A stretch of 64,000 bases of DNA from contig NC_088295.1 of assembly GCF_032854445.1 (NCBI RefSeq), positions 10,341,385 through 10,405,384 on the forward strand. Direction: 5' to 3'. Of this stretch, positions 1 through 64,000 are shown one piece after another (position 1 is the first letter of the stretch; each line of letters starts with the position of its first letter). Source of the stretch: Liolophura sinensis. Its lineage: Eukaryota; Mollusca; Polyplacophora; Chitonida; Chitonidae. The notes below the pieces were generated by a model. That model was not told the origin of the DNA and made no database searches. It worked only from the letters and a program-made list of their open reading frames with translations. The position numbers and the translations under genes were made by a program.

Positions 1-2095
1 TAAAATAGGTGATGTGTACAAGTGTGTCTGTTTGCCCATTTTTTCCGTTCATTGATGTTTTGTAACATCTGTGTGTTCGTTCCTCCGACTATTCTGATCT
101 GTAGGCTGTTATCAAATCAGCATAGTACATGTAGCTACTTGTAATAAACAGCTTACAAATAGTAATAGGTCATTGTAATAGTATACTGTATTTTTTCTCC
201 TAATTCCCAAAATTTGTCTGTAGGTTTGTCTGCTATTCCATGTCCCTATGTTCTATTCCAAGCTATCATCAAATTAAAATGAAAAGTACACTACCATAGT
301 TTTGAAACTGCTGCCTCTCAAATCATTCTGTGAAAAGGCTTGGGGCTCAGTTTTCTTTCTTTTATTGCATAATTACATGACTGCTTTTATAACAACTTGG
401 TAAAAATAAGCGTTCCAAATTATTAATTTACAGAATTTCCCATTAGCAACATCATTCATTATTTTGGAGTACATCTACTTTGATATACATGTAATTTAGT
501 CATTTAATTTAAAAATGTTTATTTATATTGTGACCTGATTAGTGATATGACATACAGGTACACTGCAAGTACCTATGTCTGGTACATGTACATGTAAATG
601 TGTCCATAACCTTTCTCACCTGCACACTCACACCTGTGGTACGTTGCTTTATTCAGGATTTACTGATCCGCTATGTACATTGTGTGGCATACCTGTAGTA
701 CTGTATAGGTGTGTTGAGTCAACAGCATTTCACACCTGTACCCTAATGTTATGCACCCCACCTCTCCCCACCTACCTCTAGAGGCTCACGTGCATACATA
801 CCATAGCTCATTTCCTTTCTGTGTCACAAGCATAAACAGCACTCGGCTAAAGATGTTATACAAATATCCTGTATAATTGACAGAGTGTGGTCAAAGGTAC
901 ATATGTATAGAATTCCACTTTGGACTGCTGCTAAATCCTGACACAATTACACATGCATGTTCACCGGAAACAGAAATGGATAACAAACTAATACTGAGTA
1001 TAAGCTGACCATGTTCTGTCAATAGTGTTTACTCAGACACAATCTTACCACAGTGTATTTATGCCTGTTTTTCTGAAAGCTTGGTGTCAGTATTTTGGAC
1101 TTTTCACTCAGCTCTTTTTAAAGCCATCCAGAAGGTTTCACTTGTTAGGCCATGTGTTCAAACCTAGCTTTTGCCACATCATTCAGATTTTAATTGGAGG
1201 GTGATCAGGTAATGGGCAATGTGCTATGTTCTCAAGGTTCTGTCTCGTTTTCTCCAACCTTAATTCTGTATGTATTTGTATTTTTGACATTACTTTGCGT
1301 AAGATGTTCAGCACCAGCAAGATTAAGCAAATATAGCCTAAATGGCCTCTAACTTTCACATATTTTCTGATTCTGCAAATTCAGCTGATTTTAGAAAGGT
1401 GCTTTGAAGTTTGCTTTGAACATGGGATGATATTCTACTGGAAAACTTTCAGCAATAGAAATAAGATTTGTGACATTTTTTTGCATTTTTGGAGGTGAAA
1501 GGTCATTTAGGGTATACCTTTTTGAGCTGCACAGGTGCCTATATGTGCAATCCCTGTATGTGTGAGCAATGAATATTTATGTTTTTGCCCCCCTTTCTGT
1601 TGTAAGATTTTATTTTTCAATTAGGCAATGAATTGGCACAATGAAATTTTAATATAAATGACAACATTATTTTTGTTTTTTATATTCATAATACGGAATA
1701 CATGAAAAGTGAAAGAAGCACTCATTTAAATCATGGGATTCCTAATACATGTACCATCTGAGTGTGTCATACCAGTAGGATTTATATGTGAAACTGATTT
1801 GTGCAGTAACCTAATGATATCTACATAATGAAAGATTTACATGGGCACTTTCTGCCGCTGTAGGACTTACATCATGGGATATATTAGCATTCTACATGAG
1901 CTGTATATGTAGTGAAACTATTTGATGTCTCAAAATGTATGTTCATGTACTTCATGTTTTCTCTAATAATGTATATTTCTAAAACCAATACTTTGTCATA
2001 GTTAAATCACTTTCACTTTCAAGTTGGTGTTTACTCCCCAGGTGTGACCACATCAGTTGACTGTATTGAGACCAGGTGAGAGATATGACCGGCTC
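1..2095. other. upstream region, no gene seen
   Basis: AT-rich DNA with no convincing exon, RNA gene or repeat family. It should hold the promoter and 5' UTR of the receptor gene. A possible 3' splice site (CCCCAG) ends at 2041, so a non-coding first exon may lie upstream and the coding part of exon 1 could start its exon at 2042. No TATA box could be assigned. Confidence 0.5.
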
Positions 2096-2099
2096 ATGA
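2085..2099 (+). promoter_or_regulatory. tiny uORF overlapping the receptor start codon
   Basis: ATG ACC GGC TCA TGA starts 11 nt before the proposed start and its stop overlaps that start (ATGA). If this stretch is in the mRNA it could dampen translation or allow reinitiation. The main start is the first of three consecutive ATG codons (2096, 2099, 2102). Confidence 0.3.
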
Positions 2100-2171
2100 T
2101 GATGTCCCTGACTGCTATTTATACAAGCCTGCTCTGTTATCTCTTAGTCTTACCGTGGACTCAGTCTCAAG
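2096..2171 (+). CDS. receptor exon 1: signal peptide
   Basis: Encodes MMMSLTAIYT followed by a leucine-rich core and PWTQSQ, a typical signal peptide with likely cleavage near the exon end. The donor is CAAG|GTAACA and the exon ends in phase 1. Confidence 0.75.
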
Positions 2172-5100
2172 GTAACAACACTTCTCGTTTACTTTCGAAT
2201 GATGTATTGTAATGAAAGGAATATTTGATTTCATTGACTGTATATTTCAGGGATGATTAAAGGTGGCGAAAACATAAAAATGACAAAAAGTTCAGATGAT
2301 AGAATGCGAAAAGTATTCCTAAATGTGCTCTTCAATATTTTTTCCGATTTTTCCTTAAGGAAAGACGATTGAAAATAATTTTTTTATGGCGGGTATTTGG
2401 GGCCACCTTTTGGTATTTATAGTGTTTGTTTAATAATGTCATAAATGAGGATGTAACAGGTTTAATAAATATTTTTGCATTAGAATTTGTTCTTTTCAGC
2501 TAACAAATGTATTAAACCTCACATTGGATCATATTTATATTTTTAATATGTTCATAAATATTGTCATAGTTTAGTTTAAATACATATGTTTTGATATAAA
2601 CAACAGCTTTAAATTCAAATAAACTTCTTTAGACAAGATTCACATCCTTATTCGGAACATTATTATGCAACAATGATAAATAACAAAAGTTGGTCCCAAA
2701 TACTCACCATACAAAAATATTTTCAAATACCCTTTTCTCTTGAAAAAAAAAATTCCCAAAAAATGTTAATGGTCAAATTTGCATCATTTTTATGTTCTCT
2801 TCTCCTTTAATGCTTACTGACTTCTTCCCATGTGTACAGGAAGCTTAAGGAAGACTGTGCTTTACGTAAACTTTGGCCAGTAAAAATGCACTTTCAGAAT
2901 GATGCAAAGGCCTTTAAATGATACTTTTGCTTGCAACTCTTGAGTTTTTCTGATAAGAAATTAATCAAACAATAATCAAAATGGATGAATCAGTCAGAAT
3001 CAAGCCAATGTGTCACTTGCTAAAATGCTAAACTTGAGGTGAAATACAGTATGTGTACATGTTACTGTATGTGTACCTGTTACAGTGTGTGTACATGTTA
3101 CAGTATGTGTACATGTTACAGGGTGTGTACATGTTACTGTATGTGTACATGTTACAGTATGTGTACCTGTTACTGTATGTGTACATGTTACAGTGTGTGT
3201 ACATGTTACAGTATGTGTACATGTTACATTGTGTGTACATGTTACTGTATGTGTACATGTTACAGTGTGTGTACACATTACTGTATGGGCATGGAGCTGT
3301 ACAATGTACGTGTACGTATGTGCGTCTCATGGAAGCCTGGGCTTTGTTCTTCAATGGTTATTATGGCTGTGGTATTTGTATAGGTCATCTCACATTCCAC
3401 ATTACACATTCCTGGTGTCATCTTAAGCGGCATTTTGCCCTGTTTGGAAAAGGTCATGATCAGATCCTGTCTTCAAATGTGTAGGCCTGCCCTGCTCAAG
3501 CCTGGAGTACCCGTATATGACTGGGCTAGTGTACATGTAGATATGTGTGTATTCCACTGTACATTCACCAGTATAGGTGGGCTTCTCACATACACTTATA
3601 CCTGTGCATTCTGTATATTATGTTAGCTCCATACTGGTCTCCTAATCTCTTTAAGAGTTTCACATGCAAAATTTAAATAGATTTAAATAAATGAATCTGT
3701 TTCGAAATGTAAAGCATACTGTTTTTGAAATTAAACAGTTAATTTTTTAAGTGTACTGTGACAAAGTTCCTAACTAAATAAAATGTAGGGCGGTTCATGG
3801 GTGAAGAAACCTCAGGAGTGATTCATTGTTTTATTTCACCGAGTTAATATTTTGAACAAAATAAAATTTCACAAATATATAACTTTAGATGTATGGGTGT
3901 ATTAAGTGGACTGAGCCTGTTGAAAACCTCCTTGAGCCTCTGGAAAATCTCCTGGGTACCTTTTGACCTGTCAAACCTGACATAATTACTGCAGGCAAGC
4001 CATTTGATTTCCCTGTATGGCTATCAACAGTTTGAACATATGTATACATATCATACCATTAAAATCCTCATATTTCAGTAGCTTTTATGGTGTCAGTTTT
4101 ATAATTCTTCATGTAACTATAACCTGTTTTGACTCAATTAAGACAGCAATGAAGATGTGCTTTCACGGTGTTATACAGATGGTGTACGTCATCCTTGCTG
4201 GATGTTAATCTACCTGTACATGTAGTCTTGTATTAATAATATGTAATAGTATGCTACCATGGCTTTCACCTGTAGGCTATATATGCATACATGCCCTACC
4301 TGAAGTACGGCCTACCTGAGGGCATCACCTACATGGAGACATAAAGTGTCTGTATATATGCCGGCATTAATGCACATAATATTGTCACAGACATATATAT
4401 ACTTATGCACATATTAAGTGTTTCCTCTATGATAAGAAATGTCTTTTAAAGTCTTGCAATGGAAGACTCAATCTGAGTAAGACTAAACTGAATTATATAA
4501 CGCATAAAATTATAAGCCCTTAAAGCTGAGCACAGGTATGTTAAAAAAGAAAATTAACTGGATGACCTGATTGGTTTATGAGCTCAGGTTATATATAATG
4601 TATATGTAAACATGTAGTTTGTGCCTGGGTGGGCTGTCATGTCTGGTGTATGGCCTACATTGTGTCTGTTGTTGGTGGCTGGGTGGGCTGTCATGTCTGG
4701 TATATGGCCTACCTTGTGTCTGTTGTTGGTCACTGGGTGGGCTGTCATGTTTGGTGTATGGTCTACCTTGTGTCTGTTGTTGGTGACTTGGTGGGCTGTC
4801 ATGTCTGGTGTATGATCTGCCTTGTGTCTGTTGTTGGTGACTGGGTGGGCTGTCATGTCTGGTGTATGGTCTACCTTGTGTCTGTTGTTGGTGACTTGGT
4901 GGGCTGTCATGTCTGGTGTATGGTCTACCTTGTGTCTGTTGTTGGTGACTGGGTGGGCTGTCATGTCTGGTGTATGGTCTACCTTGTGTCTGTTGTTGGT
5001 GACTGGGTGGGCTGTCATGTCTGGTGTATGGTCTACCTTGTGTATGTTGTTGGTGACTGGGTGGGCTGTCATGTCTGGTGTGTGGCCTACCTTGTGTCTG

Positions 5101-8100
5101 TTGTTGGTAACTGGATGGGCTGTCATGTCTGGTGTATGGTTCACCTTGTGTCTGTAGTTTGTGGCTGGGTGGGCTGTCATTTCTGGTGTATGGCCTACCT
5201 TGTGTCTGTAGTTGATGACTGGGTGGGCTGTCATGTCTGGTGTATGGTCTACCTTGTGTATGTTGTTGGTGACTGGGTGGGCTGTCATGTCTGGTGTGTG
5301 GCCTATCTTGTGTCTGTTGTTGGTAACTGGATGGGCTGTCATGTCTGGTGTATGGTTCACCTTGTGTCTGTAGTTTGTGGCTGGGTGGGCTGTCATGTCT
5401 GGTGTATGGCCTACCTTGTGTCTGTAGTTGATGACTGGGTGGGCTGTCATGTCTGAATTATGGTCTACCTTGTGTCTATAGTTTGTGACTGGGTGGACTG
5501 TCATGTCTGGTGTCTGGTGTACATATTGTCAGTAATTTATGGTTTACCTTGTGACCATAAATTTATGGCTGGGTGGGCTGTCAGGTCTGGTGTATCGTCT
5601 ACCTAGTGCCTGTAATTTATGACTAGGTGGGCTGTCATGTCTGGTGTGCCTGTTGTCTGTAGTTTGTGGCTGAGTGGGCTGTCATGTCTCATATACCTGG
5701 TGTTCGTAGTTTGTGGCTGAGTAGGCTGTCATGTCTGGTGTATGGCCTACCTAATGCGTGTAGTTGATGGCTAAGTAGAATGTCATGTGTGGTTTATGGT
5801 TGGGCTGTCCGTAGTCGGTGACTGAGTAGGCTGTCATGTCTGGTGTATGATCAACCGGCTGACTGTGTTACTTTGCTGTATCCATGTGTTGTCATGTCTT
5901 GTGTGGGGGCAGTCCAATGTCAGTATGTATTCTGCAGGGATGAAGAATGATTTTAATTTGTGCTACACTAATAGTTATGCATGTACCTATTTTGTTTAAA
6001 AGTGGCAGGTCTTTGCTGAGTAAAGAAAGGTGTATTTTCATTCAGTTCTATCACAGTCTATTTGTCATTCTTCCAATCCTAACCTGATCATTTTGGTTTC
6101 AGAAAATGGTTGACTATAGAAAGATTACATTACATGTGCGCACTTTTAAATGTTAAACCTGATAACCTTGTAGAAACTGGTCCATCCTTGAAGACAGGAA
6201 GTAAGACAGAAACGTCTACCCTTGGAGGGTCAGTGTTCTTAGAATGTCAGGTTCTCAACCCTGGCAATTATTCAGTGAGTAAAAGAGTTTGTTTTATTGC
6301 CGTGAAGGCTCGTCATCAGCCTGGATAGAAATTAATTAGTGTTCTAATTGTCCTTATTCAGCTCCATTAACATGTACATGTACCAGAAGAAGGAAACTTT
6401 TGAATTAAATTTAAAATTTTGTATGAACACTTCCATCAGAAAAATTATATGCTAATTAGCAGATATTGGATTTCAACATTTTTGTTATCAAATTTGTTTT
6501 GTGTGTTATATTCTTTTGGATCTTTAGTATTCGTTCAGCTCCTTCTAAAGTTAATTTTTATTTAACACTTTTAATATGTTCATGTGTAGAACCTGGGTTT
6601 TGTACAAACTGTTCAGAACTTTCTTATCGTATTGTCATAGTGGTCGACGTCCGTCCGTCCATGTGACTGTAACACTGAAGTTCCTAACACTTACACTACA
6701 CTTTATACACTTTGTCATCAGGAAGAACTTCTTGACTTCTTTCTTCAAGGTCATTGGGGTCACTAAAAATTAATTTTATGAAAGGTTTGTAAACATGAAT
6801 TTTCTTGAAATTTGCAACCAAATTGTACTAAACTCTGGTGACATATACATCTGGACATGTAGATAAACCACATTTAAGTTCAGTGTTCCACAACTGTTGG
6901 TCCACTTCTCCATCCATCTGTTTCATGAACAGTTCAACTCAAGTTCACCTGCCAACTTACACAGTGTTTTAAAGTAGAACCCCTGCTTTCATGTTCCCTG
7001 AATCAATTCTAATCATTTAAAACGTCAAAAACGGAAGAAAATGAGAGAATTTGGTGATCAAACTTCAGAAAATCTACTCCACTATGATTGAGCCACTGTT
7101 GACCTTGTGAGGTCACAACGGTACATTCCTTGCTGGCATCTGAGGCTTCTCTGTGTACAACACACACCACAGGAGACAATCGCTACACTTTAACAACTAA
7201 TTCCGAGATTAGTACATGTCCAAGCATGGCTTTGCGACTGCAGCAACACAATTCAAGGGACTGTAAAGTTACATACATGGCCATAAAATGCCGCTGATTG
7301 AGAAAATATGGACCAGATCTCATTAAAAAACACTGTTTGATTACAGAGGACTTGATCGTAGTTTTATGAGACTTGCTAATTCAGCTGTTATGTTTTTTCA
7401 CTTCAGGTTAGCTGGTATTTCTTGGAACACAATGTGAGAATTTCAGATAACCTAGATGTTTTGATAGCATCTAGACGCTTCAGTGTGGAGCAGCCACAAT
7501 ATGCAGGTTTGTATCAGGAATTGATGCTCTATTTGACATGTGGGGATTGAAACTCTTACAGTTAGACAAAGTATTGTGATGAGGGCGAAAAGGTTTGTCA
7601 GTATTTCACAGTTTTGTTTAGTTTAGCACAGGTTTTAGTTTAATGCTCCCACGCTTTGAGGGGTTAAAGTTTTCTGGGGCCAGAAGGCTATTCACCCACT
7701 AGCCCAAAATGTCAAACATAACTACATTTGCTACATGTACTCATATTTTCTGATTCTGAGAGTTGTATTCAGCATAAAAAGATGTTTTAAGATCTGTTGG
7801 GAAAGTATGATTATATGCCACTGTAAAAATGTGAACCTAGGGCCCAAAGGTAATATATTATACTGTAACATATATTTGTCTCTCTAGAAATGCAGTTTTT
7901 CACGCAAATGTTTAGGCCATCTACATGGACAATTGTGAAGTCCATAAATCAAATTTTATAGAAAAGTGATTGGTCAGCTTAAGGCTTTTGTTTATCTCAC
8001 ACAGGTGACTTTGGATAGTACAGCTGGGACTTCATCCACTGCCAGGATATCTTACCTGTGGATCATAAGTAGATTCTTAATTCTCCATTTTTCTGTTCTG

Positions 8101-11100
8101 TTTCTTTTTCTTTCAGGTGTTAGAAGTGATGGAAATCACACAGTTTATTTCTCACTCAACATTTTTCACTTGAAATCTTCTGATCAAGGAACCTATTACT
8201 GTAAGGTGGAAGGAATGGATGACAAGATGATTTACGATCTTGTCATCACAGGTGAGATTCTTTCATGGTGATGGTGATGACAATGATGACCAGATCTATG
8301 ATCTTGTCATCACTGGTGAGAGGCTAACATGATGATGGTGATGACAATGATGCTGTCACCACAGATAATTTGCTATCATGGTGATGACAATGATGTCCAT
8401 CATGACCAGATGATCTTGTCATCACAGTGAGAGGCTATCATGATGATGGTGATGACTAAGGTGATCTATGATGTTGTCACCACAGGCAAGAGGCTATCAT
8501 GATGATGGTGATGATTTGTCATCTTGTCATCGTGTCTAAGAGGCTGTCAGGATGATGGTCATGACTTTCATGATCCATGATGTTGTCATCACAGGCAAGA
8601 GGCTATCAGGATGATGGTGATGACATTGCTGTAGGAACAGAATATTACTTTTAATTTCCATGAGACAGCACCTACCGTGGTATTGTATCGTATAGTTGAA
8701 AATATTGTTTCTGCTCAGACTTTATTGTTTGCAGTTGCAGTTATCACATATTTGGTGCAAATCAATTTAAAACTGAAAATTGTGTAGCGTTTTGTTCCAG
8801 AGTATGAGATTTACTGTTTACTTGCTGATTGTATGAATACTGATAAAATGTTCCTTTAAATTTGACAGATGCCAAACGCCCCACCCCTCCGGTCTCTGTT
8901 CCCATAGCTAATCATACAGGTGAGTAAGACATTTTAGCGTATATGTGTGTGCACCTGAACATGTGTATGTCTGTGTGATAGATTGGTAATCTTGATCTCT
9001 CAGTTCCACAAAATTCCGTGATTGGTTCATCCACTCAATTTGTGCCATGAACAAATGTTTCCATTTAAACTCATGATGTACATGTAGACAGCAGGATCAA
9101 AGTAATGAACAGCAGTACAGTACCCGCACACTAGATAATTTAAAGTGAAAGACAGCACCTGACTTATGTTTATGTCCATTGAAAGACTACCATGCAGAGT
9201 TACCAGAACCGACATTATATATTTTTTTTTCAAACCAGCAAAAAATTAGTAAATCTTTATCTTGACACACCTTTAGCACATCTCCATTATCGTGAGAAAG
9301 GTGACGTCACGTTTACTCTAGCTGTCTAATGTTGAAGGTATTTTCTGTATAATAGTCTGGGCAGTAGTATATAGCAGATAGAAGTTGTGGACTTCAGCAT
9401 TTCAAATAGTGAGCTGAGCCCAGCCATTTGGATGCACATGTACTTGTAACCCCTTACATGGTCATACGGTGCTGTGACTAAGATATTACAAAACATTTAA
9501 AGGCCAAAACAGCACCTGGCTAAATCATATTTAAACCGAAATCAGGAAACTGAAGATTTCTAAAAAAAAGTATCATACTTTATTATTTTAAGGAGATTTC
9601 GCTGAATAACATGTAGAACCAAATGACAATTCTGCACAATGGCTGGTGTGAATCGAGGCAGCCATTTTCAGAATTTTATCCAATCAAACATATTGTTATC
9701 ACATTGCGTGGCTTGAGCTGTGACGTTGCCTTTACCCATCACTCCATGAAGTGACATAACACTACTGCCGAAGACATCTTTTTGAGATCGTTTACAATGA
9801 CTTAGGTATGTGTTTCACCAGTACCATTTCACACAGTGTTGTGGGACAGGTCTGTATCATTTACGAACCACCACAGATGTAAATTCAGTTGATTTACAAG
9901 CTGTGTATTATTCAGTATCAGAGTCATTGCAAATCCATTAGGTACGCTGAAGGTTTATGGAAATGAGAAGATGGCATTTCACTGGACAAGACTTAAAATT
10001 AACTAAATCTTATGATAAAATAAATTAAATCTGAAGACATAATTATTTTTCTGTGAATTTATTAGCACAGCTCAAGCCACGCCATGTGATAACAATATGT
10101 TTGATTGGATAAAATTCTGAATTCTGGCTGCCTCGATTCACACCAGCCATTGTGCAGAATTGTCATTTGGTTCTACATGTTATTCAGTGAAATCTCCTTA
10201 AAATAATAAAGTATGATACTTTTTTTTTAGAAATCTTCAGTTTCCTGATTTCGGTTTAAATATGATTTAGCCAGGTGCTGTTTTGGCCTGTAAATGTTTT
10301 GTAATATCTTAGTCACAGCACCGTATGACCAGGTAAGGGGTTACAAGTACATGTGCATCCAAATGGCTGGGCTCAGCACACTATTTGATAGATGCCATAA
10401 GCCAGCTGAATATGGTTCTCTCGCACTGGTTTTGAGCTACATGTATGGACAGTTTGCTGAGGGCTACCTGGCTCATCAACGGATTTAACAGATTTTCTGC
10501 CCAGATGTGTCAAGCACTGGTGCATTACATTTTCTGCGCTTATATTAAATTGAATACAATTATTAATATATCATCATTAATATTAGGACAAAACTGTAGT
10601 GTACCAGTTCTTATGGAGAGTGGAACTGTAAATAGCTGATTAAACATCAAATTCACCACCTGAAAACTCTGAACCTGAAGTCTGTTCAGAGCTGTCGGTG
10701 TCATTAATTACAACTTCAGACAATTACAACAGCAGTATATCTGCTTCTGCATAGCGACTAGTCCATCGCTGACTCTGAAAAAACATGGCGCCGATTTCAA
10801 ACTCCCATCTCCTTCCCACTTACATCAATCTGACTCATTTCCTCTGTTTATTTATATGTAAGTTTATGGTGGAATCTCTAATACTGTCTTCTTATTTACT
10901 ATACTCACCTATGAAACAAATAGGTGGCCACATCGACTGCTAGAACTACGGCGATATGAAGTGCCTCTCTCTTGACAGCCATTTTGAAGTGTCACGTAAC
11001 CTACTTCTGGGTTTGAAATGCAACTAAGTTTTGGTATTGAAATCCTCAAGAAAACTATTATATTTTGATTACAAGTCCTGTATAAAGGACTTGTATTTTT

Positions 11101-14100
11101 AGTGCAGGTAATTTTGGGTGCCATAAGCGCGAATCTCATTGAGATCGGCTCCATCGAGTTGGAGTGCGCGGATGTGCGGCAATTTGTTTGAGAGTTGCCA
11201 TTGGACTCATTGGACCCATGCTATTACAGTTGTGCGTGTACTTTTTTTTTTTTATTTTTATTTGTTTTTTCATTTCCAGACTGCTGTATTAAGGAGAAGG
11301 TATCAGCTGGATGTTTGCCAATTTGTGACCGCAGTAATATGGATCCAGGATTCAACCCTAGCTTGTGTTCTGGAGATGTTGTGAAGCTCATTAAATGTGG
11401 CACAGGTAAGTCTGTTGTTGTTTTGCAGCAGGAAACAAGGGTCAGTCCATCATCAAAGTTCTGTCTTTTTGTTTTACATTTTCATTCTGCATAATTATGT
11501 TTTCTGTCCGGAATTGTTTATCTGTCTGAATTTTTCCCAGATTGATACCCAGTCCTGTGATGATCATTTCTTTGTGTACACAGATGGCCGTAATCATGTG
11601 AGCTGTTGCCGCCGGCGACAAGTACCTGTCAACTGCCTGGAGTTGTGTTCTTCATCCAGCCCTACGATTGGTCCAGACCAGTTCATATGTGACCAATATG
11701 ATGCTCAGATTAATGGATGTTTTAATGAGGGTCAGGGTAAGTCTGCAAACACGACTCAGCAATGACCAAATTCAATAACCAAAGTTGAATGTGGAATAAA
11801 ATCAGATTTTGGTTTAAAGTGAAATTTGTATGAACTGATCCGACACACAGATCGGTGGCTGTTATCATGAAACTTTTGTTATAAGGTTGCAGTATTTTCA
11901 GGGCCTGAGTTACTATAAACACTTGACGGAAAAATGCAAATAACAGTTATGAAATGTTTCTTTTGGTGTTGAAACTTACATTTTTACTGTATTCTATTTT
12001 CCAAACAAACCTAAAAACACCTTTCTAAGATCATGCAAAATGAGTAACTCAATCATTGGCGAAGTTTCATGTCAAATTTCAGCTACGGGAGATTTCCAGA
12101 ACAGTCAGGTGAACTCAAAAGAATTACTCTACAAAGAAACTTAAAACAAAATTGCAACTTCAGAAATGATAAATTTTAAAAATGGAGTGAAAGGCAATGA
12201 AATGTTCGGATTAAGATTTAGTGTACCTGGTATTCTTAATTTGCATATTTTGTGACGGCTTCACAAGACTTACAAACACAGGCATGTGCTTTCATTCCTA
12301 TATTTTAATATCTGGTTTAAGGTTCAGCATTGTGTATCTATAATGGCCAGAGGAATCCATTTCTGTATGGTTTTTCCAGTTCTGCATTAATCGTGTCAAT
12401 CTTGCTTGCCCTTAGTTACCTTACCATCGCCACCCCGTGAGGTGACTGCTGCCCCCACTACCAATGGTGTCATCGTAGACTGGTTATCCCCTGAAGAGAA
12501 CAGCGACCTGGTCACAGGATACAGAGTGGCTTATAGATCCGTAAAGAGGACCTCTCTCACATTTCAGACAGTAAGTCTTCATCTTCTAGATCTGTCCAAC
12601 TTTATAAAACACTGTCTCTACAGCTTTCCAATAATAAGGTTAAGAGTTCAAGTCCACCTTTGGATTTTTTTAATGTATGTTTGAATCTTGATAGTATTGA
12701 TATTGTTTCAAATTGTCACCTACCAAAATGGTTTATAATTGCAAGATTTGCCAACATTGCTTTTCCAGTGCACTGGAGTTATATTTACTGAATTTTTACC
12801 TGTGTGATTAGACAGAGGTACTGACAGTGGACTCTCGCTCTAAGCTGGTGCGTGTACCTGTGGGAGGGCGTTACCAGGTGTATGTGACTGCAATCAGTCC
12901 CCACGGAGCCAGCCAGCCCTCACCTGTCATAGAAGTGTACGCCGGACCCGATCCAGGTGAGCAGGGATAATTAAAACATAAATACATGTAAAACTAGGGG
13001 AGTGAGATGTAGCTCAGTGAGCATAGTGAACAGTTCCCAACCATGAGGCACTCAAGGTGTGAGATCAGTCCCAGCCTTGCACACAGAATTTATTCACTGT
13101 TCATAGGGGGCTTGGTTGTGGTTGGTAGTGTTCACAAGGCCACAGGCATAGTCCTACATTTGTTGAAGGTCACTGGACCCGCGCGCATGGCATACAAGTC
13201 TGTACATCACGTGTGGCACGCATGACATACAAGTCTGTACATCACCTGTGGCACGCATTGCATGCAAGTCTGTACATCACCTGTGGCGCGCATGGCATAC
13301 AAGTCTGTACATCACATGTGGCGTGCATGGCATACAAGTCTGTACATCACGCATGGCACATCACATGTGGCACACATGGCATACAAGTCTGTACATCACA
13401 TGTGGCACACATGGCATGCAAGTCTGTACATCACGTGTGGCACGCATGATATACAAGTCTGTACATCACATGTGGCGCGCATGGCATACAAGTCTGTACA
13501 TCACGCATGGCACATCACATGTGGCACACATGGCATACAAGTCTGTACATCACGTGTGCCACACATGGCATACAAGTCTGTACATCACGTGTGGCACGCA
13601 TGATATACAAGTCTGTACATTACGTGTGGCACACATGGCATACAAGTCCGTACATCACATGTGGCGCGCATGGCATACAAGTCTGTACATCACGTGGTGC
13701 GCATGGCATACAAGTCTGTACATCACGTGTGGCACGCATGGCATACAAGTCTGTACATCACGTGTGCCACGCATGGCATACAAGTCTGTACATCACGTGT
13801 GACAAACATGGCATACAAGTCTGTACATCAAGTATGGCACGCATAACATACAAGTCTGTACATCACATGAGGCATGCATGGCATACAAGTCTGTACATCA
13901 CATGTGGCACACATGACATATAACTCTGTACATCACGTGTGGCACGCATGACATACAAGCCTGTGCATCACATGTAACAGGCATGACATACAAGTCTGTA
14001 CATCACATGTGGCACACATGACATACAAGTCTATGCATCAAGTTTGGCACGCATGGCATACAAGTCTGTACATCACATGTGGGAACCATTGTCAGTAACT

Positions 14101-17100
14101 TGCCAAAGGTGGCTGGTTTATCCCAGGCACTCGGGTTCCCTTAATTCATGAAATTGACCACCATCATACTTGCTGAGTGAACAATATCACTGCTGATTCT
14201 TCTCATAATTAACAACATCAGGGGTGAATAATACATGTATTGATCAACATTTATACAGGGACTCTACTCAGATGGTAAAAGCCCTGGCTCACTGTGCCTG
14301 TTGAGTCCTGAGCAGATGTGGTCACTTGCTCAGATCCAGCTCCTGCTGCTTGAGCTATGGTGCCATAAGTCCAGAGGTTTGCCAGATACCTTGTGTTGGG
14401 CAAGGACTGTGGTTATATAGATGAAATATTGTGGCATTCAGCATTAAACATCAATCAAGTAAATAACTCTGTAGCCATCTTCATAGCAGCAGGGAAGCCC
14501 AGCTGCCATAAAAGTTCTGTCTTTTAATGTTTTCGTGTCATATTTTCATTTCCTTAAAATTATATTTCCATAAAAGTATTTAGCGAGTACAGCCAATGTC
14601 ATGTGTGAAAATATTACTTTCACATCTTTTGCAGATGTCAACTCCACACAAAATGTGAATATTAGAGGTAAGTGGTATGTTCATGGTTCACAAAGTTTAC
14701 AGAAAAACTCTAAACTAAGGAGGGATGGATTTTTGCATGCAGTTTTTTTTTCTATTTAATCAGTCAAACTCACTAAAATGTCACAGGTTTATTTTGATAC
14801 ATCTGTTTTAAGGTTAAGATCTTGAGACATGGCCGCATACATCATTCTAATTTGAACAAGTGCATATATAGATTCTATCATAGGTAGTAGCATGTGTTAT
14901 GTCTAAAAGAATTTTTAATAAAACTTTTAAGAGATTATTATAACAGTGCATGATCCATAATGATGTATCAGCTCATTTTGATATCAACCTACCTGAGACA
15001 TTGGGAGCTGATACAACACCATGGATCACGCATTCTTATGATAATCTATTTATCATATGACTGTCTTAAATGATCAAAAACCACACACGGCTTCTGTTCT
15101 TATCAGTGGTCTGACTATTACAGACAAAATGTGGTTCATTTATAAATGAGTGCAATCTCATGATTGTGTTTTTTTCAAGTGCAAAATACTCAAATTAAAC
15201 CAGTATTGTAAATACACATGAGCTTAATCTATTACAAGCTGGTTACTTCACGAGACACTGATATGAATTCCTACGTCACTGAAATCCTCTAATGTGACGA
15301 CAGTGTGTGGGTGGTGTGAGCAAAGTTTCAGCAGGCAGTAGTTTAAAATAAGATCAGATAAGTCAAATTCTGATGTTAACTCAGTGGTTTCCCTGATAGA
15401 GGACGCTTTTAGTGTTATGTCTACCTCCTGGTTGGATGTAATTTCCCTTTAGTCTAGTGGTAGGAGTATGGACACCAAACCCAGAGATTGCTAATTCAAA
15501 TCCCCAGCTGGTAAGCCTCATTTGTGTTTTCTGGGCCTGGTTGTTCAAAATTGGTTTAACACTTAATACCAGAGATAACTTTAAGCCAAGTCTTCAATTT
15601 TGTACTTAGCCTAAAAGAATTGTGTAACTTCATATTAAATATGAACTAAAACTGCTGCTGATATACTTTAGAGAGCTGCATATTGGCTGCTGAGGTTTTC
15701 CTAAAAATTTCAATATAAATTATGACTTAATACCAGTATTAGATTCGGAGCAATAGGGCCCATGGGATGCATATATGAACGAACCTAGACAGACACATAT
15801 CATATGACTTGGTATCACAGGGGTAACGACAAGGGCTACATGTACATATATGATAAACGTGGATATATGTTTAACATAGATTTATGTTTATATCTAACTA
15901 ACTCTTGTTAAACACATGTCTTTGTTGTCATTGAGATATAAATAATTATGGCAATTTGTTCAGCTTAGGAGTGCATTTAACATAGAGATGTGTTTATGTT
16001 TCAGAATGTTGTAAGAAACACCATGTCCTGTTTGAGTGTGAGGACAATTTCTGTAACACCCGGGGCTTCAGAGCTCTGGAGAACCTGAATATCCACTACT
16101 GCCAGACTGATCTACCCAATATATTCCACTGTATAGCAGGTTAGCAAATACAACAGAAAAACAGTTCTCTTCAGTAAACTATGGTCAAGATCTCAAAAAT
16201 TTTGTCTGGATTTTCATCTGAAGATAACTTCTGGGAAACCTCAAGCACTTGAATAAATTTGTAAAACATTGTTAAGTTACAGTTAAGTTTTTTGTAGGGG
16301 GCCTCCATGGCTCAGTCGGTAAGCTCACCCAGAAACCTCTCACCAATGCAGTCGCCGTGAGTTCAACTCCAGCTCATGCTGGCTTCCTCTCCGACTGTAA
16401 GTGGGAAGGTCTGCCAGCAATCTGTGGATGGTTGTGGGTTTCCCCCGGGCTCTGCCCGGTTTCCTCCAATCATAATGCTGGCCGTCGTCGTATAAGTGAA
16501 ATATTCTTGAATATGGCGTAAAACACCAATCAAATAAATAAATTTCTTTTTTGTAGAAGTGAAAAAAAACATTTCCCTGGAGACCCAAGTCTGCCTGGCT
16601 TTGGTAGTGTTCTCACATATTATTCCCATATGACACTGTTTGTTGTACAGCATGGGGATACGATTGAAACACCAAACAGTTTCATGAATTCATTGGTCTG
16701 TTAATATTCATGCACTGGATAGGCTCAAAAAGTTTGCACTTTTAAAGGAAATAAAATGTTACATTTGGTGCTGAGTTTTACATTTTTCCAGTAGAATATT
16801 AACCTCGTTTTCCAAACTTACCTCAAAGTACCTTTCTTAGATCAACACAACTTGAGCAACTTAGTCATAGAAGGAAATTTGAGGCCAGATACAAAAAGTT
16901 CTCCTATGTTGTGTTGTACAGGAGGCCAGGATCACGCAGGTTGCTGTAGAACACGAGGATTTCCCGAGCAGTGTATCCCTCTGTGCTCTGGTCAGATGAT
17001 CAGTTTTAATGAAACACTCCTGGCCTGCTTAGTCCAGCTGCAAACTGTGGAGGAATGTCTACAGGAGGGTTTCAGTAAGTTTATCACTGAGCGGTAGTTG

Positions 17101-20100
17101 GTAGTTCATATGTACTCTCATGCTTGTCAAGATGCAGATGAAGGAATGTTCGGAGATCTTTTCCTTAATTTGAACTATCAGCATTACATTAGTGATGCTT
17201 TGTAACAGTTGGATAGAAATGGTGCCAATTTTGGCATGGCTGAAAGCCATTTTAAAAGGAATAAGAATGTTCATTAGTAAATGATAACGACACAGGACAT
17301 TCTACGTGTACATGACTATGTTTTATTTGAAGTGCATCCTTTCACCAGCAAAGATTCTTTCAGCACCATTACATTAAATTTCATTATACTACATGTACTG
17401 TATTTCACATAAGGTTTGATTTGTATAAATACATTTTCAGAATCACATAAAAGCCTTAAAATGATAGTTTTTTATGCCAAGCCATAAGGATTTCTGATAA
17501 GAAATTAATTAATCTTTATCAAAAACTCTAACATGAAAGTGTGTAAGTCAGAATGAAGCATTATGTGTCACTCTTTAGGTGATATCATGTACATTTGTAC
17601 TTTTGTTCAATGGATAGGTATATGCTGCAGATACATTTACATGTAGGCTACATTTGTGCGTGATGCTGTCTTTGTTGGTACATCTTCTGCACCTCTCAGA
17701 GCCTTTATATACATTCATCTTCACAATCTGTAACTGTTGTATGCGGTTTGCAGCTGTGTTACCTGCTGCCCCCCAGAACGTCCGTGTGGAGAGTATAGGC
17801 ACAAACTCTGCTGTGCTGGAATGGGAGCAGGCGTATGCAGGCACATCTCCTGTTGACCGGTACATTGTTCAGTACAGGATTAGGACACCAACAGGACTGG
17901 TACCTTACCAAGAGGTTAGTGGATACAGTGATACTGTACGCCTGGCCTGCCTAAACATGTGTCTTGAGTGGGGTGTTAAACAGTGATCAAATGATTTATT
18001 TTGTTTGATTGGTGTTTTATGCTGTACTCAAGAATATTTCACTTATACGACCGTGGCCAGCATTGTGGTGGGAGGAAAGCGGGCAGAGCCCGGGGGAAAC
18101 CCACGACCATCCGCAGGTTGTTGGCAGACCTTCGCACGTACAGCCGGAGAGAAACCGGCATGAGCTGGATTTGAACTGACCACAACCGCATTGGTGGGTG
18201 ATCAAATGAAATATAACTTCTAAAGCAGCGATTTCAGGGTTCAAACCAGTATTGCCGGCCTATGTGGTGTCACTTCTGATTACCTTCATGGTTTCCATGT
18301 ATAGTTACATAACCAACTAAATTAGAAAGCCTACATTCTTCGTAGTCATTAGTGCATTGTAAGTACACTGTATATCATGTATATTTAGATGTGCCAGACA
18401 GAGTAAATCGACCATTGGACAATATTTGAAGGTGTGCATGTCCCCTCTTTATAAACGCAGCTCAACGATTTTCAGCACACATTGAGTACATGTATGGCGC
18501 TTTGCACTCAGTGATTTTCAGCTTTACACCTGTAACAGTTTTCTCTCACGTGACCTCCAAACATGGTGGAGATTGCGGTTTTTCACAATTTGAAACTGGG
18601 GTTTGCGGCAAAACTATATGTTGCCTGAAAGAAATAAGTCCAGACTCATGATCAGGACGTCAAACTACATCGTGTAGCAGGCTTACAATATCCGTTCATT
18701 CATTCTAGACATACATGCATTTAAAATCTTCATATAACATGGGGACGTCAAAGTGCCAAATATAGCTAATCGGCCATTGGAAAATTTTTCAAAATTTTAT
18801 GAAGACACTGGACTGATTTTTTGCACACATACAGTACACATATAGCCCTTTGCACTCAGCCATTTTCAGCTCTACAGCTGTAGCAGTTTTGTGTCACGTG
18901 ACCTCCAGACATGGGGGAAAAATGCACTTTTCGGACTTTAATGGTTATTCACGACAAAACTGTGTGTCGGAGAAAAGAAGAATGACTGGATTCATGATGA
19001 GAACATCAAACTACGCCAGCAGCGTACTTAAAACGTGACAAATACGCTAAGCTGGGATCAAACTCTGACATGACTGACTGGCTTGAGCGATAAAAAAATG
19101 CCCGGCGCAATCTGCCTGATGTCTGTTTCACGATGTCAGTCAACTTTGCCACTCAACTGCCCAAGACACATCTACGTCACACAACACAGCCATGAGACAG
19201 TTAGCATTTAAATCCTTGTGTAATTAGGTCAAGTCGGAGAAAATTTTGCCAGCATCTCCCCACCATCCACACTATTATACATATCACTAAGTCCCCAAGG
19301 CAGTCGCAATTTTTACTTCAAATTTCCACAAGCCTTTTCTTTACGCCTTTATCTTTCATAGGAGAGCATAAATTATTGGTCGAAAATCATGAAAATCAAA
19401 TTCAGCACCTGAAAACTCGACATCTGAAGTCTGGCCAGAGATGTCAATGTCATAAATAGGAACTTCAACGTCATCCACTGTTGGATATGGAAGTATATTT
19501 GCTTCTGTGTAGCTAGAATCCATCTCAAAAATGACATAACGTTGATATGAATTCCCAGGTTATTTAGGCCAGCTAGACATTGGTTGACCATCTATGACGT
19601 CTCCCACTGAGCCACACTAGATGGTCGGCTGGAGATCAGCTACATGTGCAGCTGTGAATCTGTTGTTTTTGGTGAATTTAAAGTCATTGTTATGTTTCTT
19701 AAAAGGCGTCCCGGTAGCATACTGTTTAAACAGGTTATAATCTTTATAATGGGGACGTGTATGGTTGTGGGTTTCCCCAGGGTTCTGCCCGGTTTCCTCC
19801 CACCATAATGCTGGCCGCTTTCGTATAAGTCAATATATATAAGTGAAATATTCTTGAGTATGGAGTAAAACACCAAAACTATAATTAGGGCCAGTAGCTA
19901 AATCTGGATGCTAATCCTTTAAGTTTGGCTCTCAGATTTATGAAGTGTATCCCATGATTCATTGTGTTGATTGTGGTTCTTACTGACTGGGTGCTGTGGG
20001 AGAGCATCAGAGATTATATGGACAGTTCAAGAGTGCAATAAACAAGCTCACGCTTCACTGAGCAGTCTGGCTCTGCTTCTTCCACGAACAGTTCATGTTT

Positions 20101-23100
20101 TCCTCAGTTTTAATCATAATGAATTTAACACATGCACTTTATAGCAGGTGTGTCTTGATTGTTTTATGATTGCCATTTTGTGATAAACAGAAATTTGGGA
20201 GAGATTTAGCATGACTACCCATTAGACATGTGGAGTGTCGTATCAAATATCTCTTAAACTGCAGATCTGCTCTTCATGTACAAAGCTGTGGGAGAATTTA
20301 GCACACCGCAAATTCATACTTGCAATCTAGGCCTGCCAGTAGATGAAGATGTCAACTGCGATGAAAGCAACACCTACAGACATGCGTTTGCCACTCTGCA
20401 GCTAAAAACTTCTGGGTCATTCTGGTGTAATTGGAAAGACTGTCAAGTCTGGCTCATATTTTGTAAACATGTATACTTAATTTACCATTGAGCGAGTTCC
20501 CTCAGATGAATTATAGTCACACAAATGAGTTTTATCTACATGTAGGTTCAAGCCTTTCACAATCACAGGGCTGGAAATTTCCACGTGTCTACCCATTGAT
20601 CACATGACTTTCGCTGGTTACAACTCTATTATATTTCAACGTTCTGTTTTCTACATTTATTAATTGACACAATATTATCTCTCCTTACATTATACTATGC
20701 TGCAGATCATTACGCAGGGGACGTTTGCCATCCTCTCCCCTCTCCGCCCAGACACGGTTTATGATGCCACAATCACCAGCGAGCATGGCCGTATGTCGAG
20801 CCCCCCATCTCCAACCCTCATCTTCCAAACTTACCCAGGTAGGACAACTGAGCATTTCCAAATGTTTATGTGACGTGAACATTTGTCCTCTGATAGTCTT
20901 CTGTTACTAGGTGTAACCTAAACCTAAATGATTATGTATGAATGAATATGCACATGTATAGATGAATATTCATTAAGAGACACTCCAGATTTTCTATAAC
21001 TGGCTTGCTTAAATTTGTTCTGTCAAAATTATTTGGCCATGCTGATCTGTTACCCACAGTCAGCACCTTTATAGAGAAGACATAATGCTTTCAGTCTCAT
21101 ATCACATATTTTGTTCTTTATTTATAATTACAGAAGAACTTTTCATCACCAGTTCTCCTGCAGACAATAGCTCTGATATAATACCTGCCCACCCGGACAT
21201 GGAAGGTAACTACTTTTGTACCTTGTGTTGAGCACTATTGCGGATATGACAAATACTGTATTTTCCCTAAAACTTGGCCAGAGAAAGTGCATATTTTTGA
21301 GGCAAAAAAAGTTCTGAAAAGTTCTACTTTTGGTCAGAATCTTATATTCTCCCTTTAGGATTTTATCTTACCTTCCAAACACACCTTGCTAAGATCAGTA
21401 CAACTCGCCAATTCAGGCAAAAACATTAACATGATGAGCAGTCCTGGATGAAATTTTAGATCAAATGCATTATGGCAAGATACCATTACTATTTAGAATT
21501 TCACATTTTTGCTGTACCACAGATTCTAATGGTAATGATAATGCTGTTGCATTATTGCCTTGTGTAGTAGCCTCTGTTACTGTTTACAGATATCCTGTTT
21601 ACAACTTAATTTCTCAATTGCATAACTTAAGCAATGGCTGCTTAATTTACTGTATAAGAAATAAGTATCTTCTGGAAGAAGTTGTGTTTCTTTTTTTTTT
21701 TGACTAATGGAGGAAATATATGAATATAACATGAATTGCAGTCAAATTGAAGGTTTTAATGTGAAGATGTGCATGAGCCTTGTATTCATGTACATGTGGC
21801 TTGCAAACTGTCAATCTGTCAATTACTCAGTCAATTCACTTGTCTGTTTGGATCACACTAGACTCCTGGGTACCAGTATTTAGAGGATACATGAAAAGGA
21901 ACTATAAAACAAAGATTATGTTTCTATGCCAAATGAAGAAAATTATGCCCTGGCATTTTTGTTAAAGAAATGTTCAGTTCGGAGGTATTTTTTATACCTG
22001 TTAATTACCCCTCTGTATTATGCATGTTTTCCGTCAACGGTCAGATTTTTTCAGAAATTACATCATCATTGATCTTGCTCAGAAGTGGCTGAACAGCCCT
22101 GAAGTGCCCCCAGCCCCGTGAACTGTGTTGCTGCAGTGTGGGCAAGGTGATGTACCCAGATACGGCATGGCTTCTTCGGGCCAGCCTTGCACTCCGTCCG
22201 CGCCCCTTCGCCCACCCCCAATTGGCCTGTTCCCCACACTCCCACCCCCATTTGGCCTGTTCCCCACACTCCCACCCCCATTTGGCCTGTTCCCCACACT
22301 CCCACCCCCATTCGGCCTGTTCCCTACACTCCCGCCCCTATTCGACCGGACCCGTTCGTTCTGTCCCTCACAGAGTTCTTTTTAAACAGGGATCATTGTT
22401 AACGTCTCCGCTCTAAGCTGCTTAAGTTCTGGACTGTTTCTAAAGGTGCAGGGATCCTAGCTTGTCTGCGAAACCACATGTGAAATGCTACGATGTATGA
22501 CTTAGTGTTGTCTAATGGAGTAAAGCATAGAAATATTGTAGAGGGTTAACTCTCAAAGCAGAAGGATTTCCCTGCCTCACACTGTTTGTGGGGCCTTGAT
22601 GACAATATATGATCAACAACACACAGTTTAAGTCAGTGAAGATAGCCATTAAGGTAGGGTAGGCATATCTACGCATGTAAGAATATCAGTAACTGGCCAA
22701 AGGTTGGTGGTTTACCCCCTTTTCCCCTACCATTAACCCTGACTGCCATGGTACTGTATATAAACTAAAAAAGTCTCAAAAATGGAATGAATTGAATAAA
22801 TAAATAAATAAATCAAAGCAGAAATGTTGTGAGTAGACATAGATGTATAGATCTATATTAAATTGTCTGTTTATCAGGGTGCTGTCAGAGAAAGGCTGTC
22901 CCATCTCACTGCCTGTGGATCTGCTCCTATCAGCTTGACTTCCACCAGACACTGCAGAACAATCGGACAGAACTTGCTTTATGTGGCCAGTATATCAAAG
23001 AGATGCTCACCTGTGCTTCAGGTAACTAGTCCATATTGAATAAATTAATGAGTTGAATTACAGGTAACTTATCTGTATTGAATGAATTAAAAATTTTAAT

Positions 23101-26100
23101 TTGTTCAAGTCTATATGAAATTACTGTAATAATTGAATTACGGATAACTAGTCTGTATTGAGAGACAGATGCTCACCTGTGCTTCAGGTAACTAGTCCAT
23201 ATTGAATAAATTAATGATTTCAATTACAGGTAACTAGTCTGTATTGAATGAATCAGTGATTTGAATTTGAGGTAACTGTATTGAATGAAATAATAACATG
23301 ATTGTTGGCATTTGGCAAGAATCAAATAAATAAACTCCAGTCCAACTGGCTGCAGCGTTTGATCAGGAGGAAGCTAGGCAGGTCATCTTTGGCTCTGCCA
23401 AGTTTTCCCTTATCACACACATCGAAAACACTGCCTGTAACTGTTCATTATTGTGGCACTAATTTCTTTGTTTTTATATATAATTGTACATGATTTATAT
23501 ATAATTGTACATGATTATTCCATTTCTCTCCCCACAATGGGTGACGTCAATCCTAGCCTTAGACAGGGAAATTGTATTTTTTCATCTTATTTATCTTATT
23601 TTTCATGCAGCCATGGTAACAGTACATGGTTGATGGTGTTCATGAGGCTATATGTGCAGTCTTGTAGTCATGAAATGTCACTCATCTTCACTTATTTTAG
23701 TGTCAAGGATCACACTTTATAGGAAACATGATCTGTAAAGTGACAAAAGATCGTGGTTGGTTGTACACCAAGCCGTCGGTTTTACACCAAACTGTGGGGT
23801 TTTACACAAACCAGTAGTGTTTGACACCAAGTGGTAGTGTTGTACACCAAGCAGTGGGTTTTATACCAAGTGGTGGTGTTTTACACAAAACGGTAGTGTT
23901 TTACACCAGGCAGTAGTGTTTTACACCAGGCAGTAGTGTTGTACACCAAGCAGTGGGTTTTACACCAAGCGGTGGGGTTTTACACCCGGTGGTAAGGTTT
24001 TACACCAAGCGGTGGGGTTTTACACCAAGCAGTGGGGTTTTACACCCAGTGGTAGGCTTTTACGCAAAGCGGTAGGATTTTACACCAAGTCGTAGGGTTG
24101 TTCACCAATCAGGAGGGTTTTACACCAAGCAGTAGGGTTTTACACCAAGCAATAGTGTTTTACACCAAGGAGCAGTATTTTACACCAAGTGGTAGGGTTT
24201 AACGCCAAGCCGCAGGGTTTTAGGCCAAGCCGTAGGGCTTTACATCAAGCTGTAGGGTTTAACGCCAAGCCGCAGGGTTTTAGGCCAAGCCGTAGGGTTT
24301 TACATCAAGCTGTAGGGTTTTACACCAAACGGTAGTGTTTTACACCAAGCGGCGGGGTTTTACGACAAGCTGTAGGGTTTTACGCCAAGCGGTAGTGTTT
24401 TACACCCAGTGGTAGGATTTTACACTGAGATGTAGGATTTTACACCAAACGGTAGTGTTTTACACCAAGTTGCAGGGTTTTACGCCAAGCGGCAGAGTTT
24501 TACACCAAGCGGTAGTGTTTTACGCCCAGCGGTAGGGTTTTTACACGAAGCAGCAGGATTTTATGCCAAGCTGTAGGGTTTTACACCAAGCTGTAGGGTT
24601 TTACACCAAGCTGTAGGGTTTTACACCAAGTGGTAGGGTTTTCTTGAGTGTGTCATTAATCAGTAATCAAATAAATGAGTATTGTACAGTGTACATCTGT
24701 GAACTCACTGACGATGTTCCCTGTTTGTCCAGACCATAGGAACCACACGCCATGCTGTCAGGCCTCCCTCGTGCCCCAGGAATGTCTGTTCATGTGTGTG
24801 TTTCGAACGGAGACCACAGCTCAGAATATCTCACAGACCTGTGAAAGACACACTCCAAGCGTTCTGAATTGTTACAAGTCTGGAGTGGGTTAGTTTTAAT
24901 GCATTAATGTTGAATAAGAAAAAGGCAAAAAGATTGTCTCAATGTTGCTTTTACACAATACATATATCGGTTAAAAATTGTTGTGCATAAACTTCTCAAA
25001 ATCTTCAGGAAAAAATGTAAAAGGCATAGAAATGAAATTTCCATTTTATCTAACCATACATTCTTACTGTGCGGTGCTTCATAAAAGTAAATTCACAGTT
25101 TGAAAGAGGGCATAAAGGCTATTAAATTCAATGGACATAGAACTGTGATTAGGACAGAATGAAACAATGTGTAGCTGCAAGTTTGTATTAAAATCAACTG
25201 CCTGTTTTTAAAATTCCTCTGAGATTTTGGTAATTGTTGTGTTTTAGTGTTGCTGCCTCGCTCCCCTGTCAATGTGACAGTACTTAATGTCACGGCTCAC
25301 ACCATCACCCTCCAGTGGGAGCCTGACAACACAGGCCCCAGACCTACGGGCTATATACTAGAGTACACAACTCTGGACAACATACAAGAAGTCGGTGCAG
25401 TCCCTAGCAGCTACTGGCAGCAGGTAATGGCTCTCTGATGGTACAAAATGTCATGTGCCTTTGATTTTAAGGATGGTGCTGTATTTCCATTTACCTTTAA
25501 TCCCCAACCTTTTCATATGTGAAAGAGCAACTTTAAGTGAAATGTATGCACATTTTCTACATTTTTTATTTGACCTTGGGGACAAAACTACATTGCTTGG
25601 ATTGGCCATTTTCAGGGCTTCATAGAAAGGATAGTTTTAACATTCTGTACAGAGTAATGCCTTCAGAATTAGCTGAAATAACCACCTTGCAAACATGTGA
25701 AAAGGTTGAAGAATTACAGTACTTTGGTTTCTGACTATAACAAGTTATTTTCTATTGACAGGACAAAACAAACCGCACAGTTCATATTCTACAGAATTTG
25801 AAGTCTGGTTTTTATTACCTGATCAGTGTGGTGTCTGAGAATGACAATGGCTCCAGCGTTCCCAGGGAGTATCTGCCTGTTCTAACAAATGCAGATGGTA
25901 AGACTATTCATCCATTCATAAGTTATTCACTGTATCTTACCGTAATGACTGATTATTTTTTATCTGAAGGTAGGAATAAAGTTCAGGAGGATTGTTTCTG
26001 TCCCATAAAATTTTGGTATTATGGTAACTGAAAGTAACTTAGTGTGATCAAGTTTAGTTAAAATGTTACATGATACATGTATTACACAACTTTGACTGCA

Positions 26101-29100
26101 TTGAGTCAAAGAAAAATCTGAAATTTGTAGTCCAGAGATCATGTGTTAATTTAATTGTGTAATGGAGCAGGGCAGTTGCCACTATAATGTAATTCCTTAT
26201 TGTGTCTGCTCCCATTGCCCAGTCATCTTTCCCTGAATCTGCAGTGCACGTTGTTAGAAACAAATCTTGGTTATTATAGTTTGAGGTAGGCTTTACTAAG
26301 GCCATATCCTGCATAATACCAATCCTGTCATCTTTTCCATCTAGCGGACTCCGGTATAGGCTTCACCACCCCAGGGCCTGGTACAACACCCCACCCTGGG
26401 GGCGTCCAACCCACTGAACCCCCAGTCAACAGAACAGGTAAGGCATCTACTGTGAAACCTTGACATTGTTATCTGATCTGGAGAGGTTATCTCATAATTT
26501 CTGTGAAGTTCATACATATATGTGCCCTTAAATGATCAGTTCATTTTAATCAGCTGTGGTACTTTTACAAAATAATTAAAGACATTCAAATGAGAAAGAA
26601 ATTAAGATATACTGTTTCAACTAGAAAAATGTAGGTGTTCGTGTATAAAGAGTTTCTGAGCTCATCACAATGAATGTGAAATAAAATACTACCTGGTAAT
26701 GGATTTGACAAAAAAAGGTTTGTCATGATATGGCTACAAAACTGCTGAAGTGATCAGCAATCATCATTCATTCACATGGAAAGTTCTTTTGCGGGAATCA
26801 TTCACTGTACACATTGTCTCTTACAAAACTTCTGTGTTCATCTTGTGAGCAGGAGATCCATGTTAATTTATTTCATTTGAGTCTGGCCTATTATTGAAGA
26901 ATTACTTGTTCTTGTGACATGTGATTTGTCTTTATCTACTTCGTCTATTAGTTATTATTAATGTGAGGCATGCTTATGACTGATTGGCTGTCTTCATATC
27001 CCATTGCTTGGCACTGAACGCCCACATCAGGGACTAGTCATTGTACTCTGACTGGCCAAGTTGTTTTCAGCATTGTATTCCAGTGATATAGCACTATAAT
27101 TATATCAGCAAAGAGTCTGACCTACAAAAAAGGACACCATTGTGATGAAGCTGAAATAATATGCAAAGTTACACAAAGTTAAAACTTATATTTGGTCTGT
27201 ATAAATTAACATTGTAACAGCCATATAAATGTTGCTTTACAACAAATGTGTAAAAAATTTCATCTTCAATACCAGTTGGGTTTTAAAGTTTGAGGTGAAG
27301 TCAGAGATGGCTTTTTGGAAAAGGCTCCAGATCTGAACAAGGAACTAAAGTGTCATGTGTGAAGTATTTATATGCTTACTATTGTAAATGCACAATGTTT
27401 GAAACTTTTACCTTGTAAATACAAAGAGGAATACATTGAATAACATGCACTAAATTATCTGTGTTGTTTCAGATTGCTGTACTACTAAAGGTGTGAGAGA
27501 AGAGTGCCTGTCAGTGTGTGAACAAGGGGACATAACCAGTGCTTCATGCTCTAGCTTTGTGCTTTCCACCCTGGCCTGTTCAGCTGGTAAGATTGTACCC
27601 AGGCTTTCTCTTTAGATGTGTGAAGACACAGTTTTAACATAAAATGTTCTCTGGATTTAATGTCAGTAGAGGTAACATTTTCAGTTTCTTGTATCGGTAT
27701 ACATGAACTTCAGGTCAGGAGGTTTATAAGGCATTTGGCAGAGGACGATGGTTTCCTTCAATCACTCTAGTTTCCTCCGCCTAAAAACCTGACCACTGAT
27801 AGTATAAGTGCATGAAAAAGCCTCAAGTTCCTCAACCTTTTTTGCATATAAAAATACAACTTTCCATGCAATTTATGCATCTTTTTCATTTGTTTTGGAG
27901 ACAAAACTACTTTGATCGGGCTGGCCAACTTCAGGGCTTCACAAAAAGTGTAATTTTATCAGTCAGCACAAACTCAAGCCCTCAGAATATGGTTAAATAA
28001 ACACTTCGCAAACATGCCAAAAGGTTGAAGAATTACAGTAAGTACATATAGAATGAATAAACAAATTATTACATACACAAGAAAAAAACTGTGTTAGTGA
28101 ATTTTTTGGCTTGATGTCTGCAAAATACTGGGGTAATGACATGGCATATTAAGTACGAGTATTTATGACCAAATATTTATATATATATATATAAGTATCA
28201 CATCACATGTTATAAGAGTGTTGCTGAGCCCTGAGGTGCTGGTAACCTGATCATTGACAGTTGTACAGTTCTAGTTCACAGACTCACACTGCCTGTTTTA
28301 TTCAGGCTTACCACAGCCATGAAAAAAATATGAATAAATAGCATGAATGAATATCTCATACAGTCATGAAAAATTCATATATTTTCAGAATTCATGAAAA
28401 AGTCAGGATTATGTACATGTAGTGGAATGAATAAACTGAGCTACAGTAGATATCACGAAATAAAAAAGGTACAAGGTATAAATGTGTTTGATATGTTTGT
28501 ACCGCACTGTGATCTACTTTTCAGATGGAGGGGATCATTCAGGCTGCTGTAGACGGCGTGACGTACCCCTGCATTGTTGGGGGTTGTGCAGTGGGCAGAC
28601 TGACTACGACAACAACCCTGTGTCAGTGTTTTGTGCCAGCTATGCAGATGTCATTATGTTTTGTACTCAGAGGTCTGCAGGTCAGTAGCTATCCATATCG
28701 ATGCATAAATTTTGATGTAAGAGGAACTAAACTTCAATTCTGAGACAACTCTTAACATGACACCCTTGTTTGGGTAATTTACTATTTACTTTGCAAATTT
28801 GCCACAATAAAAAGGTCTTATGTGGTGAATATTGTTATTTGGACCAAAACCAAAAATACACGGATTTCGTGTGTTACAGTTGACATTCCGTCTCAGCCTC
28901 GTAACTTCAGAATTGATCAGATCAATTCCCAATCGCTGAGGCTCTTGTGGGACCCCCCTCTGAGGAACGCTGAGAATTGCACTTACATTCTGAACTATGG
29001 TAGGTTCAAGGATGGCTTACGTCGCCGCAGGACCAATATACATGTAAGTGTGTAGTAAACATCAGGCAATATACAATGTACCTTAGTCCAGCAGGCAATA

Positions 29101-32100
29101 TACAATGTACCTTAGTCCAACAGGCAATATACAATGTATGTTCATCCAGCAGGCAATATACAATGTACCTTTGTCCAGCAGGCAATATACTGTGTACCTT
29201 TGTCCAGCAGGCAATATACAGTGTACCTTAGTCCAACATGCAATATACATTGTACCTTCGTCCACCAGGCAATATACAATGTACCTTAGTCCAACATGCA
29301 ATATACAATGTACCTTAGTCCAACATGCAATATACAATGTACCTTAGTCCAACAGGCAATATACAATGTATGTTCATCCAACTGGCAATATACAATGTAC
29401 CTTAGTCCAACTGGCAATGTACATTGTACCTCTGTCCAACAGGCAATATACTTATTTATTTATTTATTTATTTATTTGATTGGTGTTTTACGCTATACTC
29501 AAGAATATTTCACTTATACAATGGCGGTCAGCAATATGGTGGGTGGAAACTGGGCAGAGCCCAGGGGGAAACCCACGACCATCCGCAGGTTGCTGACAGA
29601 CCTTCTCACGTACGACCAGAGAGGAAGCCAGCATGAGCTGAACATGAACTCACAGCGACCGCATTGGTGAGAGACTCCTTGGTCATTACACTGCACTAGC
29701 GCGCTAGCCCACTGAGCCACGGAGGCCCCCCCAACAGGCAATATACAATGTACCTTAGCCCAACAGGCAATATACAATGTACCTTCATCCAACAGGCAAT
29801 ATACAATGTACGTTCATCTATCAGGCAATATACAGTGTATGTTCATCTATCTGGCAATGTACAATGTACCTTCGTCCAGCAGGCAATGTACATGTACATG
29901 TGTGTCGTGAATACAGCCAGGCAGGCAACGTACCCAAGTCCAAGGGGCAGTGTACATGTAATTTTGCCATGAACGTAGCCCAACAGACAATACACTTCAG
30001 TCCAAGAGGCAATGTACGTTAGTTCAACAGACAGTGTGTACCTTAGTCCAGTGGGCAATATACGCTAGCCCAACAGGCAATGTACCTTTAATAGTCCAAC
30101 CAGCAATACACATGTAAGTGTGCCATAAACATAGCCCAGCAGACAATACACTTCAGTCCAACAGGCAGTGTACGTTAGTTCAACAGACAGTGTGTACCTT
30201 AGTCCAGTGGGCATTATACGCTAGCCCAACAGGCAATGTACCTTTAATAGTCCAACCGGCAATATACATGTAAGTGTGCCATAAACATAGCCCAGCAGAC
30301 AATATACTTGTGGAGCCTTTATAGTAGTATCATAATAACTAAAGGTGTGCTAGTAAACATTCAGTGTCCCTTAACACATTACAAAATTTGACTGTCAGTT
30401 TGAGGTTTTATACCCAACAAGTCACTATCTGGTTGTAATTAAAATGCACTGTGTTTCTTTCTACTGGATCAGGATGTGACGAGTCCCTTCCTTTTAAGAG
30501 GTTTGGAGCCAGACACTTTGTATGAGGTTTATGTGCTTGCTCGCAGAAAGAATGGTTACAGTCAGCCATCCACAAAACGCCTGGTGACAACACAAGCCGA
30601 AGGTATGGAAAGGTGTCATTCAAAGGTCTACAATACACACACAGCATGCATAAATTTGTGGGAGCAGAGTATGCTCATTGGCTTAGATGGTCTTTTTGTA
30701 GGATAATATTTGTTAGTTCATGTTTCCAAAACAAGTAAAGCTGTCAATCCATCAGAGTTGCCAGGATCCACACTACTGGCCTTTTACCACTTCTGGTAAC
30801 CTGATCTAAAAAGTTCATGATGATGGAAAAAAAGCTAAAACAGATACCCACAACCATCCGCAGGTTGCTGACAGACCTACCCACGTACAGCCGGACCAGT
30901 GAAAAGAAATAGAATTGCTGGGCTACATGTATAGCTGTTGAGGACAGCAATTCTGGAGATCTGTTCTGTACGCTCTGCATAAATTGTATTCTGTATTGTA
31001 GTACTAAGAATGAAAAAGAAGAAAAAACAATGAAAAATGGAAAAGAATGTATTGGACTTGAACCCTAGACTGCTAGGAATCATTTACAGTAGGCCTAGTA
31101 CTGAAGACATTGTATAGAGATTAGGCAATATTGATCTTCTGCTGATAGAGAACAAAAGACAGAAACAATATATTGTTGCACATTAGTGCCCATTTCCATA
31201 GTAAAATACAGTGACAAATTCCATGCAATCTTACATAAAGCTTCCACGGTAAATGTAAGAGAAAAATTGAAGAATTTCTGGAAAGTTTTTTTGCAATTAT
31301 GTGAAAACCACATCTCGAAGGGAAAAATTCTTTCAAGTGCGTAATCCTATGGTCAAGGTATTCTCAGAAATGTTTTTGTTTGATACAGTTAAGCAGTTTT
31401 TAGAGTTGACTTTTTGAGCTAATTTCATTGGTCAGTTACAGCCTGTTTTGCATACCAACCTCCATTTCTGTCATCTTTGTAGGGCCATCCACTTATAAAC
31501 TGCTTATGAAAATTTCATGCTGATGGCTTCAACAATTCTGAAGAAGATTTTTTAAGCTTATCAATAAAATGCAAAATGGCTTCTAAATCATGTGACTGGC
31601 TAAACAGCATGGACCCTAATTATGTCTGAAAGTTTAAGGGTTGATTGCTGTGCAGTAAAAAAAAATCTTTGTCTTACCATTTCTTATGTCATATCTGAGG
31701 AAACAGGTTTTTTTTGCAATAATGGCTGAAAATAAGTTCCGATTTGGCACTGTATGGGATGAAAAAATGTATTTTCTCAGATAAAAAAAAACAAAGAAAG
31801 GGCTTTTGTCTGTCTTTTTTACAGAAACAGTGATGTCTTCATGCATGTTTGTGTTATTTTGCAAAACCGAACATCTTGAAGTGATACATATACATTTAGT
31901 GACCACATATCCTTGACTAAAGAGATCACGAGTTCAAATCCAGTGCCAGCTGAATCTGCTATGGTTTAATGTTAGGTAAACAGTTAATTAGTTTCTGAAA
32001 AATATTTTACTACCTGCATTTTCATTTATTTAGTCTTCTAGCATGACATTGAAGGCAATACCAGTATTTAATGTTATCCATCTTTTTCTCCCAACAGTAC

Positions 32101-35100
32101 AATTACAGGCTCACATCTACCAGACACCTGTTGGTATAATAGATGAGGGAAAACCAGTGAAACTAACCTGTGGCTTTAGCGGATCTCCATCCCCATATAA
32201 ATATAGGTGGCTACTCAATTCTAAATTTCTGACCACTGGATATTCCTACAACATTCTCAAAGCAACTCGCCAAAATGAAGGCTGGTACACCTGTGAAATT
32301 GAAAGCCGAATTGATAAGGATAAACACAGCAGATACTTGCCAATTAGATGTAAGTCACTCATTCCACACAATGCTTTTTGTTCCGTAAACAATGGCCATT
32401 GTATTATACACAAGTTTAACCTTTGTAACTATTCAGTGCAGAAAGTTTTTTGGTTTTAAAGTCACTAAAGGTGTTTTGAAAATTTGTGCTTGATTTTTCA
32501 TCACATTAAAATTTTGTCATCATTTGCTGTGGCCTTAACATATATGATGTATATGTATAATGTATGAAGTGTCATTCTCACATACATGATGTGTGATTCT
32601 CAAATGTGTGAACTGTCATTCTTGCATATGTGTAGTGTGATTCTCAAATACATATACATGATGTGCGATTCTTTAATGTGTGGAGTGTGATTCTCATGTT
32701 GGTGAAGTGTGATTCTCACATACATGATGTGTGATTCTCAAATGTGTGAACTGTCATTCTTGCATATGTGTAGTGGGATTCTCAAATACATATACATGAT
32801 GTGCGATTCTTTAATGTGTGGAGTGTGATTCTCATGTTGGTGAAGTGTGATTCTCACGTACATGATGTGCGATTCTTTAATGCGTGGAGTATGATTCTCA
32901 TGTTGGTGAAGCGTGATTCTCACGTACATGATGTGCGATTCTCAAATGTTTAGAGTGTGATTCTGATCTTGGTGAAGTGTGATTCTCACATACATGATGT
33001 GCGATTTTTTAATGTGGGGAGTGTGATTCTCACGTACATGATGTGTGATTCTTTAATGTGTGGAGTGTGATTCTCATGTTGGTGAAGTGTGATTCTCACG
33101 TACATGATGTGCGATTCTTTAATGTGTGGAGTGTGATTCTCATGTTGGTGAAGTGTGACTCTCACGTACATGATGTGCGATTCTCAAATGTTTAGAGTGT
33201 GATTCTGATCTTGGTGAAGTGTGATTCTCACATACATGATGTGCGATTCTCAAATGTATGAAGTGTAATTCTAACATACACTGTATGTGAAATGTGCATG
33301 CAGCTCATGGTGTGACCTGGTGCTTTCATACTCTTGACATGCACTGATGTTCACTTTGACTGCTGTTGCTGTTCTTGTTTTAAGATAAGCCAGAGGTGAT
33401 ATACATCCAAGGTGATTTGGTCCCGCCTAGTCAACTTTACACCGCCCACTTGACCTGCATGTTCAAGGGGCATCCTACCCGAATACAGTGGAAGAAAGAC
33501 AACCAGCCTGTCAACTCATCTCGTATTTTTAGTCAAAAAAGCCGAGAAGACATTACCAATGGCACAACAATTGCTGTGCTGGAGATCGGCCTGATTAAGG
33601 AAGAGGATTATGGGCACTACACATGTAATGGAAGTAACAGTTATGGGAGTGCTCTGGGTGTAGCTGAGATAACAAGTAAGCATAACTGTAGGTTATGGGA
33701 ACTACATGTATAATTTGAGTAGCTGAGATAACAAGTAAGCACTACTGTAGATTATGGGAACTACCTGTCATTGGGAGTAACAGTTATGGGAGTGCTCTGG
33801 GTGTAGCGAAGATAACAAGTAAGCACAACTGTAGATTCTGGGAACTACTCGTGTAGTGGAAGTAACAGTTAAGGGAGTAACAGTTATGGGAGTGCTCTGG
33901 GTGTAACTGAGATAACAAGTAAGCACAACTGTAGATTCTGGGAACTACTCGTGTAGTGGAAGTAACAGTTATGAGAGTAACAGTTATGGAGTGCTCTGGG
34001 TGTAGCTGAGATAACAAGTAAGCACTACTGTAGATTATGGAAACTACATGTCAATGGGAGTAACAATTATGTTAGAACTCTGGGTGTAGCCCAAATAACA
34101 AGTATTATAAAGCATAACTGTAGATTATGAGCACTAGATAGTGTAATAGAAGTAACAGTTGTGGGAGAGCTCTGGGTGTAGCCGAGATAACAAGAAAGCA
34201 CAACTGTAGATTATGGCAACTACATGTGTAATGGGAGTAACAGTTATGGGAGTGCTCTAAGTGTAGCCGAGGTAACAAGAAAGCACAACTGTAGATTATG
34301 GAAACTACACGTGTAATGGGAGTAACAGTTATGGGAGAGCTCTGGGTGTACCCGAGGTAACAAGTAAGCATAATTGTAATTATCCTTTATCACATATGTC
34401 TAATAAGATGAACCTGGTAATAAACATTTATGATGTGGTTTTAATGTCAGTGGGACAGACTTGGCAATATATACAATGATGAATGGCATCAGTTAACAGT
34501 TAACTGTCAATAAAGTGGATAATAAACATTGAAAAGTCCTGTGTGATGTTTTTGAGAAAAATTAAATTGTTTCTTAAGAATTAAAAACTAAAACAAATAG
34601 TTTTTGATAGGTTAATTTTTATTCCTAGACTGACATTTGGGCCATTTTAATTTACAGCAGCATCCATGCAGTGGAATGTTGTTGATGTAGAATGTATAGA
34701 ATGTGGAGATATTAGAGATTTGCTGTTCACTTAAACCCTTTGTGCCTTATCTGTCAGTGGAAGAGTCCTCACACCTGATTCTACTTGTTGTATATACCTG
34801 TACATGAAGCCTGTCTACTTTCCCCAGACCCAGAAACCATTCCTGAGAGTACAACACCACCATCCTTACCCTGGGCTCCGAATATGACAGGTAAGTCAGC
34901 CTGTCAATGTCAGGATGTCTCTGTTTATCCACTTCTTATCTACCTGCTACTTTGCCAGATTTAGCTCCAATATTGTAACCAGAACTCCTGAAATTCAGAA
35001 ATTAAGTAAACCTTCTTTTTCAGGCATGAGTTTGTTAATTGATTTGGACACACACTCTGAGCACTGGCAAACTATTTTGAACATTGTTTCCTTCAAAACA

Positions 35101-37537
35101 CATCCAGCTCTTGAGCAAAGATTTTGCATATTTGCATCGATTATCCTGCCTGCTGACTTGGCTGCACTATGTGCAAAGGTTTACAGTCGCAAAGTATTAT
35201 TATTGGTGAAAATTTTGGAAAGCTTTGTTCAGTGACTTTATTTACCTCCTTCAGACTACATTTACTTTTGCTTATAGATGAATAATCTGTTAGCTTTCTA
35301 GATATTAAACATTCAGTCTTATAAAATGTATCAGGACACTGTTGTATCATTTAATGGTTTTCAATGTTTTTAAATTGTGAATGGTTTTGATGAATGTTTC
35401 ATTTGTTCGACAAATAGTAATTTTAATGACAATTTGTTAATTAACAGGGTTAGAGTTCAAGGTATGGTCAAACTACTTGCATGAAATTTAAAGCATGCAC
35501 TGTTTATAGTTCTGAACATTTATGGATCAAGTTGCCGCAACATAGCCCAAATATTGCCAACATGGCAATTCATTTGTTATGCAAATTAACAATTTTGATT
35601 TCAAGTATGGAACACTTCTTACCTGTTCTTCACACAGTTTAAAAGAAAAACCATTTAATCTGATCACGCTAAGACTTTTACAATATTTTTAAGCTGCAAT
35701 CAGATTAAATATTCATTCAGTATAATGGTAAAGTTAATTACATATACATGTAGCATGTCTAAAACGGGCAAATTCTCACTGTGATTGAAATATACATGTA
35801 TATGTAATTTTCAGTATCTCATTGTTAAGTCCACAATATTTGACTTGACTTGTATAATTTATTGTCATGTGGTAGTTTGATTGCTAATCAATTTCAGTAT
35901 GCCATTGATTTGTATGGCATGCCAGTTCACTATTGTTTACAGTTTTTAGTGTGCAATGTTATACTAATAACTTTTAATTTACAGCTTTAATTCTGCATGA
36001 TATGGCATATTTTATGCTGTCTTAAGTCCTTTGCTAAACACATCCCACTTCTGTCATAAGTTTTCTGTGAGACATGGCACACTGATACTGTGTATCATGT
36101 CTTTATGGTGTCATCATTTCATTTCAGCATGCCACTGTTGTGAAGCAGAAATGGCATGCAACTGTAATGAGTTTTCATGCAGCATTTTAATATTGGACAG
36201 TTTTGAACATGCCTCTTCTATGTACATGTACATGAAGTACAGTCATTAGATCTAGCATACACTCCACCATAGCTGATATATGACTTACTTCTGCCATCAG
36301 TCCTTTGTTTCCTGCATGCCTTGATATAATATTGTTGTCAATTACCAGCATGACCTCTGTTCCGATTTATTTCAGCATGTTGCATGTCTAAAGGAGTCCG
36401 AGCAGACCGTCTTGACTTGTGCACCTCAAAATTCGCAAACTCTGCTGACATCAAAGACAATTTAGAAATCTTTCAATCTGCTCTGCAGTGTGCAGCTGGT
36501 AAGCTTTGTGTATGTACTGTAATGACCATGTCAGAAAACATTGGTCACATTTACACCTGGGCCAAAATTCGCCAAGTGGCATTGTCATACTTGTTTGTAT
36601 TAGTCTGTCCAAGTGTCTATTTGTCTGTGTCATTGTAAGCACCAAACATATGCCACATGTAGACTTAAGCATTGTGCAAAACCCTTTCTGTTTTTGGTGA
36701 CCTTGGCCATTCTTCTTTTATGTTGTAGTTGTCATTTGAATTATGTTTTGTAACAGGCTTTTAAACTTGATAATTCTTGATGTCCTTTAGCCACTTTCAT
36801 TAAACTTGTATGATATATGCACCAATTCATGAACAAGATCGCTGATGGTTTTCATTGACCTTAACCTTGACATATTTCTTCAAAGTTTTAAAGCAGTTCC
36901 TCAACTACCATGTAGAAACATTATCTCTTATGACTGGTTCGATGCTTAGACAAGGGATTCTAGTATGTAGTGCACCGATCAGTATTTTTTATTATTGAGT
37001 CTTTGATTTGGCAAAGTTATAAATAAAATTAAAGCTGTTATCCCACAGTGTTGCCGGGTCCACGCAACTAGACTTTTACCATTTTTGGTATCCTGATGTC
37101 TATAAAGTTCATGATAGTGGTAAAAAACATGAAAAAAATGTAAAGGAATGTACGGGATATGAACCGTACACTCCCAAGCATCATTTACAATTGGCCAAGT
37201 GCTGAAGACTAGAATAGAGATTAGGCATTTTTGATCTTCTGCTGATACCAGGGGACAAAAGACAGAAAGACTACATTATTGTGAAGTTGGTGTCAGAGAG
37301 AAGTCGACAGAAAGAATGCATTGTCACAGAGCTGATGACCGTTCCCACAGTAAACTGCAGTCTATGGTTTCATGCAGTCTAGCACGAAGGTCCCGTGTTA
37401 CAAAAATAATTCTTCCAGATTTGTAATTGTGGCATCACAAAGACGTCAAAAGTTGCTTCATATGTTCCTTATTGAGACATTAAACTTTTTCTGCCTTTTC
37501 CATTTTTGGAGATATTGCAATTTTACAAATTGACCAA

Positions 37538-37571
<34 letters not shown>

Positions 37572-40500
37572 CCCCTAATTAAATATAAGCAGAATAAGGA
37601 ACAGAAGAAACAATATTAACACATAGGTCACTCTTTGGTGTTAAGCCTTATAATCTGACTCCATTTCGAGTCAGTCTTCTCACCTGCTGCTGTACATTTG
37701 CTTACATTTACATCAGTTACTGTCAACGATAATCTGGTTACCAAAGCAGCATATTTTGTTCATGTACATTTTATTTGTTAACAAATTCAAAATACTATGT
37801 GCTTTCAACCCTTCGGTATTTGGTATAATACTGTTATGAAACTTTCAGCTATAAAAATGTGGTTGTACAGGCTGCATTAAGCCAGCTATCAAGGCATAAC
37901 TTTATATGAGGGAACATGCATCCTTCTGTTCATCCGTCTGGTCCTTCTGTTCATTCTCCTTTATTCTAAAATAACAAACATACATGTATAGTGCTTTGTT
38001 TCCAAAGTCATAAAGTGATGTCCTTAAAATCAAGACAAGTGACTAGTCCTGTTTGGAGTTTACCTATAGCTGTTGCACCAAGATGATTGCAGATATGTTT
38101 CGAAGCAGTTTCTGTATGATGGTTGGAATATGTCCTACTTTCAGACGAACGTGACAGTACAAAATGTTGTCAGAAGTCTCGGGTATCGGACCTCTGTTGG
38201 CCTCTTTGTGCAGGGAATCTGATGGATGAAATTGACCTGCCTCTCTGTGCCCGCAGTGGACTGGGTATAATGGACTGCTTACAGGCTGGACAAAGTAAGT
38301 GATGTTACCAAAACTTCAGTTGCATCTGTGCAATTCTAGACATTTATTTCATGGTGTCTCTTACCTTAAATGTAACTGTTGTAAAGTTATTGTTTCAACT
38401 GCTGCAAAAGCTGGGAGGAGACCTTGATCGAATGGTAAGGTGCATACCAGTCAATCTCTAGGACACACAGATGTGGGTCCAGTCCTGCCCTAGGGCAGGG
38501 AATTTTCTAGGTTCGTATATTCTCATTGTTCTGTGATCCTTGATGACAAAAGGCAGTCAAAGGTTTTGTCTTATGTGTGGTCTTCCATGAAGATTGCTGA
38601 AAAATACTTGCCTTACACCAAGAAATGTGGCACGTAGGAGAGTTTGCCAGTAACTTACCAATGTTTGGTGGTTTACTCCGGGCACTTCAGTTTCCTCTAC
38701 ACCTAAAACTGATTGACATCATACAGAGGAAAATCTGTGAACGGCTTCAAAACAAGAATCAAATAAATATAAATGAAAGTCAAATAATTTTATTTGTTAT
38801 ATTTTGAGCATATTTGTTCGATAGTTTTCATATCAGTGGAGTAGAAATGTGTCACTGAGAGACAGAAATTAGTTCATAAACTTTCAAGAAATTCGGAAAT
38901 GGAATTTACTTGCATTGTCATCCAATATATGGAGAGGAGATCCCTGTAAAGAGACATCGATTTTTGTAATTCTAGATTGCCTCGAAAAGCAACAAACATT
39001 TTTCATATTGATTTGGCAGAAAGTGTTTCGTGTCATTTGTCAATAATTGGCACTTGAACTTTCATGTGAGCAAGACATATAAACAGCATGTTCATATACA
39101 AAGTATTGAGGTGTTAAAACAATGGCCTTCATTGCAGAGTCACTACCCTCACCGCCTCTCAACCTGATTGCACATGCCCCACACCTGGGGGACTTGGCCC
39201 TCTCCTGGAAACCACCCATTAAAAATCCAGATAAGGTCTCCTTCTACCATGTTCTCTACCACCGCAAGGGTGATCCGCAAGGGGCAAAACAGATATCTGT
39301 GGTATGTTGATCCTGGGTCAGGTACAACTTTTCATATTCAGAAATAAATTATATTCCTATCTTGGGGGCCTCCATTGCCAAGGATTTAGCACGCCAGCAT
39401 GGCACAATGACCCAGGTGCCTCTCACCAATGTGGTTGTCCAACTCATGCTGGCTTCCTCTTCAGCCGTAAGTGAGAATATCTGCCAGCAACCTTTGATGG
39501 TCGAATGTTTCCCTGGGCTGTGCCCGGTTTCCTCCCATCATAATGCTGGCCACCATCTTATAAGTGAAATACTCTTAAGTACAGCGTAAAGCACCAATCA
39601 AACAAATAAATAAATTTTCCAATCTTACTAACATGTGATCTAGTAGCCAGACCTCTTTATACTAACTTGTTGCAGGTGAAATCTAAAGTAACACCTGCCC
39701 GAACTAACTTGGTTAGAGAGGTCAGACTAGAGATGTTGGCACCCGTCATTCCTAAAAATTTACATGTGCAGGACAGGTGGATTTTGACTGGACATTTCTG
39801 ATAACCTATCGTATAATTATGTTGAACCATATTGTTTTTTTTACACCAAAACATTCAAAATTGTGTATATGGACATGAACAACAACAACTGGGTTGTAGA
39901 ACTGAGAGACACAATTGTGACTGCGCTCGTTTGAATCGCATGTTGTAATGCAGTATTATAATGAATGAGAGGTGTACGAGCCTTACAGGAAGAAAGTCTT
40001 GGTTTATAGCTCTCTACATATACGCATTCTGTCTTTCCAGGATAACACCTACAACTTGTACCACCTTAAAGTTACTGAGGAGGGTGTCTACACAGTGTGG
40101 ATGGTGGCGGGAAACCCCAGCGGTCAAAGTGCCAACTCTTCACTTCAGATCGTCACTGTGACAGGTAAGCTCGCTCTTCTCTTGGTTTTCACAGCAATGG
40201 TAAAAGTGTGAATGTCAGTATTGTTATATTACATTAATACCAAAGCCCAACAAGGAAAGTGCTACGTGTTTGTTTATACGCAGTTTTTGGACTGCTCAAA
40301 CAAAGCTCACCTTGACAGAACAGCTGTACCTGCATGATATGTGAGAGATATGTGGGGGAGTTTCGCGTGGGGGCACTCGCGCATATCCTGGAAGTTAGAG
40401 CTAGAACCCCTGGCGCTACATGGTCTTCGTGCATAAGCCTTTGGTGAATGGAGCATTTTCTAACCCTAACTTCCACTATATGTGCGAGTGCCCCCACGCG

Positions 40501-43500
40501 GGATTCCCGAGAACTCCTATCTCTCATAGGCCGTATATAAAAGAGGCAGACCGAATTGCTTACCAGTAAGCAATAAATAATTAGGCCACATATCAAGGAG
40601 GTAAAACTTTAAATGCCTGTCAACAACTCACAGACTTAGAGTAGAAGAAAAAATATCCCAAGTTGAGGCATGAATAGAAATGATCACCAAAGACTCATTA
40701 TTAGGGTTGTATGGTTTTCTAATTTTAGTCAGGTGATGTACAGTGTATCGCACACATCAAATGTACATAGCTGAACATTATCTGGATGATTAAACCCATG
40801 TTTCAACAGTGTATTATAGACAAGCACAGCAATCATTTTGTCTTAATATTGTGGCCTAATATTGAATAAAGCTATTACACCTGTGACTACACATGATCCT
40901 TGTCCAGAAGTCATTTTGTTGTTTGGACACAAGCCTACCTAAACTAGCGTGATATTACTGGAGCAGTTTATGTACATTTAGAAATCTTCAGCAATATTTC
41001 TACAATAGGGATAGACACAGCCCAGCATTACCTGCAGATGTTCATTGTATGCCAGGACAGTTTAATACCATGGCCTTCTATTGATGTATTTTATTTGATT
41101 TGAGTTTTACGCCAAGAATATTTCACTTATACGACGGTGGCCAGCATTGTGGTGGGAGGAAACCTGGCACAGCCAGCGGGAGAAGAAGCCAGCATGAGCT
41201 GGACTTGAACTCACAGTGACCGCATTGGTGAGAGGCACCTCGGTCATTGTGCCATGCTAAACCCTCGGCTTTGGAGGCCAACAAGATAGGAATATAATTT
41301 ATTTATGAATATTAAAAGTTGTACCTGACCCAGGATCAACATACCACAGATATCTGTTTGGCCCCTTGCGGATCGCCCTTGCGGTGGTAGAGGATATGGT
41401 AGAAGGAGATTTTATCTGGATTTTGAATGGGTGGTTCCCAGGAGAGCCACGGAAGCCCCTTCATGGCTTTCAGTGAATAAATAGATTTACGTACATACTA
41501 GAGAGCTTCTTGACAGTAATGAAGATACATAATCATACAGGTTTTTTTTTTTACCGAAGCAACAGAGAAATAAAATTTGTGAGAAGTGATATACTAAATG
41601 GCCATGCCATACCAAATCATGTGTTGTAATGAGATATAGGTGTAAAACTTTAAAGTTCAATCAAAGCACCTACATTGTAAGTGCAGTGGCAAATCAGGTG
41701 TTTGAGAGTGGTTCAACATTAAGCTTCAACTACATGTAGAATGGTGTAATAAATATTACAAGTTGAACATTACCTCTTATTTCAGATTTACTGCCCAGTG
41801 CTCCTCGGAATCTCCATGGTCAACTGCTCTCTGACAGAGTTATCTCTCTTACGTGGAAGAGTCCAGATGTCAGAACAGCGCCTATAGACAACTATACCGT
41901 ATTTTATCGTCCAGAAAAAAATGTACTTTACAAAAATGTACGTCTCTCGAAGTGTCTACTTACCCATTTTGCTTAGTCTTCAAACTTCCACAATTTAATA
42001 CTTTTTGAATAAAAAAAAAATAGTACTTTTGGAATACATAAAAAATAGTACTTTTTCAAGAAAAAAAATAGTACTTTTTCAAGAAAAAAAATAGTACTTT
42101 TTGAAGGTACTGTGGTGTTTACCTCCTTACCTTTAGTACAATCCTTGGTTTTACTTACGTGCCATAGGAAAATCATCTCAAACTACTTTCTTATTTTTCT
42201 TGAGAACGGATACTATGCCTTTATTTGATTTGTGTTATTTGTTACTAATTATTCTTTTACTTTCAAATTAGCTCAAGTTCAGATGTCTGAAAATGTTCCT
42301 GGGCTGGGGTGGTAATTTTGATATTGAAATTTTGTTTAAATTAAAAAGCATCTGATTGTAATGTGGTCATTATTTCATTCCAGATTAGTGTGCCAGCCGT
42401 TACCACTTCAGTCATTATTGAGAATCTAACCTTACAGTCTGAGTATGAGATATTTGTGATGGCTCAAAATAAATTTGGATTCGGTGGCAAATCTAATATT
42501 ATCTACATTGATACAGGTGAGGTTTTTTTTGGGGATTTTTGAAAAAATATCCCTTAACATTGGTATTGAGATGCAAATACTCAACAGAAATATTCACATG
42601 TGGATTTTTACCTGAACAAGTGCTTATTATACTGATAAATTCAGAGGATTAAAAATAAGCATTGTGAATAGATTTGTAACATGCAAGATAGCAATATTGT
42701 CTGGTGAGACCTTGTCCACACAAGATCTGCAGGATAAGTGAGTTGATCTTTTTGGCCAAAATCCCTAATTTTGTATTATGCCTAATACTGAAGTGCCTTG
42801 GGTACAGGTGTGTTTCGGGTTTCTCTAAGATGGCCTCTTAAGAATTCCAGATTAAGATGTGATTTATAGAGTCACCAAGCATGTACATGTAGTAAAAAAA
42901 TGGCTCTGTGTGTTTAGGTCTATATGGACCACTCTTCTGAAATAACTTGGGTTATATTTTTTTGTTGTCTTTCTTTTAATAACATGGGCTTGTTAAATTG
43001 ATCCACGTCTTTTCAACAAAAATCAGCCTTCAAGTGTTTGGTGTGGTTTTTTTTTTCAGGTGAAATTGCCACCAAACCTTCAGGTAATGTTTTTTCCTGA
43101 GCACTAAGTGATTATTAGAGGAAGTATTTGGTTCAAAATAGCTTATTTTATGTACATTTATTTAACAAATTTTGCTGAATTATCTGAGCTGGATATGAAC
43201 TCCACCCGTGTGCTGTTTTAGAGTTCAATGTGTCTAATACTACATCAGATTAAAGAGAAAGTAGAAAGCTTTTTATTAAAGTATTTAAATATGACATTGG
43301 AAATATAGGAACAAAGTCTTGGCCGTAATTCTCATTAGGATTGATTGGAATGTTTCATGCTACTGTGTGTTTTCTGATCAGCATTTGAATGTGTCAGGCT
43401 ACTGTGTGTTTTCTGATCCCCATTTGAATGTGTCATGCTATTGTGTGTTTTCTTATCCTCATTTGAATGTGGCAGGCTACTCTGTGTTTTCTGATCAGCA

Positions 43501-45938
43501 TTTGAATGTGTCAGGCTGCTCTGTGTTTTCTGATCCTCATTTGAATGTTTCATGCTACTGTGTGTTTTCTGATCAGCATTTGAATGTGTCAGGCTACTGT
43601 GTGTTTTCTGATCAGCATTTGAATGTGTCAGGCTACTGTGTGTTTTTTGATCAGCATTTGAATGTGTCAGGCTACTGTGTGTTTTCTGATCAGCATTTGA
43701 ATGTGTCAGGCTACTGTGTGTTTTCTGATCCCCATTTGAATGTGTCATGCTATTGTGTGTTTTCTGATCCTCATTTAAATGTGGCAGGCTACTCTGTGTT
43801 TTCTGATCAGCATTTGAATGTGTCAGGCTACTGTGTGTTTTTTGATCAGCATTTGAATGTGTCAGGCTACTGTGTGTTTTCTGATCAGCATTTGAATGTG
43901 TCAGGCTACTGTGTGTTTTCTGATCCTCATTTGAATGTGTCATGCTATTGTGTGTTTTGTGATCAGCATTTGAATGTGTCAGGCTACTGTGTGTTTTCTG
44001 ATCAGCATTTGAATGTGTCAGGCTACTGTGTGTTTTCTGATCCTCATTTGAACGTGTCAGGCTACTGTGTGTTTTCTGATCAGCATTTGAATGTGTCAGG
44101 CTACTGTGTGTTTTCTGATCAGCATTTGAATGTGTCAGGTTACTGTGTGTTTTCTGATCAGCATTTGAACGTGTCCGGTTACTGTGTGTTTTCTGATCAG
44201 CATTTGAATGTGTCATGCTACTGTTTTTTTTCTGATCCTCGTTTGAATGTGTCAGGCCACTGTGTGTTTTCTGATCAGCATTTGAATGTGTCAGATTACT
44301 GTGGTTTTACTGATCCTCGTTTGAATGTGTCAGGCTACTGTGTGTTTTCTGATCCTCATTTGAATGTGTCAAATTACTGTTGTTTTACTGATCCTCATTT
44401 GAATGTTTCATGCTACTGTTTTTTTTTCTGATCCTCGTTTGAATGTGTCAGGCTATTGTATGTTTTCTGATCAGCATTTGAATGTGTCAGATTACTGTGG
44501 TTTTACTGATCCTCATTTGAATGTTTCATGCTACTGTGTGTTTTCTGATTCTTATTTGAATGTGTCAGGCTACTGTGTGTTTTCTGATCCTTATTTGAAT
44601 GTGTCAGTTTATTGCGGTTTTACTGATCCTCATTTGAATGTTTCATGCTACTGTGTGCTTTCTGATCCTTATTTCAATGTGTCAGATTACTGCGGTTTTA
44701 CTGATCAGCATTTGAATGTTTCACCCTACTGTGTGTTTTCTGATCCTCATTTGAATGTGTCAGATTACTGCGGTTTTACTGATCCTCATTTCAATGTTTC
44801 ACGCTACTGTGTGTTTTCTGATTCTTATTTGAATGTGTCAGATTACTGTGGTTTTACTGATCCTCATTTGAATGTTTCAGATTCTAGTGAAGTCAACTCT
44901 GTGGGCATTGGTGTTGGCATTACCGTTGTTTTACTTCTCCTCATAGCCATCATTCTCTTGGCCGTGTACTACTTCAAGTAAGCTCCTCTGATATGCTGTC
45001 AAATAAATCTCTTTTAGATGATAGTACATGTACTTTATCAACTCCAACTGATTATCTATATAATAAATATATAAATTGCATTCTGTTTGGAAAATGTGGT
45101 GCAGTGTTCTTGAAGTTTTGCTGTGAAAATCTTTAGTGCATGTATTTAATGCTCTGTGTAACAGCTTGTACATCTACTGTTATTTTCCTGTCAGGGTGAG
45201 GAGACACTCTCTGAAGGAGCCTGGAGCAGTGTCATTTGAAAATCCGGGCTATGCTGAGGGCAATAACAGTGTACAGGTATGTAATAGGAGGCCGAGAGAA
45301 AAACATGTAACATTGCATATTCTGCACAATGTACCTGTCAGATAGGGAAAGTTATCCCAGACAAGACAAATAAGCCATCTACAGTCTGTGTGTACTGTTC
45401 CCTGAGAGGCTGCTTACTTACATGTATGTCATTAACTTCTGGGAACTGGCAAATCTGGCAAATATGGGAACTTTGAACTATTGAACCAAGTGCAATAGTC
45501 AGGAGGTCATTCACCTTGAGAACAGGGCACCAGATCCACTACCTGAGTCATGCATCATTAACTGTACTCGGTAGGAACTCAGATTAATTGGATATGCCAA
45601 GTTCTGCTCTGCCTTATGTCAGTGATGACAGATCATTTAGACAGTTTATCCGTCAGATAAATCACAAAGTACTGCTATCAGAACTGTTAACTTATGTTTT
45701 TTTCCTTATATATTTCTAGATATCAGGTCTGCGGAATGATGTACCAGATAACAGCACACTGCAGCCTGTCTCTGTAGCCACGCATACACCAGAGACGTTT
45801 GATTATGGAAAATTACATGACGATGGCTACTCATCACCAGCTAACCCTGACTACGCCACTCTGGACGTGACGCAAACAAACGCTGTCAACACACAGCAGG
45901 TCAAACTCTCTGTTGACAAAGATAACTCTGAAGCCTAA
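2096..45938 (+). CDS. receptor with Ig, DB-module and FN3 domains (whole gene, 37 coding exons)
   Basis: This is a single-pass cell-surface protein of about 1641 residues, inferred by joining 37 exons whose phases all agree. Domain order: signal peptide (1-25), Ig1 (26-155), then four cassettes of linker, 12-Cys DB module and FN3 (156-1017), Ig2 and Ig3 (1018-1198), fifth linker-DB-FN3 (1199-1406), FN3-6 (1407-1501), short stalk, transmembrane helix (about 1517-1540) and a 100-residue tail with FENPGY and ANPDY. Ig plus FN3 plus DB modules is the make-up of the C. elegans IGDB proteins; the DB module has no established biochemical role. An adhesion or signalling receptor is inferred from the ectodomain and NPxY motifs. 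Introns are crowded with minisatellites, several of which overlap splice sites. The weakest point is the start of exon 2. Alternative splicing by whole-cassette skipping would keep the frame. Confidence 0.85.
3049..3287. repeat. 18-bp minisatellite, about 13 copies
   Basis: Tandem copies of GTGTACATGTTACAGTAT with small variants. The unit is a multiple of three, so frames stay open on both strands for about 90-140 codons; these are not genes. Confidence 0.9.
4621..5860. repeat. 54-bp minisatellite, about 17 regular copies then decayed ones
   Basis: The unit includes GTGGGCTGTCATGTCTGGTG and CTTGTGTCTGTTG. Copies are regular to about 5510 and drift afterwards. Open frames exist on both strands (275 codons plus, 306 codons minus, 18-residue periodicity). 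No splice sites or domains support coding use. Confidence 0.9.
6120..6274 (+). CDS. receptor exon 2: Ig1 first part
   Basis: Encodes the front of Ig1 with the strand-B cysteine (GGSVFLECQV). It ends at TTCA|GTGAGT in phase 0. The start is uncertain. The strongest acceptor (ends 6102) would meet a stop with the phase-1 exon 1. A weaker one at 6119 or one at 6173 (start 6174) keeps the frame; the latter would shorten the protein by 18 residues. Confidence 0.65.
6275..7406. other. receptor intron 2
   Basis: No gene, RNA or clear repeat recognised in this stretch. Confidence 0.4.
7407..7506 (+). CDS. receptor exon 3: Ig1 middle
   Basis: Phase 0 to 1. Encodes VSWYFLEHNVRI, with the invariant core tryptophan of an Ig fold, through to SVEQPQYAG. 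Acceptor CACTTCAG|GTTAGC, donor GCAG|GTTTGT. Confidence 0.85.
8117..8251 (+). CDS. receptor exon 4: Ig1 end
   Basis: Phase 1 to 1. Carries the closing Ig motif SSDQGTYYCKVEG with the second core cysteine. The strong acceptor follows a long pyrimidine tract. The donor ATCACAG|GTGAGA is the first unit of the minisatellite that follows. Confidence 0.9.
8218..8632. repeat. minisatellite containing the exon 4 donor, about 7 copies
   Basis: Units of about 55-70 bp repeat the last 30 or so exon bases, the donor and the following GATGATGGTGATGAC. The second copy keeps GGTGAGAG; later copies carry GCAAGA or other decayed forms. The array starts inside coding sequence, so exon and intron were duplicated together. 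Confidence 0.85.
8869..8919 (+). CDS. receptor exon 5: linker before DB module 1
   Basis: A 51-nt phase 1-1 exon encoding a proline-rich linker (DAKRPTPPVSVP) between Ig1 and the first DB module. Acceptor TTTGACAG, donor ACAG|GTGAGT. Confidence 0.8.
8920..9401. other. intron 5, left part
   Basis: No feature recognised before the foldback element that begins at 9402. Confidence 0.4.
9402..10388. mobile_element. foldback (long inverted repeat) element
   Basis: Two arms of about 320 bp (9402-9722 and 10066-10388) are near-identical reverse complements around a 343-bp unrelated centre. The outer ends are TCAAATAGTG and its near complement CACTATTTGA. No transposase frame is seen, so it is probably a non-autonomous DNA transposon or MITE-like foldback. 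High arm identity suggests a young insertion or gene conversion between arms. No clear target-site duplication was found. Confidence 0.8.
10389..11279. other. intron 5, right part with decayed repeat
   Basis: About 10625-10800 resembles 19370-19560 over 150 bp or so, including a minus-strand stretch reading SDxEFSGxEFD. It is probably an old dispersed DNA element. Nothing else recognised. Confidence 0.4.
11280..11405 (+). CDS. receptor exon 6: DB module 1, first half
   Basis: Phase 1-1. Encodes DCCIKEKVSAGCLPIC and two more cysteines, giving the six-Cys pattern CC-C-C-C-C of a DB half-module. Acceptor TTTCCAG, donor ACAG|GTAAGT. Confidence 0.9.
11584..11736 (+). CDS. receptor exon 7: DB module 1, second half
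   Basis: Phase 1-1. DGRNHVSCCRRRQVP begins the second half; six cysteines in the same spacing as exon 6. Second halves in this gene start with D-x-x-x-H and a basic stretch after CC. Acceptor TACACAG, donor CAGG|GTAAGT. Confidence 0.9.
11955..12110. repeat. dispersed intronic repeat copy
   Basis: Shares an interrupted block (CCAAAC... CTTTCTAAGATCA...) with 16745-16870 and 21310-21430. The family is not identified and the copies are diverged. Confidence 0.45.
12416..12570 (+). CDS. receptor exon 8: FN3-1 first half
   Basis: Phase 1 to 0. Starts LPSPPREVTAAPT, with the core tryptophan in VIVDWLSPEE and the Y-x-V-x-Y strand in TGYRVAYRS. All FN3 domains here are split by a phase-0 intron at this point. 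Confidence 0.9.
12812..12956 (+). CDS. receptor exon 9: FN3-1 second half
   Basis: Phase 0 to 1. Encodes GGRYQVYVTAISPHGASQPS, the F and G strands of FN3. Donor CCAG|GTGAGC. Confidence 0.9.
12996..13164 (+). mobile_element. second SINE family, left part
   Basis: GTAGCTCAGTGAG resembles a tRNA A box, followed by a B-box-like GTGAGATCAGTCC. The matching right part lies at 14090-14200, after the 35-bp array, so the array seems to have grown inside this SINE. A related, less interrupted copy is at 38405-38770. Confidence 0.5.
13165..14085. repeat. 35-bp minisatellite, about 26 copies
   Basis: Unit contains GCATACAAGTCTGTACATCA and TGTGGCAC. It has several overlapping open frames on the plus strand but no splice or domain support. 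It lies within intron 9 between two halves of a SINE-like sequence. Confidence 0.9.
14090..14200 (+). mobile_element. second SINE family, right part
   Basis: Carries the family block CAGTAACTTGCCAAAGG, GGTTTATCCCAGGCACT. Similar blocks occur at 22685-22815 and 38655-38770. Confidence 0.45.
14635..14667 (+). CDS. receptor exon 10: linker before DB module 2
   Basis: A 33-nt phase 1-1 microexon encoding DVNSTQNVNIR, with an N-glycosylation sequon (NST). Acceptor TTTTGCAG, donor AGAG|GTAAGT. It occupies the same cassette position as exons 5, 15, 20 and 27. Confidence 0.75.
14932..15047. repeat. 43-bp inverted repeat (hairpin)
   Basis: Arms 14932-14974 and 15005-15047 are imperfect reverse complements separated by 30 nt. 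Possibly a small MITE remnant. No coding content. Confidence 0.75.
15440..15520 (+). mobile_element. tRNA-like SINE head fragment
   Basis: TTTAGTCTAGTGGTAGGAGT resembles a tRNA A box and GCTAATTCAAATCCCC a B box, about 30 nt apart. There is no clean cloverleaf, so it is read as a SINE head rather than a functional tRNA gene. Confidence 0.4.
16005..16139 (+). CDS. receptor exon 11: DB module 2, first half
   Basis: Phase 1-1. ECCKKHHVLFECEDNFC plus two later cysteines, six in all. The usual GV-P signature after CC is replaced by HHVLF. Acceptor TTTCAG, donor GCAG|GTTAGC. Confidence 0.85.
16298..16546 (+). mobile_element. SINE (main family), near full length
   Basis: tRNA-like head (TGGCTCAGTCGG), conserved body (CATAATGCTGGCC, AAGTGAAATATTCTTG) and AATAAATAAA tail. 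Ten-bp target-site duplications (TTTTTTGTAG) flank it at 16288-16297 and 16547-16556. Confidence 0.9.
16745..16870. repeat. dispersed intronic repeat copy
   Basis: Diverged relative of 11955-12110 and 21310-21430. Confidence 0.4.
16922..17074 (+). CDS. receptor exon 12: DB module 2, second half
   Basis: Phase 1-1. GGQDHAGCCRTRGFPEQC and three further cysteines, six in all. Donor TTCA|GTAAGT. Confidence 0.9.
17075..17753. other. intron 12
   Basis: No gene. 17450-17578 is weakly similar to 2850-3012, including TTTCTGATAAGAAATTAAT. Confidence 0.4.
17754..17914 (+). CDS. receptor exon 13: FN3-2 first half
   Basis: Phase 1 to 0. LPAAPQNVRVESIG, core tryptophan in AVLEWEQAY, and YIVQYRIRT. Donor AGAG|GTTAGT. 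Confidence 0.9.
17995..18197 (-). mobile_element. SINE (main family), 5'-truncated
   Basis: Reverse copy lacking most of the tRNA head. Perfect 12-bp target-site duplications (GTGATCAAATGA) at 17983-17994 and 18198-18209 show retrotransposition with 5' truncation and a fairly recent insertion. Confidence 0.9.
18410..19040. repeat. diverged tandem duplication, two copies of about 310 bp
   Basis: The first copy (about 18410-18710) and second (about 18745-19040) share GACCATTGG-like, TTTGCACTCAG and TCACGTGACCTCCA blocks in the same order. Likely part of an old mobile element; no coding frame. Confidence 0.6.
19370..19560 (-). mobile_element. decayed DNA-element fragment
   Basis: Homologous to 10625-10800. 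The minus strand can read MDSSYTEANILPYP and SDVEFSGAEFD over about 55 codons, an acidic start like those of some invertebrate transposase genes. Family not determined. Confidence 0.35.
19752..19875 (+). mobile_element. SINE (main family), 3' fragment
   Basis: Retains GTGGGTTTCCCC, CATAATGCTGGCC and AAATATTCTTGAGTATGG. Head is absent. Confidence 0.85.
19880..20705. other. intron 13, right part
   Basis: No gene or repeat family recognised. A 71-codon open frame at 20276-20491 has no domain or splice support. Confidence 0.4.
20706..20838 (+). CDS. receptor exon 14: FN3-2 second half
   Basis: Phase 0 to 1. ILSPLRPDTVYDATITSEHG is the classical L-x-P-x-T-x-Y pattern of the FN3 E-F region. Donor CCAG|GTAGGA. 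Confidence 0.9.
21134..21205 (+). CDS. receptor exon 15: linker before DB module 3
   Basis: Phase 1-1, 72 nt, encoding EELFITSSPADNSSDIIP; Ser/Pro-rich with an NSS sequon. Donor GAAG|GTAACT. Confidence 0.8.
21310..21430. repeat. dispersed intronic repeat copy
   Basis: Third diverged copy of the family at 11955-12110 and 16745-16870. Confidence 0.4.
22203..22335. repeat. 30-bp minisatellite, about 4.5 copies
   Basis: Unit CCCACCCCCATTTGGCCTGT plus TCCCCACACT. Very C-rich on the plus strand. Short open frames on both strands are repeat artefacts. Confidence 0.9.
22685..22815 (+). mobile_element. second SINE family, 3' part
   Basis: CAGTAACTGGCCAAAGG, GGTGGTTTACCCCC and an AATAAATAAATAAATAAA tail. 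Head not identifiable. Confidence 0.5.
22878..23021 (+). CDS. receptor exon 16: DB module 3, first half
   Basis: Phase 1-1. GCCQRKAVPSHCLWIC with six cysteines in all. The donor TTCAG|GTAACT is repeated several times in the following intron. Confidence 0.9.
23000..23292. repeat. minisatellite containing the exon 16 donor, about 6 copies
   Basis: Units of about 35-45 bp carry CAGGTAACT(AGT) followed by a TATTGAATGAATTAATGA-like stretch. CAG|GTAACT recurs at about 23064, 23188 and 23230, with decayed forms near 23143 and 23271. The copy at 23167-23187 also repeats the last 21 exon bases. Confidence 0.8.
23745..24642. repeat. 20-bp minisatellite, about 44 copies
   Basis: Unit TTTTACACCAAGCGGTAGGG with many point variants. 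It ends about 90 bp before the next exon and does not include its acceptor. Confidence 0.9.
24733..24888 (+). CDS. receptor exon 17: DB module 3, second half
   Basis: Phase 1-1. DHRNHTPCCQASLVPQEC, six cysteines. Acceptor TTGTCCAG, donor AGTGG|GTTAGT. Confidence 0.9.
25248..25423 (+). CDS. receptor exon 18: FN3-3 first half
   Basis: Phase 1 to 0. LLPRSPVNVTVLNV, core tryptophan in ITLQWEPDN, then TGYILEYTT. NVT sequons are present. Donor GCAG|GTAATG. Confidence 0.9.
25500..25735. repeat. dispersed intronic repeat copy
   Basis: Resembles 27829-28045 over about 220 bp, ending GGTTGAAGAATTACAGTA in both. Family unknown. Confidence 0.6.
25762..25897 (+). CDS. receptor exon 19: FN3-3 second half
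   Basis: Phase 0 to 1. NLKSGFYYLISVVSENDNG is the FN3 E-F-G region. Donor GATG|GTAAGA. Confidence 0.9.
26345..26437 (+). CDS. receptor exon 20: linker before DB module 4
   Basis: Phase 1-1, 93 nt. Gly/Pro/Thr-rich linker (GFTTPGPGTTPHPGG), likely O-glycosylated and extended. Acceptor CCATCTAG, donor ACAG|GTAAGG. Confidence 0.85.
26438..27472. other. intron 20
   Basis: About 1 kb with no gene or recognised repeat. Confidence 0.4.
27473..27586 (+). CDS. receptor exon 21: DB module 4, first half
   Basis: Phase 1-1, the shortest DB half (38 residues). DCCTTKGVREECLSVC then ASC and LAC give six cysteines. Donor GCTG|GTAAGA. Confidence 0.9.
27829..28045. repeat. dispersed intronic repeat copy
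   Basis: Partner of 25500-25735. Immediately upstream (27725-27805) is a fragment resembling the second SINE family (GTTTCCTCCGCCTAAAAACC). Confidence 0.55.
28525..28680 (+). CDS. receptor exon 22: DB module 4, second half
   Basis: Phase 1-1. DGGDHSGCCRRRDVPLHC, six cysteines. Very close in pattern to exon 7. Acceptor CTTTTCAG, donor TGCAG|GTCAGT. Confidence 0.9.
28880..29043 (+). CDS. receptor exon 23: FN3-4 first half
   Basis: Phase 1 to 0. IPSQPRNFRIDQIN, core tryptophan in LRLLWDPPL, then YILNYGRFK. The donor ACAT|GTAAGT lies at the left edge of the following minisatellite. Confidence 0.9.
29033..30306. repeat. minisatellite containing the exon 23 donor, about 29-30 bp unit
   Basis: Core unit GGCAATATACAATGTACCTT plus AGTCCAACA, repeated about 30 times. 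The exon end (CCAATATACAT|GTAAGTG) is itself a unit variant, and close copies of it with ATGTAAGTGTG recur near 30111 and 30269. A SINE inserted at 29452-29732. Confidence 0.85.
29452..29732 (-). mobile_element. SINE (main family), near full length, inside a minisatellite
   Basis: Reverse copy with a TTTATTTATT tail complement, conserved body and tRNA-like head (GTGGCTCAGTGGGC on the minus strand). AACAGGCAATATAC flanks it at 29438-29451 and 29733-29746; this is both array sequence and target-site duplication, so insertion came after array growth. Confidence 0.85.
30473..30602 (+). CDS. receptor exon 24: FN3-4 second half
   Basis: Phase 0 to 1. LRGLEPDTLYEVYVLARRKN matches the L-x-P-x-T-x-Y-x-V FN3 motif. 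Donor GAAG|GTATGG. Confidence 0.9.
30738..31275 (-). mobile_element. third SINE-like family, copy 1
   Basis: Shares GTTGCC-GG-TCCAC, AGTTCATGAT and GATTAGGCAAT-TTGATCTTCTGCTGAT blocks with 37028-37410. The minus strand reads GGGTTCAAGTCC, a B-box match, so a tRNA-derived SINE is possible. A fragment of the main SINE family (30848-30900) interrupts it. Confidence 0.55.
30848..30900 (-). mobile_element. SINE (main family) fragment
   Basis: Body fragment ACCATCCGCAGGTTGCTGAC to CACGTACAGCCGGA only. Confidence 0.8.
31276..32097. other. intron 24, right part
   Basis: AT-rich, no gene or repeat recognised. Confidence 0.4.
32098..32349 (+). CDS. receptor exon 25: Ig2
   Basis: Phase 1-1. A whole Ig domain in one exon: EGKPVKLTCGFSG (first Cys), YRWLLNSKF (Trp), NEGWYTCEIESR (second Cys). 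Unlike Ig1 it is not split by introns. Acceptor CCCAACAG, donor AGAT|GTAAGT. Confidence 0.9.
32560..33285. repeat. composite minisatellite in intron 25
   Basis: Repeats built on GTGTGATTCTCACATACATG, GATGTGCGATTCTTTAATG and ATGTTGGTGAA in higher-order blocks. It lies clear of both splice sites. Minus-strand open frames are artefacts. Confidence 0.9.
33385..33675 (+). CDS. receptor exon 26: Ig3
   Basis: Phase 1-1. Complete Ig domain: YTAHLTCMFKGHP, IQWKKDNQPV, EEDYGHYTCNGSNSYGSALG. Sequons include NSS, NGT and NGS. The donor ATAACAA|GTAAGC and the preceding 70 or so coding bases are repeated in the next intron. Confidence 0.9.
33604..34372. repeat. minisatellite made from the 3' end and donor of exon 26, about 8-9 copies
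   Basis: Units of about 80-100 bp repeat GGAAGTAACAGTTATGGGAG, TGCTCTGGGTGTAGC and GAGATAACAAGTAAGC. Complete ACAAGTAAGC donors recur near 33734, 33816, 33918, 34015 and 34367; three other copies are decayed (ACAAGTATT, ACAAGAAAGC). The first unit is the real exon end. Confidence 0.9.
34828..34890 (+). CDS. receptor exon 27: linker before DB module 5
   Basis: Phase 1-1, 63 nt. NPETIPESTTPPSLPWAP, Thr/Pro-rich. Acceptor TTTCCCCAG, donor ACAG|GTAAGT. Confidence 0.85.
34891..36375. other. intron 27
   Basis: About 1.5 kb with no exon I accept. Loose repeats with TTTCAG-CATGCC occur from 35890 on; the one at 36122 opens a Cys-rich frame (see rejected list). Confidence 0.45.
36376..36498 (+). CDS. 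receptor exon 28: DB module 5, first half (two Cys lost)
   Basis: Phase 1-1. ACCMSKGVRADRLDLC and a final LQC leave only four cysteines. The third (replaced by R/L) and fifth of the usual six are missing, while length and splice phases fit the other first halves. Acceptor TTATTTCAG, donor GCTG|GTAAGC. Confidence 0.85.
37028..37410 (-). mobile_element. third SINE-like family, copy 2
   Basis: Diverged partner of 30738-31275. The minus strand retains a weakened B box (GTACGGTTCATATCC). Confidence 0.5.
37541..37571. repeat. (TAA)n microsatellite
   Basis: About ten uninterrupted AAT triplets. Confidence 0.9.
38145..38294 (+). CDS. receptor exon 29: DB module 5, second half
   Basis: Phase 1-1. 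DERDSTKCCQKSRVSDLC, six cysteines. Acceptor CTACTTTCAG, donor CAAA|GTAAGT. Confidence 0.9.
38405..38770 (+). mobile_element. second SINE family, longest copy
   Basis: Degenerate tRNA-like head followed by CAGTAACTTACCAA, GGTGGTTTACTCCGGGCACT and an AATAAATATAAA tail. It shows that the split pieces at 12996-13164 and 14090-14200 belong together. Confidence 0.5.
39138..39301 (+). CDS. receptor exon 30: FN3-5 first half
   Basis: Phase 1 to 0. LPSPPLNLIAHAP, core tryptophan in LALSWKPPI, then YHVLYHRKGDP. Donor TGTG|GTATGT. Most of this exon and its donor have an antisense copy at 41330-41445. Confidence 0.9.
39197..39610. repeat. inverted duplication, left arm (exon 30 end, donor, SINE)
   Basis: Reverse-complement partner of 41088-41445. 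A 79-nt stretch across the donor differs from its partner at only two positions. Confidence 0.9.
39364..39610 (+). mobile_element. SINE (main family), diverged
   Basis: Full-length layout (GGGGGCCTCCATTGCC... CATAATGCTGGCC... CAAATAAATAAA) with many substitutions. It forms the outer half of the left inverted arm, so it was present before the duplication. Confidence 0.85.
40041..40164 (+). CDS. receptor exon 31: FN3-5 second half
   Basis: Phase 0 to 1. LKVTEEGVYTVWMVAGNPSG. Acceptor GTCTTTCCAG, donor ACAG|GTAAGC. It lies in the loop between the inverted arms. Confidence 0.9.
40342..40526. mobile_element. small foldback element
   Basis: Arms 40342-40398 and 40466-40526 are imperfect reverse complements sharing GCGTGGGGGCACTCGC and GGAAGTTAG, with a 67-nt loop. 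MITE-like; no frame. Confidence 0.75.
40527..41087. other. intron 31, middle
   Basis: No feature recognised. Confidence 0.4.
41088..41280 (-). mobile_element. SINE (main family), reverse copy in inverted duplication
   Basis: Counterpart of the SINE at 39364-39610, with an internal deletion in the body. Confidence 0.85.
41330..41445 (-). pseudogene. antisense copy of FN3-5 exon 30 and its donor
   Basis: On the minus strand it reads SW-PPI-NPDKISFYHILYHR and continues KGDPQGAKQISV|GTATGT with no stop. Differences from exon 30 are few and conservative (K/E, K/Q, V/I twice). As it points against the gene it cannot be spliced into the receptor mRNA; the whole right arm is 41088-41445. Confidence 0.85.
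41786..41937 (+). CDS. receptor exon 32: FN3-6 first half
   Basis: Phase 1 to 0. LLPSAPRNLHGQLL, core tryptophan in ISLTWKSPD, then YTVFYRPEK. This FN3 follows FN3-5 directly, with no DB module between. Donor AAAT|GTACGT. Confidence 0.9.
42384..42516 (+). CDS. receptor exon 33: FN3-6 second half
   Basis: Phase 0 to 1. IENLTLQSEYEIFVMAQNKF. Acceptor TTCATTCCAG, donor ACAG|GTGAGG. Confidence 0.9.
42517..43059. other. intron 33
   Basis: No feature recognised. Confidence 0.4.
43060..43083 (+). CDS. receptor exon 34: 24-nt stalk microexon
   Basis: Phase 1-1, encoding GEIATKPS. Strong acceptor after a T-rich tract (TTTTTTCAG) and donor TCAG|GTAATG. Skipping it would keep the frame. Confidence 0.7.
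43340..44880. repeat. 39-bp minisatellite ending in the transmembrane-exon acceptor, about 40 copies
   Basis: Unit TGTTTTCTGATCAGCATTTG plus AATGTGTCAGGCTACTGTG. Each unit has a branch-point-like CTGAT, a pyrimidine-rich stretch and, in most copies, TCAG; the last copy is the acceptor used by exon 35. The plus strand reads 13-residue repeats (GYCVFSDQHLNVS) with an N-V-S sequon and one cysteine each. The frame shifts once, at a T run near 44418, after which about 11 units stay open into exon 35. Treated as intronic, but exonised use is possible. Confidence 0.9.
44881..44977 (+). CDS. receptor exon 35: stalk end and transmembrane helix
   Basis: Phase 1 to 2. DSSEVNSVGIG leads into ITVVLLLLIAIILLAVYYF, a single helix followed by basic residues (K, VRRH), giving an outside-in orientation. 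Acceptor GAATGTTTCAG, donor TCAA|GTAAGC. Confidence 0.9.
45195..45276 (+). CDS. receptor exon 36: membrane-proximal tail with FENPGY
   Basis: Phase 2 to 0. KVRRHSLKEPGAVSFENPGY. The NPxY motif is a known PTB-domain and endocytic signal; its use here is inferred. Donor ACAG|GTATGT. Confidence 0.9.
45720..45938 (+). CDS. receptor exon 37: tail end with ANPDY and stop
   Basis: Phase 0 start, ends at TAA 45936-45938. Contains FDYGKLHDDGYSSP and ANPDYATLDV, a second NPxY whose YATL also fits a YxxL sorting motif. Several tyrosines in acidic context could be kinase sites. Acceptor TTTCTAG. Confidence 0.9.
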   Translation: MSGLRNDVPDNSTLQPVSVATHTPETFDYGKLHDDGYSSPANPDYATLDVTQTNAVNTQQVKLSVDKDNSEA

Positions 45939-46100
45939 TCAGCTCTAAATGTCTGTTTTAGTAGATTGTACAAAATGTTTTTAGACACTTTTGAAGATGA
46001 ATATTGTAAAGGTTAAAATGTATGTTACTGTTGATAATCATTTGTTGTTATTAATTGTAAGTAAGTCCTACATATAATATTTTGTATTAATTTTTTAAAT

Positions 46101-46340
46101 TTATTGAAATGCAGCTGTACTTGTATTAGTGTATATACATATTTGTCATCAGATTTTCACATCAATATGAATTATTTTGTACAAGTCTCTCATGATAATT
46201 GCCACATCTATTGACATGTATTGATTTTATTGAAATACAGCTGTACTTGTATTAGTACATATTTGTCATCAGATTTTCATATCAGTATGATTTATTTTGT
46301 ACAAGTCTCTCATGATATTTGCCAGACCTATTGACGTGTA
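46101..46340. repeat. tandem duplication in the receptor 3' UTR, two copies of about 115-120 bp
   Basis: 46101-46220 and 46227-46340 share CAGCTGTACTTGTATTAGT, CATATTTGTCATCAGATTTT and ACAAGTCTCTCATGATA with few changes. Confidence 0.85.
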
Positions 46341-46949
46341 TGTCTTAGTAACTGCTTGATCACAGTTCTTGTGGCTATGTTTTTTTTATCCTCATCTAAA
46401 TCTCTAGTTTTTTAACTATGTACAGTAAATGTGTTTGTAGCTTGACATTATGGTAGCTACTTGATGGACAATGGTTTGTACTGAATGTAATCTTCTTGTA
46501 AATTTTTAAACAAGATTGGTTCATGTAAGTAAGTGTTAGGCATTGAAAGCCAATCCAAGTGGAGCATATCCAGAGCTGAACAACCCGAGCCATTTCATGT
46601 GAACCCTTGGTTATTTGTGGTTTATAGGTGAATCTCAAAAATCTTTTGACCTGAATTTTACCTGCATTTCATTTTGTATTTTGAAAGGTAACCAAGTTGT
46701 CCTTGTACATGTCTGTGCTCATACCCCCAATCGGTTTGGTATATTACCATCAAAGTGAACTCTTAAAACACCAAACAAATGGATAAATAAATCAAAGTGA
46801 ACGGAACAGGAAAGCTCAGGGCTCTCAGTCATTCAGTACGTTTTTCTTATAATTTCATATGCTTTGAAATGTCTATATGTTTCTATGTTTTTGTGTGTGT
46901 GTGAATGCCTGCAATATTTCCTATATATTTACTAAGCAAAACAAGAAAT

Positions 46950-46955
46950 AATAAA
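46950..46955 (+). terminator. candidate poly(A) signal of the receptor gene
   Basis: AATAAA about 1.0 kb after the stop codon, outside recognised repeats. One of several candidates. Confidence 0.3.
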
Positions 46956-48109
46956 CACCTACGATTTTGCCACAGGTGTTTTGTTGTTAGGTCACTTTGA
47001 GAATCACCTCCGTTTTGGAGATGATGTTAACTGGCAGGTGATTCTTTCATACATTATTAATTGTGTGTTGAGTGCAAACAAGAATTGTAAAGGTGTGGAC
47101 TCTCAGCCGGGACCATTTCAAAAGTGTAAGGTTTTTAGGTCACATGTGTTGTGTTGTTTAGGCATGTCTATTCTATAAACTGTCAAAAACATGTATCTAT
47201 GCATATTTTTTGTAAAACGTCCTATACTTTTTTCTATATTTTTTTAAGATGGGTGCTGAGAGCCCTGAAGGGAAAAGCTCTGTTATGACTTGCTATCGCA
47301 CAAGATATACATTTTGCGGAAGGAAATGTTCTAAAATTATTGTATATTTGGATTTTTTTAACTCTTGGTTTTGGACAGCTGTTTTTACCCCTCAGCCCAC
47401 TTACTTTTAGGTATGAGATTTTTTTTCACTTTATGGAGGAATTCCTATTTTTTGTCAAAAGATCTGTTGGAAAAAATTGCTAAAAAGTACCAAATTATTA
47501 AATATGTGAGACAGTTTCCGCTGTTTCACCCCATTGTCCGTCTCATCACTCACTTCAGCTGTTACCAAAATGTTTTAATTCAATTATCTTTACAGAAAAG
47601 TTTGTTGTGCTTGTTCTTCTGTACTCCCTTAGTCAGCCTTTTGAGATTGAAAAAAAAAATTCAAAAATATTTCTGATGTTTGATTAACTTTATTTTTATC
47701 AAAATTTATATTTGGTGCCAAAACTACCGAACCAAATACAATGAAACTTTCAATGATAAAATCATTACTGTTACATATAAGCATTATTTATCAAAAGCAT
47801 TAAAAAACTAGTGAATAAAGCATAAACACAATTGTAGGAACAACATACTGGTTTGTTGTTCCCAAGACATTTTTGGGACATCAATGCTCTTGCCATATTT
47901 TGGAACTACATTGATTGTAGCTATGGTTTTGTGTAATATATTAATTCCATTGTAAATATTTATATGTATGGACAAAGCTGTGCATGTGTAGATGGGTGGA
48001 CTGTGATAGTACCTGAATCTGAACCAACTTCTTGCAGAGAAGGTGGAATAATCTTGAATTAGTTAATTATTATTATTATTTCTAAATTCATCAATATTTC
48101 ATCCTCTCT

Positions 48110-48320
48110 GAGTTCATCATTGCTTTATCTTCTCAGAATTCATCATTATTTTATCTTCTCTGAGTTTATCATTACAACATATTCTCGTTTATCACTACTC
48201 CATCATCAGTTCATCTCTGAGTTAATCATTACTTCATCTTCTCTAAGTTCATCATTACACCATGTTCTCCTAGTTAATTGTTACTTCATCATTACTTCAT
48301 CCTCTTTAGGTGGATCATCT
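48110..48320. repeat. decayed minisatellite of TCATCATTACTTCATCTTCT units
   Basis: About eight irregular copies of a 26-32 bp unit with TCTGAGTTCATCATTA. Intergenic. Confidence 0.75.
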
Positions 48321-48580
48321 GTTTGTTTTCTCTCAGATCATTATTTGATTACTTCAGCCTCACCCGTCATTGATTCTTTTTCTTCTTACGTGTATACCCT
48401 GGTTTGAACGGCTATGTTGAACCAGACTTTCAATGTATCCCAAAACATACTTGTTATACTATTGATGTATACATTCATTGGATCATATATGTGTGAATAA
48501 CATTGTGATGTGTGTCTATCTGTCAACCTAATAAGGGTTTGCCAATTGAGAAAAGCAAGCAGTATGTATCAAACTGAGTT

Positions 48581-48636
48581 GGGTGCTGGGGAGGGGGGGG
48601 GAGGGGTAAGTGTGCTGGGGGTAATGAGGCGTGGGG
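48581..48636 (+). other. G-rich tract
   Basis: Several runs of three or more guanines, including one of eight or more, within 56 nt. It could form a G-quadruplex on the plus strand or in a long receptor 3' UTR. Confidence 0.5.
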
Positions 48637-49059
48637 TATATCACTACTACATGTACTTTCCTGGATTATGAGAATATATGTCATAATCCGGTCCCTAAAA
48701 CTGAGGTTGTGAATGTATATGTATGTATACATTTCTGCAACTGAGATCTTGTTTTACATTAGTACAGATTGTATATTTTGATTACTAGAGGTATTGGTGC
48801 CATATACAAGAGTATCAAGCCCAATGATCTACCGTCACAGCTATACCTAGAAACAATCTGTACATCAATATATGCTATTGACACTTTGATGTCTAATTTC
48901 TTTTCTATGGTACATCTTGTGGTTGTCACGGAAGGGGAAAATGGGCTGTCCATTGTTTGTATATCTGAAGGACTAGCATATGATTTTCTGCAGGTGAATG
49001 TAGAGATAAAATATATTGGTTGTGATAGAATGCTGCTGTTGGAGATGTTACTTTGTAAC

Positions 49060-49390
49060 CAGCAGATGTGATGTAACTTTATAACCAGCAGTTGTAATGT
49101 AACTTTATAACCAGCAATTGTGATGTAACTTTGTAACCAGTGGATGTAATGTAACTTTGTAACCAGTGATTATGATGTAACTCTGGAACAAGTGGTTGTC
49201 ATGTAACTGTGACCAGTAGTTGTGATGTACATAAAACTGTTACCAGTGGTTGTCATGTTACTTTGTAACCAGTGATTATGATGTAACTCTGCAACAAGTG
49301 GTTGTCATGTAACTCTGTAACCAGCAGTTGTGATGTACATAAAACTGTTACCAGTGGTTGTGATGTAACTCTCTAGCCATCAGTTGTGAT
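49060..49390. repeat. minisatellite of about 26-30 bp, roughly 11 copies
   Basis: Unit GATGTAACTTTGTAACCAGT plus GGTTGT with variants; an ACATAAAACTGTTACC variant appears twice. Confidence 0.85.
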
Positions 49391-49417
49391 GCATAACTAA
49401 CCACTGCTAACCACTGG

Positions 49418-49470
49418 TCCATAATGCTGGCCGTCATCATGTAAGTGAAATATTAAATAAATAAATACAA
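49418..49470 (+). mobile_element. SINE (main family), 3' fragment
   Basis: CCATAATGCTGGCCGTCATC, AAGTGAAATATT and AAATAAATAAAT tail only. Confidence 0.8.
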
Positions 49471-50227
49471 AAATGTGTAATGCTTTAACCACAGCATGGT
49501 TCATACCTAACCTTGTAAGCATATATCTTGTAGCAGCTTGATATACCATACAGTCCAGTCATGCATGTTTTCTGCGGGAGTTTAATGATCTGTTTTTGTC
49601 AACAAGTTCAAGATTGATGTTGTTGACCTGTATGTGAACCAGCCAAATCTCAGACATACATGTACATGTAAATTACCTGTTTGTTCCAGGTTATTGGCAG
49701 ATCAAGTGCTGTTTTAGTGTGTCAGAGTTTTATTTTTCCCCTCTCACTTTTAGTGTAATACATGATCAATAGATTTCTGTAATCATTGTATACTTGTATT
49801 TATATAAATATGTAACCTAGACATATTGAAGATTCATATGAAGCCCCTTATTGACCCAAGGGTGCAGACGCTACATGAGGAGGTTTACATGTGATAAACT
49901 GTTGAGAATTATGTATACTTCAGCCTTTTTCCGTTGATTCCCTCCACTGGTCTTTTCCCCCCTAGAATTGGGCTAGATCATTACATTAGTTATCTCAGCA
50001 TGTATATTGATCGCATTTAATCAAATTACTTCTTATCACAATTCTCTCTGGATATATTACTCAATAAATTATTTTTATGTAAACTTTGGTGGTCTCTCCT
50101 TTTTGTACTTGACATGTCTGCCAGCTACATGAGCTACAATAAATGAAAAATTGGTAACAAATTTGATATGATTCGGGTCGAAGGGGCCACTTGTGTGGGT
50201 TTTTACACAGGCTTAACATCTTCCGCC

Positions 50228-50352
50228 AATATTTATCTGATTTGTATTTTATGCCGAACTCAAGAATATTTCACTAATAGGACGACGGTGAGCATTATGG
50301 TGGAAGGAAAGTAGGTAGGGCCGACGGAGGAAACCCATGACCATGCGCAAGT
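50228..50352 (-). mobile_element. SINE (main family), 3' part, diverged
   Basis: Reverse copy with CTCAAGAATATTTCACT, GAGCATTATGG and AACCCATGACCATGCGC. Head absent. Confidence 0.8.
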
Positions 50353-50394
50353 GTCTGGGATGCCCACTCGCATACGTCCATCATTTACATGTAT

Positions 50395-50482
50395 GTACAT
50401 CAAAAGTGAGAAAGTTCGACGTTCTTTCAAGAATATATGTACATCAAAAGTGAGAAAGTTCGACATTCTTTCAAGAATATAT
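50395..50482. repeat. 44-bp tandem duplication
   Basis: TGTACATCAAAAGTGAGAAA then GTTCGACRTTCTTTCAAG occurs twice in a row with a single difference. Confidence 0.9.
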
Positions 50483-51186
50483 GTAGACCTTAGTATAGAC
50501 ATAACAACAGTGAAGGACATATTCTTGCTGGCAGCATACATGTAACTAATTCGAGTGGCGCATCTCGAATCCGAGTGAGTCCAGTATTTGTGTACAGTCA
50601 GCACCCTATATTCATGAGGGAAAATACTGCGAGCTCAACAAATTTTAAGTTAACTTAAAATTAAGGTGAGGGCATTTTTATGGCAATCTACCAGTAAAAT
50701 TTATTAAAATTTTCTGACTTTGTACAAACATCAAAGAAGACGAGACATTGCAAATTCAGCAGATTTGTTGCATTTTAACCTAACACCCTTCATGATCGAA
50801 TCCAGTCCAGTAACGGTAGGCCCCAAGGCTCTTTCATTCTAATTTACTGGATATGCTCTGATATATCATGAAAGTCGGTGCACTGTTAACCTGACATTCA
50901 AAGATAGAGATTGGCCATATCAGAAATTGTGCAGATTAGGCCTATATTAATTACGAAACCGCGTGGTATATTAAAATAAAAATCTGCATATTAACGTCTA
51001 ATTCGCTAGGCTAATTTATGTTGCATGAGTCCTACGGAGTGAAATTTAAGACCTGCTGTAAATTTCTAGTGACAAAGACGCTACAGGATTTGAATTGTTC
51101 ACCGTACCGATGTCTCGTGGACCGTTGAAATTTTCAGAAATAGGTATGAAGGATTTGAAACACGAGACACACATATATTACAAACT

Positions 51187-51192
51187 TTTATT
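51187..51192 (-). terminator. poly(A) signal of the protease gene
   Basis: On the minus strand AATAAA lies about 25 nt after the TGA stop, giving a very short 3' UTR. Confidence 0.6.
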
Positions 51193-51217
51193 ATTATTAT
51201 ACAAGGAAATATTTGTC

Positions 51218-51379
51218 TCAGTTTTCTTCTATTGTGGTTTTGATCCAGTCAATATAGTGATTTATCCGTGTGTAAATGCCAGGGAACTCGTACTGTCCAC
51301 AGTGATACCCTCCCGACGAAATTCCCGCCAAATGCCACGAGGTCTCCTGTAAGCACAGGATCGGTCCTCCGGAATCGCC
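51218..51379 (-). CDS. protease exon 12: catalytic serine and C terminus
   Basis: Starts in phase 0 with GDSGGPILC (Ser195), then GISSGGYHCGQYEFPGIYTR, with Gly216 and Gly226 open for Arg/Lys substrates, and ends DWIKTTIEEN-stop. Acceptor TTCCCCAG. Confidence 0.95.
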   Translation of the reverse strand, partial: GDSGGPILCLQETSWHLAGISSGGYHCGQYEFPGIYTRINHYIDWIKTTIEEN

Positions 51380-54300
51380 CTGGGGAAGAAAAGCTAAAAG
51401 TAAATTACTCAAAATTAAAAACTTTATTCAAGTATAATACCATATCCTTCAAAGCATATTGGCTATCCTCCAGTAAAATACGAACATAACAATAATTTGA
51501 AATGTAAATAAAGTGTCTCTCATAACAGTTCACAAGCTATATACATGTATACACGTGTACAATAACGTCATTTTTTTGCACTGTGACATGCACGTGTAAA
51601 TTAGCATCCTTTTGCTTTGTGAAATCCACGTGTACAGAGGGAAATGTTGATCTCTGCTTTGCGACCCATCCATTATCAGAGTGAATGAATGAATGAATGC
51701 TTGGGTTTTAACGTCATACCTAACAAGTTTTCAGTCATGTGACGATGAGGGGTCATCAGGTCTTCATCAACAGATGTGTGGTTTATAGCACTGATATACT
51801 ACATGTAGGTCTATACATGGTATGTATGGTACATCTATGTATAAGCTACGTATATATGGTATGTATGTATAAGACTTCCACATTGGTATATACCACTCAT
51901 TCATAACCCTTTAATGGCAAGACACACAAACCAACATATAGTTTTGAGTAAATATTTGTATGAGACACCAATCGTCAACCATACTGAACGTTCCAGGTCA
52001 GCAATCCCAAGGCAGAAATTCAAAAAAAAAAAAAAGCTCAACACAAACCACTGGAAGTCCAGCTCATGCTGACATCCTCTGCTGTCGTACGTGGGAAGGT
52101 CTGTCAGCAGCCTGCGGGTGGTCGTGGATTTCCCTAGGGCTTCTGGTTTCCTCTCACCGTAATGCTGGCCGCCGTCGTGTAAGTGAAATATTCTTAAGTA
52201 CGGCGTAAAATACCAATCAAATAAATAAATCAATCAACACAAACCACCAAAGGGCAAAGAAATTAGCCTATATAACTCATGAAAATAGGCCGTAGTCATG
52301 TAAAATATAAACAGTCAACACTTTCAATGATATAGGCCTACCGAAAAAACGCGAATTCAAACCGTATATCTTGCTATAGTTGGACATTCCCCTCATGCAT
52401 ACTGTCTCAGAAGACGATAATAGAAGGACTTATTGTCATCAAGAAACTAGATTGAAGGCGTTTGATGGAATATGCTATACATGCTGACTTTTGTACTAAT
52501 AACCTGTGACGTTGATTTAAATTATCAGGCAATATGCAATATCAAGCAAATCTGACAATGCATCAAACAATGAACGATACAATAATTATAATTATCTAGA
52601 TATAACTTAAAGAAGGCTTCATAATCTCTAACACCGACGAATCTATGGGCTGTATGTACATGTATACATTAAGTCGCAGATAAAAAATTATATAAACTAT
52701 ATATTGACTCCAGTGAGAAATGTTATACGGGCTAAAGACAATAAATAAATCTCAATAGACACATATAAGAACGTTTTCTCGAAGGTATTTGTTAAAAAAT
52801 TGTTTTACTTCATTTTGTTAATGTATACAGACAAAGTTCCTCTCACCGCGCAAGTGTCCCGGCCGCCCTCCTCCGCCGCTGCACACAGGACCCCGTCATC
52901 TATAATCGCGAACCCCTTAGCTGGGTGACTGTCTGATATGTTGTAATAGCGATGCCAGCACACATCTGTGCTGATTATTGGAATTGTCGCTTGCATGGGT
53001 ACGTTGTTTGCGCCTGTTCGGATTTCTACATAAAAACACAAAATATACAGTTAACACATACTACATTTACTATGCCCTATTCCAGCAGATGTCAATTTGG
53101 AAAATAGAACACTTACAGGTGAAGAGGGGGTAACCTAGGCCTGTCTGGTTTATGTTTTCCAATTCTTAAAATGTTGCTGCACCATTGGTTGTCATATTTC
53201 TTTGGATCAGAAACCTGAGTATATATGTGGCTTTAAGACAGATGAAAACATGAGATTATTGTCAGTTTGTGACACAGAGGACAAACATAGCAGTCGATCT
53301 GACCCACCTTCCTGTATGCCTCCCCACCCTGTGATCACACAGTGGTCCTTCACACCCGCACCCACATCATCCAGACACACCGTCCGTGCGTAACTCGACA
53401 TCGGTACAGCCTCCTTCAGTTTTATTAAGCAAATGTCGTGTGATATTGGCTTTCTATCTGAAACACACAAAGAGACCAACTCAATGAACAAAAGGCTATT
53501 ATATGGTTGAAAAGTCTAGAACTAATACCTTATTAGACCAGACTGACTTGGAAGCCTTTGCTTCCAACTCATCCGTTGTGCCTCTTCATTTTCAAAATTA
53601 AAGTTTTTGGAATAGTTATTTGTGTAATTGATCTTTTCGTCGTGCTTTAAGAACAAAATGCTGTAGTATCTGGAGTTATGTGCTGAAAAACTGGTAAGCA
53701 CATGAAAAAGACATCTTGTGGACGTTGGATACATTCCTGTTAGCCGGAACAGTATTATATATATATATATATATATATACAGACCTACTAGTGATATATG
53801 CAATATAACGGCTATAATCTATTTAAACCTTCTTTAAGATATCGGGGCCTCCGTGGCTCAGTCGGTTAGCGCGCTAGCGCAGCGTAGTGACCCAGAAGCC
53901 TCTCACCAATGCGGTCGCTGTGAGTTCAAGACCAGCTCATGCTGGCTTCCTCTCCGGCCGTACGTGGGAAGGTCTGCCAGCAACCTGCGGATGGTCGTGG
54001 GTTTCCGCCGGGCTTTGCCCGGTTTCCACCCACCATAATGCTGGCCGCCGTCGTATAAGTGAAATATTCTTGAGTACGGCGTAAAACACCAATCAAAAAA
54101 AAAAAAAAAAAAAAAAAATCTTTAAGATATCCTTTGTGTAAACTCTGTCAAAAAAGAAACGCAACCCCTGTCCTCGGATATCAGAAATTCGTTCGAATAA
54201 AGTTACTGCTTCCAAACTAAATTTTAGCCAAATGTAATGAAATTATACACCTTTTTAATGAAGATTACCATAAAAACAACTGCCTTTTCTCTCCTAAGTG

Positions 54301-57300
54301 TATTTTATTGCTTATGACGTCACAACGCATGGACTGATCCTGTTGACGTCGCACACAGAACCATTCACATGCAAATCATGTCAATGGCAGTTATAGTGTG
54401 GGGGTGTATAAAAGCCCATGTGCTTTCGTATTTTATTCATTCATTCGTCGACGAAAGGCAGTCGGTAAAATGCCGCGACTGAGTGCTGCCGACCGAAATA
54501 TCGTCATTGGTCGTCTTCAAGCCGGAGAAAGTTTTGGTACTATTGCACGACACCTAAATGTTCACAAAACAACGATATCCCGACTTTGGAGCCGTTACAA
54601 CAACTTTAATTCGACCAACGATCGCCCGAGAAGTGGAAGGCCAAGAATCACGACCCCACTTCAAAATCGGTACATCCGGGTCCTTCACCTGCGTAATCGG
54701 CATGCCCTACCAACCGTGACTGCCACACAAATACCAGGTTTGAGGAGAGTGTCGGCTCAAAAGATTAGGAACCGTCTGAAAGAAGCGGGTTTACGTGCCT
54801 GTAGACCAGTTGTTGGACCTGTACTACGCCCCTTACATCGACGCCTACGACTCAGGTGGTGCAACAACGTAAGGATATGGACTTTACAAAACTGGAGGCG
54901 CATCTGGTTTTCTGATGAATCCCGTTTTCTTTTGACACGTCACGACGGAAGACAGCGTGTGTATAGGAGACGTCATGAACGCTTTGCGCCCATCTGCGTC
55001 CGGCAGGTGGACAGATTTGACGGAGGCAGTGTTATGGTTTGGGGAGCCATCTCGTACAACCAGAAATCAGGCTTAGCGATCGTTCCAGGGAACCTGACAG
55101 CCCAACGTTACATCAACCACGTGTTACAGCCTCACCTTCTCCCGATTATTGACCGACAGACACAGCTTTTTCAGCAGGACAACGCCAGGTCTCATACTGC
55201 ACGTGCAACAATGAACTTTCTGCAGGATTCCAACGTCAATGTCTTGCCGTGGCCCTCTAAGACCTCAACCCTATTGAACACCTGTGGGATACTCTGGATC
55301 GACACGTGCGTCAACGTCAGCCACCGCCACAGACGCTTCAACAACTCCCCGTTGCGTTACAGGAGGAGTGGAGGGCCATTCCCCAGGAGAGAATCCGGCG
55401 TCTTATCCGTTCTTGTCCAAGGAGATGCCGTGCAGTGATTGCAGCTCGCGGTGGTCATACGAGATACTGAGGAAGACGCCCCCTGGTGAGCAACTGGTGT
55501 CTGTGAGATGACTTTCGAAAAGACAGTTTTAAACATGACCATCTTGATTATTATTCTGCCAAATGTCTGACTTCTGTCTTCAATAAGAAAAAAGTTGTGC
55601 CGTCCTAAAACTAAATATTAAAATCTCTAAAATACGGGGGTTGCGTTTCTTTTTTGACAGAGTTTATGTAAATTGCATGAAAATGAAATAAACTGGGATG
55701 CTTATAACATCTTTTCATTTAAATCATCTAAATATTAAACACAGGTTTAAAATATAGCACGGAAACATAGACGACTGGAAGAAAGTGATAGTATAAGCAT
55801 CATGTATGCATCTCCGGTATTCCCCAAGTGAGAAAGTTCTGAGCTGATATATAATTTCCACTTTCCAAGCTGTACACAGCGGCGTTTCGAATGGGAAAGT
55901 GTGTTTAAATATTTAACACTAAGACAACTGCTTATTCTAACACTAATGTTATAAGTGCACATATCTACTAGAGGGTTTTGTTCACGCGAGTAATGGGCCC
56001 TCCATCCGTGATTTCATTGCGACCTAACTGCTGGAAAGCAACTCGATCAGATACTCGTGGGACATTCATGTTTATGTGCATCCCTTTATTTCATCGTCTC
56101 CAGTTCAAAGAGATCTACGTGGTTTAGTAAGTAATATTTGTACTCACTGATAAAAACTGCATGCGGAATAATTTTTTCTACTTCGTATATTTCTGTTGTT
56201 TCCTCATCCTCCAGTAAAGTGTGTTCTCCAAGAGCAGCGCTCCAGCTTGTAACGTCGTCCAGTCCTTCGTAAGTCGTGTTGCTGTGAAAACAAATCACAC
56301 AAACAAATATATACAAAACATAGATATGTCACTCATCGGCCTGTATTTCACACAATATCAACGACTACGTTCTGCGGCTCACATATACTGCCATAAACAT
56401 ACAGAGCCAAGTTGTAAACTGTGACGGCTCCTGGTACTGTTTGGGCCTCCTTGATCATCGAAATCACAAAGGAAACGCAATACATTATGTGTAAATACTC
56501 AACTTATGGACTCTAAACAAGGCACGAAATTAAAAAAAGCTGTAAGGAAATCGGAGGTGTTAACATCCTGGAGAATAACCAGTTCGCATAAAGTTTGTGA
56601 AATGTGAAGAATACACGAACGCAGGGTAAATGATATTGTAGGTATTTTTTATTTTTTTGTTGTTGTGAAATGCCGGGTAGGATTACAAATGGCAGCAGGC
56701 AAAATTTCATCCAGAAAGTTCATCAGATGGTGCTGTGAAGAAGAGCTGCTGGAGAAGGCATAGACGAAAGCATGTGCTTGGTAAAACAGCTCAGTGTTAC
56801 TGCTGACGTTATCATCAGAAGAGACGTTTAGGTTGGACGCTGAAACATCGTCAGTTGCATACATGTACATGTGGAAACCACCGACTGTATGCTGGAGCAT
56901 GGGGTTTATAATTACCTGACACAATGAGCTGCTGACACTACCCAGTTCGGATGGACGAGGCTACCACCACACAAGTGAGAAAAGTAATGATCACTGAAGT
57001 TTCTAAACGGATGGAATTCAGAGAACTTGAGGGACACGAGCCATGGCCACTGGCCCACGCTGACAGGGTACCCTCCCGCCACCCGCTTCCGCCGGCTGTG
57101 AGGAAACGTGGACCGCCCACATCCAGGTGCCACCTCTGTCCAAGCAGCAACGCAAAATCCCAGGTAAGTTAATATCCCAGGTAAGTTAATATCCCAGGTA
57201 TGTTAATATCAACGCACATAAAAATTACGATATATAAGGCCAGATTTAGAGAGGCTATACACCAGAGATTTTGAAAAATCCATATTCATTAATAACATGA

Positions 57301-60300
57301 TACTTTCTCCATTTACCAAGAAGAATTCAAATTAACACCTGCCACAAAATACCAGACTCGTACCAGTAATTTTTATAGTTTTAAATTTATTTTTAAAGGC
57401 GACCCACATTGCAAGCTTTAGGAACCTTATTATCGAGCCTGACGTGGCTGATATTTTGTGCAAGGTATATTACTTGGGCTAGCTATTCTAAAATGAAAGC
57501 AACGATTTGATTGCGTTGATTGATTATCTGCAAAAAATCTCCGCTTTTGGCACTGGAAAGATGTAACTTAATGTCAACAGGAATATATGGGAATAGATAT
57601 TGGCTGTTGGTAACCTACCTCGCCAAATGTCTGGATTCAGGAAAGAAAACATGAAAAAGAAAAAGAAGTGAAACATTTTGATCACATTCATTCATCATTG
57701 CTTATAATTACTCCATAATTTAACATCGGTTCAACAAAACACTTGAACAAAATATTAACCAAACAAAGCGTATAAGATGTTACCAAAAGGGGAAGTGATT
57801 GTACTTACCACAGCCCAAGGCAGATGCAGTTCCTGATAATTTAGCCGGTGAAATAATTTCACTGGAGTTTAATGATAAACACTGTAATCTTATTGGGCGA
57901 GGAAATACCAATGAAAGTTTTTGACTATCCGGGTTATCGTGAATGGAAATCTGTGGATCAAAAACATATGTTTACATGTTTTGATGTATAACAAACTCCT
58001 AAAAGACATCAAACACTGTTATTAACTGTTGGCTGCAGCTTTTCGTCAGGAGATTTTTCCAGTGCCTGGATATTTGCGGTGGTTTACTCCAGATACTCTG
58101 TTTACCACCACTGAAAACCTTGATCGAAGCCATATAAGTGAAAAATAACAGGGTTACACATCAGTTAAATAATTAAATGAGTGAAAACAAATGGAATCAG
58201 TACACGTTGTTTTGTTGTATGGTTGCACATTTTCAGTAGTTAAACATAAATTTGCACAACCAGGACAATCGTAGATGTAATGACATGAACAAAAAAAACC
58301 CCAAAACAAAACAAAACAAAACAGTTGTATCATTATTATCAACGTGCACACGAACATGTGATCAGACAAATAAGAATGATCGACCTTGAAACTTACACGC
58401 TTCAGTAATTTATACACCATGAACAATATTGTGAAACGGAATCTTTCACGTAGGAAGTCAATATTTTCTCTTGTATATCTGTATAAAGTTTACCTGTTTG
58501 ACATCGATGCTGTGGAATGTTCGACACGTTCGGCTGTAGGTCACGTGTATGCTGTCATTAGCGCCTTGTTCAAAATGGCCTCCCTGAACGTAAAACGTTA
58601 TTTCTGTGACCAGCTTTTCAGATTTAAAATTCACAGCCAGACCATCATTTTCGGTAACTATATTGGTTTGGAGATATTTGCTGCATTCAAAAATTCCTGG
58701 GAAATGAAAACAAGGGATGGCAATGTATATAGGTGTATACCATTTATTTATGTTATTGTTCTCTAACGCCGCACTCAAGAAATTTTCGTTCATACGACGG
58801 TGGTCAGTTTTATGAGTGGAATAAATCAAAGTGCCCGTGGTAAACCACCGACCTTTGGTAAGCCACGGACAAACTCTCGGAGACGATAGTTCTGTTTATT
58901 GTCACCAAGGTTCCTCGCACAATAAAACAGATTGAACAGATATCTATACAAGAAGAAAATTACACGTTTATTTGAAGTTTAATGGTCAGTTGCAGCTTAT
59001 TCTACGCACTCATCTGGTCATGTTATCACAAGAACAATTAAACATAATGATGCATTAAAATACGACTCTCTAAACTTTCTAAAGAAATGCTGGTGTTAAT
59101 ACAAAAATCCAAAGATAAAGCTTCTCCTTGACTCGAATTTGATGTCACTGATTGTGGAGTGATCAGCTTACCACAACCAAGAAGGTCCATCTGGACAGCC
59201 ATCGGCTCGTCAGGGTGATCATTTACGGTCGGGGAAATCATCAGGCATTTGGTTTGGATAGGATCAGCCACCTGAACTGTTATAATGCCGGGAGCATTGG
59301 ACAGCTCATCAAACGCAACCGTGAAATCCTGAAACGTAATTGTCTAATGCTGAACCATGAATTTCGGATTTATTCAAATGTTTGACTCAGTGTTGTTAGG
59401 ATGATAACAATCATTATGACGACGTTAGACCCACTTGACAAAAATCTACACTAAAGCTATTGTCCAAATTGTTCAAAAGTGAATTAACAATTAAGCTTGG
59501 TATTAACTTAAATCTGGACTAAAGTCCACAGAATTTTGTATTAGAATAAGACTGGAATTAAGACTTAAGCCTGGCTTAAGGTTTGATATACTTTTAAACA
59601 AGTGGCCCATGGTATTCTTAACAAATACGATGTACAAATCTGTCGGTGATCAGCTTCCCATATGGATTCATTTATGTGAAATAACCAGCATTTCCAAAAT
59701 ACACGTACAATCGCGAAACTTTTGTTTCACATATTTAAAAAAGGCAAATTTCGCTAACATCGTTTCTTTTCACCTCTATAGTATATCGCCCTGTATTGTT
59801 GACGTTGCCCAGTGTAGCACAGTCTTCTCCCCAAACCACCTGGAAGTGTGATAATCTCTGGCCATGGCTCACATCGTGTCTCACCATGAACGCTGTCACT
59901 AACACTTCTGTCTCAAAAGTCAACTGTTGGAAAAAAACTCGCGGTTATCTTTCAGTTTACGATAGAGCTGACAGGACGTAGGAAAGAAAAGGTCATGCTG
60001 TTAGCTTTTGCATTGTTTTAATGTTATTGCATGTTAAACGTGATGACAACACAGCGATTACAACGTTAATCCAGAAACGTGTCGTGATATTTAAGAAGCA
60101 CCAGAACAGAGAAAATAAGCTTTCTGTAAGTCACCATCCTGTCTCCATCCATACTCCACGTGATCACCTTATAATTAGGAGAATGAATTACTGAATAAGT
60201 GATAAGGCTGACTGTTGTTTAACGCCATTCTCAAGAATGTTCAATAGACTGCAAGTTTGCGTACTTTTATCCAGGCATTCGAGCTGTTAGCACTGACGGT

Positions 60301-63300
60301 CCACATGGACGGGGAATACAACATGACGTCATCCGCTACGCCTTCTGACGTGGACAGTGATGTGACTGATGACATAATCACCCCGTGAGCCAGACCTAGT
60401 GATTCCTGGCAAAAGGGTGACGGCACGCCATTGCTCTGAAATACGAAAACAACCAAAAGTTGTGAATATACCTTGTACATCATAATGCTGGATAAGTTTA
60501 TCTGTGAAATACAGACAAAATTGCGGAATAATCGTGCATATCCAAACCATATACAATTTTTTTTTGTATTGTTTTTTTGTTTGTTTGTTTGTTTTAATGT
60601 CGGTTTTCCCTGACTTTGTTAAAGTCTGTGAGAGAGTGCGCTCATATGATGTCAGGAATTATTCTTTTGTTGTTTACCTCGACTACCAGTGCACCGTTAC
60701 GGTACAAAGCTACACAAAGACGTAGTAACTGTAAGTGCTGTTAATATATATCGCTATTTCATGGAAGCATTGCATTACTGCCTGATTCAGATTAGGCACA
60801 TTTGCCAAAACATTGCTCTTGGCAAAAAAAAAAAATGGTAAACTCTGACTCACAAAACAGCGTATATTAAAGTCTGTGGACGAATCGGTCAAAACTGTTC
60901 CTCAAATTATAATATTCATCCACCTAATTTTAGGGAATGTCTGATTTTATACATTTATACCTATGTACTACCGAAGAATCAAGTTACAGATTGCCGTATT
61001 TATTGACTGACGAATACCAAGTCTCAAATGTGGGCCTACCTGAATTCCCGCCATCATGTCCTCAAGTGTATCCCTGCCTGTTCTATTTTCTGTGTTCACT
61101 GCTTTCTGGATCTCTGAATCCTCCACGGTTGTGTTAAGGATTTTATTGTCATAGTTACTGTTGAAGTCTTTCGAAGGTTCGAACATCTCAACGGAAATTT
61201 CACTCTCAAAATCATTAGTTGCGTCTGAAACATTCCGTGTCTCACCAGTGATATTATGACGTGTCTGAAATGATTCAAAGCAAAGACAGCAGAATCGGGT
61301 CAGACTATATCGAGTAGCCTCTGTAGAGATTTTAACCAGCATCAAAAATCAGCATAGAAGAATACTCAATTAATATAATTGCCGTCAAGACAATCACAAT
61401 TAGATATACACATAGTTATTCCAATTTTTCATTGACCTACCGCCTTTTTCTGGAAAACGCAGTGCAGTAGTCTCCACCTTGTATATATGAACAGTCGCAA
61501 TCAAAGTTCTATTCAGATACATATTTTGATAAACAACAAATAATGATGAATAAACTTGGTATACGACTTTGATACTATTTAATTCATTCCCCTAGAATAT
61601 TCCCTGCGTCTTTCTGTCACCACTGAAAAACGTTGACGTCTTCTTCCATGTATCAGTCATGATTTCTTTACTCTACAGACTTTCTTGGGTAATGGTGCGT
61701 GGTTTGTGTTGAACGTTGTTTTGGACATTGGCGATCATCACGATTGAGGTGAAGTATTATCAATGTCTGTTTCTACGCCTATATGTTTTACACAAACCTG
61801 ACTGCCTCCAAGCGTAAGTAAATCATTCTCGAACATTAGGTAAAGAACCAATGAACAAATAAGTTCATAGCTAAACCATATATCATCATGACAGTGAAAG
61901 AAGAACAAGTCAACATGGAAATTACACACGTTTAAGGGTATGACTGACGAAATCGTCCGTTACTTTTGAATCACAGTCTGTTCGCTTAAGGACTGTAACG
62001 CTCGTCATTTTCGAACTGCATCTAATACCGCTTAAACTGGGCCTAGGGGCCGTAAAGGCAGCCATGCTCATTACATCTGCATGATGTCTTTATGAACAGT
62101 TGCAATCAAAGCGCGACTGAGATACCTTGTTTAATTGTTATTTGGCCTGGAACTCATTCATGGACTACGAAGTTGAACTTCATGATATGGAATTCATGCC
62201 TGGAATATCAACCGTCTGCCCGGCATCATTGAAAACTGATGACCGCTTCACTCTTGTGTGCTACCGGCTTTATTTCCTATTTGTATAATTTCTTGCATAC
62301 CTTTGTATTTGGAAGCTAGTGTTAAATGTTGTTTTGGAAGTGGATCTTCCGATTATCCACTTGGAACGCCCTTTACGGACTACGAATGGGACACGAATGT
62401 CGGACTTGACGCTTATATAAATATAATTATTATTCTTCACATATATGTTTATGACTAATTCAATTTTCTCAATCTTAACTTCAAATTATTCTATATTTCC
62501 ACTTTGGAAGTCATATTTCGTGCTGAGAATTCAACCATCATTTCGTCCTTGGCTGCAAAAATTATCTAGTACCTTAACCTAGATGAAGGTTAGATAAATA
62601 ACCAGGAAGAATCGTCAGTATTACCATTACTAATTAAAGGCAATATCACATCAGTACAACTAAGATCTGGTTAATCTCTAAAATCAACGGAAAACTACTG
62701 AATTTCGCTATATATAACTTGTGCACACTGAATTTACGTTTTGCCTGTTGCTTCTACGACGCATAATAAAGACAATTATTTTCAGAAAGCATCCACTTCA
62801 TTTTAGTCCAATCATATTCCACCATTTTTAATCTTCCCACGAGTTCCAGTTGGCCATATCCTGTTTTGACCATTTGAACAGACTTGGTCTAATTACCACC
62901 ATAGGTACGGAAAAATTCCTGTTCAGTGAAAACAACCCGAAAAGAGAGGCCTTCTCCGGGCGGTTCATTCTGTTGGGTCATGGAGTACGTAGTTGGAGCT
63001 ATTCGATACACGTACACATGAAATCAAGGACGGATGTCAAACTTCAGGTCCTAAAGACAACCTATAGAGGTTTAATACAAAACACAATAAAAAAGTTATC
63101 TCGGTTAACCTTAACTGGATGCTTATATTGCCTCTTCTGTGTGCTACACCAAACGTTCTGCCCATATCTACCAACAGGAAAGGTGTTTGCCGCTTGTATG
63201 ATTGAAGACTTGGAACGAAAGCGCTGTAATTTTGTGCTTTTTTTTTTCGTGAAACTTTTGAAATTAAATGAGTGCAGTTAAAACTAACTATATTCTATTT

Positions 63301-63984
63301 CCTTTGTTGCCACGAGATGGCTGAAATACTCTCCATGCATGTGACGTTAAGCCCTAACCATTCATTTATTTTCTTTCATTAGTGTATGCTCGTGTAAGAA
63401 CAAGACTACTGCAAACATCTCTAAACTTCACATAGACGATGGATTATAACTGTAAACGTGTTTGGCTAAACATCTTGCTAAATCTGGTTGGCCTATGACA
63501 CAGTAACACAGACCTGCTTAAATCTCTGTGCTACTTCTATAAGGAAATCCTCACTTAACCTCGACCCGGCCGGGAGATGGATTTGGGTTCCCATGAAGGA
63601 GGGGAAACTGTGTTGTTATCATGTGGTACTACACGACTCCCACCACTGACTATGAACAATGCATGGGACATGAAGACGTATACATAGTTAGCATTGTTTC
63701 CCAGCTTAATGCAGACAGTTTTCACAATACCGCCAAACGAAGCATGCCATAAAAGCATAGCGCGATGTCTATTGCGAATGTTTCAAATCGGACCAATATT
63801 ATGTTGGTTATGTACAGTTTAAAATTCTATCTTAGAATTTTCTATGTATTACCCGCACGCCGTCACATCCTCACTCTGTCCTGTAACAACTTACCTTATC
63901 TGGAAAAGGAGCTCCTAACCCCAACACGGCAAAACTCCATATCATCCAACTGACGTGTGTAAAATCCAAACACTGTACCTTCAT
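51218..63984 (-). CDS. secreted discoidin / trypsin-like serine protease (whole gene, 12 coding exons)
   Basis: Twelve exons join in frame to 660 residues. Residues 1-24 or so are a signal peptide; 31-105 an acidic Asn/Thr-rich linker with four N-glycosylation sequons; C114-C264 and C269-C379 two discoidin (F5/8C)-like domains, the second short; 398-660 an S1 trypsin-fold protease. The activation site is RRKR|VAGG, so mature protease starts with Val398 and cleavage by a furin-type convertase is inferred. The triad is His450, Asp505 and Ser610; Asp604 sits at the trypsin specificity position, predicting cleavage after Arg/Lys. Cys385 before the cleavage site can pair with the protease (VCLDD), keeping the chains linked. 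Discoidin domains usually bind glycans, phospholipid or matrix, so a surface-directed protease is likely. No close named family was recognised. The 5' UTR runs out of the window. Confidence 0.85.
51380..52846. other. protease intron 11
   Basis: Contains one SINE (52052-52233). Otherwise AT-rich with nothing recognised. Confidence 0.5.
52052..52233 (+). mobile_element. SINE (main family), 5'-truncated
   Basis: Starts in the body (GGAAGTCCAGCTCATGCTG) and ends in an AAATAAATAAATCAA-type tail. Perfect 14-bp target-site duplications (TCAACACAAACCAC) at 52038-52051 and 52234-52247. Confidence 0.9.
52847..53025 (-). CDS. protease exon 11: substrate-pocket region
   Basis: Phase 1 to 0. Encodes STDVCWHRYYN, DDGVLCAAAEEGG and RDTCA, giving the Cys168-Cys182 pair and Asp189 just before the GDSGGP of the next exon. 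Acceptor TTTATGTAG, donor GCG|GTGAGA. Confidence 0.95.
53308..53457 (-). CDS. protease exon 10: catalytic aspartate
   Basis: Phase 1-1. SHDICLIKLKEAVPM carries Asp102; VCLDD has the cysteine for the inter-chain bond; HCVITGWGG is a signature of S1 proteases. Acceptor TGTGTTTCAG, donor GAAG|GTGGGT. Confidence 0.95.
53844..54118 (+). mobile_element. SINE (main family), full length, youngest copy
   Basis: Complete tRNA-like head with A box (TGGCTCAGTCGG) and B box (GAGTTCAAGAC), body and a poly(A) tail of 24 or more. Perfect 13-bp target-site duplications (TCTTTAAGATATC) at 53831-53843 and 54119-54131. Serves as the reference copy for this family. Confidence 0.95.
54141..55664 (+). mobile_element. 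Tc1-like DNA transposon, 1524 bp
   Basis: Terminal inverted repeats of 28 bp (AACTCTGTCAAAAAAGAAAC GCAACCCC) at 54141-54168 and 55637-55664, flanked by TA on both sides as expected for Tc1/mariner. It encodes one transposase on the plus strand, opposite to the host gene. The near-perfect ends suggest recent insertion. Confidence 0.95.
54470..55470 (+). pseudogene. Tc1-like transposase, frame broken near the third catalytic residue
   Basis: Starts MPRLSAADRN and shows an N-terminal helix-turn-helix (IARHLNVHKTTISRLW), GRPR linker, and a DDE nuclease with IWFSDESRF (Asp149) and FQQDNARSHTAR (Asp237). After LPWPSKT near 55265 a deletion of about 7 nt removes the expected P-D and shifts the frame; LNPIEHLWD with the catalytic Glu and the rest continue in another frame to the TGA at 55468-55470. 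The spacing would have been DD34E. Likely inactive as it stands; the upstream frame from 54398 is not needed. Confidence 0.9.
56148..56281 (-). CDS. protease exon 9: between His and Asp
   Basis: Phase 2 to 1. SWSAALGEHTLLEDEETTEI and VEKIIPHAVFI are the typical GEH and x-x-I-x-x-H-P region of S1 proteases. Acceptor TTTTCACAG, donor ATCA|GTGAGT. Confidence 0.9.
56282..56915. other. protease intron 8
   Basis: No feature recognised; a 91-codon minus frame that runs through the preceding exon's donor is not used. Confidence 0.4.
56916..57135 (-). CDS. protease exon 8: activation site and catalytic histidine
   Basis: Phase 1 to 2. APGCGRS (inter-chain Cys), SRRKR|VAGGYPVSVGQWPW (activation cleavage), LCGGSLVHPNWVVSAAHCV (His57). 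Acceptor GCTTGGACAG, donor TCAG|GTAATT. Confidence 0.95.
57136..57808. other. protease intron 7
   Basis: Begins with three short tandem copies of ATCCCAGGTAAGTTAAT-type sequence at 57157-57207; otherwise nothing recognised. Confidence 0.4.
57809..57950 (-). CDS. protease exon 7: second discoidin-like domain, end
   Basis: Phase 0 to 1. SLVFPRPIRLQCLSLNSSEI ending TASALGC, like the final R-x-I-x-P and x-L-x-G-C of F5/8C domains. Acceptor GATCCACAG, donor TGTG|GTAAGT. Confidence 0.8.
57951..58493. other. protease intron 6
   Basis: No gene. 58046-58142 loosely matches the second SINE family (GGTGGTTTACTCCAG). Confidence 0.4.
58494..58696 (-). CDS. protease exon 6: second discoidin-like domain, start
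   Basis: Phase 1 to 0. FECSKYLQTNIVTEN, then VNFKSEKLVTEITFYVQGGH, corresponding to the V-x-F-x-x-x-x-x-V-T-x-I strand pair of discoidin folds. Shorter than the first domain and less certain. Donor ACAG|GTAAAC. Confidence 0.8.
59172..59328 (-). CDS. protease exon 5: first discoidin domain, end
   Basis: Phase 0 to 1. FTVAFDELSNAPG, VADPIQTKCLMISPTVND and MDLLGC, the classical closing motif of an F5/8C domain. Acceptor ACGTTTCAG, donor TGTG|GTAAGC. Confidence 0.9.
59329..59773. other. protease intron 4
   Basis: No feature recognised. Confidence 0.4.
59774..59923 (-). CDS. protease exon 4: first discoidin domain, middle
   Basis: Phase 0-0. LTFETEVLVTAFMVRHD and LSHFQVVWGEDC match the V-T-x-x-x-x-x-G and F-x-V-x-x-S-x-D region of F5/8C. 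Acceptor TTCCAACAG, donor AGAG|GTGAAA. Confidence 0.85.
59924..60264. other. protease intron 3
   Basis: Only a short SINE-tail-like scrap at 60208-60243 (TTTAACGCCATTCTCAAGAA). Confidence 0.4.
60265..60435 (-). CDS. protease exon 3: first discoidin domain, start
   Basis: Phase 0-0. PFCQESLGLAHGVIMSSVTS, then MWTVSANSSNAWIK: the opening C-x-x-x-L-G-x-x-x-G-x-I and W-I motifs of F5/8C. Acceptor GTATTTCAG, donor AAAA|GTACGC. Confidence 0.9.
61040..61264 (-). CDS. protease exon 2: glycosylated acidic linker
   Basis: Phase 0-0, 75 residues rich in Asn, Thr, Glu and Asp, with sequons NIT, NVS, NTT and NRT and no cysteine. Probably an extended spacer between the N terminus and the first discoidin domain. 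Acceptor ATCATTTCAG, donor TCAG|GTAGGC. Confidence 0.8.
61265..63894. other. protease intron 1
   Basis: About 2.6 kb. No exon with matching phase, domain or signal peptide was found on either strand. An open frame at 62850-63281 on the plus strand is unsupported. Confidence 0.5.
63895..63984 (-). CDS. protease exon 1: signal peptide
   Basis: Thirty codons from ATG 63984: MKVQCLDFTH, then SWMIWSFAVLGLGAP as hydrophobic core, ending FPDK|GTAAGT in phase 0, which fits exon 2. Chosen because it supplies a start, a secretion signal and the right phase; an additional small exon in between cannot be excluded. Confidence 0.65.
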
Positions 63985-64000
63985 TTTTGCTCTTTAATCA

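Follow-up and report, generated by a model that had tools for sequence, protein, structure and literature searches.

Gene organization

The window analyzed here is a stretch of 64,000 nucleotides (C1:10341385-10405384) of a 609-Mb mollusc genome. It contains a plus-strand gene that spans roughly 8-46 kb of the window, and whose product is a membrane protein. On a hand-joined exon model, Pfam assigns 5 stretches of this protein to FN3 and 4 to the DB module, in addition to Ig domains. The gene model is rough, and the exon numbers 34 and 35 are taken over from the original prediction, an earlier note on this DNA. The 3' portion of the gene is organized as follows:

42384..42516, plus strand: exon 33, which completes the last FN3 domain with its second half and ends in phase 1 (crude gene model and sequence)
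43060..43083, plus strand: exon 34, a 24-nt symmetric (1-1) microexon encoding GEIATKPS (acceptor 11.7 bits, donor 8.0 bits)
44881..44977, plus strand: exon 35, 97 nt, encoding DSSEVNS and the membrane span (translation, gene model and length)
45195..45276, plus strand: exon 36, cytoplasmic tail with FENPGY (gene model)
45720..45938, plus strand: last coding exon, ending in VKLSVDKDNSEA followed by a TAA stop (sequence; a whole-genome protein search matches only this copy)

Exon 34 ends in phase 1 and is compatible in phase with exons 33 and 35. We infer the junction of 43083 with 44881 from the phase, the splice signals and the membrane span.

A search of the genome for paralogs of the C-terminal 184 residues returned no other gene (4 matches from 6 candidates, all in this one). 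The search for orthologs, in which 7990 candidates were scored, revealed six proteins that are relatives of NCAM, LAR and ROBO. The database fragment P0127 (tag lgn, taken as Logan assemblies) is 80% identical to exon 33, covers 22% of the query and lends support to this exon. A second protein search, with a three-unit insert in the query, returned this single exon-33 fragment, which does not extend to exon 35. No Rfam match was found at gathering scores.

Structure of the 39-bp array

Most of intron 34 is occupied by a minisatellite that ends directly before the first base of exon 35. Its parts are the following:

43344..44880, plus strand: 39-bp minisatellite, 39 units and a partial first one, making up most of intron 34 including its 3' end (TRF and unit table)
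43359..44294, plus strand: 5' part, 24 homogeneous units, neighbours about 91% alike at lag 1
44295..44880, plus strand: 3' part, 15 more divergent units, type A (GTTTTAC) and type B, arranged loosely as a 78-bp dimer
44419..44427, plus strand: 9-T run, which offsets the two parts of the N-V-S frame by a +1 shift and is followed by a TGA at 44429-44431
44452..44842, plus strand: seven upstream in-frame decoy acceptors, given by their first exon bases, with a frame open into the membrane exon
44842..44880, plus strand: last unit, with a branch-point-like CTGAT, a weak pyrimidine tract and the authentic acceptor TTTCAG

TRF delimits the array at 43344-44880 with a period of 39, 39.4 copies, 86% matches and a score of 2141. 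When cut backwards from 44880, it yields 39 units, of which 38 measure 39 bp and the remaining one, which holds the 9-T run, 40 bp. The earlier count of about 40 tandem copies of a 39-bp unit before the transmembrane exon is thereby borne out. The splice signal of the junction next to the array recurs in its units, with CTGAT in 35 of the 39 and an AG at the acceptor column in 27. This agrees with the composition first proposed for the unit (CTGAT, a pyrimidine stretch and TCAG), except that the pyrimidine tract is weak (5.3 bits). The array ends at 44880, with the authentic junction as its last copy, and exon 35 starts at 44881; the last unit is indeed the acceptor of that exon, as had been claimed. 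It differs from the unit at 44491-44529 solely in the acceptor G.

An extra AG, in the context GATCAG, is present in 18 of the 39 units and would enter out of frame; 16 of these 18 fall in the 5' part of the array. In the 3' part, unit identity is 0.777 at lag 1 and 0.858 at lag 2, in line with the dimeric arrangement. A DNA search of the 609-Mb genome with the 39-bp unit, of a kind that can miss common words according to the tool's own warning, gave 14 matches, all of them in the window at 43360-44880. A dispersed repeat family that landed at the acceptor by chance is made unlikely by this result, since the unit was found at the array locus only. The first 10-20 nt of exon 35 were also compared with the unit starts, giving P values of 0.09 to 0.65 for type A and 0.54 to 0.91 for type B.

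Companion arrays and minisatellite content

Two further arrays in the same gene lie at exon borders, in both cases on the donor side:

33657..34369, plus strand: nine copies of an Ig-exon end together with the adjacent 5' splice site, the authentic exon ending at 33675
8236..8600, plus strand: five degenerate copies of an exon end and its 5' splice site, counted with up to 6 differences in 22 bases; authentic end 8251

The units of both span intron and exon sequence. Of the 9 copies at 33657-34369, 6 retain the donor context AAGTAAGC unchanged, the authentic one counted.

Minisatellites, defined by a period of at least 15 and at least 2.5 copies, are abundant in this genome. A 200-kb sample, drawn non-randomly from 20 places in the first 20 Mb of C1, holds 58 arrays that make up 14.2% of the bases, including 9 with at least 20 copies and 2 of at least 1.5 kb. 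The same rule gives 19 arrays and 11.8% of the bases in the window. The size of the 39-bp array is thus ordinary for the sampled part of the genome. Junctions are touched by 3 of the 13 arrays of the gene against 1.0 expected by random placement (P 0.067), a comparison in which several exon borders are unverified and the array start at 33636 was set by hand to include the exon copy, the TRF rows beginning at 33773. The sampled arrays are not significantly enriched for splice donors, the only signal counted (5 of 58 against 3.4 expected). Because neither the junction contacts nor the donor content is significant, the junction arrays may be a by-product of the very large number of arrays. Elsewhere in the window, a 54-bp minisatellite at 4613-5849 has open frames of 285, 293 and 314 aa, on both strands, and provides a built-in control for array frames.

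Splice-site strength and proposed origin

Splice sites were scored with generic acceptor and donor matrices written from general knowledge. The authentic acceptor at 44881 scores 5.3 bits, and only one of the 19 other modelled acceptors of the gene, themselves chosen with the help of the same matrices, scores lower. Seven upstream acceptor-column AGs equal or exceed it. Intron 34 as a whole has 64 AGs, of which 24 reach the score of 44881, itself counted, and the signals therefore do not single out the last unit. Exon definition from a downstream donor is an established idea, and the last unit likely wins through exon definition from the donor of exon 35. The AG is missing in 5 of 6 upstream type A units as opposed to 7 of 32 type B units (Fisher P 0.008). 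Selection against strong decoys was considered as the cause of the type A losses and rejected, because the type A units are probably mutual copies and the loss maybe a single event.

We favor, with a probability of roughly 0.77, a junction-anchored intronic minisatellite that was born locally and is spliced mainly at 44881. In a mollusc Ig/DB-module/FN3 membrane-protein gene, lying in a minisatellite-rich genome, the last 39 bp of intron 34 with the branch-point-like box, the tract and the AG would have been duplicated in tandem and then expanded within the intron. The terminal unit would remain the real acceptor since exon 35 and its donor adjoin it, and the upstream copies would be neutral decoys. 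Because the exon side of the junction is not detectably repeated, the presumed origin from the acceptor is argued from position and uniqueness. Splicing from 43083 to 44881 would be dominant, and leakage, if any, would be minor and confined to the in-frame copies closest by; perhaps a few extra splice sites leak, to a minor extent.

A related possibility, which we hold only tentatively and regard as rather unlikely, is that 44842, 44764 and 44686 are used as functionless noise in a few percent of transcripts. These sites score 4.0, 3.8 and 5.3 bits, respectively, compared with 5.3 for the real site, and would give exons of 136, 214 and 292 nt, which are of usual size. The scores in favor of such noise come from a generic matrix. 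According to PMC4526556, donors within a repeat are used in human IFI6; the amphioxus junction arrays, on the other hand, are reported to be regularly spliced by RT-PCR (PMC3087553). Leaky use of nearby in-frame acceptors is still conceivable since several of the decoys match or exceed the authentic site in strength, and some leakage to 44842, 44764 or 44686 is plausible. Noise of this kind is compatible with a locally born, mainly neutral array and differs from it in amount only.

Reading frame and coding potential

All 27 acceptor-column AGs enter the N-V-S frame from exon 34, and upstream acceptors thus come in the phase that the original prediction had deduced. The reading frame agrees with the predicted truncation of upstream entries by the T-run as well: 19 of the 26 upstream acceptor-column AGs precede the 9-T run at 44419-44427, and all 19 lead to the TGA at 44429-44431. 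The remaining 7 of 26 keep the frame (44452, 44491, 44569, 44608, 44686, 44764 and 44842) and would add 143, 130, 104, 91, 65, 39 and 13 residues, respectively. Of the proposal that the last 11 or so units add in-frame blocks of 13 residues, the open frame stands, but upstream of 44881 only these seven acceptors can be used. Two AGs that fit the phase lie between 44842 and the membrane span, namely 44881 (5.3 bits) and 44893 (0.6 bits); the latter lies inside exon 35 in a GAAG context, and its use would drop 4 residues.

These features had led to the proposal of a functional, alternatively spliced, length-variable and N-glycosylated stalk, in which exon 34 is joined to various units and the protein gains blocks of 13 residues. 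The seven phase-compatible acceptors, all open to the membrane exon, speak for it, as do the 11 N-V-S sequons in the 143-residue tail and the use of extra repeat donors in human IFI6 (PMC4526556). By contrast, the same tail has 13 Cys, with two in each of two units, and in-frame insertion of units often adds an odd number of Cys; the expectation of one sequon and one Cys per block is consequently matched for the sequons only. A content of 13 Cys in 143 residues is unlike a typical stalk. Likewise, most upstream acceptor-column AGs lead to a stop, the block is absent from the proteins among 450 candidates of limited length range, and the array is ordinary for the sampled part of the genome.

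The open frame itself is expected without a coding role, since a repeated 39-mer keeps its own frame by arithmetic. Among mononucleotide-shuffled units, 95.9% (0.959) have an open plus-strand frame, and the minus strand of the array likewise has an open frame of 323 aa. The differences among units amount to 33 distinct derived states, of which 10 are synonymous, 23 non-synonymous and 0 stop, against 8.4, 23.3 and 1.3 expected, respectively (P 0.28). Coding constraint on the added blocks is thus not significant in this substitution test, which has low power. Variant cells number 34, 43 and 59 by codon position, a mild third-position excess that favors a stalk and leans the opposite way to the null result. 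With an open frame that is trivial, no significant synonymous bias, odd Cys numbers and an ordinary array, the claim of a functional stalk is not supported, and we consider it very unlikely. Equally slim are the prospects of a length dial, in which alleles or tissues would pick among the seven in-frame acceptors, the glycosylated stem would vary by 13-residue steps, and upstream units would yield truncated, membrane-free forms.

A regulatory decoy is also highly improbable. In this view, splicing factors would be bound by the many GU-rich, acceptor-bearing units and would thereby set how often the membrane exon is included, and with it the balance of membrane and soluble forms. The motif TGTGTGTTTT, present in 25 of the 39 units, and the weakness of the authentic acceptor are consistent with such a role. 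GU-binding splicing factors exist, but those invoked at this locus are putative, and skipping of the 97-nt exon 35 would shift the frame. Finally, a coding VNTR exon, in which the whole array is or formerly was translated in two frames joined by the 9-T run, is barely credible and was rejected in view of the substitution test, with its non-significant coding constraint, and of the frameshift at that run, even though open stretches of 378 and 192 aa jointly span the array and four Pfam families pass the whole-protein cut-off on a 356-aa upstream stretch (up to 47.5 bits). These families are unrelated, and none reaches its cut-off in any individual stretch, the pattern to be expected when weak repeat matches are added up.

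Comparison with known junction repeats

The locally born, junction-anchored minisatellite that we favor resembles repeats described in amphioxus globin genes, where minisatellite-like arrays in which a 5' or 3' intron-exon boundary is duplicated in tandem are called mirages (PMC3087553). The authors of that paper take Adh3 data and their own RT-PCR as a sign that splicing stays regular, and they allow for the use of cryptic sites within the repeats. Further lancelet cases (PGBD5, Adh and TnC) appear in PMC3902484. In the amphioxus mirages as in the present gene, tandem units carry a splice signal with the authentic junction alongside, both 5' and 3' boundaries can be affected, and many, though not all, copies keep the AG or GT. 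The two companion arrays of the gene likewise copy exon ends with their donors. The units of the amphioxus Adh3 mirage reportedly range over 10-72 bp, which includes 39. Unlike the amphioxus arrays, the present one belongs to a mollusc, its copy number is above the 6 and 3 of BflGb6, and no repetition of the exon side is detectable in this 3' array.

A minisatellite with multiple splice donor sites is said to have been described in human IFI6 (6-16, G1P3) by Turri in 1995. There too, a short tandem unit provides a series of alternative splice sites next to a coding exon; according to PMC4526556, two downstream repeat units act as alternative donors. The human repeat differs in acting on the donor side, with three mRNA species, whereas the sites reported here lie on the acceptor side and are candidates by sequence. 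In human paralogs, internal tandem repeats at exon-intron boundaries can alter splicing, and the expansion of minisatellites at junctions can give rise to introns as well as to splicing changes (PMC2812944). Those repeats, in contrast to the present array, lie in segmental duplications, half of them within coding exons, and are accompanied by transcript evidence.

Our literature search, made mostly at the level of listings, brought up no acceptor array described in a mollusc. With three junction arrays in a single gene, and in a genome whose minisatellites reach exon borders, the present case extends to a mollusc a phenomenon described in amphioxus. Since dozens of nearly alike acceptors compete in it, the array is also a natural experiment, on a large scale, in how the spliceosome settles on one of them.

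Other features of the window and genome

A 17-bp repeat at 57157-57210, whose unit holds AGGTAAGT, overlaps the start of a minus-strand open frame with a trypsin domain. A Tc1-like transposase frame at 54347-55438 has a database protein match (tag lgn) that covers 96% of the query with 91% identity. The SINE-like tail AAACACCAATCAAATAAATAA occurs at nine places in 14446-54104 with at most 3 mismatches and is presumably one known from molluscs; a 19-letter piece of it was not found by a full-text literature search.

Outside the window, a haemocyanin gene region was located at C8:37880506-37891931, with eight matches to PF14830 (haemocyanin beta-sandwich domain) within 12 kb, in open frames of 429-529 aa each; the same domain has matches in none of 14 control genomes. 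Haemocyanins of eight-repeat build are molluscan, and on this basis we take the genome to be that of a mollusc. The best matches of two of the haemocyanin units are the solved eight-repeat chains 6r83, 3j32 and 8trz, with KLH1 (4bed) further down.
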